From positions 1 to 64,000 of the forward strand of contig NZ_WVRE01000003.1 of assembly GCF_013111185.1 (NCBI RefSeq): a stretch of 64,000 nucleotides of DNA. Reading direction: 5' to 3'. Positions 1-64,000 of this stretch are shown piece after piece. A program made the position numbers and the translations under genes. This DNA comes from Ruegeria sp. HKCCD7303 (GTDB lineage: Bacteria; Pseudomonadota; Alphaproteobacteria; Rhodobacterales; Rhodobacteraceae). The notes under the pieces were generated by a model that was not told the origin of the DNA, searched no databases, and saw only the letters and a program-made list of their open reading frames with translations. How positions within the stretch are numbered: position 1 is the first letter of the stretch; each line of letters begins with the position of its first letter.

Positions 1-25
1 AGCCCGGCACATCGGTGAGACTAAG

Positions 26-56
26 AAGGCCGTCCCACTAAGGGGCGGCCTTTTTT
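26..56 (+). terminator. Rho-independent terminator of an upstream gene
   Basis: An 11-bp stem (AAGGCCGTCCC pairing with GGGGCGGCCTT, one G-U pair) with the loop ACTA is followed directly by a run of six T. It must end a transcript that enters from before the window. The first 25 bases hold nothing else I can recognise. Confidence 0.85.
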
Positions 57-232
57 GTGGCGAGCCCTTTGCTGGGAAAGTCATCGCCGAATATTAGGCG
101 TTAGCGCATAGTACTCAATAATACGACCGGGTTCAGCAATTCCGTAGAAGGACTGAACAGTTGATTTCGTCTTACAAAATAGATGTAATTTCATAATCTA
201 TTACTTTTCACGATTTTTGTGGGGGATTTCCC

Positions 233-1096
233 ATGCCTTTGTCAAAAAATGAAATGCAGGAACTAAGACATCCTACTGAGACTCCACGTTTTTACATAAC
301 CTTGTTTGTTTTGATTCCGTTTGGTTTCATAACGGCGCTGCTAACAGTCGCAACTTTTGGAACCATTCTTTTGCTTGTACCGATCATCCTTTTCTCGCTG
401 TGGTTCAGCCTCAGGTTGGCTATCGCGCATTGGATGAACAATTTTGTCCAGGTTTCAGCGGCGTCTTTCCCTGAAGCCAACGATGCGATCAAAGAAGCGA
501 AGGAGCTTTTTGGTTACAACCGAACGGTCGAGGCATATGTCCATGAGGATGGATCTTACAACGCATCAATCCTGTCGCTTCTCAACACCAAGATATTGCT
601 TCTGAATTCCGAGCTTTTGAAGAACGAAAACACAAAGGACGAACTGCGATTCATTGTCGGGCGATTTGTGGGCGCATTGGCAGCTAAACACTTTCGGTTT
701 GGCTGGCTGCAGTTCTTCATTAACAGTGTGGAGAAGCTATTGATCTTCAATATTTTGCTTTTCCCCTACGAACGCGCAACCAAACTATCAGGCGACAGAA
801 TGGGATTGCGCATGATTGATGGCAACACCCGGGTTGCTGTGAGGTCCATGATGAAAATGGCTGTAGGCTCCGAGATTGCTGACCGTGTCAACATTCGCGC
901 GTATGTCGCTCAGGGAAGAAAATACAATGGGAGTTTCTTTGGCTGGTTGGCTCGCGCTTTTTCGTCTTTCCCACACCACTGCACACGTGTGTCGGAGCTT
1001 ATCGTCTTCGCGAAACAAAAATACCCGAGCAGCGTTTCCGCTTCCCGTGGCCGGGCCCGCAAACGCCGTGTCAGCGGCGCAGGAATGGCTACGTAG
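233..1096 (+). CDS. M48-like membrane protein lacking the zinc-binding residues (probable pseudopeptidase)
   Basis: This 287-residue protein has two hydrophobic helices near residues 20-40 and 42-65, then a soluble domain arranged like M48 peptidases. At 140-148 the segment FIVGRFVGA stands where M48 enzymes have the HExxH motif, and at 181-192 RATKLSGDRMGL matches the M48 RA-x-E-x-x-ADR-x-GL block. On that alignment both zinc histidines (now R144 and A148), the catalytic Glu (F145) and the third ligand Glu (K184) are all replaced. The C-terminus is Arg-rich. The gene and its 130-bp leader are clearly more AT-rich than the neighbours, which may mean horizontal acquisition. The fold assignment is inferred from motif alignment only. 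Confidence 0.7.
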   Translation: MPLSKNEMQELRHPTETPRFYITLFVLIPFGFITALLTVATFGTILLLVPIILFSLWFSLRLAIAHWMNNFVQVSAASFPEANDAIKEAKELFGYNRTVEAYVHEDGSYNASILSLLNTKILLLNSELLKNENTKDELRFIVGRFVGALAAKHFRFGWLQFFINSVEKLLIFNILLFPYERATKLSGDRMGLRMIDGNTRVAVRSMMKMAVGSEIADRVNIRAYVAQGRKYNGSFFGWLARAFSSFPHHCTRVSELIVFAKQKYPSSVSASRGRARKRRVSGAGMAT

Positions 1097-1177
1097 CGAC
1101 TGACTTTGTGACCCCGGGGACCATCCGGCGCAGGCCCGGTCAGCCGCCGCCAGACATACCGGCCACAAACTGCTGGA

Positions 1178-1867
1178 TCAGGACAGCGCATCCTCAGCCG
1201 CAGCGCGAACGGCGCGGATGTTGTCTCCGTAGACCTGTGGGGTGGAAACCGATCCGCCCTTGAATACCGCCGACCCGGCGACCAGCACGTCCGCCCCTGC
1301 TGCTGCAACCAGCGGGGCGGTCTTTGGGTCGACGCCTCCGTCGATCTCGATATGCACTGGGCGGTCGCCGATCATCTGGCGCACTTTGCGCACCTTACCG
1401 GTCATGTCGATGAATTTCTGACCACCGAAGCCCGGGTTTACGGTCATCACACAGACCAGATCGGTAAGGTCCAGCAGATGCTCGACCGCCTCGGCAGGGG
1501 TGCCAGGGTTCAGCGCGACACCGGCTTTCATTCCAGCGGCGCGGATCGCTTGTAAGGTGCGATGTGTATGTGGACCAGCCTCGACATGTGCAGTCAGAAT
1601 GTCCGCTCCGGCATCGGCATACGCCTGGATGTAAGGATCAACCGGGGTGATCATCAGGTGCACATCCATCACGGTTTTCACGTGCGGGCGAAAGGCTTTA
1701 ACCGCAGGTGGGCCAAAGGTCAGGTTCGGAACGAAATGGCCATCCATGACATCCACATGAACCCAATCTGCGCCTTGTGCCTCGATGGCCTGAATCTCTG
1801 CTCCGAAATTGGCGAAATCGGCGGACAGGATCGACGGAGCGATCTTGATGGTGCGGTCAAAGCTCAT
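1178..1867 (-). CDS. rpe: Ribulose-phosphate 3-epimerase
   Basis: The 229-residue protein interconverts ribulose 5-phosphate and xylulose 5-phosphate in the cytosolic pentose phosphate and Calvin pathways. It shows the family blocks in order: PSILSADFANFG near the N-terminus, HVDVMDGHFVPN with a metal and catalytic Asp, MTVNPGFGGQ in the middle and EIDGGV carrying the second catalytic Asp. Length and order are those of a complete (beta/alpha)8 enzyme. It is transcribed away from the phosphonate cluster and faces the M48-like gene. One possible link is that C-P lyase yields a phosphoribosyl product, but rpe is a general housekeeping gene. Confidence 0.97.
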   Translation of the reverse strand: MSFDRTIKIAPSILSADFANFGAEIQAIEAQGADWVHVDVMDGHFVPNLTFGPPAVKAFRPHVKTVMDVHLMITPVDPYIQAYADAGADILTAHVEAGPHTHRTLQAIRAAGMKAGVALNPGTPAEAVEHLLDLTDLVCVMTVNPGFGGQKFIDMTGKVRKVRQMIGDRPVHIEIDGGVDPKTAPLVAAAGADVLVAGSAVFKGGSVSTPQVYGDNIRAVRAAAEDALS

Positions 1868-2030
1868 GATGGCCTCGTATCAGAAAAAGAGTCGCCGAAG
1901 CGTATACCTGCGGGGCAGGGGGATGGATAGCCCCCGCAACGGCTGGTCCGTTACAAAACTTTCACCACGCTGACACATATCCGTTGAATGGCATCTGTAG
2001 CTGACCGCCAACATCATTTGGGGGTGGCTC

Positions 2031-2852
2031 GTGCTGCATATCAAGAAACTGACCAAACGCTTTGGCGATAACGTTGCGGTGGACGCCGCGACGCTGGATG
2101 TAGACAAGCCATGCATGATTGGGATCATCGGGCGGTCGGGTGCAGGCAAGTCGACCCTTTTGAGGATGATCAACCGGCTGACGGATTCCAGCGACGGTCA
2201 GATCCTGTTCGAAGGTCGTGACGTGACCAAACTGAAGGGGCGCGAAAAGCGGGCCTGGCAAGCTGACTGCGCCATGATCTTTCAGCAGTTCAACCTGGTG
2301 CCGCGCATGGATGTTGTCTCGAACGTCTTGCATGGCACACTGAACCGCCATTCGACCCTGGCCACCATGTTCAACCTGTTCCCAATGGAAGACATCCATC
2401 GCGCAATTGATATTCTGGATCGTCTGGGAATCGCCGAACACGCGCCCAAACGCGCCGAAGCTTTGTCTGGTGGGCAGCAACAGCGCGTCGCTATCGCACG
2501 CGCCCTGATGCAGGACCCCAAGATCATTTTGGCGGACGAGCCCATCGCCTCGCTGGACCCAATGAACGCTCAGGTTGTGATGCAGGCTCTGCGGCGTATC
2601 CACGAAGAGGATGGCCGCACCGTCATCGCCAACCTGCACACGCTGGATACAGCACGCCGTTATTGTGATCGCGTGGTCGGAATGCGCGACGGGCGCATCG
2701 TCTTTGACGGGCTGCCTGAACAACTGACAACCGGTGTTGCCCGTGAAATCTATGGTGCCGATGCCAGCTTCTCGGAAGAGGCGACATCGACCGAGATCGA
2801 AACTCTGGACGCCACCCAGAAGGCCCTGATGGAAGCGGAAGCAACCATCTGA
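2031..2852 (+). CDS. phnC: Phosphonate ABC transporter ATP-binding protein PhnC
   Basis: This 273-residue ATPase energises phosphonate import. Walker A is GRSGAGKS at 34-41, the Q-loop FQQF at 84-87, the signature LSGGQQQR at 145-152 and Walker B IILADE at 165-170. The start is a GTG preceded by the purine stretch GGGGGTGG. It is the first gene of phnC-D-E-E and is followed by a hairpin before phnD. The C-terminal 20 residues are acidic and extend a little past the ABC domain. Family and context make the assignment firm. Confidence 0.95.
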
Positions 2853-2864
2853 GCCACCAACCCC

Positions 2865-2889
2865 CTTTCATCGCCCGGCCCGATGAAAG
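2865..2889 (+). other. Intercistronic hairpin between phnC and phnD
   Basis: CTTTCATCG and CGATGAAAG form a perfect 9-bp inverted repeat around a 7-base loop, with no T-run. It lies between the ATPase and binding-protein genes and could protect the 3' end of phnC mRNA or set the PhnC:PhnD ratio. That role is inference. Confidence 0.6.
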
Positions 2890-2918
2890 GCCGGGGCAAT
2901 CAAACTGGAGAGAGACAG

Positions 2919-3821
2919 ATGAAAAAACTGATTGCTGCCTTTGCGGCTACCACTGCGCTGGCCGCACCGGCCATGGCACAGGACATCAGCGAATTCCGCA
3001 TAGGCATTCTGGGCGGTGAGAACGCTCAGGACCGTCTGAACAACAACGAATGCCTGCGTGAATACACCGAAGACACGCTGGGCGTTGAGACCAAATTGTT
3101 TGCGCCTGCCGATTATAACGGTGTGATCCAAGGTCTGCTGGGCGGCACCATCGACATGGCATGGTTGGGCGCGTCGGGTTACGCCAAAACTTACCTGAGC
3201 GATCCCGAAGCGGTTAAGCCGGTTTTGGTTAAGGTGAACGTCGACGGCGGTTACGGGTATTACTCGGTTGGTTTTGCCCGCAAGGACAGCGGCATAACAT
3301 CCTTGGAAGACATGAAAGGCAAGATCTTTGGTTTTGGCGATCCGAACTCGACCTCGGGCTACCTGATCCCGTCCATCGAAATCCCGCAGGCCACCGGCGC
3401 CACCATGGACTCAGGCGACTACTTTGGTGAAGTGAAGTTCACCGGCGGTCACGAGCAGACCATCGTCGCGGTCAACAATGGTGACGTTGATGGTGGTGTT
3501 ACCTGGGCCGATGGTCTTGGCAACTGGGAAGACGGATACAACTCGGGCGCGCTGCGTCGTGCAGTTGATGCCGGTCTGGTCGACATGAACGACATGGTTG
3601 AAATCTGGAAATCCAAGCCGATCCCCGAAGGTCCGGTTGTTCTGCGTACAGCGCTGCCTGCGGATGTAAAAGAAAAGATGACAGCCCTGATGGCTGGCCT
3701 GCACGAGAAAGACCGTGATTGCTTCTACGGCGTTGCCGCAGGTGAGGCGAAAGCGTTCGAGCCGATCACACATGATGCCTACGAAGTCATCATCGAAGCA
3801 CGCAAGCTGAAGTCCAACTAA
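2919..3821 (+). CDS. phnD: Phosphonate ABC transporter periplasmic binding protein PhnD
   Basis: This 300-residue protein starts with a classical signal peptide (MKKLIAAFAATTALA, cleavage probably after AMA) and binds phosphonates in the periplasm. The mature part has the PhnD/SsuA/TauA-like features GGENAQDRLNN, GGTIDMAWLGASGY and FGFGDPNSTSGYLIPS, a ligand-binding loop. I chose the ATG after GGAGAGAG rather than the in-frame ATG 36 bp upstream because it begins the signal peptide and has the ribosome site. It is flanked by a hairpin on the 5' side and a terminator-like hairpin on the 3' side, as expected for a binding protein made in excess. Confidence 0.95.
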   Translation: MKKLIAAFAATTALAAPAMAQDISEFRIGILGGENAQDRLNNNECLREYTEDTLGVETKLFAPADYNGVIQGLLGGTIDMAWLGASGYAKTYLSDPEAVKPVLVKVNVDGGYGYYSVGFARKDSGITSLEDMKGKIFGFGDPNSTSGYLIPSIEIPQATGATMDSGDYFGEVKFTGGHEQTIVAVNNGDVDGGVTWADGLGNWEDGYNSGALRRAVDAGLVDMNDMVEIWKSKPIPEGPVVLRTALPADVKEKMTALMAGLHEKDRDCFYGVAAGEAKAFEPITHDAYEVIIEARKLKSN

Positions 3822-3839
3822 GCCTGAATACCCAATGAT

Positions 3840-3872
3840 CGGGGTCCGGCGAAAATCCGGGCCCCGTTTTTC
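3840..3872 (+). terminator. Terminator-like hairpin after phnD
   Basis: CGGGGTCCGG pairs with CCGGGCCCCG (one G-U pair) around a 7-base loop and is followed by TTTTT. It lies 17 bp before phnE with no new promoter visible, so it probably allows partial read-through and lowers permease expression relative to PhnD. Confidence 0.75.
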
Positions 3873-3888
3873 CACCCAGGAGCATTCC

Positions 3889-4770
3889 ATGACAGACCTG
3901 ACCGCTGGGTCCCCGACCGTCGACCAGATCCGCGATGACTATACGGCGATGACGCGCCGCAAACGGGTCTATGGTGGTATCCTCCTGATCCTGTTCGTTG
4001 CCGTTATGGCCTCGGGCTTTCGTGTTGCTGACGACCGCAACGCTGGCAGTTTCCGCGATGGCTGGACGCGTATTTTCGACTACCCCGCTGAGGTTTTGGC
4101 CGAGGCGTGGGAAAAAATCGGCGCGCTGCCGGAAAACCTGGCCAAGTTTTTCCCCGCGCTGATCGAAACACTGAATATCGCGGCCGCTTCGACCTTGATC
4201 GGTGCGATTGCAGGTACGTTTCTGGCCCTGATGTCGACGCGCGGCATGGCACTTTGGCCCGCCTTGATCCCTTTGTTTCGCCGAATTGCAGATGTGTGCC
4301 GCGCCGTCCCCGAGATTGTGATCGCACTAGTTCTGATTTTCATTTTGGGCGGTGGTCCGGTTCCGGCGATGATTGCGATTGCCATTCACACAGCAGGTGC
4401 ACTGGGCAAGCTGTTTTCCGAGGTCAACGAAAACGCCTCGCTCAAGCCGGTTGAGGGCCTGCAGTCGGTGGGTGCGAACTGGTCGCAACGCATGTATCTG
4501 GGCGTGATCCCACAGGCCGGTCCCAACTATGTCAGCTATGCACTGCTGCGGTTCGAAATCAATATTCGCGCCTCGGCCATCCTGGGTTTTGTTGGCGCTG
4601 GCGGTCTGGGTTATGAGCTGCGCAACGCCATGTCCTGGGGACAGGGGCGGTACGATGAGGCCGCGGCCATTTTCCTTCTGCTTTTTGTAACAATCGTCGT
4701 CGTGGACCAGCTGTCAGGTGTTCTGCGCGACCGTCTGACTCATGGGTCGGAAAAAGGAGCCTCGGTATGA
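3889..4770 (+). CDS. phnE: Phosphonate ABC transporter permease PhnE (first copy)
   Basis: The 293-residue inner-membrane permease has one N-terminal helix (about 25-45), a linker of roughly 50 residues, then the BPD_transp_1 permease core with its EAA-like loop around LGKLFSEVNENASLKPVEGL. The start is the ATG behind AGGAG. The longer in-frame start would begin inside the terminator hairpin. It overlaps the second phnE by 4 bp (ATGA), so the two permeases are translationally coupled and probably form a heterodimer with PhnC. Confidence 0.93.
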   Translation: MTDLTAGSPTVDQIRDDYTAMTRRKRVYGGILLILFVAVMASGFRVADDRNAGSFRDGWTRIFDYPAEVLAEAWEKIGALPENLAKFFPALIETLNIAAASTLIGAIAGTFLALMSTRGMALWPALIPLFRRIADVCRAVPEIVIALVLIFILGGGPVPAMIAIAIHTAGALGKLFSEVNENASLKPVEGLQSVGANWSQRMYLGVIPQAGPNYVSYALLRFEINIRASAILGFVGAGGLGYELRNAMSWGQGRYDEAAAIFLLLFVTIVVVDQLSGVLRDRLTHGSEKGASV

Positions 4771-6134
4771 GCACCTTCGCAACCAATCTGACCGTCGATG
4801 AGCTCAAAGCCCAAGCAGACCGTCTGTTCAGTCGCAAAAGGCTGGTGAATTTCGGGCTGCCCGCGCTGGTGCTTGTCTATTTGGTCTACGTCTTCTTTGC
4901 GTTTGATGTTCCGGGCCTCGCGGCGCGAGCAAATTGGGAAAACGGCAAGACGCTTGTGTCTGACAGCTATAGCTACAAGACGCATATCGAGCGTGACAAT
5001 CGAACTGGCGAGGTTTCGGCCGCGATCGAGGGCGAGCGCAAGGGCGCGTACCCCGAAGGTCAGGCCCCGGATTGGGTGACGCTGGGCGAGACAACCGTGA
5101 TCGATCTGGAAGACGGCCACGTGGTGCGATTCGGGCCGGAAACGGTTGAATATGACATCCCCGGTTATGGAACCGTTCGGGCAACGCCCAGCCGCTCGGC
5201 TGGCGTACAGGCAGAGTTGCCTGCGGGTGACGTGCCAGAGTGGATCAACGTTTCGAAGAACCGCTTGGCAATCAAGACGGATGCTGGCCGTCTGACCGTC
5301 ACACGCAATCGGTCGGAAGTGTTTCGCTACTTCACCGGGTGGGAGCTGTTCTGGTTCACGCTCGACAGCCCCTACTATGGCAAGTCGTTCCCCGAACTGG
5401 CCGGACGCGCGGCGTCGGGTGAGGCGGGTACAATTTTCAATGATTTCTGGACCAACAAGATGTGGCGGCATCAGGACGTGGCCTGGGCGATCTTCGAGAC
5501 GATCCTGATGGCGTTTCTGGGCACGCTGGGCGCGGCCATGGTCGCGTTGCCACTGGCCTTCCTTGCGACGCGCAATTTCAATCCGATGAAATCCATCCGC
5601 TTTGCAACGCGTCGCGTGTTCGACTTTGTGCGCGGTGTGGATGCCTTGATCTGGACCGTGGTGCTGGCCCGCGCCTTTGGTCCCGGACCTTTGACAGGCG
5701 CGCTGGCCATACTGGTGACCGACACCGGGACCTTTGGCAAGATCTTCTCGGAAGCGTTGGAGAATGTGGACCAGAAGCAGATAGAGGGCGTTCAGTCCAC
5801 AGGAGCAAATGCGCCGCAGAGATACCGATTTGGGGTCATTCCGCAAGTCACGCCCGTTTTGTTGAGCCAGCTATTGTATTTTCTGGAATCCAACACCCGC
5901 AGCGCGACGGTGATTGGCGCAATCACAGGCGGCGGTATTGGCCTTCTACTGACGCAGGCAATCATCACGCAAAAGGATTGGGAAGAGGTCGCCTACTACA
6001 TCATCCTGATCATCCTGATGGTCATGTTGATGGACTGGTTCTCGGGTTGGTTGCGCAAACGGTTGATCCAGGGCGAAGCGGGTAAAAAACGCAAGCCGCG
6101 TGATGCTGCACGCAAGACATTCCTGTTGCCCTGA
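4767..6134 (+). CDS. phnE: Phosphonate ABC transporter permease PhnE (second copy, with large periplasmic insertion)
   Basis: This 455-residue permease is far longer than the roughly 260-300 residues usual for PhnE. A first helix at about 30-48 is followed by some 180 hydrophilic residues, including acidic and beta-rich stretches with repeated E-x-V/T patterns, before the permease core begins near residue 235. The core carries the EAA-type loop FGKIFSEALENVDQKQIEGV and ends in conserved helices plus a Lys/Arg-rich tail. It overlaps phnE1 by 4 bp. The insertion is predicted to be periplasmic and may dock PhnD. That role is inferred. Confidence 0.92.
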   Translation: MSTFATNLTVDELKAQADRLFSRKRLVNFGLPALVLVYLVYVFFAFDVPGLAARANWENGKTLVSDSYSYKTHIERDNRTGEVSAAIEGERKGAYPEGQAPDWVTLGETTVIDLEDGHVVRFGPETVEYDIPGYGTVRATPSRSAGVQAELPAGDVPEWINVSKNRLAIKTDAGRLTVTRNRSEVFRYFTGWELFWFTLDSPYYGKSFPELAGRAASGEAGTIFNDFWTNKMWRHQDVAWAIFETILMAFLGTLGAAMVALPLAFLATRNFNPMKSIRFATRRVFDFVRGVDALIWTVVLARAFGPGPLTGALAILVTDTGTFGKIFSEALENVDQKQIEGVQSTGANAPQRYRFGVIPQVTPVLLSQLLYFLESNTRSATVIGAITGGGIGLLLTQAIITQKDWEEVAYYIILIILMVMLMDWFSGWLRKRLIQGEAGKKRKPRDAARKTFLLP

Positions 6135-6153
6135 ACAAAGATGGGGACATTCA

Positions 6154-6768
6154 ATGGCACGACTGCGCGCTGATCAGCCGTATATTCATAATGATTGTCA
6201 GATCACCAACAGCAGCTTTGGCGCATATGTCGAGATTGGTGCTGGCAGCCGAGTGGCGAACTCGGTTTGGGGCGATTATTCCTATTGCGACCGGACCTGC
6301 GATATTGCCAATGCCGAAATTGGAAAGTTCGCAAATATAGCAAGCTTTACTCGTATCGGGGCGACAGATCATCCGATGGACAAGGCCTCGCTGCATCATT
6401 TTCACTATCGTTCCGCCGACTATTGGGACGATGCCGAAGATGATGCGGATTGGTTCGCTCATCGCGCCAGTCGCACCGCCCGGATCGGGCATGACACCTG
6501 GATCGGACACGCTGCGATTATCAAGCCCGAGGTCACGATCGGCAATGGTGCCGTGGTTGCCTCGGGTGCAGTGGTTACCAAAGACGTACCGCCCTACACG
6601 ATTGTCGCGGGTGTGACGGCGCAGATGTTGCGCAGAAGGTTCCCCGAGATCGTGGCCGATCGCATGGAACAGCTTGCATGGTGGGATTGGGACAACCCGA
6701 AACTTCGTGCGGCTTTGCCCGACTTTCGCACGCTAAGTGCCGAGGCGTTTCTGGAAAAATACGCGTAA
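6154..6768 (+). CDS. Phosphonate-associated hexapeptide-repeat acetyltransferase
   Basis: This 204-residue left-handed beta-helix protein has hexapeptide repeats from about residue 15 to 70 and again at 115-155 (IGHDTWIGHAAIIKPEVTIG, then GAVVASGAVVTKD, then PPYTIVAGV), with the catalytic-type His in ATDHPMD. It matches the transferase family repeatedly found in phn operons (DapH/DapD/GlmU-related). A likely job is acetylation of aminoalkylphosphonates before C-P cleavage, analogous to PhnO, but the substrate is inferred. I chose the ATG at 6154 because upstream in-frame residues are Cys/His-rich and overlap phnE2. Confidence 0.88.
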   Translation: MARLRADQPYIHNDCQITNSSFGAYVEIGAGSRVANSVWGDYSYCDRTCDIANAEIGKFANIASFTRIGATDHPMDKASLHHFHYRSADYWDDAEDDADWFAHRASRTARIGHDTWIGHAAIIKPEVTIGNGAVVASGAVVTKDVPPYTIVAGVTAQMLRRRFPEIVADRMEQLAWWDWDNPKLRAALPDFRTLSAEAFLEKYA

Positions 6769-6785
6769 CCCTGTTCCTGCAGATC

Positions 6786-6812
6786 CAAAAACCGAAAACC
6801 CCCTGTGGGGGT
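6786..6812 (-). terminator. Terminator of phnF
   Basis: Read on the minus strand, ACCCCC-ACA-GGGGGT is followed by TTTTCGGTTTTTGG. The hairpin starts directly after the phnF stop codon and also separates it from the convergent acetyltransferase gene. Confidence 0.7.
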
Positions 6813-7523
6813 CTAGTCTTCGTTCAGGGTCAGTGTGACCCGCTCACCCGCGAAAACGGTTCGCCCATATTCAACGGGCTGGCCATCTGGGTCCGCGTTC
6901 ACGCCAACCGAGAACAGAACCGGGGCCCCTTCGGACAGCTGGAGCTGTAAGGCTTGTGTCGCCGTTGCCCCGCGCGCTGTCAAACGGGTCGAGATGCGTG
7001 TGTAATCCGCGATGCCGCTAGCTTGCAGAGCTTTTGTGACCGATTGCGTTTCGGTCAGTGTCTGCAACAGGTTGGGAAAACGCGCGGCTGGAAAAACGCT
7101 TTGAAACACGGCCACAGGCTGTCCGTCCGCCAATGACAGGCCGTCATAGACATGCACCGGATCGCCTTTGTCCAAACCCAAGGCTTCCGCTTCGGCTTCA
7201 TCTGCTGCGCGTGTGGTCAGCGCGAGGATTTTCTTGCCCGGCATCTTACCGCTGGCCGAGATGTTTTTGTGGTATCGCACCCTTTTGCCGATTGGATAAT
7301 CCGTGGGGCGCGCCGCTACAAACACCCCTGCGCCGCGCCTGGCGTGGACCAGACCTTGTTCCGACATGTCTGCCAACGCGCGCCGCACAGTGTGGCGATT
7401 GACGCCATAAGTGGCGGCCAATTGTGCTTCGGTCGGCAGGCGATCTCCGGTTTGATAGCGCCCTTCGGCGATGTCCGAGGTCAGGCGCAGGGCGATGCTT
7501 TTCCAGATCGGCGTTTTGCTCAT
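6813..7523 (-). CDS. phnF: Phosphonate metabolism transcriptional regulator PhnF (GntR/HutC family)
   Basis: The 236-residue repressor has an N-terminal winged helix at about residues 5-70 (RLPTEAQLAATYGVNRHTVR is the recognition region) and a C-terminal UTRA ligand-sensing domain containing RVRYHKNISASG and EYGRTVFAGERVTL. It is divergent from phnG. The intergenic region holds a good promoter for phnG overlapped by an inverted repeat of the HutC-subfamily type, so it probably represses the C-P lyase genes until a phosphonate or a pathway intermediate binds. Confidence 0.93.
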   Translation of the reverse strand: MSKTPIWKSIALRLTSDIAEGRYQTGDRLPTEAQLAATYGVNRHTVRRALADMSEQGLVHARRGAGVFVAARPTDYPIGKRVRYHKNISASGKMPGKKILALTTRAADEAEAEALGLDKGDPVHVYDGLSLADGQPVAVFQSVFPAARFPNLLQTLTETQSVTKALQASGIADYTRISTRLTARGATATQALQLQLSEGAPVLFSVGVNADPDGQPVEYGRTVFAGERVTLTLNED

Positions 7524-7550
7524 GTCATCAAATCTTCACACCATCACGGA

Positions 7551-7579
7551 TTGCGACTCGGATACCTAAAGGGTAATAT
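7551..7579 (+). promoter_or_regulatory. Promoter of the phnG operon
   Basis: TTGCGA (7551-7556) and TAATAT (7574-7579) are separated by 17 bp, close to the sigma-70 ideal. The predicted start of transcription near 7586 falls inside the PhnF operator, about 40 bp before the phnG ATG. Confidence 0.65.
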
Positions 7580-7608
7580 TTGTCTAGTTGTATAGTTCAT
7601 GTAGACAA
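7580..7608. promoter_or_regulatory. Probable PhnF operator
   Basis: TTGTCTA at 7580-7586 and TAGACAA at 7602-7608 form a perfect 7-bp inverted repeat with 15 bp between, and a third half-site TTGTATA lies within. The half-sites resemble those of HutC-subfamily GntR repressors. It covers the predicted transcription start of phnG and lies between phnG and phnF. Confidence 0.65.
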
Positions 7609-7626
7609 CCCGGCCAAGAGGCTTTG

Positions 7627-8085
7627 ATGACAAATCAGACAGAAATCGCGACGCAGGCGCGGAAGGAATGGATGGGTCTGCTGGCCCGTGCGCCGGACGA
7701 TGCGTTGATGACGCTATGGGATGGCATTCAGGACCGCCCAAGCTTTGAGTGGCTGCGCAGCCCCGAAGTGGGTGGCGTCATGGTGAGAGGTCGCACCGGA
7801 GCTACCGGAGCGCCGTTCAATCTGGGTGAAATGACCGTCACGCGCTGTTCGGTCGTGCTGCAGGATGGCACGGTTGGTCACGGATATGTGCAGGGCAGAT
7901 CCAAGCCTAAAGCCGAAGTCGCAGCGTTGATTGATGCTATGATGCAGACACCGGCGGCGGATGATCTGCAGGCCCGATTGCTCGACCCATTGCAGCAACA
8001 AATGCAAGCGGCCAAGGCGACACGCGCCGCCAAGGCAGCTGCCACCAAGGTCGAGTTTTTCACGCTGGTCCGGGGGGAAGACTGA
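7627..8085 (+). CDS. phnG: C-P lyase complex subunit PhnG
   Basis: This 152-residue subunit is part of the PhnGHIJ core that builds and cleaves ribosyl alkylphosphonate. Recognised by the N-terminal helical part with RKEWMGLLARAPDDAL, the segment GGVMVRGRTGATGAPFNLGE and the conserved MTVTRCSVVL. The start is the ATG at 7627, since the in-frame upstream start lies inside the operator. phnH follows with a 1-bp TGATG overlap. Confidence 0.94.
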   Translation: MTNQTEIATQARKEWMGLLARAPDDALMTLWDGIQDRPSFEWLRSPEVGGVMVRGRTGATGAPFNLGEMTVTRCSVVLQDGTVGHGYVQGRSKPKAEVAALIDAMMQTPAADDLQARLLDPLQQQMQAAKATRAAKAAATKVEFFTLVRGED

Positions 8086-8660
8086 TGGCCGCGCAAACAC
8101 AGTTTTCCGGGGGCTTTCAAAACGCACCTGTCCAGGCCGCCCACGCGTTTCGTGCGGCCATGACCGTCATGGCGCGCCCGGGTGAAATCCGCACCCTCAT
8201 GGGCACTGAACCCCCTGCGCCTTTGTCCATGGCAGCAGGCACGCTCTTGCTGACGCTGTGCGATCCCGAAACAAAGGTCTATTTGGCGGGTGATGCTGAC
8301 ACCGATGCGGTGTGCAAATGGCTGACCTTCCACACGGGCGCGCCGATTGTGTCTGCGGGCAACGCTGATTTCGCCGTTGGTACGTGGGGCGCACTAGGTC
8401 CCTTGAACGCCTATCGTATTGGCACGCCGGAATACCCGGACCGGTCTGCGACCCTAATTGTAGAATGCGACCAGCTTGAGCAAAGCGGTGCCATTCTGAG
8501 CGGCCCTGGGATCAAGGACACCGCGCGGTTGTCTCTGCCGGATGTTCCAGCGCTTCAATACAATGCGATGCTGTATCCGCTGGGGTGCGATTTCTTCTTT
8601 ACCTGCGGTGACAAGATCGCGGCCCTGCCGCGCAGCACGCAGATCAGGACAGAGGGCTAA
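8085..8660 (+). CDS. phnH: C-P lyase complex subunit PhnH
   Basis: This 191-residue subunit has the family features FRAAMTVMARPGEI near residues 24-37, a central TLCDPETKVYL and TGAPIV, and the C-terminal LYPLGCDFFFTCGD. It binds the PhnGIJ core and is needed for C-P bond cleavage. It is translationally coupled to phnG and followed by phnI after a few bases. Confidence 0.94.
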   Translation: MAAQTQFSGGFQNAPVQAAHAFRAAMTVMARPGEIRTLMGTEPPAPLSMAAGTLLLTLCDPETKVYLAGDADTDAVCKWLTFHTGAPIVSAGNADFAVGTWGALGPLNAYRIGTPEYPDRSATLIVECDQLEQSGAILSGPGIKDTARLSLPDVPALQYNAMLYPLGCDFFFTCGDKIAALPRSTQIRTEG

Positions 8661-8663
8661 GCG

Positions 8664-9755
8664 ATGTATGTAGCTGTCAAAGGGGGCGAAAAAGCCATCG
8701 AGAACGCCCATACGTGGCTGGCCGAAGAACGCCGGGGCGCGACTGATGTGGCGGAACTGAGCCTTGCGCAGATCCGCGAACAACTGAGCCTTGCCGTGAA
8801 CCGGGTGATGGCCGAGGGGTCATTATTCGACCCCAACCTTGCAGCGCTGGCGATCAAACAGGCGCGTGGCGATCTGATCGAAGCGATCTTTCTGGTCCGT
8901 GCTTACCGTACGACTCTGCCGCGCTTTGGCTATTCCAACCCGGTCGAGACCTCTGAGATGGCGTGTGACCGTCGGATCTCGGCCACGTTCAAGGATGCGC
9001 CGGGGGGGCAGGTTCTGGGGCCAACTTTCGACTACACGCACCGTTTGCTGGATTTCAAGCTGGCTGCTGATGGTGAAGCCCCTAAGGCACCCGAAGGCAC
9101 GGCACGTCAGGAACCGACGCCCCATATCACCGAGTTCCTGAAAGGTGAGGACATCATTCAGGATGAACCCGCCAGCGATGACACCCCGGGCGACCTGACC
9201 CGCGAGCCGATGGAGTTTCCGTCAAACCGACCGCTGCGCTTGCAATCACTGACCCGTGGGGACGAGGGCTTTGTACTGGGCATGGCCTATTCCACCCAGC
9301 GCGGCTACGCCCGCAACCATGCGTTTGTCGGAGAGCTTCGGATCGGCAAGGTCGCGGTGGAAATGGAGATCCCCGAGCTGGGTTTCGCCATTGATATCGG
9401 TGAGGTTGAACTAACCGAATGTGAGACGGTCAACCAGTTCACGGGCTCGAAGACAGAACCACCACAGTTCACACGTGGCTATGGTCTTGTCTTTGGTCAG
9501 TCCGAACGAAAATCCATCGCGATGGCTTTGGTCGATCGCGCGCTGCGTTGGGAAGAACTGGGCGAAGACAATCTGGGTGCACCCGCGCAGGACGAAGAAT
9601 TTGTCCTGAGCCATGCGGATAACATTCAGGCCACTGGCTTTCTCGAGCATATCAAACTGCCGCATTACGTCGACTTCCAGTCTGAGCTGGAGCTGGTCCG
9701 CAAACTGCGTCGCGAGGCTGAAGAACGCATTACGCCAAAGGAGGCCGCAGAATGA
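8664..9755 (+). CDS. phnI: C-P lyase complex subunit PhnI
   Basis: The 363-residue nucleosidase subunit transfers phosphonate to ATP-derived ribose, releasing adenine, to give ribosyl phosphonate triphosphate with PhnGHL. Typical segments are MYVAVKGGEKAIENAH at the start, ATFKDAPGGQVLGPTFDYTH in the middle and a C-terminal acidic region. Its stop overlaps the start of a HAD gene (ATGA) rather than phnJ, which is the unusual point of this operon. Confidence 0.95.
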   Translation: MYVAVKGGEKAIENAHTWLAEERRGATDVAELSLAQIREQLSLAVNRVMAEGSLFDPNLAALAIKQARGDLIEAIFLVRAYRTTLPRFGYSNPVETSEMACDRRISATFKDAPGGQVLGPTFDYTHRLLDFKLAADGEAPKAPEGTARQEPTPHITEFLKGEDIIQDEPASDDTPGDLTREPMEFPSNRPLRLQSLTRGDEGFVLGMAYSTQRGYARNHAFVGELRIGKVAVEMEIPELGFAIDIGEVELTECETVNQFTGSKTEPPQFTRGYGLVFGQSERKSIAMALVDRALRWEELGEDNLGAPAQDEEFVLSHADNIQATGFLEHIKLPHYVDFQSELELVRKLRREAEERITPKEAAE

Positions 9756-10348
9756 AGGCCGTCGTTTTTGATATCGGGAATGTGCTGATCCGATGGGATC
9801 CGCATCTGGCATGGTTGCACGAGATGGGCAGCCGCGAGGCCGTGGCAGAGTTCCTGACCCGCATCGATTTTCAGGATCGCAATCTGAGGGCGGATGGCGG
9901 CGAGAACTTCGCCGATCTGGCGTCAGAACTGGATGACGTCGAAGACCAACGGCGCCTGAGTGTGTATGTTGAGCGCTATGCCATGACCGTTCCGCAAAAG
10001 ATCGAAGGAACCTGGCAGCTGCTCTATCGATTGAAAGAACAGGGCACGCAGGTTCACGCGATTACAAACTGGTCGGCGGAAACATGGCCGGTTGGTGTTG
10101 GCGCGCATCCCGAGTTGGGCGACGTCTTCGGCGTGACGGTAGTCTCTGGTCAGGAAAAGCTTTTGAAGCCGCAACCCGAGATTTTTCATCGCTTGTGTGA
10201 GCGAGCCGGGCTTGCGCCTAAAAACTGCATTTTCATCGACGACGGGCTGCACAACGTCGACGGCGCGCGCGCCGTTGGCATGGATGGCATCCACTTTACG
10301 ACGCCTCAAGCGCTGGAAAGCGCGTTGACTGAAAGAGGTTTCCTATGA
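9752..10348 (+). CDS. HAD-superfamily hydrolase embedded between phnI and phnJ
   Basis: This 198-residue HAD-IA-type protein has motif I VVFDIGNVLIRWD at 4-16, motif II AITNWS near 106, motif III Lys in EKLLKPQPEIFH and motif IV FIDDGLHNVDGAR. It resembles YihX-type sugar-phosphate phosphatases. Motif I has Gly, not Asp, two residues after the nucleophile, as in that subgroup. It overlaps phnI by 4 bp and phnJ by 4 bp, so it is co-translated with the C-P lyase subunits. It could dephosphorylate an intermediate or side product such as a ribose phosphate. The substrate is not known from the sequence. Confidence 0.88.
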   Translation: MKAVVFDIGNVLIRWDPHLAWLHEMGSREAVAEFLTRIDFQDRNLRADGGENFADLASELDDVEDQRRLSVYVERYAMTVPQKIEGTWQLLYRLKEQGTQVHAITNWSAETWPVGVGAHPELGDVFGVTVVSGQEKLLKPQPEIFHRLCERAGLAPKNCIFIDDGLHNVDGARAVGMDGIHFTTPQALESALTERGFL

Positions 10349-11205
10349 GCGAGTATAATTTCGCCTACCTGGACGAACAAACCAAACGGATGATCCGTCG
10401 GGCGATCCTGAAGGGTCTGGCTGTGCCTGGGTATCAGGTGCCGTTCGCCAGCCGCGAGATGCCGATGCCGTATGGCTGGGGGACGGGTGGCGTTCAGGTC
10501 TCGGCCGCGACGCTGACGCCCGAGGATACGTTCAAGGTGATCGACCAAGGCGCAGACGACACCACCAACGCAGTGTCGATCCGCAAGTTCTTTGAGAACA
10601 CCGCTGGCGTCTCCACCACGGAAGAGACGGAAAAAGCCACTGTCATCCAGACCCGCCACCGCATCCCCGAAGCGAAGCTGCGTGAAGACCAGATCATCGT
10701 CTATCAGGTGCCGATCCCGGAACCTCTGCGCTTTTTGGAGCCGCGCGAGACCGAGACGCGCAAAATGCACAGCCTTGAAGAATACGGGCTGATGCATGTC
10801 AAATTGTATGAGGACATCAGCCAGCACGGTGCGATCTCAACCGCTTATGCCTATCCGGTCAAAGTATCCGGGCGGTATGTGATGGATCCGTCTCCGATCC
10901 CGAAATTCGACAACCCAAAGCTCGAGATGGACGCGATCCAATTGTTTGGTGCAGGGCGGGAACAGCGTATCTATGCAGTGCCTCCGCATACCAAGGTCGT
11001 GAGCCTCGATTTCGAGGATTACCCGTTTGAGGCCACCAAAGCCAACCATCTCTGCGATCTGTGCGGGGCCGAGGACAGCTATCTGGACGAGGTCATCATG
11101 GATGATGCAGGGAACCGGATGTTTGTCTGTTCCGACACCGATTATTGTCGGTCGCGCCGCGAAACAGGCCACGTGGGCCGACTGGCTGAGGAGAACGCAG
11201 CATGA
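10345..11205 (+). CDS. phnJ: C-P lyase PhnJ, radical SAM C-P bond-cleaving subunit
   Basis: The 286-residue enzyme cleaves ribosyl alkylphosphonate phosphate to the cyclic phosphate plus alkane by a SAM radical. The cluster cysteines are C237, C240 and C262 and the catalytic thiyl cysteine is C268, offset by exactly four from E. coli C241, C244, C266 and C272. The N-terminal FAYLDEQTKRMIRRAILK and GWGTGGVQVS blocks are intact. It overlaps both the HAD gene and phnK by 4 bp. Confidence 0.97.
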   Translation: MSEYNFAYLDEQTKRMIRRAILKGLAVPGYQVPFASREMPMPYGWGTGGVQVSAATLTPEDTFKVIDQGADDTTNAVSIRKFFENTAGVSTTEETEKATVIQTRHRIPEAKLREDQIIVYQVPIPEPLRFLEPRETETRKMHSLEEYGLMHVKLYEDISQHGAISTAYAYPVKVSGRYVMDPSPIPKFDNPKLEMDAIQLFGAGREQRIYAVPPHTKVVSLDFEDYPFEATKANHLCDLCGAEDSYLDEVIMDDAGNRMFVCSDTDYCRSRRETGHVGRLAEENAA

Positions 11206-11972
11206 CCCCCCTGTTGCAAGTCAAGGGCATCGAAAAACGCTATGGCGCGCGGATCGGATGCACAGATGTGAACTTCGATCTCTACCCCGGAGAAGTGATG
11301 GGGATCGTCGGCGAAAGTGGGTCCGGCAAATCGACCTTGCTCAACTGTCTGGCCGGGCACCTGGAACCGGACGCTGGGCAGGTGATCTTTGATACCCGCG
11401 TGGACGGACCGGTAGACACAGTCACCATGTCCGAACCGGAACGCCGAATGCTCGGCCGCACTGACTGGGCCTTTGTGCATCAACACGCACGCGACGGGCT
11501 GCGGATGTCTGTCAGCGCGGGCGGCAATATTGGTGAGCGGCTGATGGCCGTCGGTGATCGGCACTATGGCGATATTCGGGACAAGGCTATCGACTGGCTT
11601 GGCCGCGTCGAGATTGAAGCAGCCCGTGTGGACGATCGCCCCAGCGCGTTTTCTGGCGGGATGCAGCAGCGTCTGCAGATCGCGCGCAATCTGGTGACGG
11701 GCCCTCGGCTGGTGTTCATGGATGAACCGACCGGTGGTCTGGACGTATCCGTTCAGGCGCGCTTGCTGGATTTGTTGCGTGGTCTGGTGCGTGAGATGGG
11801 GCTGAGCGCCATCATCGTGACGCATGATTTGGCCGTGGTGCGTCTGTTGGCGGACCGGCTGATGGTGATGAAAAGCGGTCATGTGGTCGAAGCTGGGTTG
11901 ACCGACCAGGTGCTGGACGACCCTCAGCACGCCTATACGCAGCTGCTTGTGTCCAGCGTCCTTCAGGTTTGA
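11202..11972 (+). CDS. phnK: C-P lyase ABC-type ATPase PhnK
   Basis: This 256-residue ATPase has Walker A GESGSGKS (37-44), the Q-loop replaced by FVHQHARDGLRM as is typical of PhnK, the signature FSGGMQQR and Walker B LVFMDEP. PhnK binds the PhnGHIJ core and is not a transporter subunit. It overlaps phnJ by 4 bp and phnL follows 22 bp later. Confidence 0.95.
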   Translation: MTPLLQVKGIEKRYGARIGCTDVNFDLYPGEVMGIVGESGSGKSTLLNCLAGHLEPDAGQVIFDTRVDGPVDTVTMSEPERRMLGRTDWAFVHQHARDGLRMSVSAGGNIGERLMAVGDRHYGDIRDKAIDWLGRVEIEAARVDDRPSAFSGGMQQRLQIARNLVTGPRLVFMDEPTGGLDVSVQARLLDLLRGLVREMGLSAIIVTHDLAVVRLLADRLMVMKSGHVVEAGLTDQVLDDPQHAYTQLLVSSVLQV

Positions 11973-11994
11973 GTGTTTGGGAAAAGATGAAGCG

Positions 11995-12678
11995 ATGATT
12001 GAACTGATCGATGTAAGCAAAAGCTTTACCCTGCATAATCAGGGCAGTGCTGTGATCCCGGTGATGCAAGGTGCGTCGCTGAAGGTTGAGCCGGGGGAAT
12101 GTGTTGCTCTGACGGGGGCGTCCGGTACTGGCAAGTCCACGCTGATGCGAGTGATCTATGGCAACTATCTGGCGGCCTCTGGTCAGGTGTTGGTTGGTGG
12201 GCTGGACGTGGCGAAGGCCGAACCACGACAGATCCTGTCTCTGCGTCGCGATACGTTGGGTTATGTCAGCCAGTTTCTGCGGGTTGTGCCTCGGGTGCCG
12301 ACGCTGGAAGTTGTGGCAGAGCCGCTGCTGGCCGTAGGTGCGGACAAGCAAATTGCGCTGGACAAGGCGGCCGGGTTGCTGAAACGTGTGAACATCCCCG
12401 AGCGTTTGTGGACCCTGAGCCCCACGACCTTTTCTGGCGGTGAACAGCAGCGGGTGAACATTGCGCGCGGCTTTGCACATGAGTATCCCGCGATGCTTTT
12501 GGATGAGCCGACGGCGAGCCTGGATGCGCAGAACCGGGAAACCGTGTTGTCTCTGATTGAAGACGCAAAGCATCGTGGTGCGGCGATTGTTGGGATTTTC
12601 CACGACATTGAAGCGCGTAAGCGGGTTTGTGACCGCGAGGTCAATGTTTCGGATTTTACACCGGGGCTGGCTGCATGA
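11995..12678 (+). CDS. phnL: C-P lyase ABC-type ATPase PhnL
   Basis: This 227-residue protein has Walker A GASGTGKS (41-48), YVSQFLRVVPRV as the Q-loop region, the signature FSGGEQQR and Walker B AMLLDEPTASLD. With PhnI, PhnG and PhnH it supports synthesis of the ribosyl phosphonate triphosphate. I used the ATG at 11995, since an earlier in-frame ATG would overlap phnK and lies before a segment not seen in the family. It overlaps phnN by 4 bp. Confidence 0.95.
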   Translation: MIELIDVSKSFTLHNQGSAVIPVMQGASLKVEPGECVALTGASGTGKSTLMRVIYGNYLAASGQVLVGGLDVAKAEPRQILSLRRDTLGYVSQFLRVVPRVPTLEVVAEPLLAVGADKQIALDKAAGLLKRVNIPERLWTLSPTTFSGGEQQRVNIARGFAHEYPAMLLDEPTASLDAQNRETVLSLIEDAKHRGAAIVGIFHDIEARKRVCDREVNVSDFTPGLAA

Positions 12679-13223
12679 CGCTTGCTCCGGTCATAGCGGT
12701 TGTCGGCCCCTCGGGCGTCGGTAAAGACAGCGTCATGCAAGCGTTGGTGGCCCAAGCATCGGGCATCCAACGCCTGAGGCGCGTGATTACCCGTCCTGAA
12801 GGGGAAGAGGGCGAGGATTTCGACCGGGTTTCCGTCGCGACGTTTCAGCAGATGGAACGGGCCGGGGCTTTTGCGTTGAGCTGGCCTGCGCATGGCTTGT
12901 TTTACGGTGTTCCGACCGAGATCACACGACAGCGAAACGAGGCAGATGCTGTTCTGGTCAACCTATCAAGAAAGGTATTGGTTCAGGCGCAGGAGGTTTT
13001 CGGCGATCTGATCGTGATTTCCCTGACTGCCGAAGCTGATGTTCTGGCACAGCGCTTGTCCGCAAGGGGGCGGGAAAGCGCGACGGAACAGGCGCGGCGG
13101 TTGGGTCGTGCCAAAGCGCCTTTGCCTGATGGTTTGAAACGGGTCATCGAAGTCGACAACTCCGGCGCGCTGGAAGACACCGTCGCCGAGATCCTTGCGC
13201 GACTTCAACCGGAAAGCGCGTAG
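12675..13223 (+). CDS. phnN: Ribose 1,5-bisphosphate phosphokinase PhnN
   Basis: The 182-residue kinase converts ribose 1,5-bisphosphate to PRPP, closing the C-P lyase pathway. It is a guanylate-kinase-like P-loop protein with GPSGVGKDS at 11-19, RRVITRPEGEEGEDFDRV as the substrate region and RLGRAKAPLPDG near the lid. Its 3' end overlaps the convergent DUF1045 gene by 19 bp. Confidence 0.93.
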   Translation: MTLAPVIAVVGPSGVGKDSVMQALVAQASGIQRLRRVITRPEGEEGEDFDRVSVATFQQMERAGAFALSWPAHGLFYGVPTEITRQRNEADAVLVNLSRKVLVQAQEVFGDLIVISLTAEADVLAQRLSARGRESATEQARRLGRAKAPLPDGLKRVIEVDNSGALEDTVAEILARLQPESA

Positions 13224-13888
13224 CGATGGATCAGGTGAAACCGACCATCCTCAGCCTCGCCCATCAGGGCCAGATCGGTGATCTGGAGGGGCTGCGGCAG
13301 CAACGGGGCCAGGTGGGCTTGCAACGCCTCTTGGGTGGCCCGAAGGGTCGGTTTGTCCAGCTTGCCGCTGAGCGTGATGTGAAAGCGAAACGCGTCCAGC
13401 ACGTAAGGATAGCCCCATTGAACCAGATTGGCCTCCTGTTCCGGTGTCAGGCCAGCGGCGCGGCGGCGCGCCAGCTCAGCCTCGGTTGCGGCTTCGCGAA
13501 AACTGTCCAACTGCTGAACGCAAGCGGCGGCCAAGGAATTCAGCGTCCGCGTTTCGCCTTTTGGGCGCAGGGCAAGAAAACGGCCAAGCCGGGCGATCTC
13601 AAGGCCCTCCAGCGTCACAGGAGGTTGGCTGGAGGCGAGCGAACCGCAAGCTGCGTGCAAGGCGTCGAAGGTCTGGCCCTCGCACAGTCGGAAGGGGGGT
13701 TTCAGCGTCGCGTGCAGCCCGTATTTGCGTGGCACATCCGTAACAGCGGCAACGTCGATGTCTCCGACTATCGGATGCGCGACCAAAGATCCGGTTTCCA
13801 TGTCCCAACCCAGCCAGCTGGTTGCAAATTTCGTCCACTCCGCCTTAGCGGGTGGCGCAAAATAAATCGCGTATCGCGTGAATGTCAC
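13205..13888 (-). CDS. DUF1045 phosphonate-associated 2H phosphoesterase
   Basis: This 227-residue member of the family annotated as putative phosphonate metabolism protein carries two H-x-T-L signatures, H59-A-T-L62 and H170-I-T-L173, the mark of 2H phosphodiesterases that open cyclic phosphates. It lies between phnN and phnM on the opposite strand and overlaps phnN tail to tail by 19 bp. No phnP is present in the window, so it is a good candidate to hydrolyse the cyclic ribose phosphate made by C-P lyase. That role is inferred. Confidence 0.88.
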   Translation of the reverse strand: MTFTRYAIYFAPPAKAEWTKFATSWLGWDMETGSLVAHPIVGDIDVAAVTDVPRKYGLHATLKPPFRLCEGQTFDALHAACGSLASSQPPVTLEGLEIARLGRFLALRPKGETRTLNSLAAACVQQLDSFREAATEAELARRRAAGLTPEQEANLVQWGYPYVLDAFRFHITLSGKLDKPTLRATQEALQAHLAPLLPQPLQITDLALMGEAEDGRFHLIHRYALSG

Positions 13889-13940
13889 ATTGGCCTCCTA
13901 TTGCGTGGCCTTCCACTACCTCAAACTGCGTGAAGTTCAG

Positions 13941-15083
13941 ATGACAGAAGACTTGATCCTTGCCAATGCCACGCTTGTGTTGCCGAATGAAACCGTAACC
14001 GGCAGCGTCCGGATTTTGGGCGAGACCATCGCCGCGATTGATACCGGAAACGCGGTTCCGCGTGGTGCAATCGACTGCGAAGGCGACTATGTCAGTCCCG
14101 GTCTCGTCGAACTGCACACTGATAACCTTGAACGCCACATTCAACCCAGGCCAAGGGTGGATTGGCCTCATGCCGCTGCGATCCTTGCGCATGACGCGGA
14201 ATTGGCCAGCACTGGTATCACGACCGTGTTTGACGCCATGCGGGTGGGCTCGATCCCGTCGGGTGCGGCACGTTATGGAAAGTATGCGCGTGGCCTATCG
14301 CAGGAATTGTGGGATCTGCGGGAACAGGATGCGCTGAAGATCAGCCACTTCCTGCACCTGCGGGCCGAGGTGTGTTCCGAGACCTTGGTCGAAGAGCTGG
14401 ATGAGTTCGGGCCAGAGGACCGGGTTGGTCTTGTGTCGATCATGGATCACACACCCGGACAGCGGCAGTTCCGCGACATGACCAAACTTGAGGCGTATAT
14501 GAAGGGCAAACATGCGATGGACGATGACACATTCCTGCAGCATGTGGCCCAGTTAAAGGGTCTTCGCGACCGTAATGGCGATGTGCATGAGGTTGAGACC
14601 GTCAAAGCCGCGCGTCGTTTTGGGGCGGTTTTGGCCAGTCATGACGATACGACGGAAGATCAGGTGAAAGTCTCGGCAGGTCACGGTATCCGACTGGCTG
14701 AGTTTCCGACCACGGTCGAGGCAGCGCGTGCCTGTCACGATCACGATATCAAGGTCATGATGGGGGCACCCAACATCATTCGCGGTGGCTCGCATTCGGG
14801 CAACGTCGCGGCCCGCGAGTTGGCCGAACTTGGGCATCTGGACATCATGTCCTCGGATTATGTGCCGTCGGCCCTATTGCTGTCGGCGGCCATGCTGGGC
14901 GAGATGTGGGATGATATGGCGCGTGGGATGAAAACCGTCACTCTGGCCCCCGCGCAAGCCGCAGGGTTGGAGGACCGGGGCGAGTTGCGTGTCGGCGCCC
15001 GAGCCGATGCCATCCGTTTTCGAATGCGGGCAGGGGTTCCTGCACTTAATTCAGTATGGGCGCGCGGTCGGCGTGTGGCGTGA
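13941..15083 (+). CDS. phnM: Alpha-D-ribose 1-methylphosphonate 5-triphosphate diphosphatase PhnM
   Basis: This 380-residue amidohydrolase-fold enzyme removes pyrophosphate from ribosyl alkylphosphonate triphosphate. The metal site starts with GLVELHTDNLERHI (H59, H66), and FDAMRVGS, ILASHDDTTEDQV and DIMSSDYVPSALL follow in the usual order. I used the ATG at 13941. Upstream in-frame residues lie in the 52-bp region shared with the divergent DUF1045 gene. It ends one base before the stop codon of the convergent methyltransferase. Confidence 0.94.
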   Translation: MTEDLILANATLVLPNETVTGSVRILGETIAAIDTGNAVPRGAIDCEGDYVSPGLVELHTDNLERHIQPRPRVDWPHAAAILAHDAELASTGITTVFDAMRVGSIPSGAARYGKYARGLSQELWDLREQDALKISHFLHLRAEVCSETLVEELDEFGPEDRVGLVSIMDHTPGQRQFRDMTKLEAYMKGKHAMDDDTFLQHVAQLKGLRDRNGDVHEVETVKAARRFGAVLASHDDTTEDQVKVSAGHGIRLAEFPTTVEAARACHDHDIKVMMGAPNIIRGGSHSGNVAARELAELGHLDIMSSDYVPSALLLSAAMLGEMWDDMARGMKTVTLAPAQAAGLEDRGELRVGARADAIRFRMRAGVPALNSVWARGRRVA

Positions 15084-15560
15084 TCACGCGGTATAGAAGA
15101 GGTATCGGTCCGGGGCGATCGTTTCGGGCCCTTTGATCTGGTTAAAGCCGACAAGGGGCTGACCGGAAATCAGCAAACCGCCGGGCTGCATGACCAGCGC
15201 GATCAATGGGCTGAGCCGCGCGGCTTCAGCCACATCTTCCTGTTTGATCCCGCGACCAAAATCGTAATGAGCCAACGCGATCTTTTGCCCGTCTGCCGCC
15301 AGTTTCTTCAGCATCGGCTCGGCCTCACCTTGCAGGAAATCTTCGGCCGGAGGGGTGCTGTCCGGGTGGCATTGCAGGACCCGGTCCATCACCCAGATCC
15401 GTCGTTCCGGTAGGATTTCGCGCAGGTGATCATAGGTCCGGCCATTGCCCAGACCCATGTCCAGCACATCGCCTGGCTGTCCGCTGATGCGCTGGGCGGC
15501 CCAGTTCAACCCGTCGCGTTGAGCCGTCAGTCGGCGCAGCATGGAATCCAGTCGGCTCAT
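15084..15560 (-). CDS. Small class I SAM-dependent methyltransferase (Methyltransf_17-like)
   Basis: This 158-residue protein has a Rossmann SAM motif LDMGLGNGRTYDHL at 33-46 and the unusual element HPDSTPP at 65-71, followed by LAHYDFGRG. It is a clear paralogue of the protein at 31892-32395, which has the same two elements. The substrate is unknown. It is the last gene of the seven-gene glycan operon, after the deacetylase-like gene. Confidence 0.8.
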   Translation of the reverse strand: MSRLDSMLRRLTAQRDGLNWAAQRISGQPGDVLDMGLGNGRTYDHLREILPERRIWVMDRVLQCHPDSTPPAEDFLQGEAEPMLKKLAADGQKIALAHYDFGRGIKQEDVAEAARLSPLIALVMQPGGLLISGQPLVGFNQIKGPETIAPDRYLFYTA

Positions 15561-15570
15561 GATGGTGTCC

Positions 15571-16326
15571 TTATTCGTTCTTGGGCGCGACCCAGATCGT
15601 GGCCGGGCCGTTCAACAATTTGCGCAGAAGGGCCTCGGTAAAGGTCCAGATGTCCTGATCATGGACAAGATGATGGGTCAATATGCCAAATGGTTCAGCG
15701 TTGTCTGCGCGTCCTTCGCGCCGGTCGCGCAACAGATCAACTGTCTGCGCGATCAGGATGTCGGGGTTGATCAGGCCGCGGGTATCTCGCCAGTCAATCG
15801 GGTCAAGATGGGTGTTGATTTGTTCCAGCCCCGGTGCGGCAAAAGGTGTTTTGCGCGGCGTCGCAGTGGACAGGACACGATAGCCCAGGCGGGGAAGTTG
15901 CGCGACCATCTCGGGCGCGATGCGGTTCCACGGGGGAACAAACATGGATCGCACGTTACCACCGAGCAGATCACCAAGACGGGCCATCCCTGTCTTTGCA
16001 TCATCAACCATCTGGTCCAGCGGTCGATTGAGACGGAACTCGGCCTTCTTCTCTCCCACAGGCGCGTGGTTTTTGTGCGCCCAGCCATGCACCACAGGGA
16101 TCAAAGAGGGTCGATCCGCGACATACTCAGCCAACACCGGGGTCGCGTCGCGGGGGATGACAGCCAGATGAACAGGCAGGCCCAATTCCGCAGACAGATC
16201 AGCCAATTGGTCCAATTGAGGAGTTGGAGCGACGGCGTCATCGTCACGCCACCAGAGCGGAAATGACATACCCGATGCACGCCAGTGATCCAGCTCGGCG
16301 TCCAGAGGATGCCAGTCGGGGGTCAT
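15571..16326 (-). CDS. Polysaccharide deacetylase-like protein
   Basis: This 251-residue NodB-like protein has WWRDDDAV at 25-32 in place of the usual metal Asp pair motif, HGWAH at 80-84 with the two metal histidines, and VPPWNR at 130-135 as motif 3. These suggest a metal-dependent N- or O-deacetylase acting on a glycan. No signal peptide is visible, so it probably works in the cytoplasm on a lipid-linked or nucleotide-linked sugar. It overlaps the upstream glycosyltransferase gene by 4 bp. Confidence 0.82.
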   Translation of the reverse strand: MTPDWHPLDAELDHWRASGMSFPLWWRDDDAVAPTPQLDQLADLSAELGLPVHLAVIPRDATPVLAEYVADRPSLIPVVHGWAHKNHAPVGEKKAEFRLNRPLDQMVDDAKTGMARLGDLLGGNVRSMFVPPWNRIAPEMVAQLPRLGYRVLSTATPRKTPFAAPGLEQINTHLDPIDWRDTRGLINPDILIAQTVDLLRDRREGRADNAEPFGILTHHLVHDQDIWTFTEALLRKLLNGPATIWVAPKNE

Positions 16327-17465
16327 GCACGCTGCTCCAGCAGGCGTTTGGCGATGCGTACGCTTTGGGCAGCGCCGCCAAATCCGAAATCCTGTTTTGC
16401 GCGGGGTCCATCAGCAATGATGCGTTCGACCGCTTGCGCAAGTGCGGCCCCGCTCAGGTTCCGACTTTCCAGAACTTCGATAGCGGACAAGCCAGACAGG
16501 CTCTGCCCGCGCAGACCTTGTTCAACCTCTTTGCCATCATCGAAGGGGATAAATACCGCTGGTGTACCGCTTTGCAGAATATCCATAGCGGTGTTGTAGC
16601 CGCACATGCTGACCGACGCTGCCGCAAGCGGCAGCATCTGACGAAAATCGGGCCGCACAGGTTCAAGGATGACCGAGGTGCCTTTGGCCTGTTCCGACAG
16701 TTCGGCAATCCGCGCCTTTGCATCCGTCCCGCCGACCAACAGGCGCCAACGCGTGTTGGGCATCTGGCGGGCTGCCTCGATGGCCGCACAAAAGATCGGC
16801 TGTCCTACGGACCCGCCGCCTGCGCTGACCAAAATTTCATCTTCACCCACCAAATCCGGGTGGGGTTGGGGTAATTCAGGCGCGACAAAGCCGGTATAGT
16901 GCACACGGTCGGCCAGTTGATCTGACACCGGCCAACTGACGGATAAGGGCGTTACGCTTTCGGTCGAATGAACCAGTACGCCGTCATAGTAACGCTTTAC
17001 GATGTCGTCCGCGCGTTCTGCTTTCGCTGGTTTCGAGGGCGGGGCCAGAATATCTCGGATCGACCCCAGAACAACCGGACGTACCGGCAGCTTAGTTGCC
17101 GTTTCCAACGCTGCGCCGAATTCGGCGGCCAGCGATCGACGGCCAAAGGGATAAAGCTCTGTGATCAGCACCTGCGGCTGGAACGTCTTTAAGGCCTGAA
17201 CCAGAGCCGTCGTCCGCGCCGCATGATAGGCGGCGTCAGCCTCTTCGCCGGTTTCGGTCAGCAAGCGGGTGAAATTGGTGCCGTCCGACCTTAAAGGGGG
17301 CAGCCCAAACAACGTCATCCCACGGCTATCCAGCTGCGGTGCAGGCATTCCACCCGTCACCACCATGACTTCGTGACCGTCATCCCGAAATGCACGACCA
17401 AGGGTCAAAGCGCGGCTGAGATGCCCTGTTCCCAGCAGGTGGGTGACAATGATCATCACCTTCAT
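16323..17465 (-). CDS. MurG-like (GT28-type) glycosyltransferase
   Basis: This 380-residue GT-B protein begins with VMIIVTHLLGTGHLSRALTL, the nucleotide-sugar transferase N-terminal glycine-rich loop, and has DEILVSAGGGSVGQPIF at the interdomain region and SMCGYNTAMDILQSGTPAVF, the donor-binding loop, near residue 290. It shares its overall pattern with the first gene of this operon at 20363-21577. It probably adds a sugar to a lipid or glycan carrier. Acceptor and donor are unknown. Confidence 0.85.
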   Translation of the reverse strand: MKVMIIVTHLLGTGHLSRALTLGRAFRDDGHEVMVVTGGMPAPQLDSRGMTLFGLPPLRSDGTNFTRLLTETGEEADAAYHAARTTALVQALKTFQPQVLITELYPFGRRSLAAEFGAALETATKLPVRPVVLGSIRDILAPPSKPAKAERADDIVKRYYDGVLVHSTESVTPLSVSWPVSDQLADRVHYTGFVAPELPQPHPDLVGEDEILVSAGGGSVGQPIFCAAIEAARQMPNTRWRLLVGGTDAKARIAELSEQAKGTSVILEPVRPDFRQMLPLAAASVSMCGYNTAMDILQSGTPAVFIPFDDGKEVEQGLRGQSLSGLSAIEVLESRNLSGAALAQAVERIIADGPRAKQDFGFGGAAQSVRIAKRLLEQRA

Positions 17466-18046
17466 GGCAAAGTCTCGCGTTTTGGCAGGCGTATGGGATC
17501 GGGGTCAGCGGTCATGGTTTTCATATCGACGATATACAGCCGATTGCGTTTGATCTTGAAGGGGGCAGGTCCTTCGAAATTCCAACCCCAAGCTTGGGCC
17601 AGAATGACCCGCATGATGCCGATATGGCAGACAGCCACCGCATCGTTTTGCAGAGCGGACAGCCAGGGGCGCAACCGGTTACGAACGTCAGCCGGACTTT
17701 CACCGTTTGGCGGGCGGAAATCCCAACCCCAATCTTCGATATGTTTGTAACCGCTTGTTGTGTCAGCGATCAGATCAACGCCGCGCTGACCCTCCCAATC
17801 GCCCCAGTTCATCTCGGTCAGCGCGTCTGACGTTTGCGGGCTGCGACCCGAGACGATTTGGGCGGTCTCATTGGCCCGTTGCAGCGGGCTGGACCAGATG
17901 TCAGCCTGTGCCCATTCGTGTGGCAGGCAGTAGCCTGACAGTTCTGAGCGCGCGTCATCGTCCAGGGAAATGTCGCTGCGGCCCTGTATCTGACCGGCGC
18001 GGTTCCAATGTGTGCGCCCGTGGCGAAGCAGCGCAAGCCTGGTCAT
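17462..18046 (-). CDS. Histidine phosphatase family protein
   Basis: This 194-residue protein belongs to the phosphoglycerate-mutase-like superfamily. It begins LALLRHGRTHWNRAGQIQGR with the catalytic His, has WSSPLQRANETAQ as the second conserved block and AVCHIGIMRVIL with a second His. The start overlaps the stop of the GT4 gene (ATGA). In this operon it may dephosphorylate a sugar phosphate or a lipid-linked intermediate, but that is inferred from context only. Confidence 0.85.
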   Translation of the reverse strand: MTRLALLRHGRTHWNRAGQIQGRSDISLDDDARSELSGYCLPHEWAQADIWSSPLQRANETAQIVSGRSPQTSDALTEMNWGDWEGQRGVDLIADTTSGYKHIEDWGWDFRPPNGESPADVRNRLRPWLSALQNDAVAVCHIGIMRVILAQAWGWNFEGPAPFKIKRNRLYIVDMKTMTADPDPIRLPKRETLP

Positions 18047-19119
18047 GTCAAATCCTTCAGTAACGGGCGGAGAGTTGCCCAAAGGCGGGCAGTGGCTTGT
18101 GGCATAAGATGACGGTCAGCCACATACTCGCGAGCAGCCGCGCCGAGGGAGCGGCGCAGCGATGCGTCCTCCAGCAGAGTTTGCAGACGGTCTGCAAAGC
18201 CTTGCGACCCGGTGTCGACCGAAGGGTAAGTCGCAGGGGCCAGCACATCTCGAACACCCGGTCGATCTTGTGCGAGCACCGGTACGCCCGCAGCCTGCGC
18301 CTCCAAGTAAATCATCCCGTAAGCTTCGTTCACACCGGGCCAAACCAGCACAGAGGCGTGTTCATAGGCCGCTTGCAGCGCATCGCGGTTGAGCTGACCC
18401 AGAAAACTGACCTTTTCTCCAAAGGTCTCCATCAAAGCCTCGACTTCGGGTCGAGCGGGTCCATCGCCAGCGATGTTCAGGTGCCAGTCACCCGCCAGAT
18501 GCGAAAGCGCCTCGGCTAAGATCTGGTAAGAGGCCAGCTTGTCCCCGTGGCGCATCATGCCAACGGTCAGCATCGGACCTTCCCCGCTGGTTGCAGCGGG
18601 AAGTTGGGATTGCGGCAGAAATGGCGGCAGCTCGACCAAAGCCTGATCGCCAAATCGATCCCGTTCCAATGTGATCAGGTCGTTGGCGGTGTGATAAAAT
18701 ATGACATCGGCGGCGTCGCCGGCCCGATGTGCAGCGGCGGCAAACTCAGCCCAGGGTCCGGTCAACCGGCTGGATGCGCGGGTACTTTCCAACTGTACAT
18801 AAGGGATGCCGCGCGCCTTGCAGACCTGCGGACCCAACAAATCGGGGGCTTTGTAGTAATTGTGATATGTCACCCACAGAGCCGTGTCCGAGGGCAGGTC
18901 GGTGACTAACCTCTGTGCTTCCTTGTCTGCCGCACGCTGCAAGGCATGTTGCAGGTCCATATCACCGCGCTTGTCGTAAATCCTGAGGTCTGAAACCAGA
19001 TCAACCGTGTCGCCTTCGGCAGCAAGGGCCTTGATCAGGTTCCGCGCCATTTCGCGGTCGCCCGAAGGGGTTGGGCTGTTGGGGGATTTCATCGGTGCAT
19101 AAAATGCGACCCGTGCCAT
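18043..19119 (-). CDS. GT4-family glycosyltransferase
   Basis: This 358-residue GT-B glycosyltransferase has an N-terminal ARVAFYAPMKSPNSPTPSGD, a middle region LTVGMMRHGDKLASYQILAE and the GT4 donor motif VLVWPGVNEAYGMIYLEAQA around residue 265. I set the start at the ATG overlapping the previous stop by one base (TGATG). The in-frame ATG 18 bp upstream would sit inside the previous gene. It probably extends a surface polysaccharide. Confidence 0.85.
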   Translation of the reverse strand: MARVAFYAPMKSPNSPTPSGDREMARNLIKALAAEGDTVDLVSDLRIYDKRGDMDLQHALQRAADKEAQRLVTDLPSDTALWVTYHNYYKAPDLLGPQVCKARGIPYVQLESTRASSRLTGPWAEFAAAAHRAGDAADVIFYHTANDLITLERDRFGDQALVELPPFLPQSQLPAATSGEGPMLTVGMMRHGDKLASYQILAEALSHLAGDWHLNIAGDGPARPEVEALMETFGEKVSFLGQLNRDALQAAYEHASVLVWPGVNEAYGMIYLEAQAAGVPVLAQDRPGVRDVLAPATYPSVDTGSQGFADRLQTLLEDASLRRSLGAAAREYVADRHLMPQATARLWATLRPLLKDLT

Positions 19120-20366
19120 CACGCGGTTTCCATGCACATGGCGTTTAGTCGCTTCGAGAGCTGGACGATGCCCGGGTCCATCCGAAACTCGGCTATAAGG
19201 CGATCATAAGCCGCAAGCGCCATTTGGGCTGCTTGTTGCGGATTGTTGGCCAGTGATTCAATGGCTGCTGCCAGCGCGCTCGGGTCGTCGCTGGACAGGA
19301 TGCCGTGCGTTCCGGTTTCGATGAATTCCGGGATTGCCGAGACCGGGGTCGAAAGGATCGGCAAACGCTGAGATGCAGCCTCCATCAAAACATTCGGCAG
19401 CCCGTCACGGTCGCCATCTGCCGCAATGCGGCTGGGGAGCACAAACAGGTCTGCCTTTCGCATCGCCTCGATCACTTCGGGCTGATCACAGGCGCCTTTC
19501 CAGGTGATGTGATCCGCGATACCAGCCACGCGGGCCTGAGCCCGCAAGGCATCGCCCAAACCGCCACCGCCGATATGGGTCCAGTGCCAGTCCAGAGTTT
19601 CCGGCAGTAAGGCAAAAGCAGCGATCAGCCGATCGAACCCCTTTTTCTCAACCAGTCGCCCGACAGAGATCATATGGAAGGGACCGTTTGCGGAGCGCAA
19701 AGTGCGCGTCGGCGGGTCTGGAAACCGTGACAGGTCAAGACCATGATAGATCAGGTCCATACGATTTGGATCGTCTGCCAGGCCCCGCAAATGCTCGGCC
19801 CCAATGGCTGTGCAGGTGGCACCGAATGTGGCGCCATGGGTCGCAGCCTGCAGCTTTTCACGCTTTTCCCATTCCGGTGAGGTCCAGATGTCTTTAGCGT
19901 GGGCAGAGAAACTCCATGGCAGTCCACGCATAATGGCCGCATATCGGGCAACCGAGGACGGCGTGTGCATGAAATGCGCATAAAGCCCCAGAACTTCCGG
20001 GGGTAGTTCGGCGGCCAGAACACAGGCTTGCCCAAAGCGCCGGATGCGATTTGGTGTTGGGTCGCGACGCAAGTCCTGCCGCCAGATCCGGTAAGCCTCG
20101 GCATAGCCGGGCAGGGTTTGCGCAATCGCCCGCGCTGCCCACACACGCTGTGGTTCCTGATAAAGGTATTCAGGCAAATAGTGGACTTGTCCGGCGAAGC
20201 GGTCGTGCAAGGGATGGCGTTTGGTATCTGTCGGGTGCCGCAACGACCAGATGTCGAACTGGTGACCCGCGTCCTGCAAGGCGACAAGTTCCTGCGCAAT
20301 AAACGTTTCGGACAGTCGCGGCCAGCCTTTGACCACAACTGCCAAATTAGGGGAATCTGAAGTCAT
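19119..20366 (-). CDS. GT4-family glycosyltransferase
   Basis: This 415-residue GT4 enzyme starts LAVVVKGWPRLSETFIAQEL, as in colanic-acid-type transferases, and carries MISVGRLVEKKGFDRLIAAF at the linker plus the donor-binding block VLPSRIAADGDRDGLPNVLM followed by PILSTPVSAIPEFI. It overlaps both neighbours by 1-4 bp and so is co-translated with the rest of the glycan operon. Confidence 0.88.
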   Translation of the reverse strand: MTSDSPNLAVVVKGWPRLSETFIAQELVALQDAGHQFDIWSLRHPTDTKRHPLHDRFAGQVHYLPEYLYQEPQRVWAARAIAQTLPGYAEAYRIWRQDLRRDPTPNRIRRFGQACVLAAELPPEVLGLYAHFMHTPSSVARYAAIMRGLPWSFSAHAKDIWTSPEWEKREKLQAATHGATFGATCTAIGAEHLRGLADDPNRMDLIYHGLDLSRFPDPPTRTLRSANGPFHMISVGRLVEKKGFDRLIAAFALLPETLDWHWTHIGGGGLGDALRAQARVAGIADHITWKGACDQPEVIEAMRKADLFVLPSRIAADGDRDGLPNVLMEAASQRLPILSTPVSAIPEFIETGTHGILSSDDPSALAAAIESLANNPQQAAQMALAAYDRLIAEFRMDPGIVQLSKRLNAMCMETA

Positions 20367-21577
20367 CCGGTGGCTCGTTCCTGTTCCCAGGCCAGCAGAT
20401 CGTCGATGCGATCGGTGACGTAATCCAACCCGTCCAACAAACCGGTCTGGATGGCCTGCGATGGCAAGGATTGTTTGGGCAGGTTTTGGATCGCGGCGAT
20501 CATCGCCTCGGGGGTCAGGCCGTCACGGTGTTCGTCCAGCATTTTGACCAAGCCCAGCTCTTCCGCGCGAGAGGCGCGAATCCACTGCTCCAGCCGGGGC
20601 GTGGTACGTGGGACGATGACGGCGCGTTTGTCGAAGGACAGAACCTCGCAAAAGGTGTTGTAGCCGCCCATGCAAACAACGCCTTCAGCCCCTGCAAACA
20701 GCGTTTCGATCTGGGATTCGAACCCAACTGCGGTTACTCGACCGTTCAGTGCCGCAACGCGCGCTTCGAAATCCTCGCGCAATTCGCCGGACAGGAAGGG
20801 GCCGTATACCAGAACAGCGCGCGGCGACAAATTTGGGTCTTTCTCGTAAGCGGATAGAACAAGGTTCACCATCGCCTTGCCATCGCCGCCACCACCGGGG
20901 GTGATCAGGATATAAGGCTGTTCGGGTGACTCGCCTACAGGGCCAAGATCCCGACGCAGGTATCCCGTCCAATGAATGCGGGATTGTGCGGCAGGGCTCA
21001 GCGGTAAGCCCTGGGTGGGGTCATAGATCGACTTTAACCCATAGACCCAGATTTCGTGATAGAACCGTTCGGTCGCTTCAACGGCCTCTTTGCGGGCCCA
21101 TTCGGCGGCCAACACTTCGGGCTCGTCCAGAACGTCACGCAGCCCAAGCACCAGTTTCGTGCCGCAGTTTCCTTCGAGATAGTTCAACGTCGGCAATAGT
21201 TCGCCCCGGAACCCGGTTGGTTCCTTATCGACGATCAGCACATCGGGGTCGAATTGCTGAACCGCCGTCTGTATCAGGCCCGATCGCAGCTCAGTCACTT
21301 CGTCGATACCCATTCCAATCGTGCGTGCGGCGTAGGATCCATCGGCGCGTTTGGTCACACCGGGCAGACGCACGTGATCGACGCGGCGCGGAAACGTAAA
21401 ACGACCCGCCACCGGAGATCCGGTCAGGATAAGCGCTGACGCACTTGGGTCGGCTTGGGTGATCGCAGCAGCCAAAGCCCGCGACCGGCGCAAATGGCCC
21501 AGTCCAAACGTGTCGTGGCTGTAAAACAGGATACGCGGCGCGCGGTCCGGTTTTGAGTTGGTGGTGCCAAGGCTCAT
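20363..21577 (-). CDS. MurG-like glycosyltransferase, first gene of the glycan operon
   Basis: This 404-residue GT28-type protein begins (from the ATG at 21577) with a short polar leader and then RILFYSHDTFGLGHLRRSRA, and has YILITPGGGGDGKAMV at the hinge and VCMGGYNTFCEVLSFDKRAV as the C-terminal donor loop. The in-frame ATG 48 bp upstream would add a basic stretch not expected in the family. Its gene overlaps the next one by 4 bp. A credible promoter lies about 55-80 bp upstream. Confidence 0.86.
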   Translation of the reverse strand: MSLGTTNSKPDRAPRILFYSHDTFGLGHLRRSRALAAAITQADPSASALILTGSPVAGRFTFPRRVDHVRLPGVTKRADGSYAARTIGMGIDEVTELRSGLIQTAVQQFDPDVLIVDKEPTGFRGELLPTLNYLEGNCGTKLVLGLRDVLDEPEVLAAEWARKEAVEATERFYHEIWVYGLKSIYDPTQGLPLSPAAQSRIHWTGYLRRDLGPVGESPEQPYILITPGGGGDGKAMVNLVLSAYEKDPNLSPRAVLVYGPFLSGELREDFEARVAALNGRVTAVGFESQIETLFAGAEGVVCMGGYNTFCEVLSFDKRAVIVPRTTPRLEQWIRASRAEELGLVKMLDEHRDGLTPEAMIAAIQNLPKQSLPSQAIQTGLLDGLDYVTDRIDDLLAWEQERATG

Positions 21578-21630
21578 AGAATTGCCCGTCTTCTTGATCT
21601 CGATGCGAAATCCGCGCGTTCGCAAGCGTT

Positions 21631-21659
21631 ATCGTATATTTTTTTGTTGTGCTTGCCAA
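21631..21659 (-). promoter_or_regulatory. Promoter of the glycan operon
   Basis: On the minus strand TTGGCA (21659-21654) and TACGAT (21636-21631) are 17 bp apart. Transcription would start near 21624, giving a leader of about 47 nt to the ATG at 21577. Confidence 0.55.
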
Positions 21660-21908
21660 AGGCAGAAATGCGACCCCGCAAATGTTCCAAGCATTGCGAT
21701 TTGGCAACATCATATTGAAGAATTAGAGACATATCGCACCAAAGCTTGGAAAGGATCGCAAAAGGACCAAAGAAATCACCAACATATGGGACGCCCGCAA
21801 CCTTTGCTAACGTCATATTCAATTTCCACTGGATTGGAAACAGGCGCAAATCGCTTGTGCGCCGAGAACACGCCAGAACATGTTCTTGAAACGGGGGCGT
21901 GCGAGTGT

Positions 21909-21937
21909 TTGAACTGCCCGCGACGCTTCTTTATTCT
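21909..21937 (+). promoter_or_regulatory. Promoter of the MscS-family gene
   Basis: TTGAAC (21909-21914) and TATTCT (21932-21937) are spaced 17 bp apart, and the start of transcription would lie about 25 bp before the ATG at 21971. Confidence 0.45.
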
Positions 21938-21970
21938 GCACTGCATCGGAAAAACTGGAAACAAGACCCT

Positions 21971-24352
21971 ATGAAACATACCTTTCTGGCCGCGCTCGTA
22001 TGGGCTTTGTGGTCTTTCGTTCTGGCATTTCCGGTCAGCGTCTCGGCGCAATCATCCTTGATTCCAGGTTACGGTGCCGGAACGGGCAGCACGTCCGAGC
22101 CCGCACCTGAAAGCGATCTTGCCGCTGCGATACGCGCCGCCAGCGAGGCGGGCGCAAGTGTGATTGTCATCGACAGCACCGGCCAGGTCGTAACTACAGC
22201 AGGCGACGCCGAGGCAAGCCCCACCCAAAACGGCGGTGGGTCGAACAACCCTATGAGCGACGGATCGCAACTGATGAAGGCGCAGGAGCGGTTCTCGAAG
22301 TTCCGTGAGTCCATGCAATCACGGCTCGAGGCGCTGCCTTATTCGGTGTTCGAAGTGCAGTATATTCTGCGTCAGACCAGCCCTGACGGGCGTATCCAGA
22401 CTTATGTCGAGGTCTTGGGCTGGAACATCCTCTTCCTGCTGTTGGGGCGTTGGCTGTCGATCGAGATTTACGGCAAACGCTTTGCTCGGCGTTGGGTTGT
22501 GGCCCGGGTCAAAGATGACCCTGTTGGATACCGCGAAAAGATGCCGTTCCTTGTCTTCCGCTTTTTGATGGGGATTGGTGGCACGATCTTTGCCATGCTT
22601 ATGGCGCTGATTGTTGGGTATCTGTTCTTCGGCGAGGCCGAGGACATCTCGATCCAGTTTACGGTTACAGCCATTTTCACCGCGTTCTTCTTGGCGCGTA
22701 CTGTATCCGATCTGTGGCGGATGGTTCTGTCTCCCTATCTGAGCCAATACCGCCTGCCGCCGTTTTCCGACAAGAACGCGCGCAGGCTGTACATCTGGGC
22801 GTCGGCTTTGGCGACCTACGACATCTCGGTTGTTTTGTTTGCAACATGGGTCGCGGATTTTGGCCTGAATTATAACGTTTATGCTATGGTTTATGGCGGG
22901 CTCACGATGCTTGGTGCGTTGGGCAATGTTCTGATGATCTTGTTCAATGCCCGGGCCATTTCGAATGCGATCCGGGGAGGGCGCGCATCAGATCAGGTAT
23001 CGTTTCTCTTGCGTTTCGTGTCCTTTGGCTGGGCGCCTGCTCTTATCGTTTATGTCGTGTTCAGTTGGTTCCGTTTGGCCGTTGATTTGGCGCTCGAGAA
23101 TCCGACGCCACTTCCGCTGATTGCAAGCAGTTACCTGATCTTCATGTCCGTCGTCATCGCCTATGGCGCGATGAACTATCTGCTGGAACGGTACTTTGAT
23201 CGAACCCGCAAGATCGACGAAATAAACGAAGAAGCCGCGGCTGGCGAAGACGACATCGTGCCGTTGGAAACACCTGAGGCCGAGCAGAGAAAGCAATACC
23301 TTCTCACCTACGAAGATCTGGCCCGTCGGGTGGCCGGAATTCTGGCCTTTGTGATCGGAGCTTATGCGCTTGTGGTCATCTGGTACCCGGACGCGGACTG
23401 GAGCCAGGACCTGCCAGTCGAACGTGCGCTGGATGTGATGGTCATCATCTTCATTGGCTATATCCTGTTCCACTTCTTCCGCATCTGGATAGACAGCAAG
23501 ATTGCCGAAGAGGTCGATGACGGCACAGAAGCGGAACTGGGCGATGAAGGCGGCGAGGGTGGGCAAAGCCGTCTGGCAACATTGCTGCCCCTGTTCCGGG
23601 GTGCAATTCTGGCTGTCGTCGTCGTCACGATTGTTCTGATTGTTCTGATGGAGCTGGGCATCAATGTCAGCCCGCTGTTTGCTGGCGCTGGTGTAGTAGG
23701 TTTGGCCGTTGGTTTTGGGTCGCAAACACTTGTGCGTGATATCTTTTCGGGCGCCTTTTTCCTGTTGGATGATGCGTTCCGCAAAGGCGAATATATCGAC
23801 ATCGGGGATGTAAAGGGCACGGTCGAGAAGATCTCGGTCCGGTCCATGCAACTGCGTCATCACCTAGGTGCGCTGAACACCATTCCCTTTGGTGAGATCA
23901 AGGTGCTGACCAACTATTCGCGCGATTGGGTTATCATGAAACTGCCCTTGCGCGTGACCTATGACACAGATGTCGAGAAAGTGCGCAAGCTGATCAAGAA
24001 ACTAGGCCAACAGCTGTTGACCGATCCTGTGATTGGCGACAATTTCATCCAGCCGCTGAAATCTCAGGGTGTGATCGAGATGCAGGATTCCGCGATGATC
24101 ATCCGGGTTAAGTTCATGACCAAACCGGGTGACCAGTGGCTGGTACGAAAGAAGGTTTATCAGGAAATTCGCGAACTCTTTGCGCGTGAGGGTATCAAGT
24201 TTGCCCACCGCGAGGTCACGGTGAGGCTGGCGGATGGAAAAGAAGCCGAGGATCTGACCCCGAAACAGCGTGATGCTGTAACTGGTGCAGTTCAGGCCGC
24301 AATTGACGAAGAATACCTGGACGATATCGGCCCCGGAGGCGACGACCGCTAG
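21971..24352 (+). CDS. Large MscS-family mechanosensitive ion channel
   Basis: This 793-residue protein has a signal peptide (MKHTFLAALVWALWSFVLA, cleaved near VSAQ), a periplasmic region with a low-complexity stretch, around nine to ten membrane helices between about 150 and 600, and the MscS pore and beta domain near 560-640. The pore segment has VGLAVGFGSQTLVRDIFSG and the beta domain DAFRKGEYIDIGDVKGTVEK. It should release solutes during hypo-osmotic shock. An acidic cytoplasmic loop lies at about 415-440. I used the ATG at 21971 because it begins the signal peptide. Confidence 0.92.
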   Translation: MKHTFLAALVWALWSFVLAFPVSVSAQSSLIPGYGAGTGSTSEPAPESDLAAAIRAASEAGASVIVIDSTGQVVTTAGDAEASPTQNGGGSNNPMSDGSQLMKAQERFSKFRESMQSRLEALPYSVFEVQYILRQTSPDGRIQTYVEVLGWNILFLLLGRWLSIEIYGKRFARRWVVARVKDDPVGYREKMPFLVFRFLMGIGGTIFAMLMALIVGYLFFGEAEDISIQFTVTAIFTAFFLARTVSDLWRMVLSPYLSQYRLPPFSDKNARRLYIWASALATYDISVVLFATWVADFGLNYNVYAMVYGGLTMLGALGNVLMILFNARAISNAIRGGRASDQVSFLLRFVSFGWAPALIVYVVFSWFRLAVDLALENPTPLPLIASSYLIFMSVVIAYGAMNYLLERYFDRTRKIDEINEEAAAGEDDIVPLETPEAEQRKQYLLTYEDLARRVAGILAFVIGAYALVVIWYPDADWSQDLPVERALDVMVIIFIGYILFHFFRIWIDSKIAEEVDDGTEAELGDEGGEGGQSRLATLLPLFRGAILAVVVVTIVLIVLMELGINVSPLFAGAGVVGLAVGFGSQTLVRDIFSGAFFLLDDAFRKGEYIDIGDVKGTVEKISVRSMQLRHHLGALNTIPFGEIKVLTNYSRDWVIMKLPLRVTYDTDVEKVRKLIKKLGQQLLTDPVIGDNFIQPLKSQGVIEMQDSAMIIRVKFMTKPGDQWLVRKKVYQEIRELFAREGIKFAHREVTVRLADGKEAEDLTPKQRDAVTGAVQAAIDEEYLDDIGPGGDDR

Positions 24353-24409
24353 GGCGTGCTCCCGCCATTTTGAGGGACATCTCTGACGAGATCCCGTCAA
24401 TATGTTGGG

Positions 24410-24439
24410 CCCAGCCGCGCGTTCCGCGCGGCGGTTGGG
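24410..24439. terminator. GC-rich hairpin between convergent genes
   Basis: CCCAGCCGCGCG and CGCGCGGC-ggt-TGGG form a strong stem with a 3-base bulge and the loop TTC. It lies between the MscS gene and the convergent CoA-transferase gene. There is no clear T-run on either side, so it may act as a weak bidirectional terminator or as an mRNA end stabiliser. Confidence 0.5.
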
Positions 24440-25795
24440 TCAATTGGCGTTCAAGGGCCAAATGGGCTGTGATGTGCCCAATTTCGATGCAGGCAAATCC
24501 CAGTGCATTGATGCCTCGCCGACTTTAAGCGCAGGTTTGAGCCGATGACCGGGCCCCCAGCCAGATGCTTCGGTTTCCGTGTTGTAGTCTTTGGGTGTCG
24601 GATTGATCGGTGCTGCTTCGGTATCGTCCTTGCCAAGGACAGCCAGAAGTTCAGCTGTGCGGGCAAGGGACAGGTGGGCGTGCATGATGGAACTGCCCGA
24701 TGCGGCCTCTGAAAGGGCGGACAGAACAGCGGCCGCCATCAAATACCCTGTTGCGTGATCAAGGGCCTGAACCGGCAGGGGGGTAGGTTTGTCCGCCTGC
24801 GCCCAGCCCATTCCTGTATGGGCGATGCCCGCGCTCATCTGCACAAGGCTGTCAAAACCGCGCCGGGTGGACCATGGCCCCTGCCAGCCATAGGCATCCA
24901 GAGTGACCTCGATCCGGTTCGGAGCCAATTCGTCACGTTTGGCGCGCGTCAGGCCCAAAACATCCAATGCGCCCGGTCGATACCCGTGCACAAACACATC
25001 CGCTTGTGACAGCAGCTCTTGCAGCCGCTTCATGCCATCGTTTGTTTTCAGGTCCAGATAGGCGCAGTGCTTTCCCAGTGAGATGTCAGGGATCACCCCC
25101 GGTTCATCCCAATCAGGTGGGTCGATGCGCAGAACCTCGGCGCCGAAACCAGCCAGCGTGCGGGTCGAGACCGGACCGGCCAGAACACGTGTCAGGTCAA
25201 GTACGCGTAGTCCCGCCAGGGGTCGTTCGGCAGTTGCCTGCGGCCTGTCGCGTAGTTTGACATAGCGCGGCCCTTGCCAACCGATCAGCGGATCGCGTGA
25301 CACGGCGCGGCCTTGCGGATGTTCCAGCCACTCGGTTCGACTGCGCATGGCAGCGGCAACGCCACCTTCCGCCACGACGGCAGTTTCCAGATCCGCTATG
25401 GACCATGACTTAACGGCAGTTGCCACGGCCTCGCGATCAGGCGGAGAACCAAGAACCTTCAGCGCAGCCGCTCGGTGGCGAGTTAAGTTGGTGTGCAACC
25501 TGATCCAGCCGTCCGAGGCTTTATAGTCGCCTGCGACCGCATCCCACAGGCTTGGCATGTCCCAACCGTCTGGTTTGAAAGAATAGCCGAACCAAAGGGA
25601 TGCCAGCCGGTGATCGACCGTGATTTCAGGTTTACCCGAGGACAAGTTTAGCGCTTGCATCAACCGGGCCATTTCGTGACCTACCGCCGCAAAGCTGGCT
25701 GTGGCCAATTCAGAAACGGCAAAAGCGCTGGGCAGCGCGCCTTCACCAGTTCTGCGATAGCTGTCCGCAGCAGGAAGGGTGGCCAGAAGGCTCAT
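24440..25795 (-). CDS. Class III (CaiB/BaiF) CoA-transferase with rearranged domain order
   Basis: This 451-residue protein has the family N-terminal block LAGLRVLDLTRVLAGPVSTR only at about residues 194-213, then LDLKTNDGMKRLQELL, VFVHGYRPGALDVLG and the catalytic Asp region QALDHATGYLMAAA. The first 180 residues (with SDGWIRLHTNLTRHRAAALK and RSRTEWLEHPQGRAV) instead resemble the part that normally comes last in these enzymes. The C-terminus stops early. It therefore looks like a permuted or fused version. It overlaps the upstream permease gene by 4 bp. It presumably activates or exchanges the CoA ester of the substrate imported by the ABC system. This is inference. Confidence 0.85.
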   Translation of the reverse strand: MSLLATLPAADSYRRTGEGALPSAFAVSELATASFAAVGHEMARLMQALNLSSGKPEITVDHRLASLWFGYSFKPDGWDMPSLWDAVAGDYKASDGWIRLHTNLTRHRAAALKVLGSPPDREAVATAVKSWSIADLETAVVAEGGVAAAMRSRTEWLEHPQGRAVSRDPLIGWQGPRYVKLRDRPQATAERPLAGLRVLDLTRVLAGPVSTRTLAGFGAEVLRIDPPDWDEPGVIPDISLGKHCAYLDLKTNDGMKRLQELLSQADVFVHGYRPGALDVLGLTRAKRDELAPNRIEVTLDAYGWQGPWSTRRGFDSLVQMSAGIAHTGMGWAQADKPTPLPVQALDHATGYLMAAAVLSALSEAASGSSIMHAHLSLARTAELLAVLGKDDTEAAPINPTPKDYNTETEASGWGPGHRLKPALKVGEASMHWDLPASKLGTSQPIWPLNAN

Positions 25796-26946
25796 TGCTG
25801 ATAGGGGTCCAGGCTGTCGCGCAGCCCGTCACCGAGGAAGTTGAACGCCAGCACGACCACGATGATCGGCAGCATCGGGATGGCCGTCCACGGGTAGATT
25901 TCGATCGAGGCGAGGTTCTGTGCATCATTCAGCATGACACCCCAACTGACCGCAGGTGCCCGCAGACCCAACCCAAGGAAACTAAGCGCTGTTTCCCCCA
26001 GGATCATGGCTGGTATCGACAAGGTGGCTGATGCGATCAGGTGCGACATGAAGTTGGGTAGCAGATGCTTGCGGATCACGCGGCCCGAGCTCGCGCCCAT
26101 CATTTCAGCCGCGCGCACATATTCTTCCTCACGCAGTGACAAGAACTTGGCCCGGACTGAACGCGCAAGGCCAGGCCAGTCGAGTATGCCGAGGATAATC
26201 GAAATGATGAAGAAAACCGCCACAGGGCTCCAGTTCGATGGCACGGCGGCGGACAGCGCCAGCCAGAGTGGCAGTTCCGGCAACGAGCGCAGAATTTCGA
26301 TGACCCGGTTGATCGTCCAGTCGATGCGCCCGCCGAAATAGCCAGCCATCGAGCCGAACAAGATGCCCAGAAAGAACGACACAGAGATACCGATCAGGCC
26401 CACCGTCAACGAAAGCTGAGCGCCATAAAGGATACGACTGAAGATGTCGCGCCCCAGTCGGTCAGATCCCCACAGGAACAGGGTGGCGCCTTCGGGGGCG
26501 CAGAACAGATGAGTGTCGGACGGTATGAACCCGGCCAAACGGTACTCTGACCCTTCGCAAAAGAACCTGATGGGACGAGGGTCGTCTGTGTCGGGCACAA
26601 ATTTCCACTGGAATGTCTCAAGATCCGCTTCGGCGACGATCGGATACACATGGGGCCCGATGAACTCACCCTCATGGAACCAATTTACAGATTGCGGCGG
26701 GGCATAGAGGTGTTCGCCATTTCGCTCGTTCGGCCCATAGGGCGCAATAAACCCGGCAAAGGGCAACATCAGATAACACAACAGCAAGAAAATGCCAGAG
26801 ATCAGGCCAAGCTTGTGAGTGCGGAACTTGCGCCAGACCAGCACCCAATTTGGCGCGTCCAGATCGGCGCGTTCGAGCTGCTGAACAGACGCTTGCGGAT
26901 CAAATGGCGCGTCATCGACAAAGCGGTCATCGGGACGATCAGTCAT
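25792..26946 (-). CDS. Peptide/opine-type ABC transporter permease (DppC/YejE-like)
   Basis: This 384-residue inner-membrane permease has a first helix near 52-72, then about 100 periplasmic residues containing two cysteines (RFFCEGSEY and HLFCAPEGA), then the DppC signature WGSDRLGRDIFSRILYGAQL and permease core with the EAA loop EEYVRAAEMMGASSGRVIRK. The insertion before the DppC signature is longer than in typical DppC. It pairs with the YejB-like permease encoded upstream with a 4-bp overlap. Confidence 0.92.
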   Translation of the reverse strand: MTDRPDDRFVDDAPFDPQASVQQLERADLDAPNWVLVWRKFRTHKLGLISGIFLLLCYLMLPFAGFIAPYGPNERNGEHLYAPPQSVNWFHEGEFIGPHVYPIVAEADLETFQWKFVPDTDDPRPIRFFCEGSEYRLAGFIPSDTHLFCAPEGATLFLWGSDRLGRDIFSRILYGAQLSLTVGLIGISVSFFLGILFGSMAGYFGGRIDWTINRVIEILRSLPELPLWLALSAAVPSNWSPVAVFFIISIILGILDWPGLARSVRAKFLSLREEEYVRAAEMMGASSGRVIRKHLLPNFMSHLIASATLSIPAMILGETALSFLGLGLRAPAVSWGVMLNDAQNLASIEIYPWTAIPMLPIIVVVLAFNFLGDGLRDSLDPYQQ

Positions 26947-27971
26947 GCTTCGCGCCCCTCATAACGGATGCGCGGATCCAGCATCACCAACAGAATATCC
27001 GAGATCATCGTTCCGATCAGCGTGAGCAAAGCGACGAACATCAGGATGAAAGCCGACAGGAACTGATCCTGCGTTTTCAAAGCCGTCAGCAGGGTCGGGC
27101 CAATTGTTTGCAGGCCCAGAACAACGGAAACCAGAACTGAGCCTGATACCATTGACGGAAGCAGGTTGCCGATATCGGCCACGAAAGGGTTAAAGGCCAC
27201 ACGCAGTGGGTATTTGGTCAGCATCCGCGACGGGGCCATACCTTTGGCAATCGCAGTTTCGACATAAGGCTTGCCAAGCTCATCCAGCATATTTGCCCGC
27301 AGGCGCTGCATCATGGCCGAGGCCCCAGAGGTGCCGATCACGAAGGTTGGCACGATCAAATGAATGAGGATGGATTTCAGCTTGTCCCAACTCATCGGCT
27401 CGCCTTCGAACTTGGGATCCATAAGGCCACCAATAGGCAGGTTGAAATACTGGTGTCCGTAGTAGAACAAGATCAGAGCCAAAAGGAAGTTCGGTGTGGC
27501 CAGGCCCAAATATCCAACAAAAGCCGAGGTATAGTCGATCCACGTTCGCGACCGCGCCGCGGCGATAACACCAAGGGGCAAAGCTACGGCATAGACAAAC
27601 AAGATCGCAGCCAGATTGACGACCACCGTCAACCAAAGCGTATCGCCAACAATTTCTGATACGGGACGGTCAAATTCAAAAGACCAGCCATAGTTTCCTT
27701 GAATTAGACCGGAAAACCCGTGCGGTCCGGGCCAGAACCCCATCCAGATCAGGTATTGCTCCCAGATGGGACGATCCAAAGCGTATTCCGTGCGCAGAAA
27801 CTCGGCCTTGGCGACACCGGCAGATTGCCCCGAGGCCTGAAGCTCGGCGATCTGGTTGCTCAGGTAATCACCGGGCGGCAGGTTGATGATTGTGAAAATC
27901 AGGACCGAAACTACCAACAAAGTCAGCAGCATCGTAAAGAACCGATAGACCGCATAGCGCAGCATGACCAT
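26943..27971 (-). CDS. Peptide/opine-type ABC transporter permease (DppB/YejB-like)
   Basis: This 342-residue permease has an N-terminal helix at about 5-30 (LRYAVYRFFTMLLTLL), a periplasmic loop of some 90 residues with LDRPIWEQYL, then five helices with the EAA-type loop GKPYVETAIAKGMAPSRM. It forms the channel with the next gene. An ATG two codons downstream is an equally good start. Confidence 0.92.
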   Translation of the reverse strand: MVMLRYAVYRFFTMLLTLLVVSVLIFTIINLPPGDYLSNQIAELQASGQSAGVAKAEFLRTEYALDRPIWEQYLIWMGFWPGPHGFSGLIQGNYGWSFEFDRPVSEIVGDTLWLTVVVNLAAILFVYAVALPLGVIAAARSRTWIDYTSAFVGYLGLATPNFLLALILFYYGHQYFNLPIGGLMDPKFEGEPMSWDKLKSILIHLIVPTFVIGTSGASAMMQRLRANMLDELGKPYVETAIAKGMAPSRMLTKYPLRVAFNPFVADIGNLLPSMVSGSVLVSVVLGLQTIGPTLLTALKTQDQFLSAFILMFVALLTLIGTMISDILLVMLDPRIRYEGREA

Positions 27972-27985
27972 TTTGCTGCTCCTGC

Positions 27986-29899
27986 TCAGTCAGCGAAAAA
28001 GAACTCATCCGGGCGATGGATGCCGAAATGCGCGCCTGGTTCCCATGCCCACATAGCCTGTTCCGGTACGTTGCGCAGACGATTCGAGACAACCACCGGC
28101 TGCGGCGCGCCGTTCAGGATGCCAATTGCATACAGTTGGTCCGCATGAATTTTCAGCATTTCTGTCCAGGCTGCCGTGCGTTCTTCATCGCTTGTGGCGA
28201 TTTCCCAATCATGGGCCAGTTCCATCAGACGTTCGGCTTCGGGCATGTCAGGGGCTTCTCCAACTTCACCCTTAGTCTGGTAATATTGACCCCATTTGGG
28301 CCAAGCGAGGAACACTTGATCAGTGGGTGCCAGATAAGCTGGTGAAGTGTGAGCCTGCGGGATTCCGTCATCCCATCCAAACCAAACTGAAGCCATCGAG
28401 TTGCCCGCAAACACCCGGTTGCGCAGAATGTCGCGGTCCAGTGGACGCATCACCAGTTTGACCCCGATCTCGCGCCAGTTGTCGGTGACGATTTGCAGGG
28501 CATTCTCGACCTCTTGCCGTTCACCTGCGGTTTCGATGATCAACTCCATCGGGCGGCCATCGGGCAGTAAACGGATGCCGTTTTTATCGCGCTGCGTCAG
28601 ACCGGCTTCGTCCAGCAGGGCATTGGCCTGATCAATATCGTATTGCGCCCAGGCCTCGGCGTTCTCTTCATTGTAGAACGGCGAAGCGGGCAGCACTGAC
28701 ATCGCTGCGGGGCGCGCCAGTTTGAAATACAGAGCCTGATTGATGGTCTTGCGGTCGATCCCCAGCGACAAGGCACGTCGCACACGAACGTCGCGCAAAA
28801 CGTCGCGCCAGACGTCATCCGCAAAGTTAAGGTTCGGATAGATCGCAACCTGGGACGCTACGCCGGTTTTCCACAGCAGTGTTTTGTAACCGCCTTGGGC
28901 CTCACCTTTTTTAAGGATCGACGCGTCCCGGAAGGCCAATCCGCGACCTTGCAGATCGCTTTCACCTGCGTTGGTCTTGGCGGCGACAAGGCCGGGGGCA
29001 ACAATCTCCATCTCGACCACGTCGATATAGGGCAGCTGTACCCCGTTGCTGTCGATACGGTGGTAGTAGGGGTTGCGCACAAAGTTATGCCTGATCTTCT
29101 TGCCCGAGCTTGCGTTTAGCCAAGGTTGCAAAGTCGGCAGTTCGTGGTTGTCGAACTTGTAAAGGTTGTCCAGCTTGTTGTGCAACGCGGCCCAGCTTTT
29201 GACCCTTGCATCTTCAACCAGAAAGGCCAGCTCCTCGGGATCGGCGTATTTCTCGTGGTACTGTTTGAGGAAGGCGGACGGACGGTAAATAAATGGCGGT
29301 CGCGCATTGGCAAGCGTTTGCAGGAAGTCCGGGTTTGGATCCTCCCATTCGAAGATCACCGTGGTTTCATCAGGAAATGTAACCGTTGGTGATTTGCCTT
29401 CGACGATCAGAAACTCAAGCGGACCCGAAGGGCTGAGCAGTTCGTTATTGGCGACCTCTTCCCACCAATAGCGGAAGTCTTCTGACGTAAAGGGCGAGCC
29501 GTCTGACCATTTGTGCCCTTCCCGCAGTTTCAGCGTGAACTTGCGATTGTCTTCGTTCTCGAACGAGGCCAGCAGATCGGGCACAATTTCATAGTCCTGG
29601 TTAAACCCAACAAGGCGGGCATAGCCGTAGACGACCATTTGGCGGATATCTTTCGACCGTGTCACCATCGTACGCAGCGTACCACCTTGGGTGCCAAATT
29701 CACGGCCTTTAGCGGCCAGATCAACGATCAGCGGTTCCTTGGGAATGCGTTCTTCGATCGGCGGAAGGTTGCCTGCCTCTACTTCAGCGCTCCAGAAGGC
29801 GCTTTCCTGAGGAGTAGGAAAGGTTTCTGCCGTGGCGGGCAGCATTCCCGTCAGGGCCAGCATTGCGGCCAGGATCAGGGGGCGAGTGGTCTTAAACAT
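27986..29899 (-). CDS. Periplasmic substrate-binding protein, family 5 (YejA-like)
   Basis: This 637-residue protein starts with a signal peptide (cleavage near ATAE) and has SBP_bac_5 landmarks: PDLLASFENEDNRKFTLKLR, WSDGSPFTSEDFRYWWEEV, and VRRALSLGIDRKTINQALY. Long members of this cluster bind peptides, opines or glycoside-like compounds. The ligand here cannot be read from sequence. It overlaps the ATPase gene by 8 bp and is followed 15 bp later by the permease gene. Confidence 0.93.
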   Translation of the reverse strand: MFKTTRPLILAAMLALTGMLPATAETFPTPQESAFWSAEVEAGNLPPIEERIPKEPLIVDLAAKGREFGTQGGTLRTMVTRSKDIRQMVVYGYARLVGFNQDYEIVPDLLASFENEDNRKFTLKLREGHKWSDGSPFTSEDFRYWWEEVANNELLSPSGPLEFLIVEGKSPTVTFPDETTVIFEWEDPNPDFLQTLANARPPFIYRPSAFLKQYHEKYADPEELAFLVEDARVKSWAALHNKLDNLYKFDNHELPTLQPWLNASSGKKIRHNFVRNPYYHRIDSNGVQLPYIDVVEMEIVAPGLVAAKTNAGESDLQGRGLAFRDASILKKGEAQGGYKTLLWKTGVASQVAIYPNLNFADDVWRDVLRDVRVRRALSLGIDRKTINQALYFKLARPAAMSVLPASPFYNEENAEAWAQYDIDQANALLDEAGLTQRDKNGIRLLPDGRPMELIIETAGERQEVENALQIVTDNWREIGVKLVMRPLDRDILRNRVFAGNSMASVWFGWDDGIPQAHTSPAYLAPTDQVFLAWPKWGQYYQTKGEVGEAPDMPEAERLMELAHDWEIATSDEERTAAWTEMLKIHADQLYAIGILNGAPQPVVVSNRLRNVPEQAMWAWEPGAHFGIHRPDEFFFAD

Positions 29900-31664
29900 G
29901 GCAACGTACCTTATGGCCCGGTTCCAATTCCACCAATGAAGGTATCACGGTGTCCGAGAAACGGAAGGCTTCTTCCCAACTGTCCGGTGCGCCGGCGCCC
30001 AATGAAACCATTTGCAGGTCAATTGGACGGTTGATGTCGGGTTCGGGTTGAGCGGCAATCAGCGCCTTGGTGTAAGGGTGACGCGGATTGTAGAAAAGCG
30101 TTTCGGGCGGTGCCTGTTCGACAATCAGGCCGCGCCGCATAACGGCAACTTCGTCGGCAATCCGGGCGACAACGGCCAGATCGTGCGAGATAAACAGATA
30201 GGACAGGTTCAGGCTGTCCTGAAGGTTCTCCAGCAAGGTCAGGATTTGTTCCTGAACCGAGACATCCAGAGCCGATGTGGGTTCGTCACAGACAATCAGT
30301 TGCGGGTCCAACATCATGGCACGGGCCACAGAAAGGCGCTGCCGCTGCCCGCCGGAAAACGCGTGGGGATAGCGTTTCAGCATGTCTTCTGTCAAACCGA
30401 CACGTTGCAGCATCTCGGCTGCTTTGTCGCGCTGTTCCGCTGAGGTGCCGATCTTGTGGATTTCCAACGGTTCGGTCATCGCGTCCTGAATGCGCATACG
30501 CGGACTGAGCGAGCTATAGGGGTCCTGAAAGACCATTTGTGCCTTTCGCTGAAACGCCGTGCGCTGGGCGCGCGTCATGCTGTGCACCGTGATTGGGTCG
30601 ACGTCAGGTGCAGTGCGGAACAGAACTTCGCCACCAGGGTCGGGCAATTCGGCACCCAATGCGATCCGGGCTGCTGTCGTCTTTCCCGATCCGCTTTCGC
30701 CAACAATAGCCAGCGTTTTGCCGCGTGCAAGGTTCAGGTCGACGCCGCGACAGGCGTAGATTGCGGTGTCGGCTTGCCACCCCTTGCTGGACCGCATGGT
30801 GTAGGTCTTGGACACGTCCTTCATCTGAAGGATCAGATCTTCGTCCGGCATCGGAATACCTACGGCATCCTGGTCCGGAATTTCCGGCGCGGCATCGAAC
30901 AACTGTTTCGTATAAGGATGAGCCGGAGCGGTCAGGATTGGCGCGGCCGGGCCCGACTCCATGATGCGACCCTTGTGCATGACCACGACCTGTTCGGCCA
31001 TATTGGCGACGACACCCAGGTCATGGGTGACAAGGATCAGCGCCATGCCGGTCTCGCGCTGCAATTCCTTGATCAGCCCCAGCACCTGCGCCTGTGTGGT
31101 CACATCCAGCGCAGTGGTTGGTTCGTCTGCTATCAGCAGTTCGGGCTTGGATACCATCGCCATTGCGATCATGGCGCGCTGACGCATCCCGCCAGACAAT
31201 TCAAACGGGTACGAGTCATAAGCGCGCTGGGGGTCGGGGAAACCCACGCGATCAAACTGGCTCAGAACTTCTTTGCGGGCCTCGGCTTCTGAAAGACCAC
31301 GATGCAGCCACAAGACTTCGCTGACCTGATTGCCGATCTTGTGCAGGGGCGACAGTGAACGCATAGGTTCTTGAAAGATCATCGAAACCCGGTTGCCGCG
31401 TATGTTGCGCATCTCGCGTTCCGAGACCGATGTAAGCTCGCACGTACCTTTGGAATCGTTCAGGGTAATAGTGCCGCTGCGGATCTGTGCAGAGCGGGGT
31501 AGAATGCGCAAAGCGGCCCGACATGTGATTGTTTTGCCCGATCCGGATTCACCCACTAGTGCAAGCGTCTGACCGGCCTCGACGTCGAAGTTCACATCCG
31601 TGACCACGGAATTGCCCGTACCAAAGCCAATGCTCAGGTTTCTGACGGACAACAACGCGTTCAT
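29892..31664 (-). CDS. Double-NBD ABC transporter ATPase (YejF/DppDF-like)
   Basis: This 590-residue protein is two ATPase domains in tandem. Domain 1 has GESGSGKT, the signature LSGGMRQRAMIA and Walker B LLIADEPTTALD. Domain 2 has GESGSGKT, FSGGQRQRLSVA and LIVCDEPTSALD, so both look active. It is the first gene of the operon, which then encodes the binding protein, two permeases and the CoA-transferase. Putting the ATPase first and the binding protein second is an uncommon order. A small hairpin sits immediately before the start codon. Confidence 0.94.
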   Translation of the reverse strand: MNALLSVRNLSIGFGTGNSVVTDVNFDVEAGQTLALVGESGSGKTITCRAALRILPRSAQIRSGTITLNDSKGTCELTSVSEREMRNIRGNRVSMIFQEPMRSLSPLHKIGNQVSEVLWLHRGLSEAEARKEVLSQFDRVGFPDPQRAYDSYPFELSGGMRQRAMIAMAMVSKPELLIADEPTTALDVTTQAQVLGLIKELQRETGMALILVTHDLGVVANMAEQVVVMHKGRIMESGPAAPILTAPAHPYTKQLFDAAPEIPDQDAVGIPMPDEDLILQMKDVSKTYTMRSSKGWQADTAIYACRGVDLNLARGKTLAIVGESGSGKTTAARIALGAELPDPGGEVLFRTAPDVDPITVHSMTRAQRTAFQRKAQMVFQDPYSSLSPRMRIQDAMTEPLEIHKIGTSAEQRDKAAEMLQRVGLTEDMLKRYPHAFSGGQRQRLSVARAMMLDPQLIVCDEPTSALDVSVQEQILTLLENLQDSLNLSYLFISHDLAVVARIADEVAVMRRGLIVEQAPPETLFYNPRHPYTKALIAAQPEPDINRPIDLQMVSLGAGAPDSWEEAFRFSDTVIPSLVELEPGHKVRCHV

Positions 31665-31681
31665 GCGGGTTTTCTACCCGT
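31665..31681 (-). other. Stem-loop abutting the ATPase start codon
   Basis: On the minus strand ACGGGT-AGAAA-ACCCGC stands directly before the ATG and no Shine-Dalgarno sequence is visible. The stem could restrict ribosome access. This is a structural observation only. Confidence 0.4.
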
Positions 31682-31891
31682 TTGACCAAAAGGTGACATC
31701 GGTTAATTCAACTCCCCGTGATTTTTTGCTTAGTGTCGCGCGGTTCCGCCCGACTAGTCAAACCCGTTCTTGGGCTGAAATGTCGCGGAATTGTGAAACT
31801 TTGGGCTTCATCGCTACACAAAGTCTTGAGAATTTGTCATCTAGGGCCGCATCGGGCGCATCTATGCTTCCGAATAGTATCAAGGAGATAT

Positions 31892-32395
31892 GTGCTGGTG
31901 TCCGAGAATCAAAGCCGCCTGGATCTGTTCATCGACCGCATGGTGTCGCAACGCGCGTGTCTGGATTTTGCGATTGCGCATACGGCGGGCATGAAAGGCC
32001 CGGTTTTCGAGTTGGGTTTGGGCAATGGCCGTACCTATCACCATCTTGTGCAGCATATGGATGACCGCCCGGTTTATGTGTTCGAACGCGCGGTGGCTTC
32101 TCACCCAGACTCAACCCCACCCGAGGATCGGGTGATTCTGGGGGATGTGCGCGATACGTTGCCTGCATCCGTTGACCGGTTTGGCGCAACAGCGAGCCTT
32201 ATCCACGCAGACTTGGGCGGGCATAACCGTGAGAAGAACGATAAATTTGCTCGGTTCGTCTCGCCGCTGATTGAACCTTTGCTGGCGCAGGGCGGTCTGA
32301 TGGTGTCCAGTGATCGCATGTATTTCGACGGGCTGACAGAAATGCCGCTGCCCGAAGGTGCCGTTGAAGGGCGCTGTTTCATTTACCGCCGTTGA
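31892..32395 (+). CDS. Small class I SAM-dependent methyltransferase (paralogue of the 15084-15560 gene)
   Basis: This roughly 167-residue protein carries FELGLGNGRTYHHL and HPDSTPP, the same two signatures as the methyltransferase at the end of the glycan operon, then LIHADLGGHN. There is no in-frame ATG at the expected place. GTG at 31892 or 31898 follows AAGGAG (31882-31887) by 4 or 10 bases. A much longer reading frame upstream has no family resemblance. It precedes a GST gene by 18 bp and may be co-transcribed. The substrate is unknown. Confidence 0.78.
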   Translation: MLVSENQSRLDLFIDRMVSQRACLDFAIAHTAGMKGPVFELGLGNGRTYHHLVQHMDDRPVYVFERAVASHPDSTPPEDRVILGDVRDTLPASVDRFGATASLIHADLGGHNREKNDKFARFVSPLIEPLLAQGGLMVSSDRMYFDGLTEMPLPEGAVEGRCFIYRR

Positions 32396-32413
32396 TCTGA
32401 AAGGGGCACCAGC

Positions 32414-33043
32414 ATGATTTTCTACGACTGCTCAACAGCCCCCAACCCCAGGCGAGCCCGCATGTTCATTGCGGAAAAAGGGCTTGAGATCGAGACCCGA
32501 GAAGTCTCGATCGCCGAAGGCGCGCAACTGAGCGATAAATTCCGCGCCGTCAATCCGCGCGCCACCGTGCCTGTCCTGGTAACCGATGTTGGTACAGTTC
32601 TCACCGAGAACATGGGTATTGCCGCTTATCTTGAGGCACGTTTTCCCGAACCGCCTTTGATGGGTCGGACCCCCGATGAAAAAGGTCTGGTTCTGATGTG
32701 GAATGCGATCGCCGAACAGCAGGGTGGTTTGCCCATCGCCGAAACGCTGCGCAACAGTCATCCGGCTTTTCGAGACCGCGCTATTCCTGGTCCGTCCAAC
32801 TATGCCCAAATCCCGGAACTGGCGCAGCGCGGAAAAGACCGTGTGATTCAGTTTTTTGATCTGCTCGAGGCGCGGTTGACCGAAAGCGCATTCATCGCGG
32901 GTGACGACTTCACTCTAGCTGACATCTCGACCTTTGTTTTTGTCGATTTCGCGCGTGTGATTAAAACGCGAATCCCTGAAGGCAATACTGCGACGATCGC
33001 ATGGTTTGAAAGCATCCAGTCGCGTCCTAGCGCCAAGCTTTAG
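32414..33043 (+). CDS. Glutathione S-transferase family protein
   Basis: This 209-residue protein has an N-terminal thioredoxin-like domain beginning MIFYDCSTAPNPRRARMFIA with NPRATVPVLV (the cis-Pro) and LTENMGIAAYLEARFP, and an all-helical C-terminal domain with FIAGDDFTLADIST, the N-capping box of GSTs. The catalytic Ser/Cys candidates are in CSTAPN. It probably conjugates glutathione or acts as a thiol reductase. Confidence 0.9.
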   Translation: MIFYDCSTAPNPRRARMFIAEKGLEIETREVSIAEGAQLSDKFRAVNPRATVPVLVTDVGTVLTENMGIAAYLEARFPEPPLMGRTPDEKGLVLMWNAIAEQQGGLPIAETLRNSHPAFRDRAIPGPSNYAQIPELAQRGKDRVIQFFDLLEARLTESAFIAGDDFTLADISTFVFVDFARVIKTRIPEGNTATIAWFESIQSRPSAKL

Positions 33044-33081
33044 CGACCACCGTTCCAAGGCGCCCATCCCTGCTGGCCTGC

Positions 33082-33115
33082 ACTGTACAGAAATGTCTAG
33101 ACAGAAATGAACAGT
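33082..33115. promoter_or_regulatory. 34-bp dyad operator upstream of the demethylation operon
   Basis: The perfect palindrome TGTCTAGACA (33094-33103) shares its exact centre with the outer arms ACTGT (33082-33086) and ACAGT (33111-33115). Two direct copies of ACAGAAATG also occur here with a 14-bp period. A strong ribosome site (GGGGAGG) follows before the ATG at 33157. The dyad is a good candidate site for the TetR protein encoded in the same operon. Confidence 0.6.
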
Positions 33116-33156
33116 GCCACTAGCGTTTTCCCAGATTTTGTTTTGGGGAGGTTCAG

Positions 33157-35559
33157 ATGAAATCTCAGTATCGCGTTGTTGTCATTGGGGGCGGGGTCGT
33201 CGGGGCCTCGGTTCTGTATCATCTGGCCAAGTTTGGCTGGTCGGATGTCGTGATGCTTGAACGGCGGCGGCTTGCGTCGGGCTCTTCGTGGCACGCGGCT
33301 GGCGGTATCCACGCGTTGAATGCCGACCCGAATATGGCGTCACTGCAGGCGTATACCATCGACCTGCTCAGTGAAATCGAAAAGGAATCGGGTCAGAATA
33401 TCGGTTTGCACATGACCGGCGGTCTGACTCTTGCCGGAACGCCCGAACGGTGGGAGTGGTTGCAGGCCAACTACCGAATTTTTCAGTCCATCGGGATTGA
33501 CGATTGCGAGTTGCTGACCCCGCAAGAGGCCCAGAAACGTTGTCCGATCATGTCCTCCGAGGGCGTGCTGGGTGCTATGTGGGCGGATCGAGAAGGGTAT
33601 ATCGACACAACCGGAACAGTGCAGGCTTATGCAACAGCGGCCCGAAAACGCGGTGCTGAGTATTACGAAGAAACCAAAGTCGAGGAACTGATCCAAACCG
33701 ATGAAGGTTGGAAGGTTGTGACCGACAAGGGCACGATCACTTGCGAACATGTGGTCAATGCGGCGGGCCTGTGGGCCAAGCAGGTCGGGCGCATGGCTGG
33801 CGTCGAATTACCGGTATCACCGCTTAAGCACCACTATCTGATCACTGACACAGTGCCCGAAGTCGCAGCCGCCGATTTTGAGATGCCGATGACCGTGGAC
33901 CTGGAAGGATTCACCTATATGCGGCAGGACCAAAAGGGCGTTCTGGTCGGCATTTATGAAGTAGATCACGAGCATTGGGCCATGGACGGCGCGCCGTGGA
34001 ACTATGGCGAAGAGCTGTTTCAGGAACAGCTTGACCGGATCGAGAACGAATTGACGCTGGGCTTTGAACGTTATCCTTCGATTCAGAATGTCGGCATCAA
34101 GACATGGGTGAACGGCGCATTTACCTTTTCGCCCGACGGTAACCCTTTGGTCGGTCCGGTGCCGGGCAAACGTGGCTATTGGTCTGCCTGTGCGGTGATG
34201 GCGGGCTTCCTTCAAGGTGGAGGCGTGGGTAAGACCTTGGCCGAATGGATGATCCATGGCGAGCCCGAGGCTGATGCCTGGTCAATGGATGTGGCCCGCT
34301 ACGGCGACTATGCGCAGAACAAGCGCTATATCCGCGAGACCACGGGTCAGTTCTATTCCCGCCGTTTTGTGATGACCTATCCAAACGAACAACTGCCTGC
34401 AGGCCGTCCGCTGAAGATGGCTCCTGCGCATGACGCGATGACCGAGGCTGGCTGCAAATGGGGCGTCAGCTGGGATCTGGAGGTGCCGCTGTATTTCGCA
34501 CCAAAGGGTTTCGAGGAAACACCAACGCTTAAGCGGTCCAATGCACATGACATCGTGACTGAAGAATGCAAGGCCATCCGTGAAGGCGTGGGCCTGATGG
34601 ATATCTCGGGCTTTTCTCGGTTTGAAGTGACCGGTCCGAATGCCGAAGCGTGGCTCGACAGGGTGATGGCCTCGAAACTGCCTGCCCCGGGGCGCGCGAA
34701 ACTGGCCCCGATGCTGGGCAAGGATGGGCGGCTTAAGGGCGATTTGACCGTTTTGAACTGGGGCGACGGCACCTGGTGGATCATGGGCAGCTACTATCTG
34801 CGTGCCTGGCACAAGCGCTGGTTTGACGATCATATGATTGACGGTGTCGAACTGCGTGATCTGGGTGAGGAATATTGCGGCTTTGCCGTGGTTGGGCCGA
34901 AATCGCAGGCTGTGGTCGAAAAGCTGGCGGAGCAGGATATCTCGGGCTTGAAATTCATGGGCTGCGGCGATTTCGACATCGGCCTTGTTCGTGCTCGCGT
35001 GGCGCGCATGTCCGTGACCGGCGAAAAGGGGTACGAGATCAACTGCCGCTATGGCGACCACATCAAACTGCGCCGTATCTTGTTGGAGGCCGGTGCCGAA
35101 GAAGGCCTTCGCGAGGTTGGTTTCAACGCCATGGGGTCGACCCGGTTGGAAAAGAGCTTTGGCATTTGGTCAGCGGAGTTCACGCAAGCCTATACACCCG
35201 GCATGACTGGCATGGATCGCTGGATCGATTGGGAAAAAGAGTTTGTCGGCAAAGAGGCCGCGCTTGCCGAACGCAATGGCAATGGTCCGGCACAGGTACA
35301 GGCGACGTTGGAAATCGATGCTGTGGACGCGGATGCCAGCGGGTACGAGCCGATCTGGGCCAATGGTGAACGCGTTGGTTTCGTAACCTCGGGTGGCTAT
35401 GGGCATTACACCGGCAAATCGCTAGCGATGGCGCTGATTGACCGCGACAAAGCTGAACCGGGTACTGAACTGTCCGTCCATGTGGTTGGCGTGGAACGGT
35501 CGGCACGCGTGGTTGCGCCGTCGCCTTATGACCCGCAAGGCAAAGCGATGCGAGGCTGA
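33157..35559 (+). CDS. FAD-dependent dehydrogenase with GcvT domains (dimethylglycine/sarcosine dehydrogenase-like)
   Basis: This 800-residue protein has an N-terminal DAO domain with VVVIGGGVVGASVLYHLAKF and SSWHAAGGIHAL, whose His is at the position used for covalent FAD in dimethylglycine dehydrogenase. From about residue 430 it has an aminomethyltransferase (GcvT) domain with KAIREGVGLMDISGFSRFEV and a C-terminal beta-barrel. Family members oxidise N-methyl groups and pass the one-carbon unit to tetrahydrofolate. It is followed 2 bp later by an MttB homologue, so the substrate is probably a methylated amine. Confidence 0.92.
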   Translation: MKSQYRVVVIGGGVVGASVLYHLAKFGWSDVVMLERRRLASGSSWHAAGGIHALNADPNMASLQAYTIDLLSEIEKESGQNIGLHMTGGLTLAGTPERWEWLQANYRIFQSIGIDDCELLTPQEAQKRCPIMSSEGVLGAMWADREGYIDTTGTVQAYATAARKRGAEYYEETKVEELIQTDEGWKVVTDKGTITCEHVVNAAGLWAKQVGRMAGVELPVSPLKHHYLITDTVPEVAAADFEMPMTVDLEGFTYMRQDQKGVLVGIYEVDHEHWAMDGAPWNYGEELFQEQLDRIENELTLGFERYPSIQNVGIKTWVNGAFTFSPDGNPLVGPVPGKRGYWSACAVMAGFLQGGGVGKTLAEWMIHGEPEADAWSMDVARYGDYAQNKRYIRETTGQFYSRRFVMTYPNEQLPAGRPLKMAPAHDAMTEAGCKWGVSWDLEVPLYFAPKGFEETPTLKRSNAHDIVTEECKAIREGVGLMDISGFSRFEVTGPNAEAWLDRVMASKLPAPGRAKLAPMLGKDGRLKGDLTVLNWGDGTWWIMGSYYLRAWHKRWFDDHMIDGVELRDLGEEYCGFAVVGPKSQAVVEKLAEQDISGLKFMGCGDFDIGLVRARVARMSVTGEKGYEINCRYGDHIKLRRILLEAGAEEGLREVGFNAMGSTRLEKSFGIWSAEFTQAYTPGMTGMDRWIDWEKEFVGKEAALAERNGNGPAQVQATLEIDAVDADASGYEPIWANGERVGFVTSGGYGHYTGKSLAMALIDRDKAEPGTELSVHVVGVERSARVVAPSPYDPQGKAMRG

Positions 35560-35561
35560 TC

Positions 35562-37106
35562 ATGACCGCTCAGGACCGAGGACGCAGGCGGCGCGGGCGG
35601 GGGGCCGAAGCCGCCCCGCAACCCAGTCGCGATGTGAACTATCGCCAGCTCAAGAACCCTTTCCCGCAAATGGAGGTGTTTCCGGCGGATCAGATCGCCG
35701 ACATGCATGAGACTGCGTTGCGTACGTTGGAAGAATTGGGCGTAAAATGTCTGCTACCCGAGGCGCGCAAGCTTTTCAAACAAGGTGGTGCGCGCGTGGA
35801 CGAAGACAGTGAAATGGTCTTCATCGGGCGCGAGATGGTTGGGGCCGCTGTGGCCTCGGCCCCCAAATCTATTGATTGCCGAGCCGGAGCGCGGCGGCGG
35901 GATTTCACGCTTGAACTGGGCACTTTGGTCTTTCAACCCGGTGCCGGGGCTCCGAATGCGACCGACCTTGAACGTGGACGTCGCCCCGCGACAGGGCAGG
36001 ATTATCTGGAGTTTCTGAAGCTCACGCACCATTTCGATGTATTCCAGATGATCTCGCCTCAGGTCGAGCCGCAGGACGTACCAACCCATTTGCGCCACTA
36101 TTTTACCACGCAAGCGCAGATGGAGCTTACAGACAAGTTCCCGTTCTTTTTCTCGCGCGGCACGCCGCAGGTGATGGATTGCTTTGAGATGCTGTCCACG
36201 GCCCGTGGCCTTTCGAGTGATGAATTCCAGGGCAATGCGCATTGTTACACGATCATCAACACCAATAGCCCGCGCACTTTGGATATTCCGATGGCGCAAG
36301 GTCTGATCGACTTCGCGCGGCATGGTCAGATGTCGATCATCACGCCGTTTACCCTGATGGGCGCGATGGCTCCGATTACTGTGGCCGGGGCGATCACCTT
36401 GTCCCATGCCGAAGCGCTTGCCGCTTTGACACTGACGCAGCTTGCCAAACCTGGTGCTCCGGTCTGTTATGGAACGTTTACAAGCAACGTGGATATGAAA
36501 TCTGGTGCCCCTGCATTCGGGACGCCTTCCCATTTCCAGGCGTCTCTGGCTGCGGGTCAATTGGCGCGCCAACTTGGCCTGCCTTGGCGGTCGGCAGCAG
36601 GATCAGCGTCAAACATCAACGATGTGCAGGCCGCGAACGAGAACCAGTTTGGCCTTTGGGGCTGCCTGATGGCCGGGGCAACCGTGATCATCCATTCCGC
36701 AGGTTGGCTGGAGGGTGGCCTGACCGTATCCTTCGAAAAACTGGTCTGCGATGCCGAGGTCCTGAACATGGTGGCCGAACTTTGCGCGGGTGCACAGGCA
36801 GGCGCGGCAGAGATCGGATATGATACAGCCTTGCGTGAGGTCGAACCCAGTGGACATTTCTTTGCCTCAAGCCAGACGATGGAGCGGTACAATACCGAGT
36901 TCTATCAACCGCATCTTCATGACTACGCCAACTTTGGCACCTGGACCGAACGTGGGGCGGTTGATGCGAATAATCGGGCTACTGACGTTTGGAAAGGCAT
37001 CCTGAGCGACTTCAAAGCACCAAGTACTGACAGTGACAGTTTGGGTGCCATGCACGACTTTATTGCGCGTCGGACTGCCGAGGGCGGCGCGCCGCCGGAG
37101 AGTTGA
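35562..37106 (+). CDS. Non-pyrrolysine trimethylamine methyltransferase (MttB) family protein
   Basis: This 514-residue protein has a basic, Arg-rich N-terminus and then the MttB TIM barrel with FQPGAGAPNATDLERGRRPA, YTIINTNSPRTLDIPMAQG, PFTLMGAMAPITVAGAITLS and SAAGSASNINDVQAANE. It reads through with no in-frame amber codon, so it lacks pyrrolysine, as do most MttB-superfamily members such as glycine betaine methyltransferases. No corrinoid protein or reactivase is nearby. It is encoded with the FAD/GcvT dehydrogenase and is likely to demethylate a quaternary amine. Substrate and methyl acceptor are unknown. Confidence 0.92.
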   Translation: MTAQDRGRRRRGRGAEAAPQPSRDVNYRQLKNPFPQMEVFPADQIADMHETALRTLEELGVKCLLPEARKLFKQGGARVDEDSEMVFIGREMVGAAVASAPKSIDCRAGARRRDFTLELGTLVFQPGAGAPNATDLERGRRPATGQDYLEFLKLTHHFDVFQMISPQVEPQDVPTHLRHYFTTQAQMELTDKFPFFFSRGTPQVMDCFEMLSTARGLSSDEFQGNAHCYTIINTNSPRTLDIPMAQGLIDFARHGQMSIITPFTLMGAMAPITVAGAITLSHAEALAALTLTQLAKPGAPVCYGTFTSNVDMKSGAPAFGTPSHFQASLAAGQLARQLGLPWRSAAGSASNINDVQAANENQFGLWGCLMAGATVIIHSAGWLEGGLTVSFEKLVCDAEVLNMVAELCAGAQAGAAEIGYDTALREVEPSGHFFASSQTMERYNTEFYQPHLHDYANFGTWTERGAVDANNRATDVWKGILSDFKAPSTDSDSLGAMHDFIARRTAEGGAPPES

Positions 37107-37781
37107 ATGAATACAAAACCTGTCCTTCACCGCGATGATCCCAAGGCTGAACCCTTGATCGGCAACGTCAAGGTCACGCGTGACGATTGGTTGAATGTGG
37201 CAATGGACGTGCTGATTTCGGACGGGATAGATCAAATCAAGGTTCTGAATCTTGCTGAGCGGATGGCTGTATCGCGCTCATCCTTTTATTGGTACTTCAA
37301 ATCTCGGCAAGAACTGATGGATGCGCTGCTTGCCCGCTGGCAAGCCACCAATACGGCAGCATTGATCAAGCAGGCGGAGGCCCCGGCTGAGACAATCACA
37401 GCAGCTGTCTGCAACGTGCATCGTTGTGTGGTAAACAGCGAGTTGTTCGACACTGCGCTGGACTTTGCCGTACGTGACTGGGCGCGTAAATCCGGCAAGG
37501 TGCGGCGTGCGCTGGACCAATCCGACGCGCGTCGCCTTGCGGCACTGCACGCAATGTTTGCCCGCTACGGCTATTCCGAGATCGAGGCCGAAACTCGAGC
37601 GCGGGTACTGTATTACATGCAGATTGGCTATGACCTGGCACAAATGAACGAACCAATTGAGATGCGGATCTCGCTATTGGCGCAGTACCTCTACACGTTT
37701 ACCGGCGTTGAGCCAAAGCCAGAAGAAGTTGAAGAATTCAGCGCATATACAATGCGTTATTGGAAAGGAGACTTGAAATGA
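37107..37781 (+). CDS. TetR/AcrR family transcriptional regulator
   Basis: This 224-residue protein has an N-terminal helix-turn-helix at about 25-75 with IKVLNLAERMAVSRSSFYWY followed by FKSRQELMDALL, and a helical ligand-binding C-terminal domain. It starts immediately after the mttB stop and overlaps the next FAD-oxidoreductase gene by 4 bp, so it is made with the operon it probably controls. The 34-bp dyad upstream of the first gene is the natural candidate operator. Confidence 0.92.
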   Translation: MNTKPVLHRDDPKAEPLIGNVKVTRDDWLNVAMDVLISDGIDQIKVLNLAERMAVSRSSFYWYFKSRQELMDALLARWQATNTAALIKQAEAPAETITAAVCNVHRCVVNSELFDTALDFAVRDWARKSGKVRRALDQSDARRLAALHAMFARYGYSEIEAETRARVLYYMQIGYDLAQMNEPIEMRISLLAQYLYTFTGVEPKPEEVEEFSAYTMRYWKGDLK

Positions 37782-39082
37782 GTCAACCAGACGCAATCAT
37801 CATTGGCACGGGTGTGATCGGCGCGGCCATTGCGTTCGAGATGTCGAAGGCGGGGTGGAAAACCCTGTCTTTGGACCGCAATTCTCAGGTTGGTCACGGC
37901 TCAACCGCCGGGTCTTGTGCAATAATCCGAATGCATTATTCGACCTTTGACGGAACGGCCTTTGCCTGGGAAGGCTACCATTACTGGCGCGACTGGGCCG
38001 ACTATCTGGGACTGCCAGAGGATGCCGATCTGGCCCAGTTCCGGGAAACCGGTTGTCTGGTCATGAAGACCGAGGCGAACGGTATGTTGGAAAAGCACAT
38101 GCGCAATTCGTCGGATTTGGACTGCCCCTTCGAGGAATGGTCGGCTGAGAAAGTGGTAGAGCGCCTGCCGGTTTATTCGCTGGAAAGCTTTACCCCGGCG
38201 CGCCGTATGGATGATCCGGAATTCGGCCAGTCCAACGGGCGGAAGATGACCGGGGGTGTGTATTGGCCGCAAGCGGGGTACGTCACCGACCCGGCCTTGT
38301 CTGCGCAGAACCTCATGGATGCCGCGAAACAGCATGGGGCCGAAGTGCGCACCGGCGCTGAAGTTGCTGAAATCCTGACCGAGGGCGGGCGCGTTTCCGG
38401 CGTTAAGCTGACCTCGGGCGAAGAAATCCACGCCAAGGTCGTGGTCAACGTTGCGGGACCGGGTTCGGCGATCATCAACGAGATGGCGGGTGTCCTGGGC
38501 GACATGACCATCAAAACCCGGCCCTTGCGGCAAGAGGTGGTTCATGTTCCTGCGCCTGAAGGGTTCGATTTTGAAAATGATGGAACCATCGTGTCGGACA
38601 GCGACATCGCCTGTTATTGTCGCCCGGAACATGGAAACCATATCCTCGTCGGATCAGAAGACCCGGAGTGTGATCCGCATCAGTGGTGCGAGGACGATGT
38701 GAACTATAACCGAGAGTTCACCGATCAATGGACCACGCAGGCGATGCGCTATGCGCAACGTGTCCCCAGTCTTGGCATCCCGTCGAAAACGCGGGGCGTT
38801 GTTGACCTGTATGATGCGTCCACCGACTGGATTCCGATCTATGACAAATCCAGCCTGCCGGGGTTCTACATGGCCTGCGGTTCCAGCGGGAACCAATACA
38901 AAAACGCGCCGATTGCGGGTAAGATGATGACGGCTCTGATCTCGTATTGCGAGGGTGGTGCCGACCATGACGCAGAACCGTTGCAGTTCGAACTGCCCTA
39001 TATCAAGCGGAGCATCGATGTCGGCTTTTATTCGCGCAAACGTCCGATCAACGAAGAAAGTAGTTTCTCGGTGCTGGGCTAG
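37778..39082 (+). CDS. DAO-family FAD-dependent oxidoreductase
   Basis: This 434-residue protein has the FAD-binding motif AIIIGTGVIGAAIAFEMSKA at the N-terminus, GHGSTAGSCAIIRMHYS as the second flavin segment and MACGSSGNQYKNAPIAGKMM at the C-terminus. It resembles sarcosine oxidase and related amine oxidases and lacks a GcvT domain. It overlaps the TetR gene by 4 bp (ATGA). It probably oxidises a product of the demethylation steps catalysed by the two upstream enzymes. Confidence 0.9.
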   Translation: MSQPDAIIIGTGVIGAAIAFEMSKAGWKTLSLDRNSQVGHGSTAGSCAIIRMHYSTFDGTAFAWEGYHYWRDWADYLGLPEDADLAQFRETGCLVMKTEANGMLEKHMRNSSDLDCPFEEWSAEKVVERLPVYSLESFTPARRMDDPEFGQSNGRKMTGGVYWPQAGYVTDPALSAQNLMDAAKQHGAEVRTGAEVAEILTEGGRVSGVKLTSGEEIHAKVVVNVAGPGSAIINEMAGVLGDMTIKTRPLRQEVVHVPAPEGFDFENDGTIVSDSDIACYCRPEHGNHILVGSEDPECDPHQWCEDDVNYNREFTDQWTTQAMRYAQRVPSLGIPSKTRGVVDLYDASTDWIPIYDKSSLPGFYMACGSSGNQYKNAPIAGKMMTALISYCEGGADHDAEPLQFELPYIKRSIDVGFYSRKRPINEESSFSVLG

Positions 39083-39138
39083 TCACGGCCTGTAAACGAT
39101 CTACGTCTTGCGGGGCTGGCAAAGAGGGTGGCCCCGCT

Positions 39139-39870
39139 ATGACCGACCGACAAACCAAAGTTCTGATTCTGGGCAGTGCTCCTTCGGCCTTAGAAGCGAG
39201 GGCTTGGTCGCGCCAGCCCTTCACGCATATTGTCGCCATCAACAACGCGTGGCGCATTCGAGAGGACTGGGACTACTTAATCCATCCCGAAGATTTTCCG
39301 ACTGACAGATGTCCGAAGGACGTTACCAAAGCGCAAAGCATCGTCACTGCGCAAGACTATGTGCCCAAGCAGAACGAATATGGCGGGTTCGTCTACGCGG
39401 GCGGCACGATGGCTTTTACAGCCGGGTATTGGGCGCTGGCGGCTCTGAATCCGGATGTATTGGCGTTTTTTGGATGCGACATGATGTATTCGGGTTCTGG
39501 CAAGACCCATTTTTACGGAACCGGGGCCGCGGACCCGTTGCGGGACGATGTGACTCTGCGATCGCTCGAAGCTAAATCTGCGCGTCTGGCTCTTTTTGCA
39601 GCCAAACAGGGGTGCAGAGCAGTTCGGTTGTCCAACGGGCCCAGCCGATTGGTCTTTTCCTCAACCAGCCGGTCTAATCTGTCCGCGTCACCACTTATTG
39701 ACACATTAGGAATGGGTCCAGCACGCCAAATAGAACACGATCTGGGCTATTACGTCGACTCAGGTCGGTATTGGGAGGTCGAAGAAAGATTCGATCCCGC
39801 AAAGATCGACGCATTGGATCGAATGTGGCTTCGGGCGTACAGAATGGGTGCGTTGAAAGAGGCGGCGTAA
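39139..39870 (+). CDS. Unknown protein with GT42/DUF115-like sequence layout
   Basis: I do not recognise a specific family for these 243 residues. They start VLILGSAPSALEARAWSRQP, continue THIVAINNAWRI and YLIHPEDFPTD, and then GGFVYAGGTMAFTAGYWALA and LAFFGCDMMYSGSGKTHFYG. That order (G-x-G/A-P-S, an N-x-x-x motif, then a small-residue helix and G-x-D) recalls bacterial GT42 sialyltransferases and DUF115-type proteins, but the resemblance is by pattern only. It follows the FAD oxidase by 56 bp and may or may not belong to that operon. Confidence 0.6.
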   Translation: MTDRQTKVLILGSAPSALEARAWSRQPFTHIVAINNAWRIREDWDYLIHPEDFPTDRCPKDVTKAQSIVTAQDYVPKQNEYGGFVYAGGTMAFTAGYWALAALNPDVLAFFGCDMMYSGSGKTHFYGTGAADPLRDDVTLRSLEAKSARLALFAAKQGCRAVRLSNGPSRLVFSSTSRSNLSASPLIDTLGMGPARQIEHDLGYYVDSGRYWEVEERFDPAKIDALDRMWLRAYRMGALKEAA

Positions 39871-39875
39871 CCTAT

Positions 39876-40268
39876 TCAGGCTGCTGCAAAGCTAACCCAC
39901 GCCCAGACCATCGCCACATATGTCAGGTTGTGCATCAACTGATCCAACCCGGCCGCGCGCCAAAAGGCGGCTTGCGAAGGTTCCAGCTGGTTTTTGTCAG
40001 AATAGCTGGCTTTGACGAAATCGATGTTGAAGTGGATTATCCATTCAAGCGCTGCGACAATCAGAATAAACGCCAAAGGTGCGCCAAAAACCAAGAACAC
40101 AATAATAGAGCCTGCAACATGTACTGCTGCATGCTGTGCACGTCCCCAATGAAAATACTCACCGCGTCCAGAGAGCATTTTCGGTGTCTGGAGGTAAAAG
40201 TCAGCGAACATGTGCTTTACAAGCATTAAGCAAAGCATAACGAACACTGCGCCAAAACTGGCAGCCAA
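39876..40268 (-). CDS. DUF3307-like integral membrane protein
   Basis: This 130-residue protein has three to four membrane helices. The N-terminal helix ends in VKHMFADFYLQTPKM, a pattern with Asp and Gln inside the membrane edge that is typical of DUF3307, followed by HWGRAQHAAVHVAGSIIVFL. Function is unknown. Members occur near phage-like or regulator genes in other bacteria, but nothing similar is visible here. Confidence 0.7.
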   Translation of the reverse strand: MAASFGAVFVMLCLMLVKHMFADFYLQTPKMLSGRGEYFHWGRAQHAAVHVAGSIIVFLVFGAPLAFILIVAALEWIIHFNIDFVKASYSDKNQLEPSQAAFWRAAGLDQLMHNLTYVAMVWAWVSFAAA

Positions 40269-40528
40269 AAGAACCCTCCCGATCTCGTCCTGCTGACCAC
40301 TCTAGGCAATTAGATGGGCATACGTAAATGAACTAGTTCACAAAAGCTTAAGAATTCGCACAATCGGGAAAAAAATTGCCAATTATGTCTGGATGGCATT
40401 AGAGTCATGCTGTTGAATTTGCGTGGATAACATCTGAACCGCGTCGTCGGTCAGCAGCAGGGGCAGGTTCCATAGAACGCACGATTTTCCGCTTTATCTG
40501 GAAGTACTCCAAACGCGACCAGCTGATC

Positions 40529-43480
40529 TTGTTGGCTGTGACAGCGACATTGTTCCCGCTGCTTTACCTGACGTTGGAACTGCCTAAGCGCATTATCAAT
40601 GATGCGATTGGTGCACCCAACCCAGAAGTAACCATCTGGGGCTATACGATGTCGCAGACGAATTTTCTGGTTATTCTATGCTTTGCGTTTTTAGCGGCCG
40701 TATTGGGGCATGGCCTGATGAAAATGCGCATCAACACCATGAAAGGTGTGCTGAGCGAGCGGATGCTGCGGCGCTTTCGGTATCAGTTGATCAGCCGTGC
40801 GTTGCGATTTCCACAACCCTATTTCGAACGCGTCAGCCAGGGCGAGATGGTGTCGATGATCACCGCCGAAAGCGAGCCGATGGGCGGGTTGATGGGGGAT
40901 GCGATCAGCCAGCCTGTATTGCAGGCGGGTCAGATGATCACGATCCTTGCCTTTTTGTTCCTGCAAAGCTTTTGGTTCGGCTTGGCCGCGGTGGCACTGA
41001 TTCCGGTACAAGCCTGGCTGATCCCCAAACTGCAACGCCAAATCAACCTGCTGAACAAAAAGCGTATTCAAGAAGTGCGGGTGCTTGCGGCCCAAATCGG
41101 TGAAAACGCTGCAGGGGCTTCGACGCTGCGCGCCAATGGTGGCTGGCGTTATCGCCGGGCGATGATCTCTGATCAGTTGGGGCGGTTGTTCGGCATCCGG
41201 TTCGAGATCTACCAGAAGAAGTTTTTTATGAAATTCATAAACAACTTCATCTCTCAATTGACGCCATTCATGTTCTATCTGATCGGCGGTCTGCTGGTGC
41301 TGCAAGGCTCGGTCTCGCTGGGGGCGCTGGTTGCAGCGCTTGCGGCCTACAAAGATCTGAGCTCACCTTGGAAAGAGCTTTTGACCTACTACAACCAGAC
41401 ACAGGACATGTCTTTGCGTTGGGACGTGGTGATTGACCGCTTTGCGCCCAGCGGAATGCAGGACGAAGCCTTGTTTGAGGGCGAAGCTGACGCACGCCCC
41501 AATCTGAACGATGATATTGTGCTGGATCATGTTTCGGTTCGGGACATGGACGGCAATCAGGTGTTGGACGATCTGAACCTCAGCTTTCCGGGCGGCAAGA
41601 CGATCGGCATTTCCGCCCCCAGCGAGGAAGACCGCCGTGCCATCGCCGAACTTTTGACGCGTGAAATCTTGCCCAGTGGTGGCAAGGTGCGTATCGGGGA
41701 TGTGAACCTGGCCGAACTGCATCAGGGCGTTGTGGCCTCACGTATAGGTTATGCTACGTCCCGCCCTGTGATGTTTCAGGGCACTTTGGGCGACAACGTA
41801 ATGATGCCTATGCGGTTCAGACCGTTGTCAGAGAGCGCAGATGACCCCGATTTTCGCGAAACCCTGCGGGCAGGAAACAGTTCCGACCCGTTCAAGGTGG
41901 ATTGGCTTGATCCGTCTTTGGCAGGGCTTCCGGACGCGGCGGCCTTGCGCGATTGGTGGTTGCAGCTGATCGACGGGATGGGGTCTGGTGCGGCCCTGTT
42001 CCAGCGTGGTGCAGAACAAAGCTTTAACGCCGCTGAGCATTGCGAACTGGCTCAGAAACTGGTCGAGTTGCGTCCAATTGTGCGCAAAGCCGTTCAGGAC
42101 GCGGGTCTGGAACAACAGGCGTTGATCTTCGACCGCAATCTGTACAACCCCGCCCTGCCTGTTGCCGAGAATCTTCTGTTTGCCACGCCCTGCGTTCCGG
42201 TGACACACGCTTTGCTGGTAGAACAGACGGTCTTTCTGGGCCAGCTGCGAGAGTTGGGGCTGGATGAAACGCTGATCGCATTGACCCGCGACGTGATCGA
42301 GATGTTGCGCCAGATTTTTGGTTTGGACGGTACGGATCACCCGTTGTTCCGCAAGCTCGGGTTGGATGCAAAGACCTATGAGGCTGCGGTCGAACTGGTT
42401 GAGCAGACCCGCAAAGAAGGCTCGGCCGGGTTGGACGATGCACAGTTGGCAAATATGCTGGCTGTGCCGTTTGTTATTTCGGCGGAACAGATCGGCCCAG
42501 CTTTCACCGATGAGCTGAAGGACCGGATTCTCGAACTTCGACACAGCCACTCTGAGAAGCTGATGGAACGTCTGAAGGATGTTTTTGTTCCGCTGGACCC
42601 GGAGGTATACGCACCCGGTCTGACAGTCATGGAAAACGCGCTTTTTGGTAAAGTCAGTCAGATTGGCGGGGCCCGTTCCGATGAGGCGCGCAAGCTGATT
42701 GTCGATGTGTTGGCCGAAAACGGTGCGCGGCCATTGGTGACGGAACTGATTTATGACGTGCCGGTGGCCTTGGGTGGTCAGAACCTGCCCGCGGTGTTTG
42801 CAGAGCCACTTGCGTTTACGCGCGCAACGATCAAGAAACCGGACGTCCTGATCTTGGAAAACGCCTTGGCCAGTTACGACATGAAAACGCAGGTGGCCGT
42901 CTACAAAAAGCTGCGTGAGTTGCTGCCGGAGACTACTGTCATCTACTTGAACGATCAGTTTGAAAACCCCGATGTATTCGACATGTTCGTTGAAATCAGG
43001 CAAGGTCGTGTGGTCTCGGACGGAGGGCCGGTAGACGTGGAGGAAGACAGCGCAGCATCGGCAGATCTGGCGCGGAAATTGCGTGCTCTGGAACAGACCC
43101 CGTTGTTCTCTGGTCTGGACCGACGTCAGTTGCGCCTGTTGGCCTTTGGTGCTCGCTGGTTTGACGCCGAGCCCGGGCAAGTGGTTTTCCTAAAAGACGA
43201 CCAGCCAACCGATGGTGCCTATGTTGTGCTTGAGGGTGAGGCCGGATTGTACCTGCCGCAGGATCAAGGGCCGGATCAGTTGATCACCACCGTTGGACCG
43301 GGCGCTTTGGTCGGAGAGCTGGGCCTGATCCGCAAAGAGCCGCGCGCGTTGAGTATGGTGGCAGAAACTCAGCTGTCTTGTCTGCGGATTGGCGAAGAGG
43401 AATTCCTTGCCGTCGTCGAGAATGACGCTGCAACCGCCTTCAAGCTGCTTCAGGTGATTGCAGGCTACGTTTCAAGCTAG
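40529..43480 (+). CDS. ABC-exporter-like protein with degenerate, enlarged ATPase domain and cNMP-binding domain
   Basis: This protein of about 983-1002 residues has a six-helix exporter-type membrane domain (to about 320). A nucleotide-binding region of about 510 residues follows, twice the normal size, and a Crp-like cyclic-nucleotide-binding domain ends it (about 857-983, with GDxx-type LVGELGLIRKEPRALSMVAE). All ATPase motifs are changed. Walker A is ISAPSEEDRRA with no GKS/T (about 357). Walker B is LILENA, with D to E and catalytic E to N (about 774). The signature is LGGQN (748), and the H-loop His is Asn in YLNDQF (806). The standard start codon is TTG 40529, but conserved-looking sequence (ERTIFRFIWKYSKRDQ) continues 57 bp upstream in frame to an ATA. 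Confidence 0.85.
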   Translation: MLAVTATLFPLLYLTLELPKRIINDAIGAPNPEVTIWGYTMSQTNFLVILCFAFLAAVLGHGLMKMRINTMKGVLSERMLRRFRYQLISRALRFPQPYFERVSQGEMVSMITAESEPMGGLMGDAISQPVLQAGQMITILAFLFLQSFWFGLAAVALIPVQAWLIPKLQRQINLLNKKRIQEVRVLAAQIGENAAGASTLRANGGWRYRRAMISDQLGRLFGIRFEIYQKKFFMKFINNFISQLTPFMFYLIGGLLVLQGSVSLGALVAALAAYKDLSSPWKELLTYYNQTQDMSLRWDVVIDRFAPSGMQDEALFEGEADARPNLNDDIVLDHVSVRDMDGNQVLDDLNLSFPGGKTIGISAPSEEDRRAIAELLTREILPSGGKVRIGDVNLAELHQGVVASRIGYATSRPVMFQGTLGDNVMMPMRFRPLSESADDPDFRETLRAGNSSDPFKVDWLDPSLAGLPDAAALRDWWLQLIDGMGSGAALFQRGAEQSFNAAEHCELAQKLVELRPIVRKAVQDAGLEQQALIFDRNLYNPALPVAENLLFATPCVPVTHALLVEQTVFLGQLRELGLDETLIALTRDVIEMLRQIFGLDGTDHPLFRKLGLDAKTYEAAVELVEQTRKEGSAGLDDAQLANMLAVPFVISAEQIGPAFTDELKDRILELRHSHSEKLMERLKDVFVPLDPEVYAPGLTVMENALFGKVSQIGGARSDEARKLIVDVLAENGARPLVTELIYDVPVALGGQNLPAVFAEPLAFTRATIKKPDVLILENALASYDMKTQVAVYKKLRELLPETTVIYLNDQFENPDVFDMFVEIRQGRVVSDGGPVDVEEDSAASADLARKLRALEQTPLFSGLDRRQLRLLAFGARWFDAEPGQVVFLKDDQPTDGAYVVLEGEAGLYLPQDQGPDQLITTVGPGALVGELGLIRKEPRALSMVAETQLSCLRIGEEEFLAVVENDAATAFKLLQVIAGYVSS

Positions 43481-43484
43481 GGGA

Positions 43485-43826
43485 TCAGGTGTCTTCTGCG
43501 CAGAACAGTTTGTAGAGCAGGCCGATCACTTGTTCCGTGTTCCCATCACGCAAGGAATAGTAGACCGTCTTGCCCTCTCTGCGGGTTGAGACAAGCCCTT
43601 CTTCACGCAGGCGGGCCAGCATCTGGCTAACAGCGGCTTGACGCAGCTCAAGCAGATTCTCAAGCTGACCCACGGATTTCTCTCCGTCCCCAAGGTGGCA
43701 CAGGATCATCAGCCGTCCCTCATGGGCCAGTGTTTTAAGGTAGGCAGCCGCGCGGGCGGCATTGTCTTTCATGTCCGGCAGAGTGTCCGTGCTGCGCGCC
43801 TGAGGATCGGTTTCTTTGAGTTCCAC
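43485..43826 (-). CDS. ArsR-family regulator with BigR/SqrR-type cysteine pair
   Basis: This winged-helix protein of about 113 residues (GTG at 43826; ATG at 43772 is an alternative) contains KTLAHEGRLMILCHLGDGEK and QAAVSQMLARLREEGLVSTR, typical of the BigR/SqrR subgroup. The two cysteines, C43 in ILCHL and C109 in YKLFC, are 66 residues apart, like the persulfide-sensing pair of SqrR (C41 and C107). It may therefore sense reactive sulfur or redox state rather than metal. No sulfur oxidation genes are adjacent. It ends 4 bp from the convergent ABC-like gene. Confidence 0.85.
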   Translation of the reverse strand: MELKETDPQARSTDTLPDMKDNAARAAAYLKTLAHEGRLMILCHLGDGEKSVGQLENLLELRQAAVSQMLARLREEGLVSTRREGKTVYYSLRDGNTEQVIGLLYKLFCAEDT

Positions 43827-43884
43827 GTTGTGACCGTTGTTCCGCTTTTTATCGGAACAATATGCCTTAAACACGCTGGTGTTG

Positions 43885-45117
43885 TCACCCCTCGGTTGCC
43901 GGTGCGCCGCCTTGAAAAGCGTTGCCGTTGGCGTAATCGCAGGGGTCCTCCTGCATTTGCAAGTGCAGGTCGCGGCCCTCATAGGGATGCGCGCGGGCCA
44001 GGGCTTCGTCAACGTCGATCCCAAGGCCCGGCGCTGTTGGCGCGGTTACGAACCCGTCCTCGACCCGAACAGACCCTTTGATCAGTTGGTCATGGAACGG
44101 TGTTTCGATGCTTTCCAGCAACAGCAAATTAGGGATCGACGCAGCCAGATGGATATTAGCCGCCCATTCCACCGGCCCTGCATAGAGATGCGGTGCCATC
44201 TGAGCGTTGAAGACCTCAGCCATTGCGGCAACTTTCTTCATCTCCCAGATCCCGCCCGCGCGTCCCAACGCCGGTTGCAGGATTTCCGCGGCCCCGGCGC
44301 GCAAAACGGCACCGAATTCGGCCTTGGTCGTCATGCGTTCTCCGGTGGCGACGGGGATGCGGACATTGCGGGCGACGCGAGCCATGTCTTCGATCATGTC
44401 CGGCGGCGTGGGTTCTTCGAACCAAAGCGGTTGATAAGGTTCCAACGCTTGCCCCAACCGAATGGCCCCGGCGGTGTTGAATTGACCATGCGTGCCGAAT
44501 AGCAGATCGGCCTTGTCGCCCACGGCTTCGCGGATCGCCTTGCAGAAAGCGACCGACATGGAAATGTCGCTCATGGCGGGCATGTGGCCTCCCCGGATCG
44601 TATAAGGGCCTGCCGGGTCGAATTTGACGGCAGTATAGCCACGCTGCACCATTGCAGCAGCCGTTTCGCCGGCCTGTTCAGGAGAAGTCCAGAAATCAGT
44701 CAGATTATGCTGGGGCAGGGGATAAAGATACGTATAGGCACGGATTCGGGCGTTCATTTTTCCACCCAGCAAAGCATAGACGGGGCGGTCGCGATCCTTG
44801 CCCAGAATATCCCAGCAGGCGATCTCCAACCCTGAAAACGCGCCCATTACGGTCAGGTCTGGTCGCTGGGTGAAGCCGCTGGAATATGCACGGCGGAACA
44901 TCAGCTCGATGTTTTCGGGGTTTTCACCCTGCATATGCCGTTCGAACACGTCCTGAATGACATGGCGCATCGCCTCTGGCCCGACGGAGGAGGCATAGCA
45001 TTCGCCCCAGCCGGTGATGCCAGTATCGGTCGTCACCTTAACCAATACCCAATATCGCCCACCCCAACCCGGCGCCGGTGGGGCGGTGACGATAATGTCG
45101 AGATCCTGCAGTTTCAT
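43885..45117 (-). CDS. Enolase-superfamily protein (mandelate racemase/galactonate dehydratase-like), metal ligand altered
   Basis: This 410-residue protein has a capping domain with VTTDTGITGWGECYASS and a barrel with KFDPAGPY, WFEEPTPPD, VATGERMT and MAPHLYAGPVEWA. Aligned by eye with E. coli DgoD, the second and third metal ligands (Glu in WFEEP and GER) and the catalytic His in APH are present. The first metal ligand Asp of the DFHG motif is Gly (LLFGTHGQ), and the Asp of the His-Asp dyad (QPD) is Ala (QPALG). The reaction is therefore uncertain. It lies beside an alcohol dehydrogenase in a possible sugar-acid or hydroxy-acid pathway. Confidence 0.85.
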   Translation of the reverse strand: MKLQDLDIIVTAPPAPGWGGRYWVLVKVTTDTGITGWGECYASSVGPEAMRHVIQDVFERHMQGENPENIELMFRRAYSSGFTQRPDLTVMGAFSGLEIACWDILGKDRDRPVYALLGGKMNARIRAYTYLYPLPQHNLTDFWTSPEQAGETAAAMVQRGYTAVKFDPAGPYTIRGGHMPAMSDISMSVAFCKAIREAVGDKADLLFGTHGQFNTAGAIRLGQALEPYQPLWFEEPTPPDMIEDMARVARNVRIPVATGERMTTKAEFGAVLRAGAAEILQPALGRAGGIWEMKKVAAMAEVFNAQMAPHLYAGPVEWAANIHLAASIPNLLLLESIETPFHDQLIKGSVRVEDGFVTAPTAPGLGIDVDEALARAHPYEGRDLHLQMQEDPCDYANGNAFQGGAPATEG

Positions 45118-45136
45118 CCCAAATCCTCTCGGTGGG

Positions 45137-46231
45137 TCAGGTCCTGTCGAACAGGATCACATTGCGCTTGGCTGATCCGGTTTTGGTGTCGGCGATGGCT
45201 TCGTTGATCTGATCAAGGGACCAACGACCCGAGATCAACTCGTCCAGCTTCAGCCGCCCTTGTTCGTACAGATCCACCATCCACGGAATATCGCGCTGAA
45301 TCACCACGTCGCCCATCTTCGACCCAACAACGCCCTGACCCAGAGCCGCCAGAACGACGGGCTCATAACTGGCCATGTCACCCGAATGCGGCATTCCGAT
45401 CATGATCGCCTTGCCACCACGTCCAAGATAGCGCGGTGCCTGATCATAGGCGGGAATCGCACCAACCGTGATCAGAACCGCATCCGCACCACGCCCGCCT
45501 AACGCCTTGTAAGCGGCCTTCCACGGCTGGTCCAAACTGGCCAACACGCCGTGGGTTGCGCCGAATTCCTTGGCGATCTCAAGCTTTTCTTCGGTCATAT
45601 CCACGGCCACGATTCGCCGCGCACCTGCAATCCGCGCGCCCTGAATGGCGTTCAGACCAACGCCTCCTGCGCCGATCACCACGACATCCTGACCAGGGCG
45701 CAAACCTGCTGCGTTCACAGCAGCTCCAACCCCGGTGATGACCCCGCATGAGAGCAGGCTGGCCAGATCCTTGGGCAGGGTTTCTGGAATTTTGACGATC
45801 TGACGGTGGCTCACCACAACCTTTTCGGCAAAGGCACCACAGGCCATGGCCTGTTCGAGTGGACCGCCATCACCGGTCTTCAACGGGCCTTTGACCGTAT
45901 CGTATGGTGTTTCGCAGATTGTCGGTTTTCCGCCCGCACAGCTGGGGCACGTTCCACAGGCACGGATCAGCGTTACAACCACAGGGTCGCCGATTTTGAA
46001 ATCCCCGGCGGCTTCACCAACGGCGCTGATAACGCCTGCGGCTTCGTGGCCATAAACGGCTGGCAGGAACCCACCCCATGCCCCTTCGGCGTAGGATATG
46101 TCCGAATGGCAGATGGCCACGGCGTCCAGTGTTACCTCGACTTCGCCCGTGCCGGGGGGCGCAAGTTGAACTTCTTCGATCACCAAGGGTTCGCCAAAAG
46201 CTCGGCAGACTGCGGCTTTGATTGTTTGCAT
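45137..46231 (-). CDS. Zinc-dependent alcohol dehydrogenase
   Basis: This 364-residue medium-chain dehydrogenase has the catalytic zinc ligands in ICHSDISYAEG and YGHEAAG, structural zinc cysteines in CGTCPSCAGGKPTIC, and the Rossmann motif VVIGAGGVGLNAIQGA. I chose the ATG at 46231 (MQTIKAAV), 30 residues into a longer reading frame, because it begins the conserved domain. It precedes the enolase-superfamily gene by 19 bp. Substrate is unknown. Confidence 0.92.
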   Translation of the reverse strand: MQTIKAAVCRAFGEPLVIEEVQLAPPGTGEVEVTLDAVAICHSDISYAEGAWGGFLPAVYGHEAAGVISAVGEAAGDFKIGDPVVVTLIRACGTCPSCAGGKPTICETPYDTVKGPLKTGDGGPLEQAMACGAFAEKVVVSHRQIVKIPETLPKDLASLLSCGVITGVGAAVNAAGLRPGQDVVVIGAGGVGLNAIQGARIAGARRIVAVDMTEEKLEIAKEFGATHGVLASLDQPWKAAYKALGGRGADAVLITVGAIPAYDQAPRYLGRGGKAIMIGMPHSGDMASYEPVVLAALGQGVVGSKMGDVVIQRDIPWMVDLYEQGRLKLDELISGRWSLDQINEAIADTKTGSAKRNVILFDRT

Positions 46232-46313
46232 GTTGTCACTCTCTCCCGTTGGGTTCACGGTGGCGCGGGAAATGACGTCTCGCAAGGCGGAAACCGCCAT
46301 TTGGATGTCGTTG

Positions 46314-47525
46314 TTACGCAACGACAGGGCGGGACCGGCGAAACAACAAGAAACCTGCCAGCATTAGTACCAGCGCTAAAAGAAACGGTGCGCCGGGCAG
46401 GTAGAGTGGCGTGTCGGGCCGGATGAACTGCGCGAAAATCGAAGTCATAAGCAAAGGCGAGATCACCATCGACAGCGCGTGCAAAGCGGTCAGAACACCC
46501 TGCAATTCGCCTTGCTGCGAATCGGGCGTGGCCTTGGACATCATGGCCTGAAGGGCGGGCGTGATGACGGCTCCGATGGCCGTTATTGGAATGAGAAGCA
46601 GCGCGATGAGGCCGTTGGTGAGGAAGGCCAGAATGGCGAAACTGATGATCTCAAAACCCATCCCGTAGATGATTGTACCCCTCTCGCCCAGAAACCGGAT
46701 GGCAGGCCGGATCAATCCGCCCTGCACAATGGCCATGCCTATACCGTAGACACCCAGGGACAGGCCAATCATCTGTGGCGACCATCCGAATCGCTCGGTC
46801 GTGAAATAGGACCAGATAGCGGGGTAGACGTAGATGGATACTGAATACAGGAAATACACCCAAAGCAGCGGCCGGATACCGGGCAAAGAAGCGATGGCGT
46901 TCAGCGAATTGAGAGGGTTTGCGCGTTTCAGGCTGAAGGCGCGTCGGGTCTTGTCGGTTACGGTCTCGGGCATCACGAAGAAACCGATGCAAAAGGTCAA
47001 CGCCGCCAAACCGGCAGCGGCCCAAAACGGCGCGCGCGTGCCGTATTCACTGAGCAATCCGCCAATGACGGGCCCAAGGACGAAGCCCATGCCAAAAGCG
47101 GCACCCAGCAGGCCAAAGTTTGCAGCCTTATCCTTGGGCTCGGACACATCCGCCATAAACGCCGCAGCGGTGGCATGCGTGGCTGCGGTTATACCGCCTA
47201 CGATCCGACCGATCAGCAACAGCCAAATGCTGCCCGCAACAGCCATCACGACATAGTCCAGCGCCATAACAAACAGGGACACCAGAAGGACGGTTCTGCG
47301 TCCGTACGCGTCTGACAGGTTTCCAAGTATGGGCCCAAAGATAAACTGCATCGCGGCAAAGGCTGTGCTCAGAACACCGCCCCAGATCGCTGCATTGGCG
47401 AGCGAGCCGCCCTGAACCTCGACGATCAGTTCCGGCATGATCGGTATCACCAGACCGATGCCCATGGCGTCGATCATGACAATGCTGAGGATGAAGAAAA
47501 ACGGCAGACGCATAGGACCCGGCAA
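46314..47525 (-). CDS. TetA-like MFS exporter
   Basis: This 403-residue, 12-helix major facilitator has the A-motif GNLSDAYGRRTVLLVSLF in the loop after helix 2, a motif C-like FGMGFVLGPVIGG in helix 5 typical of drug-proton antiporters, and DAMGIGLVIPIMPELI in helix 1 as in TetA. It probably exports a drug or metabolite. An internal ATG at codon 5 is an alternative start. No TetR gene is adjacent. Confidence 0.9.
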   Translation of the reverse strand: MPGPMRLPFFFILSIVMIDAMGIGLVIPIMPELIVEVQGGSLANAAIWGGVLSTAFAAMQFIFGPILGNLSDAYGRRTVLLVSLFVMALDYVVMAVAGSIWLLLIGRIVGGITAATHATAAAFMADVSEPKDKAANFGLLGAAFGMGFVLGPVIGGLLSEYGTRAPFWAAAGLAALTFCIGFFVMPETVTDKTRRAFSLKRANPLNSLNAIASLPGIRPLLWVYFLYSVSIYVYPAIWSYFTTERFGWSPQMIGLSLGVYGIGMAIVQGGLIRPAIRFLGERGTIIYGMGFEIISFAILAFLTNGLIALLLIPITAIGAVITPALQAMMSKATPDSQQGELQGVLTALHALSMVISPLLMTSIFAQFIRPDTPLYLPGAPFLLALVLMLAGFLLFRRSRPVVA

Positions 47526-47609
47526 GTGATCTGTTCAACGCACCCTAAGCACAGATGATAACCGAGAAAAGCGAGAGTTGATTGCGGGTCGAATTGCCGT
47601 TGCGACAGG

Positions 47610-48326
47610 TCAGGGCAGTTTGTCTGCCAGTTCTGACAGGATTTGCGCAAGCTCGCGCGGGTGCGAGAAGAACGGGGAATGCGAACTGTCGATGGTGCGG
47701 CGCATATCTTCGGGGATAAGGGCGCTCATCGTTGCTTGGTATTCGGGTGGTATAGTGTGATCGTCCGTGGTGCGGATATACGCCTTGGGCACATTGTCGA
47801 AATTCGCACCGGTCGGAAGGGGCGTTTCTTGTGGGCGAATGGCCTGAGGGCAAAGGCGCGCATAGGCGTAAGGCAGGATGTCGTCGGAGCAATCATGGTA
47901 GAATAGCTGGGGAATAGCCTCGGCAAACACAGTGTATGACAGCCCGTCGGTGGATTTTTCGACCGCATGGGCGATGGTCTGCCTTGGGCCAAGCCTGCGC
48001 ATGTCGGCCATGGCCAGGCCGTCTTTGGGCACATAGGCGCACAGATAGATCAGCGCGCGCATGGCATCGGGTTGCGCTTCGGCGGCGGCGCTGATCGGGT
48101 AGCCGCCCCAGGAATGGCCAACGAGGATTGTATCTGATGTGCTGGCATGCAGCACGGCGTCGCGGCAACTGTCCAGCATGACCTCGGCTACGGGCGTGGG
48201 GTCCGCACCATGGCTGGGCATGTCGATGGCTTTGGCAGAATGCCCCAGAGTTTCAAGCGCGGGTATCAGGTCGCGCCAGCACCATGCACCGTGGCAAGAG
48301 CCGTGGACCAACAGGAAAGACGCCAT
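47610..48326 (-). CDS. Alpha/beta-hydrolase (esterase-like)
   Basis: This 238-residue hydrolase has an oxyanion loop LVHGSCHGAWCW, the nucleophile elbow GHSWGG and a C-terminal SSHSPFFSHP with the catalytic His, the layout of plant-type salicylic acid-binding esterases and the bacterial EstC group. Substrate is unknown. It is followed by the pcaD-like gene 13 bp away, which is transcribed into it. Confidence 0.88.
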   Translation of the reverse strand: MASFLLVHGSCHGAWCWRDLIPALETLGHSAKAIDMPSHGADPTPVAEVMLDSCRDAVLHASTSDTILVGHSWGGYPISAAAEAQPDAMRALIYLCAYVPKDGLAMADMRRLGPRQTIAHAVEKSTDGLSYTVFAEAIPQLFYHDCSDDILPYAYARLCPQAIRPQETPLPTGANFDNVPKAYIRTTDDHTIPPEYQATMSALIPEDMRRTIDSSHSPFFSHPRELAQILSELADKLP

Positions 48327-48338
48327 TGCCGTTCTCCT

Positions 48339-49127
48339 TCAGATATGTCCGATTTCGGTCAGAAAATCAGTCAGGATCTCTGCATATTCCGCTGGCTTTT
48401 CAACGCAGGGCAAATGCCCTGCCCGGCGGATCAGCCGGAACCGGGATCCCGGGATCAGATCGACGGTCTCTCGCACCAGATCGGGGGGCGTCGATCCGTC
48501 TTCGCTGCCTGCAATGCCCAAGGTCGGGAGGCGCAGCCCACTCGTTGGGGTATAGAAATCGGTGCCTGCAATGGCCGAGCAGCAGCCCAGATACCCTTCA
48601 GCCGGTTGGCCCACCATCATGTCGCGCCAAGGCAGGTGGTTTTGTGCGGCGCGGAAATCACGCGAAAACCAACGTTCCATCGTTGCGTCGGCCAATGCTT
48701 CGATCCCGTCCTTGCGCACGGCCTTGATCCGATCCTGCCAGACCGAAGGGGTGGCAATTTTGGCGGCAGTGTTTGATAGAACCAGACCACGAATCTGGTC
48801 CATGCGTTTGACGGCAAGCCCTTGTGCAATCATCCCGCCAATGGACAGACCAACGAAGACGCAATCGCGGACCTGCAGGTGATCCAGCAATGCCTCTGCA
48901 TCGCGTATCAATGCGCCCATCGAATACGGCGCAGGCGGCACCGAGGACCGCCCGTGACCACGTTTGTCGTATCGGATGATGCGCAGCTCTGCTAGCAGAT
49001 GTGGCAGTACAGCGTCCCACAAGTGCAGGTTGGTTCCTAGGGAATTGGCAAAGACTAACGGCGCACCGTCTGTTGGGCCGTCGATGCGGTAATTCAATTT
49101 CACGTCGCCCAGATCAGCGATCTTCAT
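48339..49127 (-). CDS. pcaD: 3-oxoadipate enol-lactonase (PcaD-like)
   Basis: This 262-residue alpha/beta-hydrolase starts MKIADLGDVKLNYRIDG and has NSLGTNLHLWD, DKRGHGRSS, nucleophile FVGLSIGGMIAQ and the catalytic His in AGHLPCVEKP, as in PcaD. It would hydrolyse 3-oxoadipate enol-lactone in the protocatechuate branch of the beta-ketoadipate pathway. No pcaB, C, G or H genes are in the window, so the role could instead be a related lactone. I used the internal ATG at 49127, since upstream residues do not belong to the family. Confidence 0.8.
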   Translation of the reverse strand: MKIADLGDVKLNYRIDGPTDGAPLVFANSLGTNLHLWDAVLPHLLAELRIIRYDKRGHGRSSVPPAPYSMGALIRDAEALLDHLQVRDCVFVGLSIGGMIAQGLAVKRMDQIRGLVLSNTAAKIATPSVWQDRIKAVRKDGIEALADATMERWFSRDFRAAQNHLPWRDMMVGQPAEGYLGCCSAIAGTDFYTPTSGLRLPTLGIAGSEDGSTPPDLVRETVDLIPGSRFRLIRRAGHLPCVEKPAEYAEILTDFLTEIGHI

Positions 49128-49188
49128 GACTGGCTTCCTTGTCGCCATGACCTTTTGGGGTGCAACATGCACATCTTGTGCAGCCCTG

Positions 49189-50163
49189 TCAGGTCAGGAA
49201 TTCCAACGCCCTGGAAAATACTGCCGGATCGACATTGCCGCCAGATGCAACAACGATCACGTCATCGCCTTCGATCTGGTCGCCTCGGAACAGGGCCGAG
49301 GCCAGAGCCACCGCGCCGCCGGGTTCCAGAACGATCTTGAGGCGCAGAAAGGCCAGGGCCATGGCGCGCAAAGCTTCTTCTTCGGTGACGGATAAGCCCG
49401 GACCGCACAGGCGGTTGAGAATCGGAAACGTGATGTCTCCGGGTTGTGGCGTCAGAATGGCGTCGCAGATGTTACCCGAAGCTGCGTTGTTTTTTTCAAT
49501 CCGTCCTGAGGCCAGCGAGCGTTTGACGTCATCGAACCCCTCTGGCTCACAAGGGCGCGCGCGCAGGTTCGGCGCATGTTTCTCTAGGGCCAGGGCGATG
49601 CCCGAGGTCAGGCCGCCCCCGCCGCAACAGACCAGTACGTCTGCCTGAGTGATACCTAAATCCGCGGCTTGACCGGCGATTTCAAGGCCGGTGGTGCCTT
49701 GGCCTGCGATAACCAGCGGTTCGTCATAAGGTCGGATCAGGGTCAGTCCGCGCTCCGCCGCGATGGCTTCGCCAATTTCTTCTCGCTTTTCATTCGCACG
49801 GTCATAAAGAACAACTTCGGCCCCAAGCGCGCGGGTGTTTTCGATCTTCAACTGTGGGGCGTCCGACGGCATAACGATAACCGAAGAAATGCCGTGCTTT
49901 GATGCCGCCATTGCAACGCCTTGTGCGTGGTTGCCCGAGGAATACGCAATCACACCGCGCTGGCGTTCGGCCTCTTTCAGTGCCGAAATGGCCGACCAAG
50001 CCCCGCGAAACTTGAAGCTGCCGGTATGTTGCAAACATTCTGGTTTGACCAAAACCCGACGACTGGCAAGCTTGTCGAGAAAGGGCGAAGACAGGATCGG
50101 TGTTTTTCGGATGTGTCCGTTTAGCCGTTCTGCTGCGGCCTCGATCATCTCAATTGTGCTCAT
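49189..50163 (-). CDS. PLP-dependent threonine/serine dehydratase family protein
   Basis: This 324-residue fold-type II enzyme has the PLP Lys in TGSFKFRGAWSA, the phosphate-binding glycine loop CGGGGLTSGIAL and VVASGGNVD near the C-terminus. It lacks a regulatory ACT domain, so it is a catabolic-type dehydratase for threonine, serine or a hydroxy-amino acid. The start overlaps the stop of the upstream hydrolase gene (ATGA). The cluster suggests an amino-acid-derived or plant-compound catabolic use. Confidence 0.88.
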   Translation of the reverse strand: MSTIEMIEAAAERLNGHIRKTPILSSPFLDKLASRRVLVKPECLQHTGSFKFRGAWSAISALKEAERQRGVIAYSSGNHAQGVAMAASKHGISSVIVMPSDAPQLKIENTRALGAEVVLYDRANEKREEIGEAIAAERGLTLIRPYDEPLVIAGQGTTGLEIAGQAADLGITQADVLVCCGGGGLTSGIALALEKHAPNLRARPCEPEGFDDVKRSLASGRIEKNNAASGNICDAILTPQPGDITFPILNRLCGPGLSVTEEEALRAMALAFLRLKIVLEPGGAVALASALFRGDQIEGDDVIVVASGGNVDPAVFSRALEFLT

Positions 50164-50996
50164 GCGGCGCTCTTCAATACCTTTTGTATGAGATCCAAGG
50201 ATTGGGGTTCGTTCAGAAACGGAACATGCCCACGATCAGGAACTTCGGTTGAGATTAGGCCCGGATGGCGGTCGTGCATTTCGGCAACTGTGTCGGCACT
50301 CAGAACGTCGGAATTTGCCCCCCGTATTACACCTGTCGGAATCTCGCGCAGGGCTTCAAAGAACATCCACAGATCAGGTGTGGCGCCGCTTGCAGCCTGT
50401 TCGATCAGCGCCTTGCGTAGTGCGGGATCGTAGCGTAGCGCCAACCCATCGTCGCGTTTTTCGTACTGAATTTCGGCCTGCATGCGCCAGGTTTCCAGGG
50501 AAACGCCGGGGAATTGAGGTTCCATTACCTTTTGCAGAGTCAAAGCGGCCTCATCATAGGTTTGCGCAGTCGGCTGTGCCCCCACATAGGCCATGATCTT
50601 GGCGATACCAGACGTTTCAACGACAGGTCCAACATCATTCAGGATCACCCCGGCTAGCCGCTCGGGATGGCTTGCGGCCAGGGCCATGGCGATCAGACCG
50701 CCCCGCGAGGTGCCCAGAACAAAAGTCTTCTCGATCCCCAGTACATCCAGCAGTTCGATCGCGTCATGCGATTCACGAAAGATGTTGTAGTTCATGAAGT
50801 CGGGATCATAGTCCGAACGACCACGCCCCCTGTAATCCATTGCGATCATGCGCAAGTCAGCCGCATGGGGCGCAAAAAACGAAAAGTCGCGGCTATTTCG
50901 GGTCAGGCCAGCCAAACACAAAAGCGGCGTGCCCGTGCCCGTGCCGGTGTCTTCGAAATAGATGCGCATGCCGTCAGTGGTTGTGAAGTCTGACAT
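50160..50996 (-). CDS. Alpha/beta-hydrolase
   Basis: This 278-residue protein has DYRGRGRSDYDP near the N-terminus, the nucleophile elbow LGTSRGGLIAMA, and RGHVPFLNEPQS with the catalytic His. The start at 50996 overlaps the previous stop by 1 bp (TGATG). The 47 upstream residues of the open frame lie inside the dehalogenase gene. Substrate is unknown, but it is co-encoded with a haloacid dehalogenase and a PLP dehydratase. Confidence 0.88.
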   Translation of the reverse strand: MSDFTTTDGMRIYFEDTGTGTGTPLLCLAGLTRNSRDFSFFAPHAADLRMIAMDYRGRGRSDYDPDFMNYNIFRESHDAIELLDVLGIEKTFVLGTSRGGLIAMALAASHPERLAGVILNDVGPVVETSGIAKIMAYVGAQPTAQTYDEAALTLQKVMEPQFPGVSLETWRMQAEIQYEKRDDGLALRYDPALRKALIEQAASGATPDLWMFFEALREIPTGVIRGANSDVLSADTVAEMHDRHPGLISTEVPDRGHVPFLNEPQSLDLIQKVLKSAA

Positions 50997-51682
50997 CAAA
51001 GCCCCGCCAGTTTTGGGATCGAAGTCAAATCGGACAGCACATGCGCAGGTGTCCACGGCAGGCGGTCCATCGGTTCGCCAGCCCGATTGACCCAGGCGGT
51101 GACAAAGCCGTACCCGCTGGCGCCGGCGGCGTCCCAACCGTTTGAACTGACGAACAACACCTCATCAGGCGCGCAGTTGAACCGTTCCGGTACCAGATCG
51201 TAGACCCGGGCATGAGGTTTGAAAACACCAACGCTTTCTACCGACAGAACATCGTCCAGCACATCGCCGATTCCGGCAGATTGCACCGCGCCATTCAGCA
51301 TTGGCGGCGATCCGTTTGACAGGATTGCCGTTTGCATCCCGCCCTCCTTGAGGGCCTTCAACATGTCGGGCACTTCGGGATAGGCCTGTAACTCCCAATA
51401 CAAATCAAGCAGGCGTTGGCGCAGCCTTGGGTCGCCTTGCAGGTCAGTGGCGTCTAACGCCCAATCCAACCCGTCCTGTGTCACGTCCCAGAAATCGGCA
51501 TGTGCATTGGCTACGGCGCGCAGCCATGTGTACTGCAATTGCTTGAGACGCCAATGACCCGCAACCGTGGGCCATTTGTCTTTGAGGGCCTCAAATCCCG
51601 GTTCGTCCGCAGCTTGGCGGGCTGCTGCTGCAACGTCAAAAAGTGTTCCGTAAGCGTCGAAGACACAGGTGGTGATCGGCAT
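50996..51682 (-). CDS. L-2-haloacid dehalogenase type (HAD) protein
   Basis: This 228-residue protein has the type II dehalogenase signatures TTCVFDAYGTLFDVAAA with the nucleophile Asp, ILSNGSPPML, KPHARVYDL and SSNGWDAAGASGYGF. Cleavage of a C-halogen bond in short 2-halo acids is the family reaction, though members also act as other hydrolases. The start is the ATG at 51682 behind an AGGAGG-like site (GAGGAGGATC). It heads the short operon with the next alpha/beta-hydrolase. Confidence 0.88.
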   Translation of the reverse strand: MPITTCVFDAYGTLFDVAAAARQAADEPGFEALKDKWPTVAGHWRLKQLQYTWLRAVANAHADFWDVTQDGLDWALDATDLQGDPRLRQRLLDLYWELQAYPEVPDMLKALKEGGMQTAILSNGSPPMLNGAVQSAGIGDVLDDVLSVESVGVFKPHARVYDLVPERFNCAPDEVLFVSSNGWDAAGASGYGFVTAWVNRAGEPMDRLPWTPAHVLSDLTSIPKLAGL

Positions 51683-51808
51683 ATGATCCTCCTCTGATCG
51701 CGCGCAGGTTGGCACAACAATGAGGGGGGTGAAAGAGCCAAGGGTTTACAAGATCGTATCAGGCCCTAGGGTTGGCCGCTCAATCCTGTAAAACGGCCGG
51801 AGGCCACG

Positions 51809-52237
51809 ATGACCGAAATCAAACAAGGCGACACGGTTCGCATCCACTACACCGGGACGCTGCTGGACGGCCAAACCTTTGACAGCTCAGAGGGGCGCGA
51901 TCCGTTAGAGTTTGTGGTCGGATCTGGCCAGATAATTCCCGGCTTGGACAGCGCCATGCCCGGCCTGTCCTTAGGGGACAAAAAACGGGTCGAGATTGCT
52001 TGCGTGGATGCCTATGGCCCCATTAATCCGGCGATGCGTCAGGAAATTCCGCGCGAAGGCATTCCCGATGACATCCCGCTTGAGCCCGGAACGCAGTTGC
52101 AAATGCAGGCTCCGGATGGCCAGGCCGTGCCGGTGACAGTGGTGGGCGCAGACGAGGCGACCGTGACGTTGGACGCTAACCATCCATTGGCGGGTCAGGA
52201 TCTGGTTTTTGAAATTGAGGTCGTCTCGATCAACTGA
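51809..52237 (+). CDS. SlyD-like FKBP-type peptidyl-prolyl isomerase
   Basis: This 142-residue protein has VRIHYTGTLLDGQTFDSSEG at the N-terminus, VVGSGQIIPGLD and then an insertion (about residues 70-125) like the IF chaperone domain of SlyD, ending VTLDANHPLAGQDLVFEIEV. It lacks the His-rich metal-binding tail of E. coli SlyD. It should speed prolyl isomerisation and help folding in the cytosol. Confidence 0.9.
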   Translation: MTEIKQGDTVRIHYTGTLLDGQTFDSSEGRDPLEFVVGSGQIIPGLDSAMPGLSLGDKKRVEIACVDAYGPINPAMRQEIPREGIPDDIPLEPGTQLQMQAPDGQAVPVTVVGADEATVTLDANHPLAGQDLVFEIEVVSIN

Positions 52238-52246
52238 TGTTCAGTT

Positions 52247-52266
52247 CGGGCTGGTTTTCCGGCCCG
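52247..52266. terminator. Hairpin between convergent FKBP and small membrane protein genes
   Basis: CGGGCTGG-TTTT-CCGGCCCG gives an 8-bp stem (one G-T pair). There is no T-run on either side, so terminator function is only suggested by its position between convergent genes. Confidence 0.45.
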
Positions 52267-52270
52267 GGAT

Positions 52271-52450
52271 TTACCCGATCAACGTTTCGATCGCCGTACG
52301 GACTTGCGGTTGAGTAAAGAAGATAAACGCCAACAGCATACATGTCAGCGTCAACAAAAGGACTCGGGCCCTTTGGCTGAGGAAACCGGGCTTTCTTCGA
52401 CCGGCTGTTGTGCGCGCATTGTTCGCAATGATTTGATCTAGCTTGCTCAT
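52271..52450 (-). CDS. Small single-helix membrane protein
   Basis: This 59-residue protein, starting at MSKLDQIIANNA, has a basic N-terminal half (TTAGRRKPGFLSQRAR) and one hydrophobic helix (VLLLTLTCMLLAFIFF). A longer in-frame start would overlap fabI and adds residues with no family support. The role is unknown. It follows fabI by 58 bp on the same strand. Confidence 0.6.
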   Translation of the reverse strand: MSKLDQIIANNARTTAGRRKPGFLSQRARVLLLTLTCMLLAFIFFTQPQVRTAIETLIG

Positions 52451-52508
52451 ATCAGTTTCCTGCCGCCCAAAGATGGTGAAAACTTGGCGGCGGCAGGGAA
52501 AGATATAG

Positions 52509-53300
52509 TCACATAAAGTCAGGCTGCGGCATGCCCAGAACGTGGAAGCCACCATCAACGCGGATAATCTCGCCCGAGGTGCAGGACCCTGCATCCGAAG
52601 TCAGGTAGACAGCGGTTCCACCCACAGCCTCAAGCGTTGCATTTGCCCGCATCGGAGCGTTTTGGTCGCAGAACTTGTAGGTCTTGCGCGCGCCGCCGAT
52701 GGCCGCACCGGCGAGGGTTTTCATCGGCCCAGGTGAAATCGCGTTCACGCGAATGCCGTCTGGCCCAAGGTCATTGGCCAGATAGCGGGTTGCTGATTCC
52801 AGAGCCGCCTTGGCTACACCCATGACGTTGTAATTCGGAACAACACGGTTTGATCCCTGATAGGTCAGGGTCAAAAGTGAACCGCCATTGTCCTTCATCA
52901 GCGGGTAGGCGCGCCGCGCCACTTCGATGAAGGAATAGGCCGACACATCCATTGAGTGTTTGAAATTTGCCCGCGTGGTGTTCAGGAAACGGCCCGTCAG
53001 TTCGGATTTGTCCGAATAGGCGATGGCGTGGACGACAAAGTCGATGGTTGGCCAGCGCTGGGCCAGTTCATCAAATGCGCGGTCCAGCGATTCGTCATCG
53101 GTAACATCCGCATCGACCATAAAATCGCTGCCGAGGCTTTGGGCTAAGGGCTCCAGCCGCTTGCCGAACGCTTCGCCCTGGTAGGTGAATGCCAGTTCGG
53201 CACCAGCCTCGTGCATGGCTTTGGCAATGCCCCACGCGATTGAGCGGTCATTGGCCACGCCCATGATCAGGCCGCGTTTACCTTTTAGAAGATCCGACAT
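52509..53300 (-). CDS. fabI: Enoyl-[acyl-carrier-protein] reductase FabI
   Basis: This 263-residue NADH-dependent enoyl-ACP reductase has GVANDRSIAWGIAKAM at the N-terminus, DVTDDESLDRAF, and the catalytic Tyr-x6-Lys as YNVMGVAK. It catalyses the last step of each fatty acid elongation cycle. I used ATG 53300 (MSDLLKGKRG), since the in-frame GTG at 53309 lies in the fabB stop. Encoded next to fabB and fabA, as usual in Rhodobacteraceae. Confidence 0.95.
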   Translation of the reverse strand: MSDLLKGKRGLIMGVANDRSIAWGIAKAMHEAGAELAFTYQGEAFGKRLEPLAQSLGSDFMVDADVTDDESLDRAFDELAQRWPTIDFVVHAIAYSDKSELTGRFLNTTRANFKHSMDVSAYSFIEVARRAYPLMKDNGGSLLTLTYQGSNRVVPNYNVMGVAKAALESATRYLANDLGPDGIRVNAISPGPMKTLAGAAIGGARKTYKFCDQNAPMRANATLEAVGGTAVYLTSDAGSCTSGEIIRVDGGFHVLGMPQPDFM

Positions 53301-53305
53301 CACTT

Positions 53306-54535
53306 TCACCCATTATACTTTGACAGAATCATGGACCCGTTGGTGCCGCCAAAGCCGAAGCTGTTGGTCATGACACTGTCCAATCCTGCGTTTTCAACCA
53401 CTTCGGTCGCAATTTCACCGGGCAGGATGCCCTCGGCAAGCGTGTCGACGTTGATCGACGGCGTTATGAAATCATTGTCCAGCATCAGCAGGCAGAAGAT
53501 CGCTTCAAGAGCGCCTGCTGCACCTTGGGCGTGCCCGGTCATCGACTTGGTCGACGAAATCGGTGGCACGTTGCCTTCGCCAAAGATACGGCGCACGGCC
53601 TCAACCTCACCCACATCACCAACTGGGGTCGAGGTGCCATGGGCGTTGATGTAGTCCACTTTGCGGCCCTCGGGAAGGGTGCCCAGAGCCAGTCGCATGG
53701 CGCGTTCGCCGCCTTCGCCGGACGGAGCCACCATGTCATGGCCATCCGAAGTGGCCGCGTATCCGGTGACTTCGGCATAGATCTTTGCGCCGCGTGCCAG
53801 TGCATGCTCCAGCTCTTCCAGAACAACGATGCCGCCGCCGCCGGAAATCACGAAACCGTCGCGGTTTTCGTCAAACGCGCGCGAGGCTTTCTCGGGCGTG
53901 TCATTGTATTTCGAGGACATTGCGCCCATGGCGTCGAACAGGCAGGAGAGCGTCCAGTCCAGTTCCTCGCCGCCGCCTGCAAACATCACGTCTTGTTTGC
54001 CAAGCATGATTTGTTCTGCAGCGTTGCCGATGCAATGCAGCGAGGTCGAGCAGGCGGATGTGATCGAGTAGTTGATGCCCTTGATCTTGAACGCCGTTGC
54101 CAAGTTTGCTGATATTGTCGAGCACATGCATTTCGGCACGGCAAACGGCCCGATCCTCTTGGTCGCGCCGTTTTTCAGAACCGTCTGATGTGCCGTCAGC
54201 ATGGCGCTGGTGGATGGCCCGCCAGAGCCCGCCACCAGACCGGTGCGTGGGTTCACCACCTGATCTTCACCCAGGCCGGAATCAGCAATCGCCTGGCTCA
54301 TGGCGATATGGGCATAGGCCGCGCCGGGGCCCATAAAGCGCAGGGTGCGTTTGTCTACATGCTCGGCCACGTCGATTTTGAGCGTCCCGGCGATCTGGCT
54401 GCGAAAACCATGTTCGACCATCTGCTCGTTGGCCTCGATCCCGGATTTGCCTGATTTAAGCGAGGCCAGAACCTCTTCGGCATTGTTCCCGATGGAGGAG
54501 ACAACCCCCAGACCGGTGACGACGACGCGACGCAT
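53306..54535 (-). CDS. fabB: 3-oxoacyl-[acyl-carrier-protein] synthase I FabB
   Basis: This 409-residue condensing enzyme has the active-site Cys in [14 protein letters not shown], the two histidines in [11 protein letters not shown] and [12 protein letters not shown], and the thiolase fold length typical of FabB. It elongates unsaturated fatty acyl-ACPs. Its gene follows fabA by 48 bp, the classical fabA-fabB pair for unsaturated fatty acid synthesis. Confidence 0.95.
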
Positions 54536-54583
54536 AAGCGTACTCCTGTATTTCGTTTTCTGTGACGTGTCCGAGAGCTGGGG

Positions 54584-55093
54584 TCAGCTTTCCGACAGTG
54601 CAACCTTCATGTCTTTAACCTGATAAATCACTTCGCCATCGGCTTCGACCCGGCCATCCGCCACACCCATGGTCAGACGGCGGGTCTGAACGGCTTTGGT
54701 GAAGTCGACGTAATATGTCAGCATTTTGCGGTCGGGGCGGACCATTCCGGTCAATTTAACTTCGCCTACGCCCAGCGCATACCCACGTCCTTGCCAGCCG
54801 CGCCACCCCAGATTGAAACCGGTGAGCTGCCACAGGCCGTCCAGACCCAGACAGCCCGGCATGATCGGGTTGCCGGGGAAGTGACAGTCAAAGAACCAAA
54901 GATCCGGCGTAATATCAAACTCGGCCACCACATGGCCTTTGCCATGCGCGCCACCATCGCCCGAGATGTCGGTGATCCGATCCATCATCAGCATCGGCGG
55001 GGCGGGTAATTGTGCGTTGCCGGGGCCGAATAATTCGCCGCGGGCGCATTTCAGCAGATCATCTTTGTCAAAACTGCTAGGGAACTGGGCCAT
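54584..55093 (-). CDS. fabA: 3-hydroxydecanoyl-[acyl-carrier-protein] dehydratase/isomerase FabA
   Basis: This 169-residue hot-dog enzyme has [20 protein letters not shown], with catalytic His in the first motif and Asp in the second. It dehydrates 3-hydroxydecanoyl-ACP and isomerises the double bond to start unsaturated fatty acid synthesis. It is divergent from irr. Confidence 0.95.
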
Positions 55094-55212
55094 TCTGCCG
55101 CCTTTCCTGCCGAGGGTCTGTCTTTATATCTGGCCTCGTCTATCACCCGTTTGCAAGGTCCTGCAAGAGTGGTGCGCCACATCATATTGTGCGTATACCC
55201 ATCTTTGCGAAT

Positions 55213-55251
55213 GAATTTCATTTGAAATTCCCAACTATGCGCCCCTATATA
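55213..55251 (+). promoter_or_regulatory. irr promoter with an 18-bp palindromic operator
   Basis: GAATTTCATTTGAAATTC (55213-55230) is a perfect palindrome (8 bp, TT, 8 bp). A TTGAAA inside it (55222-55227) and TATATA (55246-55251) are 18 bp apart, so the palindrome overlaps the -35 region. It is a good candidate for autoregulation by Irr or for control by another iron regulator. The predicted RNA start near 55258 gives the ATG at 55266 almost no leader, which favours the later ATG at 55281. Confidence 0.6.
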
Positions 55252-55265
55252 TAAAAGCAGCAACT

Positions 55266-55697
55266 ATGGGTATCGGACAGATGACACCTCAGAGCCAGGA
55301 AATAGCAACGGGTTGGCTGGTGAATGCCGGCTTGCGGCCGACGCGTCAGCGTGTGGCGCTTGCTGAGCTTTTGGTGGGCGATGGCCGTCATCGCCATGTG
55401 ACTGCAGAAAGCCTGTTTGAATCCGCTAAAGCAAACGGTGATGCCGTTTCCCTTGCAACGGTCTACAACACCCTTCGTGCCTTTTGCGATGCAGGTGTTC
55501 TGCAGGAAATTACCGTGGATGGATCGAAAAGCTATTTCGACACCAATACCTACGATCACCCCCATTTTTTTTGGGAAGACGAGGCCCGTCTGAGTGATGC
55601 GCCCTCGGATCAGCTGGTGATTCATCGCTTGCCCGAGGCGCCCGAAGGGGTCGAGATCGCGTCAGTCGACGTAGTGATCCGACTGCGCAAGAAATAG
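55266..55697 (+). CDS. irr: Irr-type Fur-family iron regulator
   Basis: This 143-residue protein has LRPTRQRVALAELLVGDGRH as the winged-helix start, HVTAESLFESAKANGD, SLATVYNTLRAFCDAGVLQE (recognition helix) and a Fur-like dimerisation domain. The H-P-H motif in TYDHPHFFWED replaces the His-rich site of Irr, and no heme regulatory motif is seen near the N-terminus, as in Rhodobacteraceae. It should control heme and iron genes according to iron status. It is divergent from fabA and convergent with lysR. Confidence 0.88.
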   Translation: MGIGQMTPQSQEIATGWLVNAGLRPTRQRVALAELLVGDGRHRHVTAESLFESAKANGDAVSLATVYNTLRAFCDAGVLQEITVDGSKSYFDTNTYDHPHFFWEDEARLSDAPSDQLVIHRLPEAPEGVEIASVDVVIRLRKK

Positions 55698-55701
55698 GGC
55701 T

Positions 55702-56598
55702 TCAATCCTGCTTCAAACGATTTGTTAGAACGTGTTCGGCCTGATCAATAACCGGGTCGGCGGGTCCTGTGCCGTGGCGCGCCAATACAACAGACTCTGC
55801 GGCATCCGGGTCGGTGATTGGAATACCGATTAGATGCCGGTTGTCATAGCTGACAGGACTAGGCGGGCTGGCATAGCTGATTCCGATTCCTTCTCCATGA
55901 GCAGCAAGGCTGCGCTGAATTTCAAGTGACGCTGCACGGTGCGCGACTGTTGGGCGCAGACCATTGCGACGAAACAGGCCGAGGATATGTTGCGCCGAAA
56001 GCCCTTCGGTTGACAGGATCAAGGGGTGGGTCGCGACGTCTGCCAGGGTAACACCATTCGTTGATGCCAACGGATAGTCCGGGGGCATCAAAGCTTTTGG
56101 TCTGCTGTCAAATAGTTTTGCACGGGCGAACCCGGCATCCATGGTCAGATCATATGTGATCGAAATGTCGATCTGTCCGGCGATCATGCCATTCAACAAC
56201 CCTTGGAAGGACGCGGCGACATAGCTGATCGCGAGATTTGGAAAAGCAACGCGCAATTGATGCAGGGCTGGGGCCAGCAGAAACGGGGCGAGATCCGTGA
56301 AACACCCCAACCGCAATTGAGTCATCCCCGGTGTGGGGGTTTCAGACGTTTCGATTCGGGCTGCGTCATTCAACAATGCCTCGGCCTGTTCGATAAACCT
56401 GCGCCCCTGTGGGGTCAGAGCCATGGCTGCACCCCGGCGGCGGGAGAACAGCGGATGGCCAATATGTTCTTCAACACGTGTCAGCGCAGTAGACAGGGCG
56501 GGTTGCGACACATTCAGGTGCTGCGCCGCCGCCGAGAGGCTGCCATGGCGCCCGATAGCGCAGACGTATTCGTATTGGCGAAGTGAAATATATAACAT
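55702..56598 (-). CDS. LysR-family transcriptional regulator
   Basis: This 298-residue regulator has the N-terminal winged helix with LSAAAQHLNVSQPALSTALT and RRRGAAMALTPQGRRF, and a substrate-binding domain with ISYVAASFQGLLNGMIAGQI. The start at 56598 abuts a perfect 18-bp palindrome and has no Shine-Dalgarno sequence. The long in-frame extension upstream is antisense to the PhyH gene. It probably controls the divergent PhyH gene. Confidence 0.93.
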   Translation of the reverse strand: MLYISLRQYEYVCAIGRHGSLSAAAQHLNVSQPALSTALTRVEEHIGHPLFSRRRGAAMALTPQGRRFIEQAEALLNDAARIETSETPTPGMTQLRLGCFTDLAPFLLAPALHQLRVAFPNLAISYVAASFQGLLNGMIAGQIDISITYDLTMDAGFARAKLFDSRPKALMPPDYPLASTNGVTLADVATHPLILSTEGLSAQHILGLFRRNGLRPTVAHRAASLEIQRSLAAHGEGIGISYASPPSPVSYDNRHLIGIPITDPDAAESVVLARHGTGPADPVIDQAEHVLTNRLKQD

Positions 56599-56616
56599 GA
56601 AGTTATTTATAACTTC
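56599..56616. promoter_or_regulatory. Palindromic LysR-type operator at the lysR start
   Basis: GAAGTTAT-TT-ATAACTTC is a perfect 18-bp palindrome that ends exactly at the lysR start codon, and another ATAAC half-site lies 17 bp away at 56592. It fits autoregulation by the LysR protein and control of the divergent PhyH gene. It may also fold in lysR mRNA. Confidence 0.6.
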
Positions 56617-56682
56617 GAAAGATATGATTTGAACAGAATGCATGTTCGGATCAAAACCGGGACATAGCCAAAGGAGACCCGG

Positions 56683-57480
56683 ATGCCTCACCCACTTGTT
56701 TCTCAAGCGATGATCGATACCTATCAGCAAGATGGCGTTGTCCTGATCAAGGGATTGTTCGCTGATTATGTCGATCAACTCCGCGACGGCGTGGCGGCAA
56801 ATATGGCTGAGCCCGGCCCTTATGCGTCTGAAAACAAGAAGTCCGGCGAAACAGGGCGTTTCTTTGATGATTATTGCAATTGGACCCGGATTCCCCAGTT
56901 CCGTGAGGTCATCGAAAAGTCGCCCGCCGCCGAGGTCGCAGCTGATCTGATGCAATCGCAAAGCGTTCAGATGTTCCACGATCACGTGCTGGTCAAAGAG
57001 CCAGGCACATCGATGGCCACCCCCTGGCATCAGGACGGGCCGTATTACTTCGTCGAAGGCCAACAAACCATCAGCTTCTGGTCTCCACTGGATACGGTGC
57101 GGCAGGCAACGCTGCGCTGTGTCGCCGGATCGCATCAATGGGAGAAAGAAGTTCTACCGACCCGTTGGGTGTCAGAGGAGGGGTTCTTCCCGGATGAAGG
57201 CCAGTACATTCCCGTCCCGGACCCAGATGCCGAAGGCATGAGGGTTGTTGAATTCGAAATGGAGCCTGGTGATGCCGTGGCGTTCAACTATCGCACGTTG
57301 CACGGCGCGCGAGGCAACCAGTCGGACAGCCGTCGCCGTGCATTCTCGCTGCGCCTAGTCGGGGATGACGCGCGTTACGTTGAACGCCCGGGCCGCACCT
57401 CGCCCCCGTTTCCCGGTCACGACATGACACCGGGTCAGCGCCTGCGCGAGGATTGGTTCCCTATGCTGCTACAACGCTGA
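56683..57480 (+). CDS. Phytanoyl-CoA dioxygenase (PhyH) family Fe(II)/2-oxoglutarate oxygenase
   Basis: This 265-residue oxygenase has the iron ligands H116 and D118 in WHQDGPYYF and the third His (H207) in NYRTLHGARGN, with a nearby Arg-rich segment SRRRAFSLR likely to bind 2-oxoglutarate. It hydroxylates an unknown small molecule. PhyH members in bacteria include ectoine hydroxylase and 2-aminoethylphosphonate dioxygenase, but nothing here favours either. The ATG follows AAGGAGA. Divergent lysR probably regulates it. Confidence 0.9.
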   Translation: MPHPLVSQAMIDTYQQDGVVLIKGLFADYVDQLRDGVAANMAEPGPYASENKKSGETGRFFDDYCNWTRIPQFREVIEKSPAAEVAADLMQSQSVQMFHDHVLVKEPGTSMATPWHQDGPYYFVEGQQTISFWSPLDTVRQATLRCVAGSHQWEKEVLPTRWVSEEGFFPDEGQYIPVPDPDAEGMRVVEFEMEPGDAVAFNYRTLHGARGNQSDSRRRAFSLRLVGDDARYVERPGRTSPPFPGHDMTPGQRLREDWFPMLLQR

Positions 57481-57486
57481 AGAGCC

Positions 57487-58350
57487 TCAGAACCACTGAC
57501 CTGATTCGATCAAACCCAAATCCAGGAGCTGGCGGGACTGCCATTTAAACGGCACCGAGTTTCGCCAGCGAAAACTGGGAATATCGAATGTGGAGCCTGC
57601 ATTTTTCTTCAAGGCTTTTGCCGCCCGAAAAGAGCATATGGCCGCAGTCATGTTGTGATGCCAGGGGCAGGAATAGGTGTTGTATTCCGGTTCATTGAAC
57701 GTGTGGTCAGGCTGTAGCACCAAACCTTTTTTCGATTTGAACAGGGCAATCCGATCGATACGGCGGCGCTCGTATGGAATGTACTCTTCAAAGCGCCAGC
57801 GCAAACCGCCCGAGATATCCACCTGGCGATCCAACGGTTGGCCGCTTGGGTCGTGGCGGGTATGGGCATAATAGCCCGTGCTGTCGAACAGTGCCTGATC
57901 GGGAGCGACTCCGTTGGGAAAAGCGCTCAGATCATCAGCATAAAGGTCGATGACATAGCTGAGCATGGCATGGCGCCGTTCTTCGCTGTGAAAGACCAGC
58001 ATTTCGCCGACGCTACGTGTTTCGCAGAAGGGAAAGAATAAGTATTCGGCGTTGTAACAGTAATACATCCAAAGGCCGGGCGCGGCCTGTATAATCCTGT
58101 TTATGGTGTCAAACACCACGGTACGGGGCGTGCATTTCAGCGTGATCCGATGCACGTGATCGGCCAGTTCCGGGTCGAGAGCGAGGTTCTGAGGCATAAA
58201 CACAAGCACTGACTTGAACCCCAACCTCAGGTGATGCCGCACGGTGCTGTCCAGCTCGACTTCGTCTTCGGCAAAAATCAATGCGATGGGCCCTATGGCC
58301 AATGCAGTCTGACCCGATTTCAGAAAATGGTCCGGGGATTCGTACTTCAT
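57487..58350 (-). CDS. GT2-like protein lacking a clear DxD motif
   Basis: I recognise this 287-residue protein only by layout. ALIFAEDEVELDSTVRHHLR and LGFKSVLVFMPQN resemble the start of the GT2 family that acts on surface glycans, and WMYYCYNAEYLFFPF aligns with the usual W-x-L-x-x-D-x-D-E-F segment, but the aspartates are replaced. Later residues are rich in Arg, Tyr and Trp (SCPWHHNMTAAICSF). The start is the ATG at 58350. The longer frame upstream overlaps the divergent miaB start. Function is not known. Confidence 0.6.
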   Translation of the reverse strand: MKYESPDHFLKSGQTALAIGPIALIFAEDEVELDSTVRHHLRLGFKSVLVFMPQNLALDPELADHVHRITLKCTPRTVVFDTINRIIQAAPGLWMYYCYNAEYLFFPFCETRSVGEMLVFHSEERRHAMLSYVIDLYADDLSAFPNGVAPDQALFDSTGYYAHTRHDPSGQPLDRQVDISGGLRWRFEEYIPYERRRIDRIALFKSKKGLVLQPDHTFNEPEYNTYSCPWHHNMTAAICSFRAAKALKKNAGSTFDIPSFRWRNSVPFKWQSRQLLDLGLIESGQWF

Positions 58351-58471
58351 CGCGTGTTTTCGGTTTTGCCTTGCTGGAAAGTCCCGCCAAATTCGGGTAA
58401 TTGCGCCCGCATTGCAAGCGGCGTTCGAAGCATATAGATGACGCCGGTCCCGCGAATGCAAAGGCCGATCC

Positions 58472-59791
58472 ATGTCTGAACCGAAGAAGCTGTTTATCAA
58501 GACCTATGGCTGTCAGATGAATGTCTATGACAGTGAGCGCATGTCCGAGGCTTTGGGCGGGCAGGGCTATGTTGAAACCAAAACGCCCGATGATGCGGAC
58601 ATGATCCTGCTGAACACCTGCCACATTCGCGAAAAGGCCGCGGAAAAGGTGTATTCTGAACTGGGCCGGTTCAAGGGCCTGAAGGCCGAGAAGCCGGATC
58701 TGAAAATCGGCGTTGCGGGATGTGTCGCGCAGGCCGAGGGTGAAGAGATCATGCGCCGCCAGCCTCTGGTCGATCTGGTCGTTGGCCCGCAAAGCTATCA
58801 TCGCTTGCCAGAGATGGAGGCCAAGACACGCGCCGGAGAAAAGGCGCTGGATACGGATTTTCCTGAAGAGGACAAGTTCGAGAAGTTAAAGAACCGCCCC
58901 AAGGCCAAGCGAGGCCCGACGGCGTTTCTGACTGTTCAGGAAGGCTGTGACAAGTTCTGCGCCTTCTGCGTCGTGCCCTATACACGTGGTGCTGAGGTCA
59001 GCCGCCCGGCTGATCGCATTATTCGCGAAGCGCATGATCTGGTCGAGCGCGGCGTGCGCGAGATCACTCTGCTGGGGCAGAATGTGAATGCCTATCACGG
59101 CGCGGGCCCGAACGGGGACATGACTTTGGCCGGTCTGATCTGGGAGTTGAACAAGGTCGACGGGTTAGAGAGGATTCGCTTTACTACCTCGCACCCCAAC
59201 GACATGGCCGATGATCTGATCGAGGCACATGGCACCTGCGACAAGCTGATGCCTTACCTGCACTTGCCGGTGCAGTCGGGCTCGGACCGCATTCTCAAGC
59301 GGATGAATCGCAGCCATACAGCCGAAAGCTATCTGCGTCTGATCGAAAGAATTCGCGCGGCGCGCCCGGATATTGTGATGTCCGGCGACTTTATCGTCGG
59401 TTTCCCCGAAGAGACGGAAGAGGACTTCCAGGCGACTATGGATTTGGTCGAAGCGGTCAAATACGGCTACGCATATTCGTTCAAATACTCGACCCGCCCC
59501 GGAACGCCAGCGGCCGAACGGTCGCAAGTGGACCCCGCGGCGGCGGATGAACGGTTGCAAAGGCTTCAAGCACTGATCACTCGGCATCAGCGGGAAATTC
59601 AGGATGCCATGGTGGGCCGTACTGTGCGTGTTCTGTTCGAAAAGCCGGGCCGCCTGCCCGGACAGATGGTCGGAAAATCCGAGTATCTTCATTCGGTTCA
59701 CGTAAAAGGTCCCGAGATCGCGATTGGAGATTTGAAAGAAGTTCGGATCACCGAGTCGGGTGCAAATTCACTGGCAGGTGAGTTGCTGTAG
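58472..59791 (+). CDS. miaB: tRNA-2-methylthio-N6-dimethylallyladenosine synthase MiaB
   Basis: This 439-residue radical SAM methylthiotransferase has the N-terminal cluster cysteines in TYGCQMN, LNTCHIR and VAGCVAQ, the radical SAM motif CDKFCAFC and a TRAM domain at the end. It modifies A37 of tRNAs reading codons that start with U. It begins the miaB ... phoH-ybeY-corC-lnt block common in alphaproteobacteria. Confidence 0.96.
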
Positions 59792-59815
59792 AGCGTCAAA
59801 TATCCACCAGCCAGC

Positions 59816-59836
59816 CACCATAATTGGTGTTTGTTT
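59816..59836 (+). terminator. Weak terminator after miaB
   Basis: CACCA-TAAT-TGGTG is followed by TTTGTTT. The stem has only 5 bp, so it is weak, but it lies between miaB and the outer-membrane protein gene. Confidence 0.4.
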
Positions 59837-59952
59837 CCAAAATTTACCCTTGATTTATCGCTGGGAACTATGTTCGGAGAAGGGCCAAGTTTTTCCGGGC
59901 GTGAAGTATTGCGTGCAAAAAACGGTTTTAGGCCAATCTTGCGGCCGGAGTT

Positions 59953-60729
59953 ATGGAGGCACGAGTGACGACCCTTACGAACTTCAGGATTTCAAAACTT
60001 GGCAGAACATTGCCTGCGGCATCGGTTGCCACTCTTCTTGCCAGTGCGACAATAGCAGGTGATCTGAAGGAAACTGTGACGGAACCCGAAGTGATCAGCC
60101 CGTCCAGATTCGGCAGCGACGTCAGCGCTTTCTATCTGGGTTTGGCCGGTGGGTATGGCGCGGGTGGCGATGATCGTTTCGGCCTCAGGACACCCGCCGG
60201 ATTGTTCGATATCGGCGAACAGGATTTGTCCGGCTCTTACGGAGAGATTCGTGGAGGCTGGCGCGGCATCCTGCCCGCCAGAGGTGGCCGTGATTACGTA
60301 TATGGCTTTGAAATCGGGTATCAGCTCGGATCCTTCGATGACAGTGTCAGTGCCCGGATTGGAGGTTTCGATGTTCAGGGTGGGACCGAGGTGTCAGATG
60401 TGCTGGCGATCCGGTTTAGAAATGGTCTGACCAACCGCAGCGGACGAATCCTGTACTTTGTCAGCATCGGCTATTTGTGGGGTGACGTTGACACGACCAA
60501 CAGCATCACATCAGGCAGTTCGACGCAGAATTTCGCGGTTACTGATCGGCGGAACGGATACTCGGCCAGCATCGGGGCCGAACATAAACTGAGCGACAGC
60601 TGGTCGATTACCGGTGAATACGAATACGTCCAATTCGACTCGAAAACCATTGCGTTCAGCTCGGGGTTTTCCACTAAGTCGACACCTAAATATGGCGGCC
60701 TGAGATTTGGGCTGAACTACACCTTTTGA
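59953..60729 (+). CDS. Outer-membrane beta-barrel protein
   Basis: This 258-residue protein has a hydrophobic N-terminus (about residues 16-35, ending ATIAG) as a likely signal peptide, then alternating hydrophobic and polar strands such as SAFYLGLAGGYGAG, YVYGFEIGYQLGSF and ILYFVSIGYLWGDV, and it ends in the C-terminal Phe (RFGLNYTF) used by the BAM machinery. It resembles OmpA-like eight-stranded porins. The specific role is unknown. It is inserted between miaB and phoH. GTG at 59965 is another possible start. Confidence 0.8.
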   Translation: MEARVTTLTNFRISKLGRTLPAASVATLLASATIAGDLKETVTEPEVISPSRFGSDVSAFYLGLAGGYGAGGDDRFGLRTPAGLFDIGEQDLSGSYGEIRGGWRGILPARGGRDYVYGFEIGYQLGSFDDSVSARIGGFDVQGGTEVSDVLAIRFRNGLTNRSGRILYFVSIGYLWGDVDTTNSITSGSSTQNFAVTDRRNGYSASIGAEHKLSDSWSITGEYEYVQFDSKTIAFSSGFSTKSTPKYGGLRFGLNYTF

Positions 60730-60853
60730 TGTAGACCCGAACGGCATATTTCGGCTGTTTTGTCATCCAAGCACTAATTTTTGAAACTGTGGCTTGCGCC
60801 CACCGAGTTTTGTTGTCTACGCTCAGGGTGAACAGCCAAGACAGGAGAACGGA

Positions 60854-61876
60854 TTGGCCATCGGTGCCCTGACCCCACCGCAAGATGAAATGCCCCAGCG
60901 CGAGGCGTTTGTAGAATTTCCCGACAACCGATTGTTGATTGACCTGTGTGGTGAATATGACCGCAATCTGACGGATATTGAAAGCAAGCTTTCCGTCCAG
61001 ATTGTACGTCGTGGCAATCAGCTTGTTGTCATGGGGGATGAAGATGCTCAGAAACACGCCGTGGAGGTTCTGCAGTCGCTCTATACTCGCCTGGAAGGTG
61101 GGCGCGAGGTAGAGGCTGCGGATGTAGATCGCGAGCTCCGCATGGGGGCCTCGGAACAAGGCACTGGCTCCCGCGACGGCGATCAGCTTGAAATGTTCAA
61201 GGGCGGATCGGTCGAGATCAAGACCCGCAAGAAACTGGTTGAACCGCGCACGGATGCCCAAAAGGCCTATGTTCAGTCGCTCTTCCAGAACGAGTTGGCC
61301 TTTGGCATTGGTCCTGCGGGAACGGGGAAAACGTATCTGGCGGTGGCTGTGGGTGTTTCGATGTTCATCGGCGGCCACGTGGATCGAATCATCCTGAGCC
61401 GCCCAGCGGTCGAAGCGGGTGAAAAGCTGGGCTACTTGCCCGGTGACATGAAGGACAAGGTCGATCCGTATATGCAGCCGCTCTATGATGCGCTGAACGA
61501 CTTCCTGCCGGGCAAGCAACTGGCCAAGCTGATTGAGGAAAAACGAATCGAAATCGCTCCGCTGGCATTCATGCGCGGTCGAACGCTGGCGAACGCCTTT
61601 GTGGTTCTGGACGAGGCGCAGAATGCGACGACCATGCAGATGAAGATGTTCCTGACCCGTTTGGGTGAGGGTAGTCGTATGGTGATTACCGGCGACAGGT
61701 CGCAAGTTGATCTGCCGCGCGGGGTGCAGTCAGGCTTGGCGGATGCTGAAAGGTTGTTGAAAACGATACCAAATATCAGCTTCAACTACTTCACCTCAAA
61801 AGACGTCGTTCGTCACCCGCTTGTCGCCGCCATCATCGAAGCGTATGAGGCCGATGCGGGCCGCGATACCAGTTGA
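60854..61876 (+). CDS. PhoH-family ATPase
   Basis: This protein of about 340 residues starts at TTG 60854, six bases after AGGAG, not at the in-frame TTG 60 bp upstream, which lacks a ribosome site. It has an N-terminal RNA-binding-like domain, the Walker A GPAGTGKTYLAVAVG, and the Walker B FVVLDEAQNATTMQ typical of the PhoH helicase/ATPase family. It is encoded with ybeY and corC, consistent with RNA metabolism or ribosome quality control. Confidence 0.93.
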   Translation: MAIGALTPPQDEMPQREAFVEFPDNRLLIDLCGEYDRNLTDIESKLSVQIVRRGNQLVVMGDEDAQKHAVEVLQSLYTRLEGGREVEAADVDRELRMGASEQGTGSRDGDQLEMFKGGSVEIKTRKKLVEPRTDAQKAYVQSLFQNELAFGIGPAGTGKTYLAVAVGVSMFIGGHVDRIILSRPAVEAGEKLGYLPGDMKDKVDPYMQPLYDALNDFLPGKQLAKLIEEKRIEIAPLAFMRGRTLANAFVVLDEAQNATTMQMKMFLTRLGEGSRMVITGDRSQVDLPRGVQSGLADAERLLKTIPNISFNYFTSKDVVRHPLVAAIIEAYEADAGRDTS

Positions 61877-61883
61877 GTGCAAG

Positions 61884-61898
61884 GCCCTTTGCAAGGGC
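61884..61898 (+). other. Intercistronic hairpin between phoH and ybeY
   Basis: GCCCTT-TGC-AAGGGC is a perfect 6-bp stem with no T-run, between phoH and ybeY. It probably marks an mRNA processing or stability element. This is inference. Confidence 0.4.
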
Positions 61899-61912
61899 TG
61901 ATGTGCGGTAAG

Positions 61913-62407
61913 ATGAAGCTGGAACTCACTGTCGAAGACAATCGGTGGCAAGGTCTTGAGGCTTTGTCGCATAAGGCGATTTCTGCTGTTTTGACGTTTG
62001 TCGAGCTGGACTCTGAGGTCTGTGAAGTTAGCGTTCTGGGCTGCGACGATGCGCGGATCGCAGACCTGAATACAGAGTTTCGCGGCAAGCCAAGTGCCAC
62101 CAATGTTCTGAGTTGGCCAGCCGAGGATCTGGCCCCGGAAGAGCCGGGTCAGGAGCCGGTTTCACCGGAGCCGGACTTTACAGGTGAAATCCCCTTAGGT
62201 GATATCGCGATTTCTTTCGACACCTGCGCGCGTGAGGCGGCGGAGGCTGGGAAGGCGATGGACGATCACGTGATCCATTTGCTTGTTCACGGAACGTTGC
62301 ATTTACTGGGGTATGATCACATTCGTGATCCTGATGCCACCCTGATGGAAGGGATTGAGGTCGAGATACTTGGCAAATTAGGTATCGATGACCCATATAA
62401 GGTATGA
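61913..62407 (+). CDS. ybeY: Endoribonuclease YbeY
   Basis: This 164-residue metalloprotein has the conserved zinc site in HLLVHGTLHLLGYDH (three histidines), as in rRNA maturation and ribosome quality control endonucleases. It starts at ATG 61913, with an alternative ATG at 61901. It overlaps corC by 4 bp. Confidence 0.95.
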   Translation: MKLELTVEDNRWQGLEALSHKAISAVLTFVELDSEVCEVSVLGCDDARIADLNTEFRGKPSATNVLSWPAEDLAPEEPGQEPVSPEPDFTGEIPLGDIAISFDTCAREAAEAGKAMDDHVIHLLVHGTLHLLGYDHIRDPDATLMEGIEVEILGKLGIDDPYKV

Positions 62408-62442
62408 AGGGGTCAGATGACCCGATCAGTTGGAACAGGATA

Positions 62443-63330
62443 ATGGGCGAGACAGACGGCAGTTCTAGGGCGGCGCACAGCGCGCAACCACAGGACAGCA
62501 GCAATGCGACCGAAGAGAAAAGCGGTTTCTTTTCAAGGATCATAGATGCGTTTTCGGGTGATGAGTCCCAACCGCAACCGGTGTTGAACGGGCAGGATGC
62601 AACGGTACCCCAATCCCGAGGGATGATTAACCTGCGTCGGATGCGCGTGGAAGATGTCGCCATTCCTACGGCAGAAATCATTTCCGTCCCTTCGACGATC
62701 TCCAAGGACGAGCTGGCGGATGTCTTTCGCGAAAGCGGGCTTTCCAGAATCCCGGTCTATGAAGGTACCCTGGATACGCCGCTGGGGTTCGTCCACCTCA
62801 AAGACTTTGCCTTGACTCATGGGTTCAATGGCGGAGGTAGCAACTTTGATCTCGTTTCGATGCTGCGCACGCTGCTTTTCGTGCCGCCTTCAATGCCGAT
62901 CGGCGTCCTGCTGACCAAAATGCAGACGGAGCGACGCCATATGGCGTTGGTGATCGATGAGTACGGTGGCGTTGATGGCCTGTTGACCATCGAGGACCTG
63001 ATCGAGCAGGTCGTAGGTGAAATCGCAGACGAACATGATGCAGATGAAGATCAGCTTTGGGTGCAAGAGAAGCCCGGTTGTTATGTCGTTCAGGCCCGTG
63101 TCCCTCTTGAGGATTTCGAGGCCGAGATTGGCCGCTCGTTGACCAGCCATGAAGACGTGGATGAAGAAGAAATCGATACTCTGGGCGGCTTGGTGTTCAT
63201 GCTGTCGGGCCGTGTGCCCGCACGGGGAGAGGTTGTGATCCACCCTGAAGGACCGGAATTTGAAGTCATCGACGCCGATCCGCGACGTATAAAAAGGCTT
63301 CGCGTCATGCTGCCGGATATCGCTGCATGA
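62443..63330 (+). CDS. corC: CorC/HlyC-type CBS domain protein
   Basis: This protein of about 295 residues has an acidic N-terminus, paired CBS domains from about residue 70 (MRVEDVAIPTAEIISVPSTI; LVIDEYGGVDGLLTIEDLIE) and a C-terminal CorC_HlyC transporter-associated domain. It lacks membrane helices, as in the CorC group. I favour ATG 62443, preceded by ACAGGA. A second in-frame ATG at 62404 overlaps the ybeY stop. Confidence 0.93.
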   Translation: MGETDGSSRAAHSAQPQDSSNATEEKSGFFSRIIDAFSGDESQPQPVLNGQDATVPQSRGMINLRRMRVEDVAIPTAEIISVPSTISKDELADVFRESGLSRIPVYEGTLDTPLGFVHLKDFALTHGFNGGGSNFDLVSMLRTLLFVPPSMPIGVLLTKMQTERRHMALVIDEYGGVDGLLTIEDLIEQVVGEIADEHDADEDQLWVQEKPGCYVVQARVPLEDFEAEIGRSLTSHEDVDEEEIDTLGGLVFMLSGRVPARGEVVIHPEGPEFEVIDADPRRIKRLRVMLPDIAA

Positions 63331-64000
63331 CCCCCACGCGGGGCTGGCCTTTCCCGCTGAGGTTACTGGCCGTCGCCATGCTGGGCGGAGTGGCGGGGTT
63401 TGGTTTGGCGCCTTATGGCTATTGGGCACTTACTATCCTGTCTCTGATCCTGATCGTACCGATTTTTCTGGCTAGTGAAACCCGCGCGCGGGCTGGCTGG
63501 ATAGGTTGGGTCTTTGCGACGGGCTATTTCGCGCATGCGCTTAGTTGGATCATCGAGCCGTTTCAGGTGGACGCGGAACGCCACGCCTGGATGGCACCGT
63601 TTGCGCTGTTGTTTATGGCAGGGGGCCTCGCCCTGTTCTGGGCCGTTTCTTTTTGGATGTCTCGCCGCCCGGGCGCGTCACCTTTTCACCAAAGCTTGCT
63701 CTTGATCGTTACCCTGTCCTTGGCTGAACTGGCCCGAGGCTACGTGCTAACCGGTTTCCCTTGGGCAGGGGTTTCGCAGGTCTGGATCGATACACCAGTA
63801 GCGCAATTGTTGTCTTTGTTCGGGCCGTTTGGGTTAAACGCCCTGACGTTCGCCGCGACCTTCCCAATCGGTTCGGCAATGATGCACCCCAGACCTTTTC
63901 GAGGGCTGGTGCAGTCACTGGTATTTACAGCCGGATTGGCCGTCGTCGCGTTAAGCTATGCCGCGATACGGCCAACGGTTCACGACGGACCGCACGTCGT
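63327..64000 (+). CDS. lnt: Apolipoprotein N-acyltransferase (Lnt), N-terminal part
   Basis: The first 224 codons of the enzyme are here. The reading frame continues past the window edge. It overlaps corC by 4 bp (ATGA) and shows LAVAMLGGVAGFGLAPYGYW and the GWIGWVFATGYFAHALSWI region, then LAELARGYVLTGFPWAGVSQ, all matching the membrane N-terminal half of Lnt. The catalytic nitrilase domain would lie beyond the window. It adds the third acyl chain to lipoproteins in the inner membrane. Confidence 0.9.
   Translation, partial: MTPTRGWPFPLRLLAVAMLGGVAGFGLAPYGYWALTILSLILIVPIFLASETRARAGWIGWVFATGYFAHALSWIIEPFQVDAERHAWMAPFALLFMAGGLALFWAVSFWMSRRPGASPFHQSLLLIVTLSLAELARGYVLTGFPWAGVSQVWIDTPVAQLLSLFGPFGLNALTFAATFPIGSAMMHPRPFRGLVQSLVFTAGLAVVALSYAAIRPTVHDGPHV

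What the first reader, a model, noticed from the sequence alone, without database searches (positions are those of the whole stretch)
40403..43480. ABC-exporter-like protein with a catalytically dead, double-sized ATPase domain and a cNMP sensor
Exporter-type membrane helices are joined to a nucleotide-binding region of about 510 residues. In it, Walker A has no GKS/T (APSEEDRRA), Walker B is LILENA (catalytic Glu to Asn), and the H-loop His is Asn. The region holds three repeated segments (LGDNVMMPM near 421, VAENLLFATP near 544, VMENALFGK near 697) that each look like the stretch after a Q-loop, as if built by internal duplication. A Crp-like cNMP-binding domain follows. The protein probably does not hydrolyse ATP and may act as a signal-gated channel, scaffold or receptor. 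A BigR/SqrR-type regulator lies convergently next door.
Basis: partly seen in the sequence, partly recalled or inferred. Interest (0 to 1): 0.8.

Follow-up and report, generated by a model that had tools for sequence, protein, structure and literature searches.

The report
ATP-dead ABC exporter with cNMP sensor
A marine bacterium carries a widespread, little-described transporter-like membrane protein that has lost its ATP-burning site but kept a cyclic-nucleotide sensor, lies near a set of sugar-polymer genes, and appears to be translated from the very weak start codon AUA.

Summary
The protein (1002 aa, 40472-43480 +) has exporter-type membrane helices, one NBD fold and a C-terminal cNMP domain. 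Walker A, catalytic Glu, signature and His-switch are lost under purifying selection. The "double-sized" domain is a single NBD with a roughly 270-290-residue insertion; segments 2 and 3 are duplicates, segment 1 shares only a core motif. The family occurs in 96 of 289 sampled genomes of the class. In 23 of 29 distant loci the cNMP domain is a separate adjacent gene; here it is fused. The cNMP pocket is intact.

Two things were missed. (1) 14 of 20 distant loci adjoin a glycan cluster (glycosyltransferases, histidine phosphatase, mostly also a deacetylase-like gene); the same cluster lies in this window at 15.6-21.6 kb. (2) The gene apparently starts at AUA/AUC (78 of 80 orthologues read); Ruegeria infC likewise has AUA, while the paralogues have AUG.

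Best reading: an ATP-hydrolysis-free, cyclic-nucleotide-responsive membrane component of an envelope-glycan system, translated at a low, probably IF3-limited rate. Function, initiation at AUA and IF3 control are inferred, not shown.

The parts
40472..43480 (+). pseudo-ABC exporter gene with fused cNMP domain, 1002 aa plus stop
40472..40474 (+). ATA, proposed start codon
40472..41446 (+). exporter-type transmembrane domain (about residues 1-325)
   Evidence: Pfam ABC_membrane; model
41498..41812 (+). first part of the NBD fold (about residues 343-447), holding the lost Walker A and the Q-loop region
41615..41641 (+). Walker A position, APSEEDRRA (382-390)
41813..42613 (+). helical insertion between Q-loop region and ABC-alpha part (about residues 448-714; borders approximate)
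42038..42271 (+). repeat segment 2 (523-600)
42503..42727 (+). repeat segment 3 (678-752)
42614..43024 (+). second part of the NBD fold (about residues 715-851): ABC-alpha, lost signature, Walker B, His-switch region
43169..43426 (+). cNMP-binding domain (Pfam stretch)
39876..40268 (-). divergent DUF3307 membrane protein gene, found in 79 of 80 orthologue loci
43485..44024 (-). convergent ArsR-family regulator (local neighbour, probably not part of the system)
15571..21625 (-). linked glycan cluster: deacetylase-like (no Pfam hit at 0.001), GT28-like, histidine phosphatase, GT4, GT4, GT28-like
21899..24352 (+). MscS-family channel gene; conserved in 7 of 9 relatives, 0 of 20 distant loci
25792..31664 (-). 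Opp-type ABC importer genes (two permeases, binding protein, fused ATPases), also near the gene in S. meliloti and Azospirillum
31718..32395 (+). PF12692 methyltransferase gene; homologue in 10 of 20 distant loci

Best explanation
The protein is a pseudo-ABC exporter: an exporter scaffold whose nucleotide-binding domain no longer hydrolyses Mg-ATP and which works with a cyclic-nucleotide-binding domain, fused here and a neighbouring gene in most distant relatives read. I propose that the cNMP domain reads cAMP, cGMP or a similar ligand and, through the degenerate NBD and its insertion, sets the conformation of the membrane helices, so controlling passage, assembly or activity of an envelope glycan made by the linked glycosyltransferase cluster. 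In Ruegeria and allied roseobacters the amount of protein is held low by an AUA/AUC start codon, probably under IF3 control, as infC in the same genomes appears to be. Shown from sequence: loss of ATPase motifs, purifying selection, one NBD fold with an insertion, intact cNMP pocket, fusion versus adjacent gene, linkage to the glycan cluster, conserved AUA/AUC at the start position. Inferred: dimerisation, ligand, gating, glycan role, initiation at AUA, IF3 control.
For: Degenerate ATP site conserved in 80 aligned sequences and both Mg-ligands mostly lost in 27 distant loci. dN/dS at most 0.145 in the 32 of 42 domain-by-pair cells where it could be estimated. One NBD fold. cNMP pocket: Gly948 and Arg958 80/80, Glu949 79/80; Arg in 20 of 20 distant loci. 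cNMP part separate and adjacent in 23 of 29 distant loci, in the same frame in 6. Glycan cluster adjacent in 14 of 20 distant loci (12 with all but the weakest members), in Sulfitobacter, partly in S. meliloti, 19 kb away in the window and upstream in 7 of 9 relatives. 35 class III cyclase matches in the own genome. Start codon: 62 ATA, 16 ATC, 2 ATG of 80 read; 27 of 29 distant loci ATG or GTG there; infC ATA in 18 of 18 Ruegeria read. TMD-only relatives exist.
Against: No functional data. 6 of 20 distant loci lack the glycosyltransferases, and in 79 of 80 orthologue loci they are not within about 6 kb. Walker B Asp is kept in 48 of 80; in distant members Walker A Lys is kept in 18 of 27 and the catalytic Glu in 14 of 27, and the S. 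meliloti member still scores as ABC_tran (36.5 bits), so some ATP binding is possible. The Shine-Dalgarno scan matched only 25 of 79. Two orthologues use ATG, so AUG is tolerated.
Confidence: 0.5

Rival explanations
1. It is the dead half of a heterodimeric ABC exporter and is powered by an active partner half encoded elsewhere.
For: Its nearest solved relatives by fold include heterodimeric exporters such as TM287/288 and TmrAB; degenerate halves are common there (recalled).
Against: No exporter half stood out beside the gene in the neighbourhoods read, where the recurrent ABC genes are an Opp-type importer, but no systematic search for a partner was made. Both own-genome copies, window and L002, are degenerate.
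Confidence: 0.2
2. It still binds ATP, without Mg-dependent hydrolysis or with hydrolysis by unusual residues, and nucleotide binding is part of its cycle.
For: Walker A Lys kept in 18 of 27 distant loci and catalytic Glu in 14 of 27; Walker B Asp in 48 of 80; NBD fold kept.
Against: In the window branch Gly-rich loop, Lys, Ser/Thr and signature are gone.
Confidence: 0.12
3. It is a receptor or scaffold that moves nothing, and its link to the glycan genes is historical rather than functional.
For: A TMD-only relative without NBD was found in 23 of 289 genomes, all among the 96 with the pseudo-ABC gene (hand-listed; phylogeny not corrected). The glycan genes are not adjacent in most roseobacters.
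Against: Adjacency in 14 of 20 distant loci, in Sulfitobacter, and 19 kb linkage in 7 of 9 relatives is hard to explain by chance.
Confidence: 0.18

Closest known systems
ABC exporters of the MsbA / PCAT1 / TM287-288 / TmrAB type
   Same: ABC_membrane domain; overall fold and one NBD
   Different: ATPase motifs lost, insertion of about 270-290 residues in the NBD, C-terminal cNMP domain
HetC of Nostoc PCC 7120 (PMC10986499, passages read)
   Same: ABC exporter joined to a cNMP-type domain that is needed for function
   Different: HetC has an N-terminal cNMP domain that binds ppGpp, a C39 peptidase and an ATPase residue that is essential in vivo
Sinorhizobium meliloti MsbA2 (PMC3687685, PMC12239276, passages read)
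   Same: MsbA-like exporter next to glycosyltransferase genes
   Different: Different locus on pSymB (SMb21188 near 938 kb; this family at 841.7-845.0 kb); motifs of MsbA2 were not compared
Genes with conserved non-canonical starts: infC, Streptomyces sigR GTC (PMC5472188), S. aureus ccpN AUA (PMC13009471); passages read
   Same: Conserved start position with a non-canonical codon, missed by gene callers
   Different: New gene and clade; AUA and AUC interchange; IF3 effect not measured

Membership tests
ABC exporter | exporter-type transmembrane domain | tested here: met
   Pfam ABC_membrane 64 bits against cut-off 28
ABC exporter | NBD fold | tested here: met
active ABC ATPase | Walker A GxxGxGK[ST] | tested here: not met
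   APSEEDRRA; Arg at the Lys position 80/80
active ABC ATPase | catalytic Glu after Walker B and LSGGQ signature | tested here: not met
   Asn797 in the window; signature column replaced
cNMP-binding domain | domain profile and phosphate-binding cassette | tested here: met
   62.6 bits; Arg958 and Gly948 80/80, Glu949 79/80
cNMP-binding domain | binding of cAMP, cGMP or another ligand | not testable with these tools
   needs a binding assay
heterodimeric exporter with a degenerate half | an active partner half | tested here: inconclusive
   none noticed in the neighbourhoods read; genome-wide search not made
HetC-like PCAT | C39 peptidase domain | tested here: not met
   not among the Pfam hits at E <= 1
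gene with conserved non-AUG start | non-canonical codon conserved at the homologous start position, canonical in outgroups | tested here: met
   78 of 80 ATA/ATC; 27 of 29 distant loci ATG/GTG
gene with conserved non-AUG start | initiation at that codon and repression by IF3 | not testable with these tools
   needs N-terminal proteomics or reporter assays

The most novel reading that the evidence does not exclude
A class-wide lineage of ABC exporters has exchanged its fuel for a signal: Mg-ATP hydrolysis is gone and a cyclic-nucleotide module, first a separate partner and then fused, drives the conformational change that gates export or assembly of an envelope glycan. In roseobacters its dose is set by an IF3-sensitive AUA/AUC start that ties it to the translation machinery.
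Probability: 0.25. Interest if true: 0.9.

Novelty: new variant of a known kind. Interest (0 to 1): 0.7.

Why it matters
ABC proteins that act as regulators or channels are known mainly from animals, such as SUR and CFTR (recalled). A widespread bacterial family that has lost its ATPase motifs but kept a second-messenger pocket would be a tractable test of what an exporter can do without ATP, and could give the many nucleotide cyclases of these bacteria a membrane target. The AUA/AUC start adds a conserved natural case of very weak initiation outside infC and implies that the annotated start in Ruegeria sp. TM1040 is 17 codons too late.

Tried and rejected
Local error or decaying gene: rejected; motif losses are shared and dN/dS is at most 0.145 in the 32 of 42 cells that could be estimated (many dS values exceed 1, so ratios are rough; the nearest pair, L007, has dS 0.12-0.76 and ratios up to 0.059).

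Identity with S. meliloti MsbA2: rejected by map position (and PMC3687685 passages). SMb20813, called an msbA homologue in PMC10945364 (one passage), may be this gene; not verified, since the pSymB record carries no annotation. PMC6180224 (one passage) mentions SMb20811 only as a spontaneous variant.

R. pomeroyi proteogenomics (PMC3305630, passages): reports ATG, GTG and TTG starts only, for 486 proteins; it neither supports nor excludes AUA here.

Script faults: one search printed stale hhalign output; one search crashed; one search crashed after its main output; one search mislabelled rows that begin with ATG by one codon (labels such as GGC, CTC, CCC) and missed 2 of 53 rows, so only its ATA/ATC labels and topology are used; the regex failed on one Ruegeria infC locus (L155) and did not read most of the 11 non-Ruegeria loci. 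GT28a counts of 13 and 14 include weak cross-hits in L131 and L143; 12 are genuine. In one search the methyltransferase hits near 33% in six relatives are another gene, not the window's.

Full report
WHAT IS THERE. The window lies in a Ruegeria-like genome (the nearest named loci are Ruegeria). The frame is open from 40403 to the stop at 43478-43480; the conserved protein begins at 40472 and has 1002 residues. Pfam finds ABC_membrane (64 bits) and cNMP_binding (62.6 bits) and no ABC_tran at E <= 1. NCBIfam gives only partial matches to exporter models, in the rows shown all far below their cut-offs.

THE ATP SITE. In 80 aligned sequences (window, own paralogue L002, 78 of 80 fetched loci) the Walker A position reads like APSEEDRRA, with Arg at the Lys position in 80 of 80; the catalytic Glu position holds mainly N, S, Q, D, K and T, and the His-switch is not conserved. 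Against a fully dead site, Walker B Asp is D in 48 of 80 and E in 32. In 27 more distant loci the Walker A Ser/Thr is changed in 26 (D or E in 23) and Walker B Asp in 24, but Lys is kept in 18 (Arg in 9), the catalytic Glu in 14, and His at the switch column in 13. Loss of the Mg-ligands is thus nearly family-wide in what I read, and the window's branch has gone furthest. dN/dS is at most 0.145 in the 32 of 42 domain-by-pair cells that could be estimated.

FAMILY AND FUSION. A class-wide sample matched in 96 of 289 genomes (E <= 1e-20) and a phylum-wide sample in 22 of 299 (E <= 1e-40). Among 29 loci (L088-L116) the cNMP domain is in the same frame in 6 and a separate ORF directly downstream in 23. 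Azospirillum lipoferum has one 1048-aa gene. Annotated plasmid records shown call it "ABC transporter transmembrane domain-containing protein" or similar. Pocket residues: Arg958 and Gly948 80 of 80, Glu949 79 of 80; Arg in 20 of 20 and Glu in 19 of 20 distant loci. A paralogue at 52% identity is in the own genome, and all 19 Ruegeria genomes searched have at least two matches. A TMD-only relative without NBD (L003, next to a gene that looks like efp) is in 23 of 289 genomes by my hand list, all with the pseudo-ABC gene; shared descent may explain that.

THE GLYCAN CLUSTER. I read 20 of the 29 distant loci at 14-19 kb (chosen among the better matches). The two GT4 genes, the histidine phosphatase and GT28b are present in 14, GT28a genuinely in 12, the deacetylase-like gene in 12, the PF12692 methyltransferase in 10 and an Opp-type ATPase in 8; 6 lack the glycosyltransferases. 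Sulfitobacter dubius has the six genes directly upstream; S. meliloti has three glycosyltransferases and the Opp importer upstream and an FkbM-type methyltransferase downstream. In the window the six genes lie at 15571-21625, the Opp importer at 25792-31664 and the methyltransferase at 31718-32395. The six genes are also upstream in 7 of 9 relatives fetched (six Ruegeria and G388), not upstream of the G022 and G154 copies. Within about 6 kb of the gene they are found in at most 1 of 80 orthologue loci, whereas the divergent DUF3307 gene is in 79 of 80.

THE START CODON. The residue aligned with the initiator Met of the paralogue is ATA in 62, ATC in 16 and ATG in 2 of 80 orthologues read, window included; the 81st, L057, has ATA in a frame broken further on. 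ATA is 139 of 4111 Ile codons (3.4%) in the rest of these genes; 49 of 79 have no ATG, GTG or TTG between the upstream in-frame stop and this codon, 45 also no CTG. At the same place 27 of 29 distant loci have ATG or GTG, L088 ATC, L112 CTC; 8 of 8 paralogue loci fetched from Ruegeria and L002 have ATG. In a 51-row tree the AUA/AUC rows fall on one side of a supported branch (40 rows, 100/97) that also holds L039 and L044 with ATG; ATA and ATC interchange at least nine times (labels partly faulty), although ATA to ATG would be a single transition. infC was read in 18 of 19 Ruegeria genomes and has ATA in all 18, with no ATG, GTG or TTG upstream in 17. RefSeq starts the TM1040 gene at a TTG 17 codons inside. 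A Shine-Dalgarno scan matched 25 of 79, two of them the doubtful GATC. Precedents: sigR GTC repressed by IF3 (PMC5472188, passages) and S. aureus infC and ccpN AUA (PMC13009471, passages).

MECHANISM. The likeliest role is a ligand-responsive membrane component for an envelope glycan, without ATP hydrolysis. The own genome has 35 class III cyclase matches, so a ligand is probably made. HetC is the nearest described ABC exporter with a cNMP-type domain that I found, but its ATPase residue is essential and its ligand is ppGpp (PMC10986499, passages). Searches of the held open-access library showed no description of this family or its start codon; most subscription papers are not held.

VERDICT. 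Observation confirmed, interpretation partly supported: a conserved new variant of an ABC exporter, with a glycan linkage and an AUA/AUC start that are directly testable.

Noticed in passing
L151:1408-1998 (+) and 17 further Ruegeria infC loci: infC appears to start at ATA (ATA before ARRPHNAPP) in 18 of 18 Ruegeria loci read, with no canonical start upstream in 17.
   Followed up: partly
L003:1468-2409 (-): A TMD-only relative of the exporter domain with no NBD at all lies in the own genome beside an efp-like gene; such ORFs occur in 23 of 289 genomes by hand list.
   Followed up: partly
L002:4541-5425 (+): The ATG-start paralogue overlaps a CAAX-protease-type (Rce1-like) gene, found in 9 of 9 paralogue loci checked.
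   Followed up: no
L081: A record titled Nocardioides marinus carries a Leisingera-like copy; probably a mislabelled or contaminated assembly.
   Followed up: no
window 21899-24352 (+) and 24440-25795 (-): An MscS-family channel and a CoA-transferase family III gene lie between the glycan cluster and the Opp importer in 7 of 9 relatives but in none of 20 distant loci.
   Followed up: partly
L144:6001-6052: RefSeq start of the Ruegeria sp. TM1040 gene (TTG) is 17 codons downstream of the conserved ATA.
   Followed up: yes
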